Below are positions 1 through 26,467 of a DNA stretch of 26,467 nucleotides, piece by piece; position 1 is the stretch's first letter; each line of letters starts with the position of its first letter. The stretch comes from a virus, in the IMG/VR virus record IMGVR_UViG_3300030109_000772, positions 1-26,467 of that record, one strand, 5' to 3'. The notes below the pieces were generated by a model that was not told the DNA's origin, searched no databases, and saw nothing but the letters and a program-made list of their open reading frames with translations. A program made the translations under genes and the position numbers.

Positions 1-1194
1 GACGCTGATAATACAAATCCACTTCAAGTCACTGGTTCCATTCGATGTAAAAATCAAATGCGTGCAAGTTCCATAGCTGGTGATACTGTTACTGCATTAG
101 CAACAGGCACAAACAATTGTTTTTTAGGAGCAAACCTAAGACCTTCAACCGCTACTGAGGATTTAACATTACACATCCTTTCAGGCTCTGGATCTGACAA
201 TGGTCAAGAAATTAAAATTGCTGGACAAGCTGTACCAATTGGAATTGGTGGTGATGTAAAAATACAGGGTGGGAGTTCTTACTTAAACCAAGCAGCTGGT
301 GGAAATGTGGTTTTAAAACCTGGAATAGGGGGAGATACTAGTGATGCAAATACTCCTGGTTATGTCATCATAGATACTGACTCTGATCCTTCATTAGCTG
401 GTTCAGTTCTTAGATTAGGAGGTGCGACTAGCACTTACAATAATTGGATAAGTATTCGATGTCAAGATGGTAATGAAGATACTTCTGGTGGTATAACTTT
501 TTATGAAACAGGAAATTTTAGTGTAAGTGAACCACAGTATGGCGCAAAGATAGTTTATAATGAATCTACTGATGATCTCCAAATTGGAACAATGCACGCT
601 ACTACTTTCAAAGAACAAATTACAGTTCCTAGAGCTTCTGCAAGAATAGAGATTCTTGGTGCTTGTCAACCTGTAACAAATGATGTTTATGATTTAGGAG
701 CAGCTAGTTTTAAATGGGATGATGTTCGAGCTACAAATGGAACGATACAAACATCAGATAGAAGAAATAAAACACAAATAAGTGGTTCGGATTTAGGATT
801 GCAATTTATAAATGATTTAAATCCTGTAAAGTATCAACGGATAGGTGGTGACTCTAATAGAAATCATTATGGATTAGTAGCACAAGAAGTTTCTGAATCA
901 TTAGCTAAATCTTCTGTACATACAGATAATTTTGCAGGGTATATTGAAAATAGAATGTTTGTTAGTGCAAGCGTAAGTGGAAGTGAAAAAGATATACGTG
1001 ATAATGATACTTGGGAAATAGAAAACTTTACTGCTATATCAGATCCTGAATTAGGTTTACGATATGATGAATTTATATCACCGATGATAAAAGCTATACA
1101 AGAATTATCTTCACAGGTAGAAACTCTAAAAGCACAAATAAGTGGTAGTAGTGACTTTAACGCTTTAAAAACGACACTTACCAATAATGGATAA
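1..1194 (+). CDS. Tail fibre protein, 3' part, with C-terminal S74 intramolecular chaperone
   Basis: The frame is open from base 1, so the gene starts upstream; the internal ATG at 58 is not a convincing start. About 397 residues are visible. The first 240 are Gly/Ser/Thr-rich beta-type fibre sequence. From about residue 250 the protein matches the Peptidase_S74 chaperone of tail spikes and fibres: SDRRNK, then LGLQFINDLNPVKY, then YGLVAQEV. In this family the chaperone helps the fibre trimerise and then cuts itself off at a Ser, using a Ser-Lys pair five residues apart as in endosialidase. Here these would be S252 (bases 754-756) and K257 (769-771) of the visible frame. Cleavage would free a C-terminal piece of about 145 residues ending in a predicted helix (IKAIQELSSQVETLKAQI). 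It would act outside the cell on the virion, in host recognition. The domain call is strong; the receptor is unknown. Confidence 0.85.
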   Translation, partial: DADNTNPLQVTGSIRCKNQMRASSIAGDTVTALATGTNNCFLGANLRPSTATEDLTLHILSGSGSDNGQEIKIAGQAVPIGIGGDVKIQGGSSYLNQAAGGNVVLKPGIGGDTSDANTPGYVIIDTDSDPSLAGSVLRLGGATSTYNNWISIRCQDGNEDTSGGITFYETGNFSVSEPQYGAKIVYNESTDDLQIGTMHATTFKEQITVPRASARIEILGACQPVTNDVYDLGAASFKWDDVRATNGTIQTSDRRNKTQISGSDLGLQFINDLNPVKYQRIGGDSNRNHYGLVAQEVSESLAKSSVHTDNFAGYIENRMFVSASVSGSEKDIRDNDTWEIENFTAISDPELGLRYDEFISPMIKAIQELSSQVETLKAQISGSSDFNALKTTLTNNG

Positions 1195-1205
1195 TTCACA
1201 AACTT

Positions 1206-1214
1206 TATATTTAT
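1206..1214 (+). promoter_or_regulatory. Candidate late-promoter element TATATTTAT (copy 1)
   Basis: TATATTTAT lies in the 44-base gap between the S74 fibre and the kinase/nucleotidyltransferase/ligase gene, 24 bases before the ATG at 1239. The same 9-mer, or one with a single change, recurs in five other gaps of this window. T4-type late promoters are TATAAATA; this is nearly its inverse complement, so the direction of action is uncertain. Confidence 0.4.
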
Positions 1215-1238
1215 ATATGAATAACTACATAGGAAATT

Positions 1239-4200
1239 ATGGATAAACTCACAGAATTCTTAACAAAACCTTTTTTAACTGAGGGAGCTAGAGATCCAGG
1301 TATATTTAAAGCTATATTTTTAGCTGGTGGACCTGGAAGTGGTAAATCTTATGTTGCTGGTCAATTATTTGGTATACCTGAAAAGATAAATGTATCTAAG
1401 TCAGGTTTAAAAATGGTAAACCAAGATTCTGAATTGGAAATGTTACTAAAGAAATACTATGGTACTACAGACTTAGATATTATGCCAGATGAACTATTTG
1501 CTGATTTGACAGGTGTTGATAGAGATGGAAATAAAGTTGATTACGATACAAGCGGTTTAAGAGCATTTGCCAAAACATTAAGTAAAGAAAGATTGAGATT
1601 ATATACTGAGGGTAGATTGGGTGTAATTATAGATGGAACTGGACACAAATATGGTTCTGTAAAAGAAAAGAAACAAAAATTAGAAGCATTGGGTTATGAT
1701 TGTTTTATGGTTTTTGTTAATACATCATTAGAAGTTGCTCTACAAAGAAATGAAGAAAGAGCAAGGGTTGTGCCAGAAAAAATTGTTAGAAAGAGTTGGC
1801 AAGATGTTCAAAACAATTTAGCATTTTTTCAAGGTTTGTTTGGTATGGGTAATTTTATGGTGGTTGGTAATAATAAGTTTTTAGATGCCAATCAAGCAAA
1901 AAGAAAATTTAAAATGTTAGTTAGTAAAGGTATTGATAAGTTTTTAAAACAGAAACCTAAAAATAAAATAGCAAAGGCTTGGTTAAGAAAAGAAAAGAAA
2001 TTTCAAAAAGTATTTAAAGATCCTGGCCAATCTCGTTTCTTTGAGGCTATTAAGATAGATGTTAATGTTGGTGATACAATTAAAGTAGGTAGATTCAAAA
2101 ACAAAAAAGTGTATGTTAAAAGTATTGGAAAAGACAAACACGGAATGCCAACAATAAATGGAAAGCCAGTTGTAAAATTTAGAATGGGTAAAGATACAGA
2201 CTTTTTGAAAAGTGTAGATGAAGCACCAAGAGTTCCACGAAAGAAAGGACAACATCGTGGTTCAAAGTCACATTCAGATTTATACACAGATGAAAATCCA
2301 AAAGGAACAATCAAAGGATTAAAGTTCGCTACAGTCGCAGATGCTAAGGCTTCTGTAAGTAAGATAAATGGAAGTGGTAAAAAACACGCACACAAAATTC
2401 AAGCTGCTGTCGCTATGGAACAAAGAGCTAGAGAGATGGGTAAGGCTTCACAAGCTGCTGTTTATAGAGCATACATCAATAAGATGAAAAAGAAAACCAA
2501 AAAGAAGAATGAAGAGTTTGGTGCACCTAAAGGATTCTTACCATCACCAAGCCGTAAGATGGTAAAGAAGATGAAGAAGAAAGGAAACACTTCAGTTCCC
2601 TATGGTAGTGGTTATAAAAAAATAAAAAATATAAAAGAAAGTCTTGACTTGTATACTAAAGAATTCGTATATTCTATTGTTGAGAATGGGGATAGTGCAT
2701 CTAATTTGAACGAAAAAAAAAATAAAAAAGTAATCGGTGTATTTGGTGGTAGATTCCAACCATTTCATTCAGGTCATTTAGCTACTTACAAATGGTTAAG
2801 TAAGAGAGTAGATGAGGCTTATATAACCACATCTAATATCAAACAACCACCACGACATCCATTGAACTTCAAAGAAAAAGTTCAACATATGGTTAAGATG
2901 GGCATTCCTAAAAACAGAATCATAGAGGAAAAATCACCTTATGTAGCAAACAATCTTTTGAAAAAATTTAAAGCCGATGATACAGCAGTTGTCTACACCT
3001 TTGGTGCAAAAGACGCTGGTAGGTTAAAAGCTGGCACAAAAAAGAGTGGTGGTAAAACTTACTATCAAGACTTTTTGAAAAACAAAAATAATTTAGAGGG
3101 ATTCGACATACACGGATATTATCTTACAGCACCACAATCAGGTAATGTTAGTGGCACTCAAATGAGACAATTGTTAGGAGATCCTAATATAGACGAAAAA
3201 CAAAGACAAAAGTTATTTAAAAGTTCGTTTGGATACTTTGACAAAGCTGTCTATAATATGATGACAAAAAGTTTTAAAAAACTATTTGAATCATTGATAA
3301 TAACAGATGAGTTGATAGAAGAATTTTTGTTAGAAGCTACTTCTAGTCCAGATGGAAATTTAGATGATGGTCCTTCTACATTTTATACTGATTATAACAC
3401 ATATAAAAAAACTTCTAAAGAATGGTTAGATTCTTTATATGATAAAGCTGGTTGGAAAGTAGTAAATTATATATTAGATGATAGAGCAGAGAATGGGATA
3501 GAGACAAACTACCATTCAGTACCTTTAACATTTTTAGACCACGGTCAAGCTACTGGCTCTACGAGAGCAGTCAATAAATACAAAAAATGGATGGGGGAAG
3601 TTGTTAGACCATTAGGTTGGGAAATAGTTAATTGGATGGGAAGTTCAGCTGCTATCAATAATATTATAGGTAGTTTATTTGCAGCTGGTGCTGACGCTGA
3701 TTCTTATACAGATGAAGATGGAGATGGTCTGTTTGAAAACATTCAAAGTAAAAGTAAATTAAAACAAAGAAGTAAAGAAAAGGAGTTACTGCTTATGGGC
3801 GGAGCTTATGGTCATTTAAGTCATCCATTTGATAATAAAAATCTTACATTTTCAGATTTTAAAACACTAATTATTAATACGTTACAAGGTAATCTTAGTA
3901 GTGAAGGCGCTGTTACAGAAAAAACAGATGGTCAAAATATAATGATAAGTTGGAAGAATGGAAAACTTATCGCAGCTCGTAACAAAGGACATATTAAAAA
4001 TCACGGTGCCAGTGCATTGGATATAAATGGTATTAAAAATATGTTCGCTGGGAGAGGTGAAATCGAAAAAGCCTTTGTTTATGCTATGAGAGATTTACAG
4101 ATAGCAGTTGGAAAATTAAGTAAAGCGCAAAAGGACAAAGTATTTGATGAGGGTAAAAAGTTTATGTCTTTAGAAGTGATATATCCAAAGACAGCAAATG

Positions 4201-5030
4201 TAATACCATATGATAAAGCATTGTTACAATTTCACGGAACAATAGAGTACGATTCTGCTGGATCTCCAATAGGAGAGGACAGAGGTAGTGCCAGAATGTT
4301 AGCTGGTATGATAAAGCAAATAAATCAAGACATACAAAAAGCATTTAAGATTACAAAACCATTTGTTACTAATTTGCCAAAAGTAAAAGATTTTAGTAAA
4401 AGACAAAGTTACTTTTTAGGTAAATTAAACAAATTAAAAAAAGAGTACGGATTGAAAGATACTGATACATTAGCTGATTATCACCAAGCCTATTGGTATG
4501 AATATATTTTTAACGCAGGAAAACAATTAGATAATCCTAATGTAAAAAATAATGTTATGGCTGGTCTTTTAAAAAGATGGGCATTTTTTGATAAGTCCTA
4601 TAAGATTCCGCAGATTAAAAAAGATTTAAAAGACCACCCTAAATTTTTAGAATGGGTATTATCTACTGATAAAAACGACCATTCTAAATTACAGAAAAAA
4701 CACATTAGAGATTGGGAAGTTCTTTTCTTTGAATTGGGTGCCGAAGTATTATCTAATATCAAAGATTTTATAGCAGCTAATCCTGATAAAGCTGTACAAA
4801 AGATAAAGAATGATTTGACTAAAACAATTTCTCAGGTAAAAAAAGCAAAGGATCCTTCTAAATTAGAAATGTTAAAAACACAATTAGATAGATTAAATGC
4901 TTTAGGTGGTTTCAAAAAGATTATTCCAAGTGAGGGAATAACTTTTGTTTTCAAAGGAAAGGTTTATAAGTATACAGGAGCATTTGCACCTGTAAATCAA
5001 ATTTTAGGAATGTTAAAGTTCGTGAGGTAA
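1239..5030 (+). CDS. Multi-domain P-loop kinase / nucleotidyltransferase / ligase-like protein
   Basis: 1263 residues; start chosen by AGGA seven bases before ATG. Residues 1-250: zeta-toxin or polynucleotide-kinase-like P-loop domain, Walker A GGPGSGKS at 30-37 and a lid-like QRNEERARVVPEK. Residues about 340-420: basic module with SHSDLYTDENPKGTIKGLKF and HAHKIQAAVAMEQRAREMGK, a pattern I recall from other viral proteins. Residues about 495-680: cytidylyltransferase/NMN-adenylyltransferase fold, GGRFQPFHSGH with H510 and H513, and SGTQMR at 638-643. Residues 700-840: unknown, including an acidic DADSYTDEDGDG. Residues about 850-1263: nucleic-acid-ligase-like domain, EKTDG with candidate lysine K895, AARNKGHIK, LEV around E979, EG at 1232-1233 and K1239/K1241 like motifs IV and V. 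Possible roles are RNA end repair (kinase plus ligase) or NAD synthesis (kinase plus NMN adenylyltransferase, as in NadR). Substrates are not provable here. Prohead-protease-like sites lie between the domains. Confidence 0.75.
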   Translation: MDKLTEFLTKPFLTEGARDPGIFKAIFLAGGPGSGKSYVAGQLFGIPEKINVSKSGLKMVNQDSELEMLLKKYYGTTDLDIMPDELFADLTGVDRDGNKVDYDTSGLRAFAKTLSKERLRLYTEGRLGVIIDGTGHKYGSVKEKKQKLEALGYDCFMVFVNTSLEVALQRNEERARVVPEKIVRKSWQDVQNNLAFFQGLFGMGNFMVVGNNKFLDANQAKRKFKMLVSKGIDKFLKQKPKNKIAKAWLRKEKKFQKVFKDPGQSRFFEAIKIDVNVGDTIKVGRFKNKKVYVKSIGKDKHGMPTINGKPVVKFRMGKDTDFLKSVDEAPRVPRKKGQHRGSKSHSDLYTDENPKGTIKGLKFATVADAKASVSKINGSGKKHAHKIQAAVAMEQRAREMGKASQAAVYRAYINKMKKKTKKKNEEFGAPKGFLPSPSRKMVKKMKKKGNTSVPYGSGYKKIKNIKESLDLYTKEFVYSIVENGDSASNLNEKKNKKVIGVFGGRFQPFHSGHLATYKWLSKRVDEAYITTSNIKQPPRHPLNFKEKVQHMVKMGIPKNRIIEEKSPYVANNLLKKFKADDTAVVYTFGAKDAGRLKAGTKKSGGKTYYQDFLKNKNNLEGFDIHGYYLTAPQSGNVSGTQMRQLLGDPNIDEKQRQKLFKSSFGYFDKAVYNMMTKSFKKLFESLIITDELIEEFLLEATSSPDGNLDDGPSTFYTDYNTYKKTSKEWLDSLYDKAGWKVVNYILDDRAENGIETNYHSVPLTFLDHGQATGSTRAVNKYKKWMGEVVRPLGWEIVNWMGSSAAINNIIGSLFAAGADADSYTDEDGDGLFENIQSKSKLKQRSKEKELLLMGGAYGHLSHPFDNKNLTFSDFKTLIINTLQGNLSSEGAVTEKTDGQNIMISWKNGKLIAARNKGHIKNHGASALDINGIKNMFAGRGEIEKAFVYAMRDLQIAVGKLSKAQKDKVFDEGKKFMSLEVIYPKTANVIPYDKALLQFHGTIEYDSAGSPIGEDRGSARMLAGMIKQINQDIQKAFKITKPFVTNLPKVKDFSKRQSYFLGKLNKLKKEYGLKDTDTLADYHQAYWYEYIFNAGKQLDNPNVKNNVMAGLLKRWAFFDKSYKIPQIKKDLKDHPKFLEWVLSTDKNDHSKLQKKHIRDWEVLFFELGAEVLSNIKDFIAANPDKAVQKIKNDLTKTISQVKKAKDPSKLEMLKTQLDRLNALGGFKKIIPSEGITFVFKGKVYKYTGAFAPVNQILGMLKFVR

Positions 5031-5032
5031 TT

Positions 5033-5560
5033 ATGGGATATAGTAAAGAAACAGAAAGACAAAATAAAGCATTAGGGGATTTATTGCAAGGAAGAGCGCC
5101 TGAAAAAAGAGTAATGGTTGGCTATGAGGGTAAAGAAAAAGAAAAGGGTGATATTATTCCTAAAATGACAGAGATAATGAAAGGGGTTAGAATGCCTTGG
5201 TTTTGTCCTGAATGTGATTCTGTTATGAAACAAAAATTAGATGATAAGATGTGGAGATTGTTCGGACATTGTTTTGATTGTCAAGTTAAGATAGAAAATA
5301 AACTTCGTATAGAGGGTAAATATGAAGAATGGGCTGAAGAGAAAATCAGACAAAATAAAATTTCTTTTTTAAAAGATTCTATACAAAAAATAAATGAATT
5401 TAGAAATCAAAAAGCTCCTGAATTTTATAATCAAGTTGGAGTTAATTATCCTGAATTAGAAAAAGAAAAATGGGATGTTGATATGACGCAAGTAAATGCT
5501 ATGGCTGATGAGGCTTTAGAAGAATACACAAAAGTTTTAAACGAACTGGAGAAACAATAA
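5033..5560 (+). CDS. Zinc-ribbon protein of unknown function
   Basis: 175 residues, starting two bases after the preceding stop, with GAGG as ribosome binding site inside the end of that gene. A four-cysteine zinc ribbon is visible: CPEC (C58, C61) and CFDC (C80, C83), in a segment rich in W and F. The N-terminus is charged; the C-terminal half (95-175) is helical and ends with a likely coiled coil (NAMADEALEEYTKVLNELEK). The stop overlaps the next ATG (ATAATG), which implies translational coupling with the following membrane protein. Zinc ribbons of this kind bind nucleic acid or stabilise small phage proteins; no specific role can be read off. It is not a recognisable T4 protein and is not the small terminase by any motif I see. 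Confidence 0.7.
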   Translation: MGYSKETERQNKALGDLLQGRAPEKRVMVGYEGKEKEKGDIIPKMTEIMKGVRMPWFCPECDSVMKQKLDDKMWRLFGHCFDCQVKIENKLRIEGKYEEWAEEKIRQNKISFLKDSIQKINEFRNQKAPEFYNQVGVNYPELEKEKWDVDMTQVNAMADEALEEYTKVLNELEKQ

Positions 5561-5868
5561 TGAAAATTTGGAAATTAATACTCGGATTTTTTGGTGTAGT
5601 AGGCGCACTCTTTGCAGCTAAATCAGTTAAAAGTAAAGAAGTTGAAAAGCTAAAAGAAGTTATTAAAGAAAACAAAAAAGAAGAGAAAAAAGTTGAAAAA
5701 GAAATAAAATCATTAGAAGAAAATAAAAAAGTTTCTAAAAGAGAGATAGGAAATCTCAAAAGAAAATTAACTAATAGCAAAAAGAAAACTCAAAAGATGC
5801 AAGAGGCTTACGATAATGATGAAGTCGAATCAGCTGAAGATTTTTTGAGAAAATTTGCTAAAAAATAG
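5560..5868 (+). CDS. Small membrane-anchored coiled-coil protein
   Basis: 102 residues. Residues 5-20 (KLILGFFGVVGALFAA) form one hydrophobic segment near the N-terminus, followed by a long, very Lys/Glu-rich helix (about 25-80) with heptad-like spacing, and a short acidic/aromatic tail ending FLRKFAKK. The layout, a single N-terminal membrane anchor plus a periplasm-sized coiled coil, resembles Rz-type inner-membrane spanins, and a second protein of similar layout sits 320 bases downstream. There is no lysozyme or holin next to it in the window, so a lysis role is only a suggestion. A scaffold or virion-associated role is also possible. Translation is probably coupled to the upstream gene through the overlapping ATAATG. 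Confidence 0.65.
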   Translation: MKIWKLILGFFGVVGALFAAKSVKSKEVEKLKEVIKENKKEEKKVEKEIKSLEENKKVSKREIGNLKRKLTNSKKKTQKMQEAYDNDEVESAEDFLRKFAKK

Positions 5869-5879
5869 GGAGAAATAAA

Positions 5880-6176
5880 ATGTCAAGCGATATGCACGAA
5901 TCACCGTCAACTTATGATGAGTTCAAAAAGAAAGGGCATCCAGGTAAATTTTATGCTACTACAACTGTAGCAGATGGAATGACTGCTTATACAGGTTCAA
6001 ATTATGGGTGGAATGCTGCAATAGTAAAAACTCACGGTAGCGCAGTATTTCATTTATCAGGAGGTGGAACAATACCAGCTACAAATTTATCTGCAGGAGT
6101 AGTATATGAATTTTCTTTACAGAAAATAACTGATGCTTCTAGTGCTGTAATTTACCTTTTAAAAACACAAGAGTAA
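5880..6176 (+). CDS. Small protein of unknown function, possibly a virion beta-protein
   Basis: 98 residues with a good ribosome binding site (GGGAGA, seven bases before ATG). The sequence is Gly/Thr/Ser/Ala/Tyr-rich and looks like a compact beta-sandwich (FYATTTVADGMTAYTG, VFHLSGGGTIPATNLSAG, VVYEFSLQKITDASSAV). It has no signal peptide, membrane segment or Cys. The composition is like small head-decoration or fibre-tip proteins, and resembles the 108-residue product of 22333-22659 in general style, though I see no clear sequence match. I do not recognise the family. It is bracketed by two membrane-anchored proteins and lies two genes before terminase. Confidence 0.6.
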   Translation: MSSDMHESPSTYDEFKKKGHPGKFYATTTVADGMTAYTGSNYGWNAAIVKTHGSAVFHLSGGGTIPATNLSAGVVYEFSLQKITDASSAVIYLLKTQE

Positions 6177-6188
6177 GTGAGGATTAGT

Positions 6189-6587
6189 ATGAAAGTATTA
6201 AAATATTTTTTAATATTCTTTTTTGCTTTATCAATGGCAGATGGGCAGGAAATACAAAAAGATGGAAAGACACCAAAGACATTTACTTATGATGAAGCAT
6301 TAGAGATGTTAAAGGCTCGTGACGCACAATGGGAAGGCAAAATAGAAAAAGCTGATTCATTAATTGCATCACAAAAAGTAGTGATTAGTGATTGTGAAAA
6401 CTTAGTGGTAAAATTAGAAGAATCTGCTAATGTTGATTCATTATTAATTATTGCCAAAGATTCACAGATTAAATTACTTAAAGCTCGTGACGAAGCTAAT
6501 GAGAAAATGGTAAAGTTGATTGAAACAAAATGGTATGAAAATCAATATCTTTGGTTAGGCATTGGATTTATTTTAGGAAAAATATAA
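6189..6587 (+). CDS. Secreted or membrane-anchored coiled-coil protein, spanin-like layout
   Basis: 132 residues from the ATG at 6189, preferred over the GTG at 6177 because TGAGG at 6178-6182 then forms the ribosome binding site and the N-terminus becomes a regular signal peptide (MKVLKYFLIFFFALSMADG). The centre (35-115) is a charged helical region with two related segments, LKARDAQWEGKIEKADSLI and LKARDEANEKMVKLIE, suggesting an internal duplication. The C-terminus (YLWLGIGFILGKI) is a short second hydrophobic stretch. A signal peptide plus coiled coil suggests a place in the envelope, possibly in lysis; this is inference. The stop codon overlaps the terminase ATG (TAATG). Confidence 0.65.
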   Translation: MKVLKYFLIFFFALSMADGQEIQKDGKTPKTFTYDEALEMLKARDAQWEGKIEKADSLIASQKVVISDCENLVVKLEESANVDSLLIIAKDSQIKLLKARDEANEKMVKLIETKWYENQYLWLGIGFILGKI

Positions 6588-8164
6588 TGAAACCAAAGCA
6601 GCTAAAAGAGGTAATAAAAAGCGAATATAAAAAATGCGCTCAAGATCCTGCATACTTTATGAAAAAGTATTGTATGGTTCAGCATCCAATAAAAGGTAAA
6701 GTTCCTTTTCATCTTTGGGCTTATCAAGAAGAATCACTTAAAACTTTTGAAGAACATAGGTTTAATATAATCTTAAAAGCACGACAGTTAGGTTTATCTA
6801 CATTATCAGCCGGTTACTCCCTCTGGATGATGACATTTCATCAAGATAAAAATATCTTAGTAATTGCAACTAAACAAGATACTGCCAAAAACTTAGTAAC
6901 AAAAGTAAGAGTAATGCACGCCAATTTACCCTCTTGGTTAAAACAGAAATGTACAGAGGATAATAAACTATCTTTACGATATAACAATGGTTCACAAATT
7001 AAAGCAGTCTCAAGCGGAGAAGATTCGGGTAGGTCAGAGGCTCTTTCATTATTAATTTTGGATGAGGCTGCTTTCATTGATAAGATTGAACCAATATGGG
7101 CTGCTGCTTCACAGACACTATCTACTGGTGGACAATGTATCGCTTTATCCACACCAAATGGTATAGGTAATTGGTTTCATAAGACTTGGGTTGGTGCAGA
7201 AGATGGAACTAATGATTGGAACTTTATTAGATTACATTGGAACTTACATCCTGAAAGAGATGATGAGTGGAGAGAAGAACAAAATAGACTATTAGGTCCT
7301 TCATTAGCTGCTCAAGAATGTGATTGTGACTTTCTAACTTCAGGACAAACTGTTATTGATGGTGTTATATTAGAAGAGTATAAACAAACACACGTTACAG
7401 AACCATTAGAAAAAAGAGGGGTGGATAGTAACCTTTGGATATGGCAACCAGCAAACTATACTAAAGATTATGTGTTAAGTGCTGATGTTAGTAGAGGTGA
7501 TGGTTCAGATTATTCTGCATTTCATATTATGGAAATAGAAACAATGGAGCAAGTTGCAGAATATAAGGGTAAAATATCAACAAAAGATTTTGGAAACCTA
7601 TGTGTAAATACAGCAACAGAATATAACAATGCTTTATTAGTGGTTGAGAACAACAACATAGGTTGGGCTACACTACAACAATGTATTGATAGAGGTTATG
7701 AGAATTTATTTTACACAAGTAAAGATTTAAAGTATGTAGATACAGAACACCAAATGTCTAATAGATATAGAGTATCGGATAGAAATATGGTGGCTGGATT
7801 TAGTATGACAATGAAAACAAGACCATTAGTTATTGCTAAATTAGAAGAATATTTCAGAGAAAAGTCAGTTATTGTCCGTTCAAATCGATTAATTGATGAG
7901 TTGTTTGTATTTATATATAACAACAATAAAGCTGAAGCTATGCAGGGCTATAACGATGATTTAGTAATGAGTTTTGCTCTTACTCTTTGGGTAAGAGATA
8001 CTGCATTAAGACTTAGAAATGAGGGAATAGAGCTAACTAAAAGAACTTTAAGTGGTGTAGCATCGCAGATGTTGCCACAAACACCAACCAATAAAACGAA
8101 TTCTTGGGAAATGGAAGTAGGACCCAATGGAGAAAAAGAATCGTTAGATTGGTTAATTAACTAA
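6587..8164 (+). CDS. Terminase large subunit (gp17-like ATPase/nuclease)
   Basis: 525 residues (T4 gp17: 610). The start is the ATG at 6587, with AGGAAA upstream and its first base shared with the preceding stop; an in-frame ATG at 6551 lies inside the previous gene and is less likely. The N-terminal packaging ATPase shows a Walker A-like loop KARQLGLST (64-72), Walker B LLILDEAAF (155-163, acidic D159/E160) and the coupling motif ALSTPNG (186-192). The RNase-H-type nuclease follows: SADVSRGDGSDYSAF with D300, LLVVENNN, and GYNDDLVMSFAL near the C-terminus, which supply the metal-binding acids. It docks on the portal at the prohead and drives DNA in, then cuts the concatemer. The portal gene follows directly. 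No small terminase is seen in the window. Confidence 0.96.
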   Translation: MKPKQLKEVIKSEYKKCAQDPAYFMKKYCMVQHPIKGKVPFHLWAYQEESLKTFEEHRFNIILKARQLGLSTLSAGYSLWMMTFHQDKNILVIATKQDTAKNLVTKVRVMHANLPSWLKQKCTEDNKLSLRYNNGSQIKAVSSGEDSGRSEALSLLILDEAAFIDKIEPIWAAASQTLSTGGQCIALSTPNGIGNWFHKTWVGAEDGTNDWNFIRLHWNLHPERDDEWREEQNRLLGPSLAAQECDCDFLTSGQTVIDGVILEEYKQTHVTEPLEKRGVDSNLWIWQPANYTKDYVLSADVSRGDGSDYSAFHIMEIETMEQVAEYKGKISTKDFGNLCVNTATEYNNALLVVENNNIGWATLQQCIDRGYENLFYTSKDLKYVDTEHQMSNRYRVSDRNMVAGFSMTMKTRPLVIAKLEEYFREKSVIVRSNRLIDELFVFIYNNNKAEAMQGYNDDLVMSFALTLWVRDTALRLRNEGIELTKRTLSGVASQMLPQTPTNKTNSWEMEVGPNGEKESLDWLIN

Positions 8165-8174
8165 GAGGCAAATT

Positions 8175-9980
8175 ATGGCACAACAAGATTTATTTTCAAG
8201 ACTAAAACGATTGTTTTCAACAAATACCATCGTTAGAAATATAGGTGGTAAGAAATTAAAAATCGTAGATACAGGACAATTACAATCAAATGTTCAAACT
8301 AATTTAGTAGACAGATATACTAAGTTATATTCTAATATGCAACAATATGGTTACAACGACCAATTATATGCACAACAATTACGATTAGGATTGTTTAGGG
8401 ATTACGAATCTATGGATAGTGATTCTATCATCGCTTCTGCTTTAGATATTTATTCAGATGAATCAACAATGAAAAATGAATATGGTAAAGTATTAGATAT
8501 TAAAACAGACAATGACCAAATTTATGATGTTTTACATAATCTCTTTTATGATATTATTAATATAGAATTTAATCTATGGCCTTGGATTCGTAATATGAAT
8601 AAGTATGGTGATTTCTTTTTACAATTAGAAGTTGCTGAAAATTATGGTATAACAAATGTTACACCAATGTCCGCTTATGATGTAGCTCGTTTAGAAGGGC
8701 ACGATCCTAATAATCCATCTTTGGTACAATTTCAATTAACACCACAAGGTGATGCTAGTAGACACTCAGCTAAACAACAAGACCCAAAGACATTTGAGAA
8801 TTATGAAGTAGCTCACTTCAGACTTTTATCAGATTCTAATTATGTTCCATATGGTAGGTCACAATTAGAGGGTGGTAGAAAAGTGTGGAAACAATTAACT
8901 CTTATGGAAGATGCTATGTTGATACATCGTATAATGAGAGCGCCAGAAAAGAGAGTATTTAAATTAGACATTGGTAATATACCGCCAGCTGAAGTTGATA
9001 ATTATATGCAACAGGTAGTTAATAAAATGAAGAAGGCTCCTGTTATTGATGAAAAAACAGGTGATTACAATCTTCGTTATAATATCCAAAACCTTACAGA
9101 AGATTTCTTTTTACCTGTAAGAGGTGGAGATAGTGGAACTTCCATTGATAGTTTGGCTGGATTAACTTACGAGGCAGTTGAAGATATTGAATATTTAAAA
9201 AATAAATTATTGGCATCTCTAAGAGTTCCAAAGGCTTTCTTAGGATATGAAGAGGGATTGGGTTCTAAAGCTACATTAGCAGCTGAGGATGTTCGATTTG
9301 CCAGAACAATTGAAAGAATACAGAGAATTGTAGTTAGTGAATTGACTAAGATTGCTGTAGTTCATTTGTATTCTCAGGGATTTAGAGATCAAGAGCTTGT
9401 AAATTTTGATTTAGGTTTGACAAATCCATCTACAATATATGAACAGGAAAAAATTGAGTTGTGGAATAATAAAGCCTCACTTGCTGATTCTATGTTGAGA
9501 GATGGTTTAGTATCATCTGAATGGATTTACAAAAATGTATTTGGTTTTACCGATGAACAAATTAAAGAAAATGATGACCAAATAATTTTTGATTTTAAAA
9601 ATAAATTTAGAAGGCAACAAATTGAAGCTGAGGGTAATGATCCTGCTAAAAGTGGTGAGTCACAAGGAACACCATCTGATTTAGCGATGGGTAGAACAGG
9701 TCATGAGTTAGAAGATGAGGGTGGTTCAGAAAGAGGTGGACAACCTGGCGCTGGACGACCTAAAGAAGCTAATAAATATACTAAGGATAGTGGTGCGAGA
9801 GGTAGAGATCCTTTAGGAGCTCACGATAAAAAGATGGCTTATGGTGGAGTAGCTACTAAACATTATGAAAATTTGTTTAAACATTTGGGAAGTAATGCAA
9901 AAACACTACTTTCAGAAGCAAGTGAGGTAGAAGATGAATATAAAGATGAAGTATCTTCCCTCAATACTAAGAAAAATTAA
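8175..9980 (+). CDS. Portal vertex protein (gp20-like)
   Basis: 601 residues (T4 gp20: 524), start with AGAGG upstream. It is recognised by the T4-type portal order: DRYTKLYSNMQQYGYN, FRDYESMDSDSIIASALDIY, a long central clip/stem region with HRIMRAPEKRVFKLDIGN, and GYEEGLGSKATLAAEDVRFA. The dodecameric ring sits at one vertex, nucleates prohead assembly together with scaffold, and is the channel used by terminase. The C-terminal 110 residues are a low-complexity, Gly/Glu/Arg-rich extension (after FDFKNKFRRQQIEAEG) ending with LLSEASEVEDEY. The LSE|A at E581 fits the cleavage rule of T4-type prohead proteases, so the tail may be trimmed in the head; this is inference. It follows terminase directly, without the gp18/gp19 genes found between them in T4. 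Confidence 0.95.
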   Translation: MAQQDLFSRLKRLFSTNTIVRNIGGKKLKIVDTGQLQSNVQTNLVDRYTKLYSNMQQYGYNDQLYAQQLRLGLFRDYESMDSDSIIASALDIYSDESTMKNEYGKVLDIKTDNDQIYDVLHNLFYDIINIEFNLWPWIRNMNKYGDFFLQLEVAENYGITNVTPMSAYDVARLEGHDPNNPSLVQFQLTPQGDASRHSAKQQDPKTFENYEVAHFRLLSDSNYVPYGRSQLEGGRKVWKQLTLMEDAMLIHRIMRAPEKRVFKLDIGNIPPAEVDNYMQQVVNKMKKAPVIDEKTGDYNLRYNIQNLTEDFFLPVRGGDSGTSIDSLAGLTYEAVEDIEYLKNKLLASLRVPKAFLGYEEGLGSKATLAAEDVRFARTIERIQRIVVSELTKIAVVHLYSQGFRDQELVNFDLGLTNPSTIYEQEKIELWNNKASLADSMLRDGLVSSEWIYKNVFGFTDEQIKENDDQIIFDFKNKFRRQQIEAEGNDPAKSGESQGTPSDLAMGRTGHELEDEGGSERGGQPGAGRPKEANKYTKDSGARGRDPLGAHDKKMAYGGVATKHYENLFKHLGSNAKTLLSEASEVEDEYKDEVSSLNTKKN

Positions 9981-9987
9981 TTAATCA

Positions 9988-9996
9988 TATATTTAT
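9988..9996 (+). promoter_or_regulatory. Candidate late-promoter element TATATTTAT (copy 2)
   Basis: An exact TATATTTAT in the 50-base gap after the portal gene, 34 bases before the ATG at 10031. Its flanks (ATATATTTATATATGAA) closely match copy 1 at 1206, including the following ATATGAA. Confidence 0.4.
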
Positions 9997-10030
9997 ATAT
10001 GAAGAATTGTATAAATGATTGGAGTTCAAT

Positions 10031-10885
10031 ATGAGTTCAAAAACAAAACACTCAAAAATTCGTAATACCGGAATTTTATTTGAGTTACTAACTAGACAGA
10101 TTACGGTTGATGTGTTAAATAACGATAAGAAAGGTTCAGCAGCTAACATATTAAAAGAATTTTTTAATAAAAATACTCAATTGGGAAAAGAATATGAATT
10201 ATATAGAGTATTGACTGTTGAAAACTATAAATCAGAAACAAAAGCCAATCATTTAGTAGATGCTGTGATAAAGGCTAGACAAAAATTAAATGAAAGTTCT
10301 TTAAAAAGAGAAAAATATAATTTAATTAAAGAAGTTCGTTCAAATTATGACATAAATGATTTTTTTATGGCAAGAATTCCAAATTATAAAGTCAATGCTT
10401 CAATCTATAAGTTGTTTTCTATAAAAGAACCTACAAATCCTAAAGTAGAAACAGAAAGTCGTTTTACAATTATAGAAAATATAACTAGAAAGTCAATTTC
10501 AGCCAAAAAGAAAGAAGATGTAGTGGTTGAGGGATACAAAAAGCAAGAAAAAGATTTAAGATTACTTGCATATGGCATTTTAGTTGAAAAATTTAACAAA
10601 AAATATAGTACTCTTAGTAAAACTCAAAGAAATTTACTAAAAGAGTATATAAATAACATTTCTAATACAAATTCTCTTAAAGAGTTTATTGAAACCGAAA
10701 CAATTAAGGTAAAAAAAGAACTCCAATCACATTTACCTAAAGTTTCAGACAAAGTTACAAAGATTAAGCTAAAAGAAGCTATAAATCAAGCAGAAACTCT
10801 TATGAAAGGTAGAATAGTTGAGGATAAGCAAGTAGTTACACTAATGAGGTATTATCAATTAGTTAAGGAGCTAAAGAATGTCTAA
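10031..10885 (+). CDS. Conserved head-region protein of unknown function
   Basis: 284 residues from the ATG at 10031, chosen over the TTG at 10019 because GGAG then lies seven bases upstream. It is almost wholly helical and rich in Lys/Glu/Asn. The N-terminus (SKTKHSKIRNTGILFELLTRQ) is, as far as I remember, a conserved feature of T4-like phages from seawater, where the protein sits between portal and prohead protease; its function is not known. Other visible parts are a Lys-rich middle (ISAKKKEDVVVEGYKKQEKD) and a helical C-terminus ending TLMRYYQLVKELKNV. There is no catalytic motif. Position suggests a prohead core or assembly role. It overlaps the next gene by eight bases. Confidence 0.7.
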   Translation: MSSKTKHSKIRNTGILFELLTRQITVDVLNNDKKGSAANILKEFFNKNTQLGKEYELYRVLTVENYKSETKANHLVDAVIKARQKLNESSLKREKYNLIKEVRSNYDINDFFMARIPNYKVNASIYKLFSIKEPTNPKVETESRFTIIENITRKSISAKKKEDVVVEGYKKQEKDLRLLAYGILVEKFNKKYSTLSKTQRNLLKEYINNISNTNSLKEFIETETIKVKKELQSHLPKVSDKVTKIKLKEAINQAETLMKGRIVEDKQVVTLMRYYQLVKELKNV

Positions 10886-11306
10886 AATGGACAAACTCAA
10901 AGAAATTATTCGTGAGTTAATTAGAAAAGAACTTTCGGAAGCATCTGTAACTGGTGATATAGCTGGCTATCAAACGCCGTACGCTTTTACTGGCAAATCT
11001 GCTAAAGGTAAGAAAAAGAAAAAGAAAATTTCTACCAATTCAACAGGATATAATGTAGTAAAAGAGGGAAAGTATCACGATTATAGAAATGATGAAAGTT
11101 TAACACCAAAACAAAAGATTGGTCGTTCAATGAGAGAGATTAGGGATTCTCTTAATGAATTAAATAAATTAGTAAAGATGAATGTTCGTCTTAAAAATGA
11201 ATTGAATGTCGATTCAAGGTCATATTGGAAAAATACCCATAAGGCTTTAAACAAAATAAGTGAGAGGTTAGTAAAACTAGCAAACAAAGTTGGTCAGTTA
11301 CAGTAG
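10878..11306 (+). CDS. Small prohead-core-like protein
   Basis: 142 residues, overlapping the upstream gene by eight bases. It starts with an amphipathic helix (MDKLKEIIRELIRKELSEAS) ending in LSE|A at E21, a fit to T4-type prohead protease sites. Next comes TGDIAGYQTPYAFTGKSAKG, a motif I recall from small head-region proteins of marine T4-like phages, then a Lys block (KGKKKKKKIS). The C-terminal half is helical, with likely coiled coils (MREIRDSLNELNKLVKMN and HKALNKISERLVKLANKV). This build (targeting-type helix, cleavage site, basic body) is consistent with an internal head protein that could bind packaged DNA. No enzyme motif is seen. The role is inferred from layout and position. Confidence 0.65.
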   Translation: MSKMDKLKEIIRELIRKELSEASVTGDIAGYQTPYAFTGKSAKGKKKKKKISTNSTGYNVVKEGKYHDYRNDESLTPKQKIGRSMREIRDSLNELNKLVKMNVRLKNELNVDSRSYWKNTHKALNKISERLVKLANKVGQLQ

Positions 11307-11313
11307 GTTCACT

Positions 11314-11499
11314 ATGGCGTTTGAGGATAAGAAGAAGTCCTATATGGACACTCTTTTTAGTATTTCAACTCTGTTAAAGAGATGGCAGGTAGAGATACAG
11401 AAAAAAGATGTAGATAAGAATTATATGTTAAGGAGACTTGGCCAATGGATAGAACAATTGGAAAGTCTTAGACACGAAATAATGATGGAGAAAGACTAA
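11314..11499 (+). CDS. Very small helical protein of unknown function
   Basis: 61 residues from the ATG at 11314; the longer frame from TTG at 11290 would overlap the upstream gene and has no better ribosome binding site. AGG lies six bases before the ATG. The protein is helical and charged (MDTLFSISTLLKRWQVEIQK, LGQWIEQLESLRHEIMMEKD), with amphipathic spacing that suggests a small helical hairpin. Its stop overlaps the next ATG (TAATG). Small helical proteins at this place in T4-like genomes are often prohead core components (the gp67/gp68 position), but I see no direct match. Confidence 0.55.
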   Translation: MAFEDKKKSYMDTLFSISTLLKRWQVEIQKKDVDKNYMLRRLGQWIEQLESLRHEIMMEKD

Positions 11500-12362
11500 T
11501 GATTTCACTATTAGAAATTGCAACAAATATGAATGAGGCTGATGTCGATGATGATAAAATCGTCAAGTATAAAGACAAAGAGGGTGAGTCTCAAGAAATG
11601 ACTGCTGGTGCTGCTAAAAAGCAACCAGATGACCATCCAGCAAAAGTTGCTTATAATAAAATGTCAGGTGATGATGGCGATGATAGTGAAAAGGATTCTG
11701 GTGGTAAATTAGGTAGTGGTGATTTTGATAGAGATAGTGATGATGATGCCAAACCTGATACAGATGATGGTGATGCTGACGATGATGCTGGAGATGACGA
11801 TACTGATGTGTCTAAAATAGATCCTGAAATGTTAGCCGATGTAGGAGATATTGAAAGTGGTACTGATTTAGATAGATTTATAAATGATAATGGTGATAAA
11901 TTATCAGACCAACAAGAAGATGATTTGTATAAAGTTCAAGAAAAATTAGATGATGATAGTATATCTTCATTAGCAGCAAAAAATGAAATTAAAGGAATTT
12001 TATATCACGGTAGTAAAACTAATGCTACTCAGATTTCTGATGATAATTATGGTATGATTGATGCAGGTGATATACAAAAAACAATAATGGATGATCCTGA
12101 AATATCAAAAATATTAGGCGATGAAGATGATGTATATTTTGATGGGGATGAATTAGTTAGTTCAAAATATGATGATGAAACAGTTACAAGAGTTACTGGT
12201 TTTATGACTATCGGAGATTTAAAAAAGAAAATTAAAGATTTTGCAAAAACTAAAAAAGAATCAGTTAGAGTAATCAACGGAAAAAAATATAAAGCAGTAA
12301 AAGAATCAAAGAACCATCCTCTAAAACAAATTTATGACAGAACATTTAGGAGCTTAAAATGA
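11499..12362 (+). CDS. Acidic head-region protein
   Basis: 287 residues, coupled to the preceding gene by TAATG and to the protease gene by ATGA. The N-terminus MISLLEIATNMNEADVDDDK has LLE|I and MNE|A, prohead-protease-like sites close to the start. Residues 22-55 (IVKYKDKEGESQEMTAGA, then DHPAKVAYNKM) form a segment I recall as recurring in marine phage structural proteins. Residues 56-105 are an extremely acidic, low-complexity Asp/Gly run; the remainder is helical, with many Asp, and ends with a basic tail (VRVINGKKYKAVKESKNH). The acid-rich body resembles scaffold or core proteins, which fill the prohead and are digested or expelled. It sits directly before the protease, as small core proteins do in T4. 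Confidence 0.6.
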   Translation: MISLLEIATNMNEADVDDDKIVKYKDKEGESQEMTAGAAKKQPDDHPAKVAYNKMSGDDGDDSEKDSGGKLGSGDFDRDSDDDAKPDTDDGDADDDAGDDDTDVSKIDPEMLADVGDIESGTDLDRFINDNGDKLSDQQEDDLYKVQEKLDDDSISSLAAKNEIKGILYHGSKTNATQISDDNYGMIDAGDIQKTIMDDPEISKILGDEDDVYFDGDELVSSKYDDETVTRVTGFMTIGDLKKKIKDFAKTKKESVRVINGKKYKAVKESKNHPLKQIYDRTFRSLK

Positions 12363-12958
12363 GACAATTAATAGTAGATTACTTACCATTTGAAATACAA
12401 GCCGATCAAATCAATGAGGCTATGAAAGAAAACAACGGAAAGCTCGTTGTTAAAGGTGTTCTTCAAAGAGCAGACACCAAAAATCAAAATGGTAGAGTAT
12501 ATCCAAAAGAAATTTTAGTAAGAGAAGCGAAGAAGTATTCTGCTAATTTCGTAAAACAAAAAAGAGCTATGGGTGAATTAGACCATCCTGAATCATCTGT
12601 TGTTAATTTACAGAATGTATCTCATAATGTAACAGATATGAATTTTAATGGAGATGATTTAGTTGGTACAGTAGAAGTCTTAACTACACCAAGTGGAAAC
12701 ATTTTAAGAGAATTATTTAAGAATGGTATTAAGTTAGGTATATCTTCTCGTGGTATGGGTTCTGTTGAAACTATGAATGAAAATGGTGCACAAGAGGTGC
12801 AAGATGATTTTGAATTAATTGCTTTTGACTTCGTTTCTAATCCATCTACGCATGGTGCTTTTCTTCATCCAATGAATGAGAGTGTGGAAAATATTGCTGT
12901 CCGTGATACTAAGTATGGTAGAGTCGAAGCAGTAATTAATGATATAATGAGAGGCTAA
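12359..12958 (+). CDS. Prohead core protease (gp21-like, family S77)
   Basis: 199 residues (T4 gp21: 212), overlapping the preceding gene by ATGA. The herpesvirus-assemblin-like phage protease pattern is clear: GRVYPKEIL (46-53), GELDHP with H76, the nucleophile motif LGISSRGMGSV with S129/S130, and FDFVSNPSTHGAF with D157. In T4 the enzyme is built into the prohead core, activates itself, and then cuts scaffold, capsid and internal proteins after Glu in [L/I]-x-E sites. A matching site, QINE|A (E20), lies near its own N-terminus, as expected for self-processing. Its likely substrates in the window are the scaffold, the major capsid protein and several neighbours. Confidence 0.93.
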   Translation: MRQLIVDYLPFEIQADQINEAMKENNGKLVVKGVLQRADTKNQNGRVYPKEILVREAKKYSANFVKQKRAMGELDHPESSVVNLQNVSHNVTDMNFNGDDLVGTVEVLTTPSGNILRELFKNGIKLGISSRGMGSVETMNENGAQEVQDDFELIAFDFVSNPSTHGAFLHPMNESVENIAVRDTKYGRVEAVINDIMRG

Positions 12959-14098
12959 ATGCCAGCTAAATCCAAACAACAACAAAAGTTTATGGGTATA
13001 GTTAGGGCGATACAAAAGGGTGAAGCGCCCGCTGGAAAATTTTCAAAAGCAGCTCAGAAAGCTGCTAAGTCTATGAAGAAAGGTAGTGTAAGGAAGTATG
13101 CTAAAACAAAGCACGATGACTTACCAAAAAAAGTAAAGGAAGAAAAGAAAAGGGATTACAAAGCTGAGTATAAGAAATTTCAATCTTCTACGAAAGCTAA
13201 GAAATACAGAGCTGAATTAAATAAGTATAATCGTAAGAAAGGTACTTATGGAAATGGTGATGGTAAAGACGCATCACATAAGGGAGGAAAGATAGTGGGA
13301 TTTGAATCACAATCTAAAAACAGAGGAAGAGCTGAAAAAAGTCGATTGAAGAAAGAGGCTGTCATTACCGAAAATCCTGCAGTTATAGCTACAGCAGCTA
13401 GAATGGCAATACAAAACGCACAAGGTAAAAAAGTATCTGTAAATACTGCACGCCAAACATCTTATGCTAAGAAAGATCCTTCTGCTCATAAAAAAGCTAA
13501 AAGTATTTTTCAAAGAATTAAAGACAAATTTAAGAAAAAAGATAAGCCAGCTCCGAAAAAACAATCTAAATCAGATGTAGATTTTTACAAAAGACAATAC
13601 ACAGGTGAATCCGTAGTTGAAAAAGTAACATATCACGATGGTGGTAGAACTGTTGGTATAGATGTTAGAGATTTATATAATTATCTGTTGGCTTTAAAGA
13701 AAGCCAATCCTGCTAAATTTAAAAAAGATATGCAAAATAGACATATTAAAGCTATATTTAAAAGATATTCTAAAGGTGGAGAAATGTATCAAGAAGGTTT
13801 TGGTGGGGAATTAAAAGGAAAAGCTAAACAAAAATTTGAAAAAGCAAGAAAAGAAAATGCTGAAGTATTGGGATATAAACTTACTGGCAAAAGTGATATA
13901 AATGAAGTTAATATAAAAGATATACAATCAGTTCTTAAAAAAAAACAAGCCAAAAAGATTAATGGTATGTATATGGATATGACAACTGCTAATGCTATTA
14001 TGACAGTTTATAAAGCACTTAACAAATCTAATCAAAAAAAATTCACTAAATTACCATTAAGGAAAATGGTAGATGTAACTTGGAAGTTAGTAAAGTGA
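12959..14098 (+). CDS. Basic mosaic protein with DUF3008-like N-terminus
   Basis: 379 residues, starting right after the protease stop, AGAGG upstream. Residues 1-60 match the DUF3008 pattern (PAKSKQQQKFMGIVRAIQKG, then KSMKKGSVRKYAKTKHDDLP). Residues 65-125 form a second module (EYKKFQSSTKAKKYRAELNK, KGTYGNGDGKDASHKGGKIV, KNRGRAEKSRLKK) that I recall from many viral proteins. After a helical and Lys-rich part comes DVDFYKRQYTGES and a C-terminal module (VLKKKQAKKINGMYMDMTT, ANAIMTVYKALNKSNQKKF). The protein is strongly basic, like DNA-bound internal head proteins, and contains VITE|N and INE|V sites that a gp21 protease might cut. No catalytic motif is seen. Function unknown; a packaged DNA- or RNA-binding protein is the best guess. 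Confidence 0.65.
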   Translation: MPAKSKQQQKFMGIVRAIQKGEAPAGKFSKAAQKAAKSMKKGSVRKYAKTKHDDLPKKVKEEKKRDYKAEYKKFQSSTKAKKYRAELNKYNRKKGTYGNGDGKDASHKGGKIVGFESQSKNRGRAEKSRLKKEAVITENPAVIATAARMAIQNAQGKKVSVNTARQTSYAKKDPSAHKKAKSIFQRIKDKFKKKDKPAPKKQSKSDVDFYKRQYTGESVVEKVTYHDGGRTVGIDVRDLYNYLLALKKANPAKFKKDMQNRHIKAIFKRYSKGGEMYQEGFGGELKGKAKQKFEKARKENAEVLGYKLTGKSDINEVNIKDIQSVLKKKQAKKINGMYMDMTTANAIMTVYKALNKSNQKKFTKLPLRKMVDVTWKLVK

Positions 14099-14118
14099 TA
14101 AGAAAAATTAATAAATTA

Positions 14119-14127
14119 GATATTTAT
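14119..14127 (+). promoter_or_regulatory. Candidate late-promoter element GATATTTAT (copy 3)
   Basis: GATATTTAT, one base different from the TATATTTAT of the other copies, in the 46-base gap before the ATG at 14145, 17 bases upstream of it. It is part of a short near-palindrome (AGATATTTATATCT, 14118-14131), so the direction of action is open. Confidence 0.35.
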
Positions 14128-14144
14128 ATCTAAGGAGAAAAACT

Positions 14145-14777
14145 ATGTCAAATATTAAACTAAAAGATTTATTGAATGAAGTGGGATTGAGTGGAGTAGT
14201 TTCACGAAGTCCGTGGGCTAAAAACGAAGAAAAAAAACCACAAATAAATGTAAAAGAATTAGTTAATTCTATTAACAATTATAGTTCTTTAGGTGAAAAT
14301 ATTTATGGTAATGGCAATTTAAAACAAGTAGCAGAAACACTTTCAAAAATGGCTGAGGGTGCTGCACAACATACACTTTCTGAAACAGAAGATATGTTTG
14401 ACAAAGTTACTGTTAGTCGTAATATGAAAGAACTCACAGGTTTATCTAAACAATTTGGCAAAGTAGCTATGGAAGCTAACTCTCTTCAAGAAAGAATGAC
14501 AGGTCTTTATGAGGATATGGGAAATATTTTAGGAAGATATTATAAGATAAACGAAAAGCACGTTCGAGGTCACGATGACGATGATAGAGATATGAGAGAT
14601 GATATGGATGAAGCTGATAAAATGATGTTCAGAGAAGAAGATGATTATAAGGCATTCTTTAAAAAAGCTATGAAAAAATTTAATGTATCTGATATTGAAG
14701 ATATGAATGATGAAGAGAAAAAAGACTTCTTCAATTATGTAGATAGAAATTATAAGGCGAAAAAAGAAACAGATTAG
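14145..14777 (+). CDS. Head-region protein with capsid-targeting-like N-terminus
   Basis: 210 residues, strong ribosome binding site (AAGGAG). The first 12 residues, MSNIKLKDLLNE|VGLSG, look like the T4 capsid-targeting sequences that end in a prohead-protease site. The middle is helical (QVAETLSKMAEGAAQHTL; RNMKELTGLSKQFGKVAMEA) with a probable coiled coil to about residue 135. It is followed by a His/Asp/Arg run (KHVRGHDDDDRDMRDDMDEA) and a C-terminal helical module DYKAFFKKAMKKFNVSDIED, KDFFNYVDRNYKAK, which I recall as a recurrent tail of marine phage structural proteins. No enzyme motif. Likely a head core or internal protein by position and N-terminus; this is inference. Confidence 0.65.
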   Translation: MSNIKLKDLLNEVGLSGVVSRSPWAKNEEKKPQINVKELVNSINNYSSLGENIYGNGNLKQVAETLSKMAEGAAQHTLSETEDMFDKVTVSRNMKELTGLSKQFGKVAMEANSLQERMTGLYEDMGNILGRYYKINEKHVRGHDDDDRDMRDDMDEADKMMFREEDDYKAFFKKAMKKFNVSDIEDMNDEEKKDFFNYVDRNYKAKKETD

Positions 14778-14785
14778 AGGTAAAT

Positions 14786-15013
14786 ATGGCAATAAAGGTT
14801 GTTGTAAAAAATAATAATTACGAAAAAGCTCTTAGTATATTTAAGAGAAAAGTAAAAGATTCCAATTTAATGTATGATTTAAGAGAGCGTGAGTTCTACA
14901 AAAAACCATCTGATATTAAAAAAGAAAAGAAAAGTAAGGCAAAAGCTCGTAATTATTGGAAAAAAGTTAAACTATTAGAAGAAGATAGTCGTAAAAGAGG
15001 AAGAAAATTTTAA
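14786..15013 (+). CDS. rpsU: Ribosomal protein bS21 homologue
   Basis: 75 residues (bacterial bS21: about 60-71), AGAGG upstream. The bS21 signature is plain: KVVVKNNNYEKALSIFKRKV, then the LREREFYKKPS motif, then a Lys/Arg-rich helical tail (KKEKKSKAKARNYWKKVK) ending RKRGRKF. bS21 binds the 30S platform near the anti-Shine-Dalgarno end of 16S rRNA and influences initiation. Phage copies are established in the literature, including in pelagiphages. A phage copy may replace or supplement the host protein and favour phage mRNAs; that is inference. It sits in the head block, eight bases after the previous gene and before the scaffold leader, so it is probably expressed late with structural proteins. 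Confidence 0.85.
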   Translation: MAIKVVVKNNNYEKALSIFKRKVKDSNLMYDLREREFYKKPSDIKKEKKSKAKARNYWKKVKLLEEDSRKRGRKF

Positions 15014-15018
15014 TTTTT

Positions 15019-15027
15019 TATATTTAT
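15019..15027 (+). promoter_or_regulatory. Candidate late-promoter element TATATTTAT (copy 4)
   Basis: Exact TATATTTAT just after the bS21 stop, inside the T/A-rich stretch 15010-15037. The next start codon (15136) is 108 bases on, so a transcript starting near here would carry a leader of about 100 bases containing two hairpins. Confidence 0.4.
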
Positions 15028-15044
15028 ATATATAAAAACTAAAC

Positions 15045-15111
15045 ACACCGTTCCTATCATATACGGTGTAACCGAAATATAATAATTCTATTATAGTTCC
15101 CAATAACTATA
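15045..15111 (+). promoter_or_regulatory. Two-hairpin leader upstream of the scaffold gene
   Basis: Two perfect inverted repeats lie in the 122-base gap before the scaffold gene. Hairpin A: ACACCGT (15045-15051) with ACGGTGT (15063-15069), 11-base loop. Hairpin B: TATAGTT (15092-15098) with AACTATA (15105-15111), 6-base loop. Neither is followed by a T-run, so they do not look like intrinsic terminators. As 5' leader elements they could affect mRNA stability or processing of the scaffold and capsid message. The ribosome binding site AGGAG at 15123-15127 lies outside both stems. Confidence 0.45.
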
Positions 15112-15135
15112 CTAAATCCAAACAGGAGAATAACA

Positions 15136-16200
15136 ATGGATGATCTCTTAAAAGAGGCAATTGCTGACGCTAAAGCAGTTCGTGAAACAGCTTTAGAAAA
15201 TGCAAAGATGGCTTTAGAAGAGGCTTTCACTCCAAGATTGCAGAATATGCTTTCTCAAAAGATTCAGACAGAAATGGAAGATGAAGATGAGGAAAAGCAA
15301 GATGAAATCTCATACAAAGAAGATGACGAAGATCCTTCAGACGAAGAAGCGCCAGAAGAAATGGCGATGAAAGATGCTGACGAAGATCCTTCTGACGAAG
15401 ATTCTGATGAGATGGATGAATCTGAAATAATCGAAATCGATGGTGTTAAATATGCACCAGTAGTCGCTGAAGAAGAAGATGAAGAAGATGAAATGGAAGA
15501 AGGCGAAGATAAAGAAGATGACGATATGGAAGAAGATCTTGATTTAGAAGCTGTAATTAAAGAGCTGGAGTCTGAAATCGATGAAATCGCTAAAGATGAT
15601 GATGATGAAAAGAATGAGGAAATCGAAGAAGGTGAAGAAATTGAAGAAAATGATGTATCTTCTGGCATAGGCAAAGGAACAGGAGTCAATAAAAAGGCTA
15701 ATGATTCCTCTGGTGTCGGAAGTGACGGAAAAGCTAAACTCAAAGAGAATGAAGAAGTTGATGAAGATGTAGATCTTGATGAAGTTCTTAAAGCTCTTTC
15801 TGAGGAAGAAGATGAAGATGAGAAAAAGGATGAAGTTGCAGAACTTAAATCCGATCTTGAAGAACATCGTTCCGTAATCGAAACTCTTCGTGGAAAGCTA
15901 AATGAAGTCAATTTGCTAAATGCTAAACTTTTATTCACAAACAAACTGTTCAGAAAGCACGGTTTGTCTAACGAACAGAAGATGAAAGTCGTTGAGCAAT
16001 TCGATAGAGCATCAAACCTTAGAGAAGTTAAGTTAGTGTATTCTACACTTGGCGAATCTTTTGGTGCTAGGAAAAATGAAATTAATGAATCTAAGGGAAG
16101 CGCTTCCAAACCAGTAGCGTCTACCAAACCTGAAAAAGAAGTAATAACTGAAAGTTCAGATTTGAGAGACAGGTTTAAGAAGTTAGCTAACCTTATTTAA
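15136..16200 (+). CDS. Prohead core scaffolding protein (gp22-like)
   Basis: 354 residues (T4 gp22: 269) with AGGAG upstream. The N-terminal helix (MDDLLKEAIADAKAVRETAL) is followed by about 180 residues of extreme Glu/Asp richness, including two near-identical DEDPSDEEAPEEMAM / DEDPSDEDSDEMD segments and IIEIDGVKYAPVVAEE. The C-terminal region holds the scaffold-type part: a coiled coil (AELKSDLEEHRSVIETLRGK, then NLLNAKLLFTNKLFRKHGL) and NEQKMKVVEQFDRASNLREV. In T4, gp22 forms the inner core on which the capsid assembles, and is cut to small peptides by gp21. Candidate sites here include LKE|A (E7) and VITE|S near the end. Position directly before the capsid gene supports the call. The acidic expansion is longer than in T4. 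Confidence 0.88.
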   Translation: MDDLLKEAIADAKAVRETALENAKMALEEAFTPRLQNMLSQKIQTEMEDEDEEKQDEISYKEDDEDPSDEEAPEEMAMKDADEDPSDEDSDEMDESEIIEIDGVKYAPVVAEEEDEEDEMEEGEDKEDDDMEEDLDLEAVIKELESEIDEIAKDDDDEKNEEIEEGEEIEENDVSSGIGKGTGVNKKANDSSGVGSDGKAKLKENEEVDEDVDLDEVLKALSEEEDEDEKKDEVAELKSDLEEHRSVIETLRGKLNEVNLLNAKLLFTNKLFRKHGLSNEQKMKVVEQFDRASNLREVKLVYSTLGESFGARKNEINESKGSASKPVASTKPEKEVITESSDLRDRFKKLANLI

Positions 16201-16214
16201 TTGGGAGACATATA

Positions 16215-17837
16215 ATGTCAAACTTTGATAATCTGAACTCTTTGATGACTGGGCATAACCCACACAAAGAGCTTCTCAAACAGACTAGGAAACTGGTCGA
16301 TAAATGGGAACCGACCGGATTGTTAGACGAAATCGATGACTCCACTAAGAAAACAGGAATGGCTGTTCTTTTAGAAAACCAGGCAACTCAGCTTATTAAA
16401 GAAGCTTCGGGTACAGGTACTGGCGGTTCTAAAGAAGAATGGTCTGGTGTTGCTTTACCACTGGTTCGTAGAATCTTTGGTGAACTTTCAGCACAAGAGT
16501 TTGTTAGTGTACAACCGATGAATCTTCCATCAGGTCTGATTTTCTTTTTAGACTTCAAATATGGATCTGCCGGATCACAAATCGATCAAAACTCTGATGT
16601 ATTTGGTAATACTTCAGGTTCTGGCGATGCTAGTGGTGGTCTTTATGGTGCAGGTAAATTTGGATATTCAATCAACGATAAGAAAGCTGAAGGTATTACT
16701 CCACTTGGAATGACTACTGGTTCTGCTACTTGGAAAGAAGTTGATTTTGAACCTGATCTAAGTGCTTCTGTTGCTGATGGAACACTTTTAAAAGTTCAAC
16801 TTGGTGCTGGTTTATTTACTAGACCTGACTACAATGGCATACGTGCTTGGGAACTTAGTGGTTCTGGTGTAACAGCTGTTTATCCAGCTTATAGTGTTGT
16901 CGATGATGTAAACAATGTAACAACTGCGAGTTTCTTTGCTAAGATTACTCCTGCTGATGGTATGTTGTTCGGTGTTCGCTATCACGAATCTCCAACTGCT
17001 GAGAATCGTGGTGATTTTGAACAGAGTTCATTTACTACACCTGGTCCTTCTTCTGCTGATGATCTTGAGATTCCAGAAGTAGACATCCAGTTAAGAAGTG
17101 AAGCTATCGTTGCTAAAACAAGAAAGTTGAAAGCTGTATGGACACCTGAACTTGCTCAGGATCTTAACGCTTATCACTCTGTTGATGCCGAAGCTGAACT
17201 TACAGCGATGCTATCTGAGTATATCGCTATGGAAATCGATTTGGAAATCGTTGATATGTTAAAAGCTAATGCTTCTGCTAAGACAGCATACTGGTCAGCT
17301 AAAGTTGGCTATGAGTATGATGGTTCTGGCACAGGTGATGATGCTTTTTCACAGATTAGTGGTGCTTCAAACGCATACACAAAGTCATCCTGGTTCCAAA
17401 CACTTGGAATTAGAATCCAATCTGTTTCTAATGCAATTCATCAGAAAACACTACGTGGTGGTGCTAACTTTGTAATCGTTTCACCTGAAACTGCTACAAT
17501 CTTAGAGTCTGTAAGTGGATATGTTGCTAATACTGGTGACGCTTCTGCTAAGACATACGCTATGGGTGTTGAAGCAATTGGTTCAATCAATAACAGATAT
17601 ACTGTCTATAAGAATCCTTATATGCTAGACAATACAATACTATGTGGTTTCAGAGGAAGTAACTTCCTTGAAACAGGTGCTGTATATGCTCCGTATGTAC
17701 CGATGATTATGACTCCGTTAGTATACGATCCTCAAAACTTTACTCCACGTAAAGGTGTGATGACTCGTTACGCTAAGAAGATGGTTCGTCCTGAATTCTA
17801 CGGAAAAGTTATTGTAACTGACATCGATCAAGTTTAA
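16215..17837 (+). CDS. Major capsid protein (gp23-like)
   Basis: 540 residues (T4 gp23: 521), GGGAG upstream. The HK97-fold gp23 family is recognised from WSGVALPLVRRIFGELSAQE and VSVQPMNLPSGLIFFLDFKY, from the later segment KTRKLKAVWTPELAQDLNAY and EYIAMEIDLEIVDML, and from the C-terminal NPYMLDNTILCGFRG and VYDPQNFTPRKGVMTRYAKK. The N-terminal 63 residues form a propeptide: LIKE|ASGTGTGG at E63 matches the T4 cut at E65|A66 in place and motif. Codon use is richer in C-ending codons (ATC, TTC, AAC) than in neighbouring genes, typical of a very highly expressed gene. An intrinsic terminator follows within 25 bases. Confidence 0.96.
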   Translation: MSNFDNLNSLMTGHNPHKELLKQTRKLVDKWEPTGLLDEIDDSTKKTGMAVLLENQATQLIKEASGTGTGGSKEEWSGVALPLVRRIFGELSAQEFVSVQPMNLPSGLIFFLDFKYGSAGSQIDQNSDVFGNTSGSGDASGGLYGAGKFGYSINDKKAEGITPLGMTTGSATWKEVDFEPDLSASVADGTLLKVQLGAGLFTRPDYNGIRAWELSGSGVTAVYPAYSVVDDVNNVTTASFFAKITPADGMLFGVRYHESPTAENRGDFEQSSFTTPGPSSADDLEIPEVDIQLRSEAIVAKTRKLKAVWTPELAQDLNAYHSVDAEAELTAMLSEYIAMEIDLEIVDMLKANASAKTAYWSAKVGYEYDGSGTGDDAFSQISGASNAYTKSSWFQTLGIRIQSVSNAIHQKTLRGGANFVIVSPETATILESVSGYVANTGDASAKTYAMGVEAIGSINNRYTVYKNPYMLDNTILCGFRGSNFLETGAVYAPYVPMIMTPLVYDPQNFTPRKGVMTRYAKKMVRPEFYGKVIVTDIDQV

Positions 17838-17859
17838 TTGAATATCAATTAATCTACTT

Positions 17860-17891
17860 AAAAAGGGTGGGAGTTTTCTCACCCTTTTTTT
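17860..17891 (+). terminator. Intrinsic terminator after the major capsid gene
   Basis: AAAAAGGGTG (17860-17869) pairs with CACCCTTTTT (17880-17889) around a 10-base loop, and the 3' arm runs into a series of seven T (17885-17891). This is a textbook Rho-independent terminator, placed 23 bases after the capsid stop codon. Confidence 0.9.
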
Positions 17892-17899
17892 GTGCCTTG

Positions 17900-17921
17900 T
17901 ATATTTATTAATGAATAAATA
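17900..17921 (+). promoter_or_regulatory. Candidate late promoter before the neck genes (copy 5)
   Basis: TATATTTAT at 17900-17908 follows the capsid terminator and lies 33 bases before the ATG at 17942. Unlike the other copies, a forward T4-type ATAAATA also occurs at 17915-17921, 20 bases before the start codon. A promoter directly after a terminator is expected for a separate unit that drives the neck and tail genes. Confidence 0.5.
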
Positions 17922-17941
17922 CATCTTTTTAGGAGAATATA

Positions 17942-19108
17942 ATGGAAGCAATTTGGCCAGGTAGTAGTTCATTTTCGACTGGTGATACTCCATATGGATT
18001 TTACGATGCAGATACAGACTTTTCGGGATCTAGTAATCATAATGTGGATAAATTTTCAGATTGGGCAGCTAAAAGATTAGGCTATCCTATAGTAGCAGTG
18101 GAATTACAGAAAGAACAATTTTATGCTTGTTACGAAGAAGCTATCACAGAATATAGCGCACAGGTTAATCAATTTAATATAAGAGATAATATGTTAGCAT
18201 TACAAGGACAAAATACAGGTTCTGGTGCTACAAAAACAGATTTAACACATAGAAAATTGACGCCAACAATAGGTAGAAATATACAACTTGCTGAACAATA
18301 TGGAACAGAAGCAGGTGTTGGTGGCACAGTAGATTTTAAAAGTGGTTCTATAGAAATCACAAGTGGTTCGCAAGTTTATGATTTGAATGCTTTAATATCA
18401 GAAGTATCTGAAAGTGGTAATGCCATAGAAGTTAGAAAGATATTTTATGAGGCTTCGCCCGCAGTTACTAGATATTTCGATCCCTATGCTGGTACAGGTG
18501 ATGGTTCGTATAATATGTTAGATTCATTTGGGTGGGGTAATAATTCGCCAGCTGTTCAATTTATGATGATGCCGATGTACGCTGATTTATTAAAAGTTCA
18601 AGCGATTGAGTTTAATGACCAAATAAGAAAGTCTGCATATTCCTTTGAGTTAGTCAATAACAAATTGAGAATATTTCCAAATCCAACAAGTAACTATAAC
18701 TTACATCTTAGATATTTAGTAAAGCAAGATAGAGATAGTACACTACAAGGAACTACAGATGGTGTAATTACAGATTTTTCAAATGCACCTTTTGATAATA
18801 TGACATTTGCTAATATAAATGAAGTTGGTAAACAATGGATTAAAAAATATGGATTAGCTCTCTGTAAAGAATTATTAGGAACAATACGAAGTAAATATGC
18901 TTCATTACCAATACCTGGCGCTGAAACTACATTAGATGGAGACACTTTACGAACAGAGGCGTCTACTGAAAAAGAAACATTAGTAGAACAACTTAGGGAA
19001 ATGTTAGACCAAACAAGTAGAAAAGCTCTATTAGAAGCTGACAAAGATGAGGCTGAATTTCTACAAGAAAAATTGGCTAAAGTACCCTATCCAATATACA
19101 TAGGATAA
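17942..19108 (+). CDS. Neck / head-completion protein (gp13-position)
   Basis: 388 residues (T4 gp13: 309), strong AGGAG upstream. I recall NVDKFSDWAAKRLGYPIVAV and the following YACYEEAITEYSAQVNQF as a conserved pattern of neck proteins in marine T4-like phages. The centre is a Ser/Gly/Thr-rich beta region (SGSIEITSGSQVYDLNALIS), and the part VQFMMMPMYADLLKVQAIEF to LRIFPNPTSNYNLHLRYLV fits an adaptor fold. The C-terminus is helical (TLVEQLREMLDQTSRKALLE). It should close the portal after packaging and connect it to the tail. The gp13 assignment rests on order (capsid, this gene, then a gp14-position gene and a gp15-like gene) more than on T4 identity. Confidence 0.75.
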   Translation: MEAIWPGSSSFSTGDTPYGFYDADTDFSGSSNHNVDKFSDWAAKRLGYPIVAVELQKEQFYACYEEAITEYSAQVNQFNIRDNMLALQGQNTGSGATKTDLTHRKLTPTIGRNIQLAEQYGTEAGVGGTVDFKSGSIEITSGSQVYDLNALISEVSESGNAIEVRKIFYEASPAVTRYFDPYAGTGDGSYNMLDSFGWGNNSPAVQFMMMPMYADLLKVQAIEFNDQIRKSAYSFELVNNKLRIFPNPTSNYNLHLRYLVKQDRDSTLQGTTDGVITDFSNAPFDNMTFANINEVGKQWIKKYGLALCKELLGTIRSKYASLPIPGAETTLDGDTLRTEASTEKETLVEQLREMLDQTSRKALLEADKDEAEFLQEKLAKVPYPIYIG

Positions 19109-19112
19109 TCAT

Positions 19113-19601
19113 ATGGCTGGTAGATTTTTACCTCAATCTGATGTAAACTTAATTACAAGAGTTACGCGCGAATTAGTTGGGGATAAACAAAATAACAAAG
19201 ATGGTATTATAAATCAGGAGTGTGTTGTATACAAACCATCACTTCAAGAATCTGTAACCAATATGTATGGTGAAGCAGCTGGTGGTAAAAAAGTATATAA
19301 AGATGGTGTTCAGATGAACGCACTAATAGACGCAGAAGATTTTGATTTTAATCAAGAAGAATTTGGACCTGATGCTGGACAAACAGCAACATTTTCATTT
19401 CTAAGACAATCTTTTATAGATGCCAGTATGGTATTAGAAATAGGTGATTTGATAGATTGGAACTATGGATATTTTGAAGTTGGTTCTATAAATGAAAATC
19501 AATTAATAGGTGGACAATTTGACCAAAACTATTCGGTTATAGCAAACACTTTCTTAATCAGAAAGAGTTCTATACAGATAGAGAGAATTAGGAGTATCTA
19601 A
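19113..19601 (+). CDS. Neck protein (gp14-position)
   Basis: 162 residues (T4 gp14 is longer, about 256), four bases after the preceding gene, with AGGA upstream. Recognisable segments are MAGRFLPQSDVNLITRVTRE, ECVVYKPSLQESVTNMYGEA, and the strongly conserved FSFLRQSFIDASMVLEIGDL with IDWNYGYFEVGSINENQLIG. The fold looks beta-rich. It sits between the gp13-like and gp15-like genes, and its stop overlaps the next ATG (TAATG). In T4 the protein at this position works with gp13 to complete the head and to bind tail and whiskers. The short length may mean a shared core only. Function is assigned from position plus remembered family pattern. Confidence 0.7.
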   Translation: MAGRFLPQSDVNLITRVTRELVGDKQNNKDGIINQECVVYKPSLQESVTNMYGEAAGGKKVYKDGVQMNALIDAEDFDFNQEEFGPDAGQTATFSFLRQSFIDASMVLEIGDLIDWNYGYFEVGSINENQLIGGQFDQNYSVIANTFLIRKSSIQIERIRSI

Positions 19602-21139
19602 TGGCTCGTAAAAAACCAATACCTCGTTCTGCTAGAAAAGAATTAAATCGAGGCAGAATAAGGTCGAGAGATGACGACACAGTAAAAAATATATCAGTTG
19701 GATTGATGGACATCGATGCAGCTATTATGTTCTATTTTAATAATACAATTCAACCAGAAGTTGAAGAGAATGGTGAAACTGTCAAAGTTCCACTTATGTA
19801 TTCTAATCCCGAAAGATGGGCTATAGTACAAAAGAATGGATATTTAGTTGATAATAAAAAACAACTTATCATACCACTAATAGCTTTTAAAAGAACTTCT
19901 ATAGAAAAAGATGATACGATGAGTGTGGATAAATTAGATCCTAAAGATCCTAAATTATTTTACACTTTTCAAAGAAAATATTCAGAAAAAAATCGTTATG
20001 ATAAATTTGCTGTACAGCAAGGATTAAATAAAGTCAATGAACTTTATACTGTGGGTGTTCCAGATTATGTAAGTGTAAGTTATGATTTTGTTATTTGGAC
20101 ATCTTATACCGAACAGATGAACAAAATTGTTGAAAAAATTATTTGGAGTGAGGGTTCTTATTGGGGCGAAGATGGTAAGTTTAAATTTAGAACAACAATA
20201 GATAGTTATACAGATGCCAGCGAAGTATCTGTTAATTCAGAAAGATTAATTAGAACTAATTTTACAGTAACATTAAAAGGTTATTTAATACCTGAACAAT
20301 TTAATAAAGTTCTTACAACTCAAAAAACATTAACACCAAAAAGAATTTTAATTGGAGATGATGTAAGCGTAAATCTAACTAACTTAGTTGGAGATAGTAA
20401 AACTAAAGATGTAAAAATATCTGTACAACAAGGTGCTGCTGGTGGTACTTTGGATAAATCATTTCAGATAATAGCTGGAACTGGTGTAAGTATCGGTGGT
20501 GAGGGAACATTTGACGGAACAGAGGAAAAGGATTTTACTTTTTCTATTGGACAAGAAGTAGGAACTACGAGTACAGTTCAATTTAATGCTGTTAGTGCTT
20601 CAAACGCTTTACATATCGGACCAACATCTTTTACCATATCACAAAATGATAGAGGTATAGCTGAAATAAGCACAGATTTACAGGTTAAAGGTGATATTTT
20701 TGCAGAAAACTATGTGGTTTCATCATCTATAGTATCGATGTCTGTACAACAAGCAAGTGGTTCAACGAGGTTTGGTGATACAATTGATGATACACACCAA
20801 TTTACAGGAAGTTTAAATGTTTCAGGATCTTTATCGGTGGATGGAGTCACTACAGGTGATACTAATACATATTTAAGAAAATCGTTTGTTCATAAATCTA
20901 ATGCTATAACAGCAACAACTGCCAGCTTTACTGCAGTAACCGCTTCCGCTCCAACAGGACTAACTGCTACATCAGAAAACGATTTTATATTCTTTCTAAA
21001 CGGACAATATATGGAACACGATGCTTTAAAAATACATCAAGCTGGCGCTACATTTCAATTGCACGTGGATACTGATAGTATTGGATATGAGTTAGAAGAT
21101 GACGATGAAATTATGGCTATGGGTAAATTTAATTCATAG
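19601..21139 (+). CDS. Tail sheath stabiliser (gp15-like) with a C-terminal fibre extension
   Basis: 512 residues (T4 gp15: 272), GGAG upstream. Residues about 30-240 follow the gp15 pattern: YFNNTIQPEVEENGETVKVP, MYSNPERWAIVQKNGYL, LIIPLIAFKRTSIEKD, YVSVSYDFVIWTSYTEQMNK then IVEKIIWSEGSYWGEDG, ending TNFTVTLKGYLIPEQF. In T4, gp15 forms the ring that ends the contractile tail and joins it to the neck. Residues about 255-512 are different: Ser/Gly/Thr-rich fibre-type sequence with ASGSTRFGDTIDDTHQFTGS and LNVSGSLSVDG, then a small C-terminal domain (DFIFFLNGQYMEHDALKIHQ). The fusion suggests a tail-terminator ring that carries collar fibres. The core call is based on pattern, not on an alignment. 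Confidence 0.7.
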   Translation: MARKKPIPRSARKELNRGRIRSRDDDTVKNISVGLMDIDAAIMFYFNNTIQPEVEENGETVKVPLMYSNPERWAIVQKNGYLVDNKKQLIIPLIAFKRTSIEKDDTMSVDKLDPKDPKLFYTFQRKYSEKNRYDKFAVQQGLNKVNELYTVGVPDYVSVSYDFVIWTSYTEQMNKIVEKIIWSEGSYWGEDGKFKFRTTIDSYTDASEVSVNSERLIRTNFTVTLKGYLIPEQFNKVLTTQKTLTPKRILIGDDVSVNLTNLVGDSKTKDVKISVQQGAAGGTLDKSFQIIAGTGVSIGGEGTFDGTEEKDFTFSIGQEVGTTSTVQFNAVSASNALHIGPTSFTISQNDRGIAEISTDLQVKGDIFAENYVVSSSIVSMSVQQASGSTRFGDTIDDTHQFTGSLNVSGSLSVDGVTTGDTNTYLRKSFVHKSNAITATTASFTAVTASAPTGLTATSENDFIFFLNGQYMEHDALKIHQAGATFQLHVDTDSIGYELEDDDEIMAMGKFNS

Positions 21140-21164
21140 TTCCACCTTTCTTTTACTATTTCTT

Positions 21165-21173
21165 TATATTTAT
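21165..21173 (+). promoter_or_regulatory. Candidate late-promoter element TATATTTAT (copy 6)
   Basis: Exact TATATTTAT in the 38-base gap after the gp15-like gene, in a context (CTTTATATTTAT) equal to copy 1. It lies only four bases before the ATG at 21178, too close to leave room for a leader. If it is active, it more likely serves the fibre gene starting at 21429. Confidence 0.35.
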
Positions 21174-21177
21174 TACT

Positions 21178-21456
21178 ATGAGAAAAAGGCATTGGAAAGA
21201 TAGAAAAAATAGAAAATGTCCATCTTGTAGTAAGATGCTGACATATTCGAGAAAAGATGCTTTTGATAGAGCAGTCGGTAATAATAGTGTATGTAAGTCG
21301 TGCGCACAGATGGATAGAAAAGTAACTGTAGCTACGATTGAAAAGATGAAACAACCGAAATCTATAGAGCATAAAAGAAAAATTTCAAAGTCAATGAGAG
21401 TTCATTGGCAAAGTAGAAGAGAAGATGTATGGCTTTACAAAAAAGTAAACAATTAA
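21178..21456 (+). CDS. Small zinc-finger protein, homing-endonuclease-like fragment
   Basis: 92 residues. A four-cysteine zinc site is clear: CPSC (C14, C17) and CKSC (C39, C42), with LTYSRKDAFDRAVGNNSVCK between. This resembles the zinc-binding N-terminus seen in some phage HNH-type homing endonucleases. The next part, SIEHKRKISKSMRVHW (62-77), resembles the short NUMOD-type DNA-binding helix of those enzymes. No HNH or GIY-YIG catalytic motif is present, so this would be a remnant or a DNA-binding fragment. There is no ribosome binding site before the ATG, and the ORF overlaps the next gene by 28 bases. The protein is basic. It may be a real small gene or a decayed insertion. Confidence 0.5.
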   Translation: MRKRHWKDRKNRKCPSCSKMLTYSRKDAFDRAVGNNSVCKSCAQMDRKVTVATIEKMKQPKSIEHKRKISKSMRVHWQSRREDVWLYKKVNN

Positions 21457-22331
21457 ATCCTAGACTTACAGGTTCATTTACCCTTTCTGGTAGTCTTGTT
21501 GGTTCAACTGCTGAATTCACAGATTATGGTGGTAATGTAAGTGGCTCAGCAACCTCAACTGGTTCGTTTGGTAAGGTTATAACTGGTGAGCTTACTGCAA
21601 GTGGTATACAAGTAAATGGTAATGTAAGTGTGTTTGATGATTTAATTGTTGGAGAATACATTAAACATAAGGGTGATGTAAATACACGAATCTACTTTAC
21701 CGATGATAGGATTAGATTTCAAGCTGGTGGTCTTGATTTCGTGGGGATGCATAATAAGAGTTCAACACCACACCTTGTCACCATTAATAATGGTTCTAAC
21801 AACATAGACTTTCAAATTAAGGATAATTCTAATAATACACTTTTTAGAACTGATGCTGATGAACAATTAGTAAAATTTCCAGACGCGCTACAAATAAGTG
21901 GCTCAGCAACTTCAACTGGTTCATTTGGTAGAGCAGAAATTAATGATAATGTATCAATAGGTGGTGATATTTTATTAGATGAAGACCAAAGAATATATTT
22001 TGAAGAAGATAAACAAACTTGGATAGAATCTAATGGTGCAAATTTAATTAGGATAGTTACTAATAATAGTCAAATGTTGCTATTAGACCACGAGACTGGT
22101 AATAGAGCAGTATTTGGTAATGGAACTAAAGTTTTTATAGGTGCTAATAATAATGAATTACCATCTAATGAGTTAGAAGTTGTTGGAACTATAAGTGGTT
22201 CAGGAATTTTATCCATTGAGGGAAATATAACAGGTAGTGGTAATATAAACACTACAGGTGGTAGAGTATTTGAACAAGGAACATCAGTAATAGACCACGC
22301 TACGGCGATGGCAATAGTATTTGGAGGATAA
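21429..22331 (+). CDS. Fibre-type structural protein with two SGSATSTGSFG modules
   Basis: 300 residues, starting inside the preceding ORF; only a weak purine-rich site precedes the ATG. The N-terminus (MALQKSKQLNPRLTGSFTLS) is Ser/Gly/Thr-rich. SGSATSTGSFG occurs at residues 38-48 and again at 157-167, each followed by a segment that looks like a beta-helical or beta-prism repeat. Between them lies KHKGDVNTRIYFTDDRIRFQ then AGGLDFVGMHN, which I recall as a common element of tail-fibre proteins in marine phage sequences. The end (VFEQGTSVIDHATAMAIVFG) is compact. It probably forms part of a trimeric fibre at tail or collar. There is no S74 chaperone at its C-terminus. Confidence 0.75.
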   Translation: MALQKSKQLNPRLTGSFTLSGSLVGSTAEFTDYGGNVSGSATSTGSFGKVITGELTASGIQVNGNVSVFDDLIVGEYIKHKGDVNTRIYFTDDRIRFQAGGLDFVGMHNKSSTPHLVTINNGSNNIDFQIKDNSNNTLFRTDADEQLVKFPDALQISGSATSTGSFGRAEINDNVSIGGDILLDEDQRIYFEEDKQTWIESNGANLIRIVTNNSQMLLLDHETGNRAVFGNGTKVFIGANNNELPSNELEVVGTISGSGILSIEGNITGSGNINTTGGRVFEQGTSVIDHATAMAIVFGG

Positions 22332-22332
22332 T

Positions 22333-22659
22333 ATGGCTAATACATTTAAAAGTGCAGCAAGCGGTTCAACAACGAGTATACAAACATTGTATACTTGTCC
22401 TGCTGCTACTACTGCTGTAGTTCACGCAGTATATTTAAGTAACATTGATGGTACAAATGATGCTACTATTGATTTATCTATTAGTGGTAGTGCTAATTTT
22501 GATGATAGAAGATACATACTAAAGACTGTAGATGTACCAGCAGACTCGACAGTAGTAATTGAGAAACCTATTAATTTAGGTGCTGGTGATTTATTAGAAA
22601 CAGCAGCTTCTGCAAATGGTGATATAGATGTTTTTGCAAGTATATTGGAAATGACATAA
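22333..22659 (+). CDS. Small beta-sandwich virion protein
   Basis: 108 residues from the ATG at 22333, with GGAGG (22323-22327) as ribosome binding site; this decides against the in-frame TTG at 22321, which lies inside that site. Pattern: ASGSTTSIQTLYTCPAATTA, then VVHAVYLSNIDGTNDATIDL, then VPADSTVVIEKPINLGAGDL and LLETAASANGDIDVFASILE. I recall the 'SNIDGTNDATI' type as a small structural protein found next to fibre genes in cyanophages and other marine phages. It is probably a beta-sandwich used as fibre tip, connector or decoration protein. It overlaps none of its catalytic-type relatives and shows no enzyme motif. Confidence 0.65.
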   Translation: MANTFKSAASGSTTSIQTLYTCPAATTAVVHAVYLSNIDGTNDATIDLSISGSANFDDRRYILKTVDVPADSTVVIEKPINLGAGDLLETAASANGDIDVFASILEMT

Positions 22660-22660
22660 T

Positions 22661-23968
22661 ATGTCTAACCTTAAATATATAGGTAAAAATATATTAAAAC
22701 ACGACCTCGAAGTTCGTAGAGGTAATGTAAGTGGTTCGTCTGCCTCGACTGGCTCATTTGGATTATCTCAGATAGATGGTATTGATTTAAGAACAACTGG
22801 AGTTTCTCGTGATGAAGTTTTAAAATTTAATGGAACAAGGTTTGTTCCAGCAGCGCATGATGCTACTTTTGTATTTTCAATAGCAGATTTTGATATGAAT
22901 TATTCAACCTCACCAACATTAATTGGTTCAGGTTCTTGGAAAGCCGCAGGTACTATCACATTTACTGCAACTTATAATAACGGTCCGCCTGATGGATTTG
23001 AGGGAAGTTCTGCAGGAGCGCCAAAAATTCAAGGTTATGTCAATAGTTCAATAAGTAGTTCATATGATATGTTTCCATTGAGTTCAAGCTTTACATCAGG
23101 AACAAATCCTATGGCTATAACTTTTCCATTAACGAGTGGACACGATATAAGATTTAGATTATTTGCTTCAGCTGGAAGTGATACTAGTAATAGTTATACA
23201 GACCAAAGAATATATTTTAGAAATCAATTTGTTTATGGTGAAATAAGTAAGAACAATGGATTTGCTCAAGCAGATATAAGAACATTAGCAGCTGCCAATA
23301 CAGTTACTACTAATGATACAACAAGAACACTTACAGTATCAGTTGGTGGTTCTAATTATTTGGCATTTGCACATAGAAGTGGTGATACTAATGTAGCACA
23401 AGTAAGAGCTGGTAGTGGTGCTAATTTATTAACTGTTGCTATGGACAGAACAGATGCTACTGCACTAACACCATTAAAGGAAACAGTAAGTTATTTAAAT
23501 ACTGCTGGATTTACAGAAAACTTTCTTGTGTACGCTAGTGCAATAGCTAATGTAGATGCACACTCAACAACTTTTACTACAGTAACATCTACACAAAAGA
23601 AAAATTATTTTATTTGGGGATTCGATGCACAAGCAGATAGTTATGATGAAAGTTTCTTAGAAACTTCAGGTGATTGGGATTCCTACAATGCAAACTCTTC
23701 ATATGATGATGGAAATATCATAAGCCAAACATTAAGTGTTGGTTCTTTTACAGACAAATATGTTATAATAGCTTTTCCAGATAGGTATGGAGATAATGCA
23801 TCAGAATTTCAATTTAAAGATAATGGTACAGGTTTACCTTTTGATGTAACAGCACAGAGTGATGTCACAGTAACAAATGTAGTTGGTTTTCAAGAAACGT
23901 ATCACGTTTGGAGATCGACAAATTTATTAACAATGAGTAATCTAACGATTCTCATAGATTCGGTATAG
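22661..23968 (+). CDS. Fibre-type structural protein with one SGSSASTGSFG module
   Basis: 435 residues, ATG one base after the previous stop; a weak GGA site lies within that gene. The start MSNLKYIGKNILKHDLEVRR is followed by NVSGSSASTGSFG (24-34) and QIDGIDLRTTGVSRDEVLKF with NGTRFVP, a pattern of short fibre repeats. The remaining 370 residues are beta-rich without obvious repeats, with many Ser/Thr/Asn/Asp and aromatic residues (FSIADFDMNYSTSPTLIGSG; FRLFASAGSDTSNSYTDQRI; NYFIWGFDAQADSYDESFLE; YVIIAFPDRYGDNASEF). Such a body fits a receptor-binding or distal fibre domain. No known enzyme motif is seen. The receptor is unknown. Confidence 0.7.
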   Translation: MSNLKYIGKNILKHDLEVRRGNVSGSSASTGSFGLSQIDGIDLRTTGVSRDEVLKFNGTRFVPAAHDATFVFSIADFDMNYSTSPTLIGSGSWKAAGTITFTATYNNGPPDGFEGSSAGAPKIQGYVNSSISSSYDMFPLSSSFTSGTNPMAITFPLTSGHDIRFRLFASAGSDTSNSYTDQRIYFRNQFVYGEISKNNGFAQADIRTLAAANTVTTNDTTRTLTVSVGGSNYLAFAHRSGDTNVAQVRAGSGANLLTVAMDRTDATALTPLKETVSYLNTAGFTENFLVYASAIANVDAHSTTFTTVTSTQKKNYFIWGFDAQADSYDESFLETSGDWDSYNANSSYDDGNIISQTLSVGSFTDKYVIIAFPDRYGDNASEFQFKDNGTGLPFDVTAQSDVTVTNVVGFQETYHVWRSTNLLTMSNLTILIDSV

Positions 23969-23977
23969 GAACATAGA

Positions 23978-26467
23978 ATGGGCGTAAAAGTAACAGGACA
24001 ATTTGAACCCGCAGGTGATTTTTCTATAGTAGATGGCGCAGATGTATCTGGAGCTATCACTGGTAGTCACTTTAGTGGTTCAGCTGCTTCAACAGGCTCA
24101 TTCGGGCGTTTATTTGTTTCTTCATCTATGGAGCTTGGTGGTGGAATATTCACATCTGCTTCGATAGCATCAGGTGGTGCTACTGGTGGAACTGGTGGTA
24201 CTGGAACTGGTGGTACTGGTGGTACAGGTCAAACAGGCGGAACAGGTGGTACTGGTCAAACAGGCGCTACAGGTGGTACTGGTGGCACTGGCGGAACTGG
24301 TCACACAGGTGGTACTGGTGGAACTGGGCAAACAGGTGGTACTGGTGGTACAGGAGAAACTGGAGCAACTGGTGGCACAGGCGGAACTGGTGGAACTGGT
24401 ACTGGTGGTACGGGCGGAACTGGTCAAACTGGCGGAACTGGTGGCACAGGTGAAACTGGCGGAACTGGTGGAACTGGTCACACAGGAGGAACTGGTGGTG
24501 TAGGTGCTACTGGCGGAACTGGTGGTACTGGTGGCACAGGTGAAACAGGCGCTACAGGCGGAACTGGCGGAACTGGTGGAACAGGTACTGGTGGTACTGG
24601 CGGAACAGGTCAAACTGGCGGAACTGGTGGTACAGGTGAAACTGGCGGAACAGGAGGAACTGGAGCAACTGGTGGAACAGGTGGAACTGGTACTGGTGGT
24701 ACTGGTGGAGATGGTGCTACGGGCGGAACTGGTGGTACTGGTGGTGCTGGTACTGGTGGTACTGGTGGAACTGGGCAAACAGGTGGTACTGGTGGCACAG
24801 GTCAAACTGGTGGTACTGGTGGCACAGGTCACACAGGTGGAACAGGCGGAACTGGAACTGGTGGTACTGGTGGAACAGGCGCTACAGGTGGCACAGGTGG
24901 AACTGGTGGACAAGGTACTGGTGGTACTGGTGGAACTGGACATACAGGTGGAACAGGTGGAGATGGAGCAACAGGCGGAACTGGCGGAACTGGTGGCACA
25001 GGAGAAACTGGTGCAACTGGTGGAACTGGCGGAACTGGTGGAACAGGCACTGGTGGAACTGGTGGTACTGGACATACAGGTGGAACAGGTGGTACTGGAC
25101 AAACAGGCGGAACTGGCGGAGATGGTGCTACGGGCGGAACTGGCGGAACTGGTGGAACAGGCACTGGTGGTACTGGTGGCACAGGTCAAACTGGTGGAAC
25201 AGGCGGAACTGGTCAAACTGGCGGAACTGGCGGAACTGGGCATACTGGTGGTACTGGTGGAACGGGCACTGGTGGAACAGGTGGTACTGGAGCAACTGGT
25301 GGCACAGGTGGAACTGGTGGACAAGGAACTGGTGGTACTGGTGGTACTGGTCACACAGGTGGAACTGGTGGAACTGGAACTGGTGGAACAGGTGGAGATG
25401 GTGCTACAGGTGGTACTGGTGGAACTGGACAAACTGGAGCAACAGGTGGAACTGGTGGTACTGGTGGACAAGGAACAGGCGGAACAGGTGGAACTGGACA
25501 TACTGGTGGTACTGGTGGCACAGGTGGAACTGGAGAAACGGGCGCTACTGGTGGTACTGGTGGAACTGGTGGAACAGGCACTGGTGGAACTGGCGGAACT
25601 GGGCAGACAGGTGGAACTGGTGGTACAGGTCAAACTGGCGGAACAGGTGGAACTGGAGAAACAGGCGGAACTGGTGGCACAGGTCACACAGGTGGAACAG
25701 GTGGAGATGGAGCAACAGGCGGAACTGGTGGAACAGGTGGAACTGGAACTGGTGGAACTGGTGGTACAGGCGCTGCGTCTACCGCTACTGGGGGTACTGG
25801 AGGAACTGGTGAAACAGGTGCAACGGGAGGCACAGGTGGAACTGGTGGAACAGGTACTGGCGGTACTGGTGGAACAGGCGCTACAGGTGGAACTGGCGGA
25901 ACTGGTGGACAAGGAACTGGTGGAACTGGTGGTACTGGTCACACAGGAGGAACTGGCGGAACTGGACAGACAGGCGGAACTGGTGGAACAGGCGCTACAG
26001 GTGGTACTGGTGGAACTGGTACTGGTGGAACAGGTGGAGATGGAGCAACTGGTGGCACTGGTGGTACAGGTGGAACTGGGGAAACAGGCGCTACAGGTGG
26101 AACTGGTGGAACAGGCGGAACAGGCACTGGTGGAACTGGTGGTCAAGGTGCAACTGGTGGTACTGGTGGTACAGGTCACACAGGCGGAACTGGTGGAACT
26201 GGAGCAGCTAGCACAGCAACTGGTGGTACTGGTGGAACTGGAGAAACAGGTGCCACAGGCGGTACTGGTGGTACTGGCGGAACTGGTACTGGTGGTACTG
26301 GTGGTGTAGGTGCTACTGGCGGAACTGGTGGCACAGGTCACACAGGCGGAACAGGCGGAACTGGACATACTGGTGGTACAGGTGGAACTGGAACTGGTGG
26401 AACAGGAGGAACTGGAGCAGCTAGCACAGCAACTGGTGGTACTGGTGGTACTGGTCAAACAGGCGCT
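23978..26467 (+). CDS. Giant Gly-X-Thr repeat fibre protein, 5' part
   Basis: The frame runs from the ATG at 23978 to the window end without a stop (830 codons), so the gene is incomplete. The start fits: AGGA lies seven bases upstream and the previous stop is nine bases away. Residues 1-65 are a fibre-type head: [20 protein letters not shown], then [12 protein letters not shown] (33-44), as in the two preceding fibre genes. From about residue 66 on, everything is collagen-like Gly-X-Thr triplets. X is mostly Gly and otherwise Ala, Gln, Glu, His, Asp or Val; there is no Pro, Cys or aromatic residue. The triplet register is shifted at intervals by a Gly-Thr dipeptide and by three GAASTAT insertions. 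It could form a collagen triple helix or a polyglycine-II bundle; either would give a long, flexible fibre. Longer-looking ORFs on other frames here are by-products of the repeat. Confidence 0.88.
24173..26467 (+). repeat. Degenerate 9-base tandem array coding Gly-X-Thr
   Basis: About 2.3 kb of GGN-NNN-ACN units, chiefly GGTGGTACT, GGTGGAACT and GGCGGAACT. The strand is G-rich and C-poor and stands out by its GC content (over 50 percent) from the AT-rich surroundings. Units differ mainly at synonymous third positions. Often two GGT triplets are followed by one with a charged or polar X (GQT, GET, GHT, GAT), giving a looser 27-base period. The array continues past the window. Confidence 0.95.

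Follow-up and report, generated by a model that had tools for sequence, protein, structure and literature searches.

Why should a single phage reading frame encode a kinase, a nucleotidyltransferase and a domain that resembles a ligase? In the window analyzed here, which is the whole 26,467-nucleotide stretch of the viral record IMGVR_UViG_3300030109_000772, an ORF at positions 1239-5030 of the plus strand runs from ATG to stop with no internal stop and encodes 1,263 residues. Its translation, read directly, includes the Walker A motif GGPGSGKS (30-37), HSGH (510-513) within GRFQPFHSGH, SGTQMR (638-643), EKTDG with K895, EG (1232-1233) and YKYTG with K1244; three domains share this frame with all the catalytic motifs intact: a kinase of the P-loop class, a nucleotidyltransferase (NT) with the HxGH motif and, at the C-terminus, a ligase-like domain (CTD). 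Pfam places AAA_33 (1.3e-8) and Zeta_toxin (5.9e-9) on residues 26-199 and CTP_transf_like (8.5e-9) on residues 501-585, and the motifs that a sequence-only reading of this DNA had listed are confirmed by the translation and by Pfam. The artifact that the same reading considered, an assembly fusion of separate genes, is ruled out, since dozens of independent IMG/VR contigs carry the continuous frame (1-1262/1263), with identities of 57-100%; relatives, fused or split, occur in hundreds of viral contigs. The frame also includes at least three further modules, at about residues 262-322, 326-440 and 700-845. The coordinates are given in Table 1.

Table 1. Features of the proposed polyprotein gene and of the head-gene cluster in the window (the arrow marks the cleavage position)
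Feature	Position	Strand	Residues	Basis or remark
Leader, predicted capsid-targeting	1239..1283	+	1-15	MDKLTEFLTKPFLTE↓G; ends at protease-like site LTE15↓G
P-loop kinase, polynucleotide-kinase type	1284..2012	+	16-258 (core 22-240)	Pfam AAA_33/Zeta_toxin, profile, AlphaFold and Foldseek
Small module "KOW" (working label, not a fold assignment)	2022..2204	+	262-322	Other positions in relatives
Basic module "M330"	2223..2558	+	329-440	After VDE328↓A
Candidate prohead-protease site IKE467↓S	2637..2639	+		Site scan and position enrichment
HxGH-superfamily nucleotidyltransferase, NMNAT-like (NT)	2721..3308	+	495-690	CTP_transf_like 8.5e-9
Candidate prohead-protease site LLE699↓A	3333..3335	+		Precedes module M700
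Module "M700"	3336..3773	+	700-845	Contains LFE833↓N; adjoins NT in most relatives
RNA-ligase-like covalent nucleotidyltransferase (CTD)	3780..5027	+	848-1263	Invariant motifs, AlphaFold, Foldseek
Zn-ribbon-like protein, directly downstream	5033..5560	+		CPxC...C..C pattern; Pfam match subthreshold
T4 gp21-type prohead protease, presumed processing enzyme	12359..12958	+		phrog_207 head maturation protease 2.7e-55
210-aa head-cluster protein	14145..14777	+		Start MSNIKLKDLLNE, near-identical to relatives' stand-alone kinase leader MIKLKDLLNE↓G
Major capsid protein, gp23-like	16215..17837	+		Site LIKE63↓ASG where T4 gp23 predicts it

The kinase profile matches PSTK, the tRNA(Sec) kinase, and CthPnkp, the polynucleotide kinase of Clostridium thermocellum; when the AlphaFold model was searched with Foldseek, the best six matches were all CthPnkp (E 9e-6 to 3.5e-5). 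A zeta toxin identity, which Pfam offers, was rejected because profile and fold put polynucleotide kinase first and zeta lower. Walker A, NxD (N61, D63) and the RNxxR lid (R170, R174) are kept in 55/55 relatives; by analogy to T4 Pnk, we take NxD to supply the general base and RNxxR to form the lid. In the window protein no 3'-phosphatase was recognised.

For the NT, the closest PDB profile matches are archaeal NMN adenylyltransferases (MJ0541 NMNAT, 6.8e-8), and the motifs required for the NadM type, HxGH and (I/V)SxTxxR, are present as HSGH and SGTQMR. The region around GxKD departs from NadM, and a GPHH-type motif, with the first histidine lost, was found in 44 of the 145 NT copies. Flavobacterium phage immuto gp088, annotated as NadR, was set aside as another multidomain protein without the CTD.

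The CTD was modelled with a pLDDT of 88. In the PDB its top Foldseek matches are RNA ligases, a fungal tRNA ligase among them, at weak scores (best E 1.2e-3, probability 0.93, TM 0.20-0.25); among viral models RNA ligases are nearest after the direct family members. Motif I, EKxDG with the nucleophilic lysine (K895 in the window), is present in 182/182 CTD sequences, and across this set motifs I, Ia, III and IV, like the first lysine of V, show no variation or almost none. E979, E1232-G1233 and K1244 follow in order and are invariant, as in the covalent nucleotidyltransferase superfamily, and K895 is predicted to accept the adenylate. In motif V an invariant threonine, T1246, replaces the second lysine of KxK, so that the motif reads YKxTG. 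The sequence profile of the CTD gave chance matches only against the PDB, and Pfam RNA_ligase was found on 6/31 members below threshold (best E 0.033). When the kinase profile was aligned with single kinases, and the CTD with single ligases, using hhalign, p stayed within 0.006-0.28, which is not significant alone; some aligned stretches fall on the catalytic motifs of the kinase, and those of the CTD on motifs I and III. Among relatives, the kinase motifs are kept in all 55 sequences and the CTD motifs in all 182 (one motif in 181).

The architecture of the relatives bears on whether these domains form one enzyme. Modules are swapped, reordered or split among them; NT and CTD stay together, fused or adjacent, in the distant lineages seen, while the other modules come and go, the kinase being dispensable in L117, L118, L119 and L124. 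Module M330 shows 76-78% identity to hypothetical cyanophage ORFs, lies directly after the leader in L213 and L240 and, in Synechococcus phage Bellamy, has a counterpart flanked by tail fibre and terminase genes. Cultured relatives include Microcystis phage Mel-JY01, Pelagibacter phage HTVC008M and Methylophilales phage Melnitz. Six relatives carry a tRNA-nucleotidyltransferase head, and three of those six an HD domain, which points towards RNA or tRNA repair. A ParB-like domain is present in L118, for which no relatives were found in viral contigs. Pfam recognised no peptidase, zincin-like ones included, in the window protein or the relatives scanned.

The borders between the modules have a common signature. 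The motif [LI]xE↓[AGS], the cleavage motif of T4-type prohead proteases, separates modules: in the pooled relatives 165 sites were observed in linkers (45.8 +/- 6.5 when shuffled) and 8 in domain cores (40.0 +/- 6.0), while the TerL control had 37 (29.7 expected), although these shuffle statistics overstate certainty because the relatives are not independent. By position, P1 glutamate is enriched 3.5x in linkers and falls to 0.2x in cores; P3 favours Leu (4.5x) and Ile (2.3x), and P1' is Gly, Ser or Ala. Thus, (I/L)xE sites of the kind cut by T4 gp21 stand at the leader end and at module borders and are rare in folded cores. In the window protein, LNE492↓K or IKE467↓S lies ahead of the NT, with no ideal close site, and since LLLM↓GG stands in front of the CTD, the weaker LFE833↓N alone could free that domain. 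The leader, MDKLTEFLTKPFLTEG, belongs to a type, M..KLTE[FWY]L..PF..E, that precedes four different first modules (the kinase 24 times, KOW-like 18, M330 2 and NT 1) and is similar to that of the T4 internal proteins, MKTYQEFIAE↓A; leader-like starts were found in 61/2,230 other forward ORFs against 0/4,858 antisense ORFs.

The fusion gene is in a late position, among head genes. The Zn-ribbon-like gene is its neighbour in 257/261 related loci (median gap 3 nt), and wherever terL was seen, in 254 loci, it is no more than 6 kb downstream. The gp21-type protease of the window has a site of its own, INE20↓A. The gp23-like capsid protein also carries one (Table 1); in T4 gp23 the first 65 residues are removed (PMC9958956). 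No tRNA genes were found near the locus in the window or in 13 loci. The group of marine T4-type viruses of bacteria that carries the fusion protein is very common.

The shuffling and splitting of modules and the prohead-protease-like sites between them suggest that the modules work as distinct enzymes, synthesised as a single precursor that is packaged, and the view of the fusion as one enzyme is probably wrong; of the sequence-only proposal, the kinase, NMNAT-type and ligase-like folds stood, and the single enzyme with three activities was not supported. The explanation that we favour, with a probability of about two in three, is a late, capsid-packaged polyprotein that is processed by the prohead protease and delivers an RNA-repair kit on injection. 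The domains, the conservation of their motifs, the pattern of sites, the shared leader and the synteny come from computation, and the packaging, cleavage, injection, substrates and counter-defence role are inferred. The short N-terminal leader would bring the polyprotein into the prohead core, where the gp21-type protease of the phage would cut the [LI]xE↓[AGS] sites and release the polynucleotide-kinase-type kinase, the NMNAT-type NT, the RNA-ligase-type enzyme and the small modules. These would enter the cell with the DNA, active at once, and their most likely task would be to mend RNAs, tRNAs above all, that host defence nucleases have cut: the kinase would restore 5'-phosphates and the CTD would seal, while in some relatives the tRNA nucleotidyltransferase and the HD domain would rebuild and clean the 3' ends. 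The NT might restore NAD+ or serve the ligase step. For the more specific proposal, that marine T4-type phages package a processed polyprotein combining a tRNA-repair kit with an NMNAT-type ligase partner of coupled chemistry, we consider the odds even.

A kinase and a ligase in one chain are known from bacterial Pnkp and fungal Trl1, and the domains match CthPnkp and a fungal tRNA ligase, so a single cytosolic repair enzyme of that style, neither packaged nor cut, has to be considered; it is made unlikely by the late head-gene position, the common leader, the confinement of the protease-like sites to linkers and the free swapping or splitting of modules. Another possibility is that the CTD, though a covalent nucleotidyltransferase, does a different job, capping-like or in protein modification, or that it has lost its activity and is a structural derivative, as the YKxTG form of motif V and the low TM-scores would allow; the near-invariance of the other motifs in 182 sequences, and the alignment of motifs I and III with RNA ligases, make this rather improbable.

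The sequence-only reading had left the choice between RNA ends and NAD+. RNA repair is favoured over NAD+ rebuilding, because the kinase is nearest to CthPnkp and the tRNA(Sec) kinase, the CTD is nearest to RNA ligases, and the giant relatives carry the tRNA nucleotidyltransferase and HD domains. Under the NadR logic, the kinase would convert nicotinamide riboside to NMN and the NT would make NAD+ against NAD-depleting defences, with the CTD as an accessory. The archaeal NMNAT match of the NT fits, and phage NadR and NadM have been proposed as counter-defence enzymes (PMC9503650); nonetheless, this logic is weakened by a kinase of polynucleotide-kinase type and by the records themselves, of which 1/18 has a NAPRTase and 17/18, many of them fragments, have no NAPRTase/NadV, and the conserved pair is NT and CTD rather than the kinase. 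We give it little credence. That pairing in distant lineages would suit a coupled device in which the CTD takes AMP from NAD+ and the NT recycles the NMN, or in which the NT prepares 5'-phosphate RNA ends for the CTD by adenylylating them. Such a device comes from chemical reasoning alone, and the CTD resembles ATP-type RNA ligases, with no NAD-ligase Ia domain recognised; we regard it as very improbable.

If the packaged repair polyprotein is real, T4-type phages would use their head protease as RNA viruses use polyproteins, and one targeting leader would bring a variable complement of enzymes into the capsid at a fixed ratio. RNA repair would then precede any phage gene expression, at the time when anticodon nucleases strike, and a leader plus [LI]xE↓[AGS] between modules would be a rule by which hundreds of contigs from uncultured marine phages could be searched for injected cargo. 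It also becomes a question why an enzyme that resembles an RNA ligase should have an NMNAT-like domain as its constant companion. Literature searches found no described kinase-NMNAT-ligase fusion, in agreement with the earlier remark that no characterised enzyme has all three parts, and no packaged RNA-repair enzyme.

Several known systems can be compared with this protein. The CTD shares with DUF6267 (PF19782) a KxDG motif with similar surroundings (KWDG in DUF6267), and in HTVC008M the DUF6267 gene, a kinase and an NT are near neighbours; membership in that family was rejected, as these surroundings alone are alike and there is no significant sequence or profile match, so that kinship is only suspected. 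Like NadR/NadM, the NT has the GRFQPFHxGH and SGTxxR motifs and the MJ0541 profile match; in contrast, it is fused to a ligase-like domain, has no Nudix, and its kinase is not of the proven riboside type. The joining of a polynucleotide kinase with an RNA-ligase-like enzyme recalls T4 Pnkp/Rnl1 and bacterial Pnkp repair, whereas the window protein is predicted to be a head-destined precursor, has an NMNAT-like extra and an altered motif V, and has no recognised phosphatase. The polyvalent proteins of phages and plasmids described by Iyer et al. 2017 have many unlike domains per chain, are predicted to be injected and, as proposed there, are released by embedded zincin peptidases; in the parts of that paper used here, RNA ligases enter only as a comparison with T4 repair (PMC5512222). 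Our family is similar in its disparate domains, its mosaic architectures and the ParB-like domain of L118; it differs in that its sites fit the prohead protease, its predicted cargo is RNA repair and Pfam recognised no zincin in the members scanned, a zincin being a common theme of polyvalent proteins and not a strict requirement. Finally, T4 Alt and the internal proteins IPI-III have a capsid-targeting leader, are processed by gp21 and enter the host by injection; in Alt, gp21 cuts both ends, at ITE-6 and LTE-619 (PMC5694885). As in Alt and IPI-III, the short N-terminal leader of the window protein ends in (I/L)xE↓A/G, and T4-type gp21 and gp23 are in the cluster; but Alt and IPI-III are single proteins, whereas the precursor described here, whose packaging is predicted from sequence, comprises several enzymes with sites between them.

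The frame of the putative polyprotein gene is uninterrupted in translation, and every motif from which the sequence-only reading had proposed a fused kinase, NMNAT-like nucleotidyltransferase and ligase-like domain lies at the position given for it. In the Pfam scan the kinase region matched AAA_33 (1.3e-8) and Zeta_toxin (5.9e-9), the nucleotidyltransferase (NT) matched CTP_transf_like (8.5e-9), and the C-terminal third of the polyprotein was without any match. Downstream of it, this 26,467-base virus record has genes for terminase, portal, a gp21-type protease and a gp23-type capsid protein, and is therefore assigned to a T4-type phage; judged by terminase and capsid protein it is closest, among named phages, to Microcystis phage Mel-JY01 and Flavobacterium phage immuto (49-55% identity).

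Features of the window and of related loci (↓, putative prohead-protease cut; CTD, C-terminal ligase-like domain)
Feature	Position	Content
Putative polyprotein frame	1239-5030 (+)	1,263 residues
Leader	residues 1-15	ends E15↓G16
Kinase	residues about 22-240
KOW-like module	residues 262-322
M330 module	residues 329-440
NT	residues 495-690	HxGH nucleotidyltransferase
M700 module	residues 700-845
CTD	residues 848-1263
Head-cluster ORF	12959-14098 (+)	DUF3008-like start, DYKAEYKKFQSSTKAKKYRAELNKYNRKKGTYGNG module
Repeat frame	23978-26467 (+)	open-ended, >800 residues, Gly-Thr-Gly-Gly-Thr-type triplet repeats, runs off window end
LR756500 (L271)	311-2514 (-)	separate RNA-repair pair: HD + kinase protein adjoining EKLDG ligase (PF09414, 3.2e-29)
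immuto gp088 (L278)	1632-4352	annotated NadR; looks multidomain: Pol-beta-like NTase, NT with GGFKPPHLAH, two HExxH-like stretches, one VKE↓G site
L118, 484-kb phage	5602-8346	ParB-like domain (weak, 4.4e-4) in the kinase's place
L233	from 438	Nudix-like protein (by eye), start MSIPKLIDLITE↓I

An assembly fusion was ruled out, since the complete frame recurs in dozens of viral contigs at 57-100% identity; scanning viral contigs by short patterns returned 267 relatives, and a second scan at least 597. The kinase is a gene of its own in nine loci (L041, L057, L073, L160, L161, L162, L164, L177, L184) and the CTD in L075, L161 and LR756500. Across the distant lineages seen, NT and CTD are not parted: Mel-JY01, LR756508 and L124 have them fused, LR756500 adjacent. 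A Zn-ribbon-like gene follows the polyprotein gene in 257 of 261 loci (median gap 3 nt), and terL lies downstream in all 254 loci where it was seen. Near neighbours in Pelagibacter phage HTVC008M are a DUF6267 gene (KWDG motif), a homologous kinase and an NT-containing protein. The only three genome-contig matches (L122, L123, L124) are on short contigs of MAGs assigned to Flavobacteriales, Rhodospirillales and Bacillus; these are probably phage DNA that was binned with host genomes.

By profile search the kinase resembles tRNA(Sec) kinase (1.4e-4) and, at 6.6e-4, the kinase domain of C. thermocellum Pnkp. Residues 1-690 were modelled with AlphaFold (overall pLDDT 65), and only the kinase and NT parts of the model are confident; for the kinase, Foldseek ranks 1-6 were all CthPnkp (E 9e-6 to 3.5e-5), above adenylate kinases, zeta toxin and PSTK. 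The nearest match of NT is the archaeal NMN adenylyltransferase MJ0541 (6.8e-8), and NT is NMNAT-like by similarity; its substrate may be other than NMN, since 44 of 145 copies are of the GPHH type, lacking the first His of HxGH, and no NMN-binding side could be recognised.

The CTD carries the invariant motifs EKxDG, ARN, (L/I)E(V/I), EG..F and YKxTG, and its model (pLDDT 88, pTM 0.81) has RNA ligases as best PDB matches, namely a fungal tRNA ligase (1.2e-3), archaeal Rnl3, T4 Rnl1, T4 Rnl2 and a Naegleria ligase. Since TM-scores to these are low (0.20-0.25) and a large helical insert separates motifs III and IV, the modelled domain is termed RNA-ligase-like and the name RNA ligase is withheld. 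Among viral models, direct relatives annotated 'cytidyltransferase-like' were closest, followed by many viral RNA ligases; interspersed with the latter was a protein of Synechococcus phage S-PM2 that is likewise annotated 'cytidyltransferase-like'.

In giant relatives a tRNA nucleotidyltransferase head is inserted upstream of NT (six relatives in all; PolyA_pol 5.5e-31 in L126, 2,463 residues, and 1.5e-29 in L122, 1,909 residues). Three of them also have an HD domain, recognised by its motif and borne out by Pfam in L126 and L037. In the E. coli CCA enzyme the HD domain works on 2',3'-cyclic phosphates, so this combination fits repair of cut tRNA. The DYKAEYKKFQSSTKAKKYRAELNKYNRKKGTYGNG module of the head-cluster ORF also occurs inside L122, so small modules travel among head-region proteins. 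The repeat frame reads as a putative collagen-like fibre, and the long antisense ORF across it is probably spurious.

Sites of the form [LIV]xE↓small recur ahead of the kinase (E15-G16, invariant), M700 and the CTD (LLxE↓GG in most relatives); the window's own CTD border, LLLM↓GG, is without the best site. Among 56 non-redundant proteins, linkers contained 165 [LI]xE[AGS] sites (45.8 +/- 6.5 after shuffling) and the cores of kinase, NT and CTD contained 8 (40.0 +/- 6.0 after shuffling), figures that are optimistic because relatives are not independent; the weight rests on pattern specificity and untouched controls rather than on these statistics. Control patterns (D, K or N replacing E, or the order reversed) showed the opposite trend, and an all-residue scan brought out glutamate at P1, Leu and Ile at P3, and Gly, Ser and Ala at P1'. 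Sites were not depleted in TerL, outside the prohead core (37 vs 29.7), and were depleted in portal (36 vs 55.8). The window's capsid protein carries LIKE63↓ASG, its protease INE20↓A, and its scaffold-like ORF six sites. The substrates of T4 gp21 include Alt, with cuts at ITE-6 and LTE-619, and the core and internal proteins (PMC5694885, PMC9958956).

The leader M..KLTE[FWY]L..PF..E stands directly before the kinase in 24 proteins, the KOW-like module in 18, M330 in 2 and NT in 1. Three kinds of start occur in stand-alone kinases: MIKLxxLLxE↓G, MIPFILKE↓G and, in the Melnitz protein, MKTFAELQE↓G. In T4, IPII and IPIII open with MKTYQEFIAE↓A and IPI with MKTF...TITE↓A, the arrows standing at the presumed cuts. 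Of the other ORFs in these loci, 61 of 2,230 forward ones have a leader-like start, one 142-residue family supplying many of them, versus 0 of 4,858 antisense ORFs. Judged from sequence, one short leader on unrelated modules looks like a targeting signal. The Nudix-like protein of L233 is a possible further packaged enzyme.

The simplest account, in which we infer packaging, cleavage and injection from computation, is that the leader-bearing precursor would be targeted to the head, the prohead protease would cut it into separate enzymes, and these would be injected; this would explain why modules are freely shuffled, split and fused. RNA repair is the most coherent cargo theme, its substrates and counter-defence benefit being presumed. 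The proposed precursor, known here from computation, would resemble T4 Alt in outcome and the polyvalent proteins (PMC5512222) in build.
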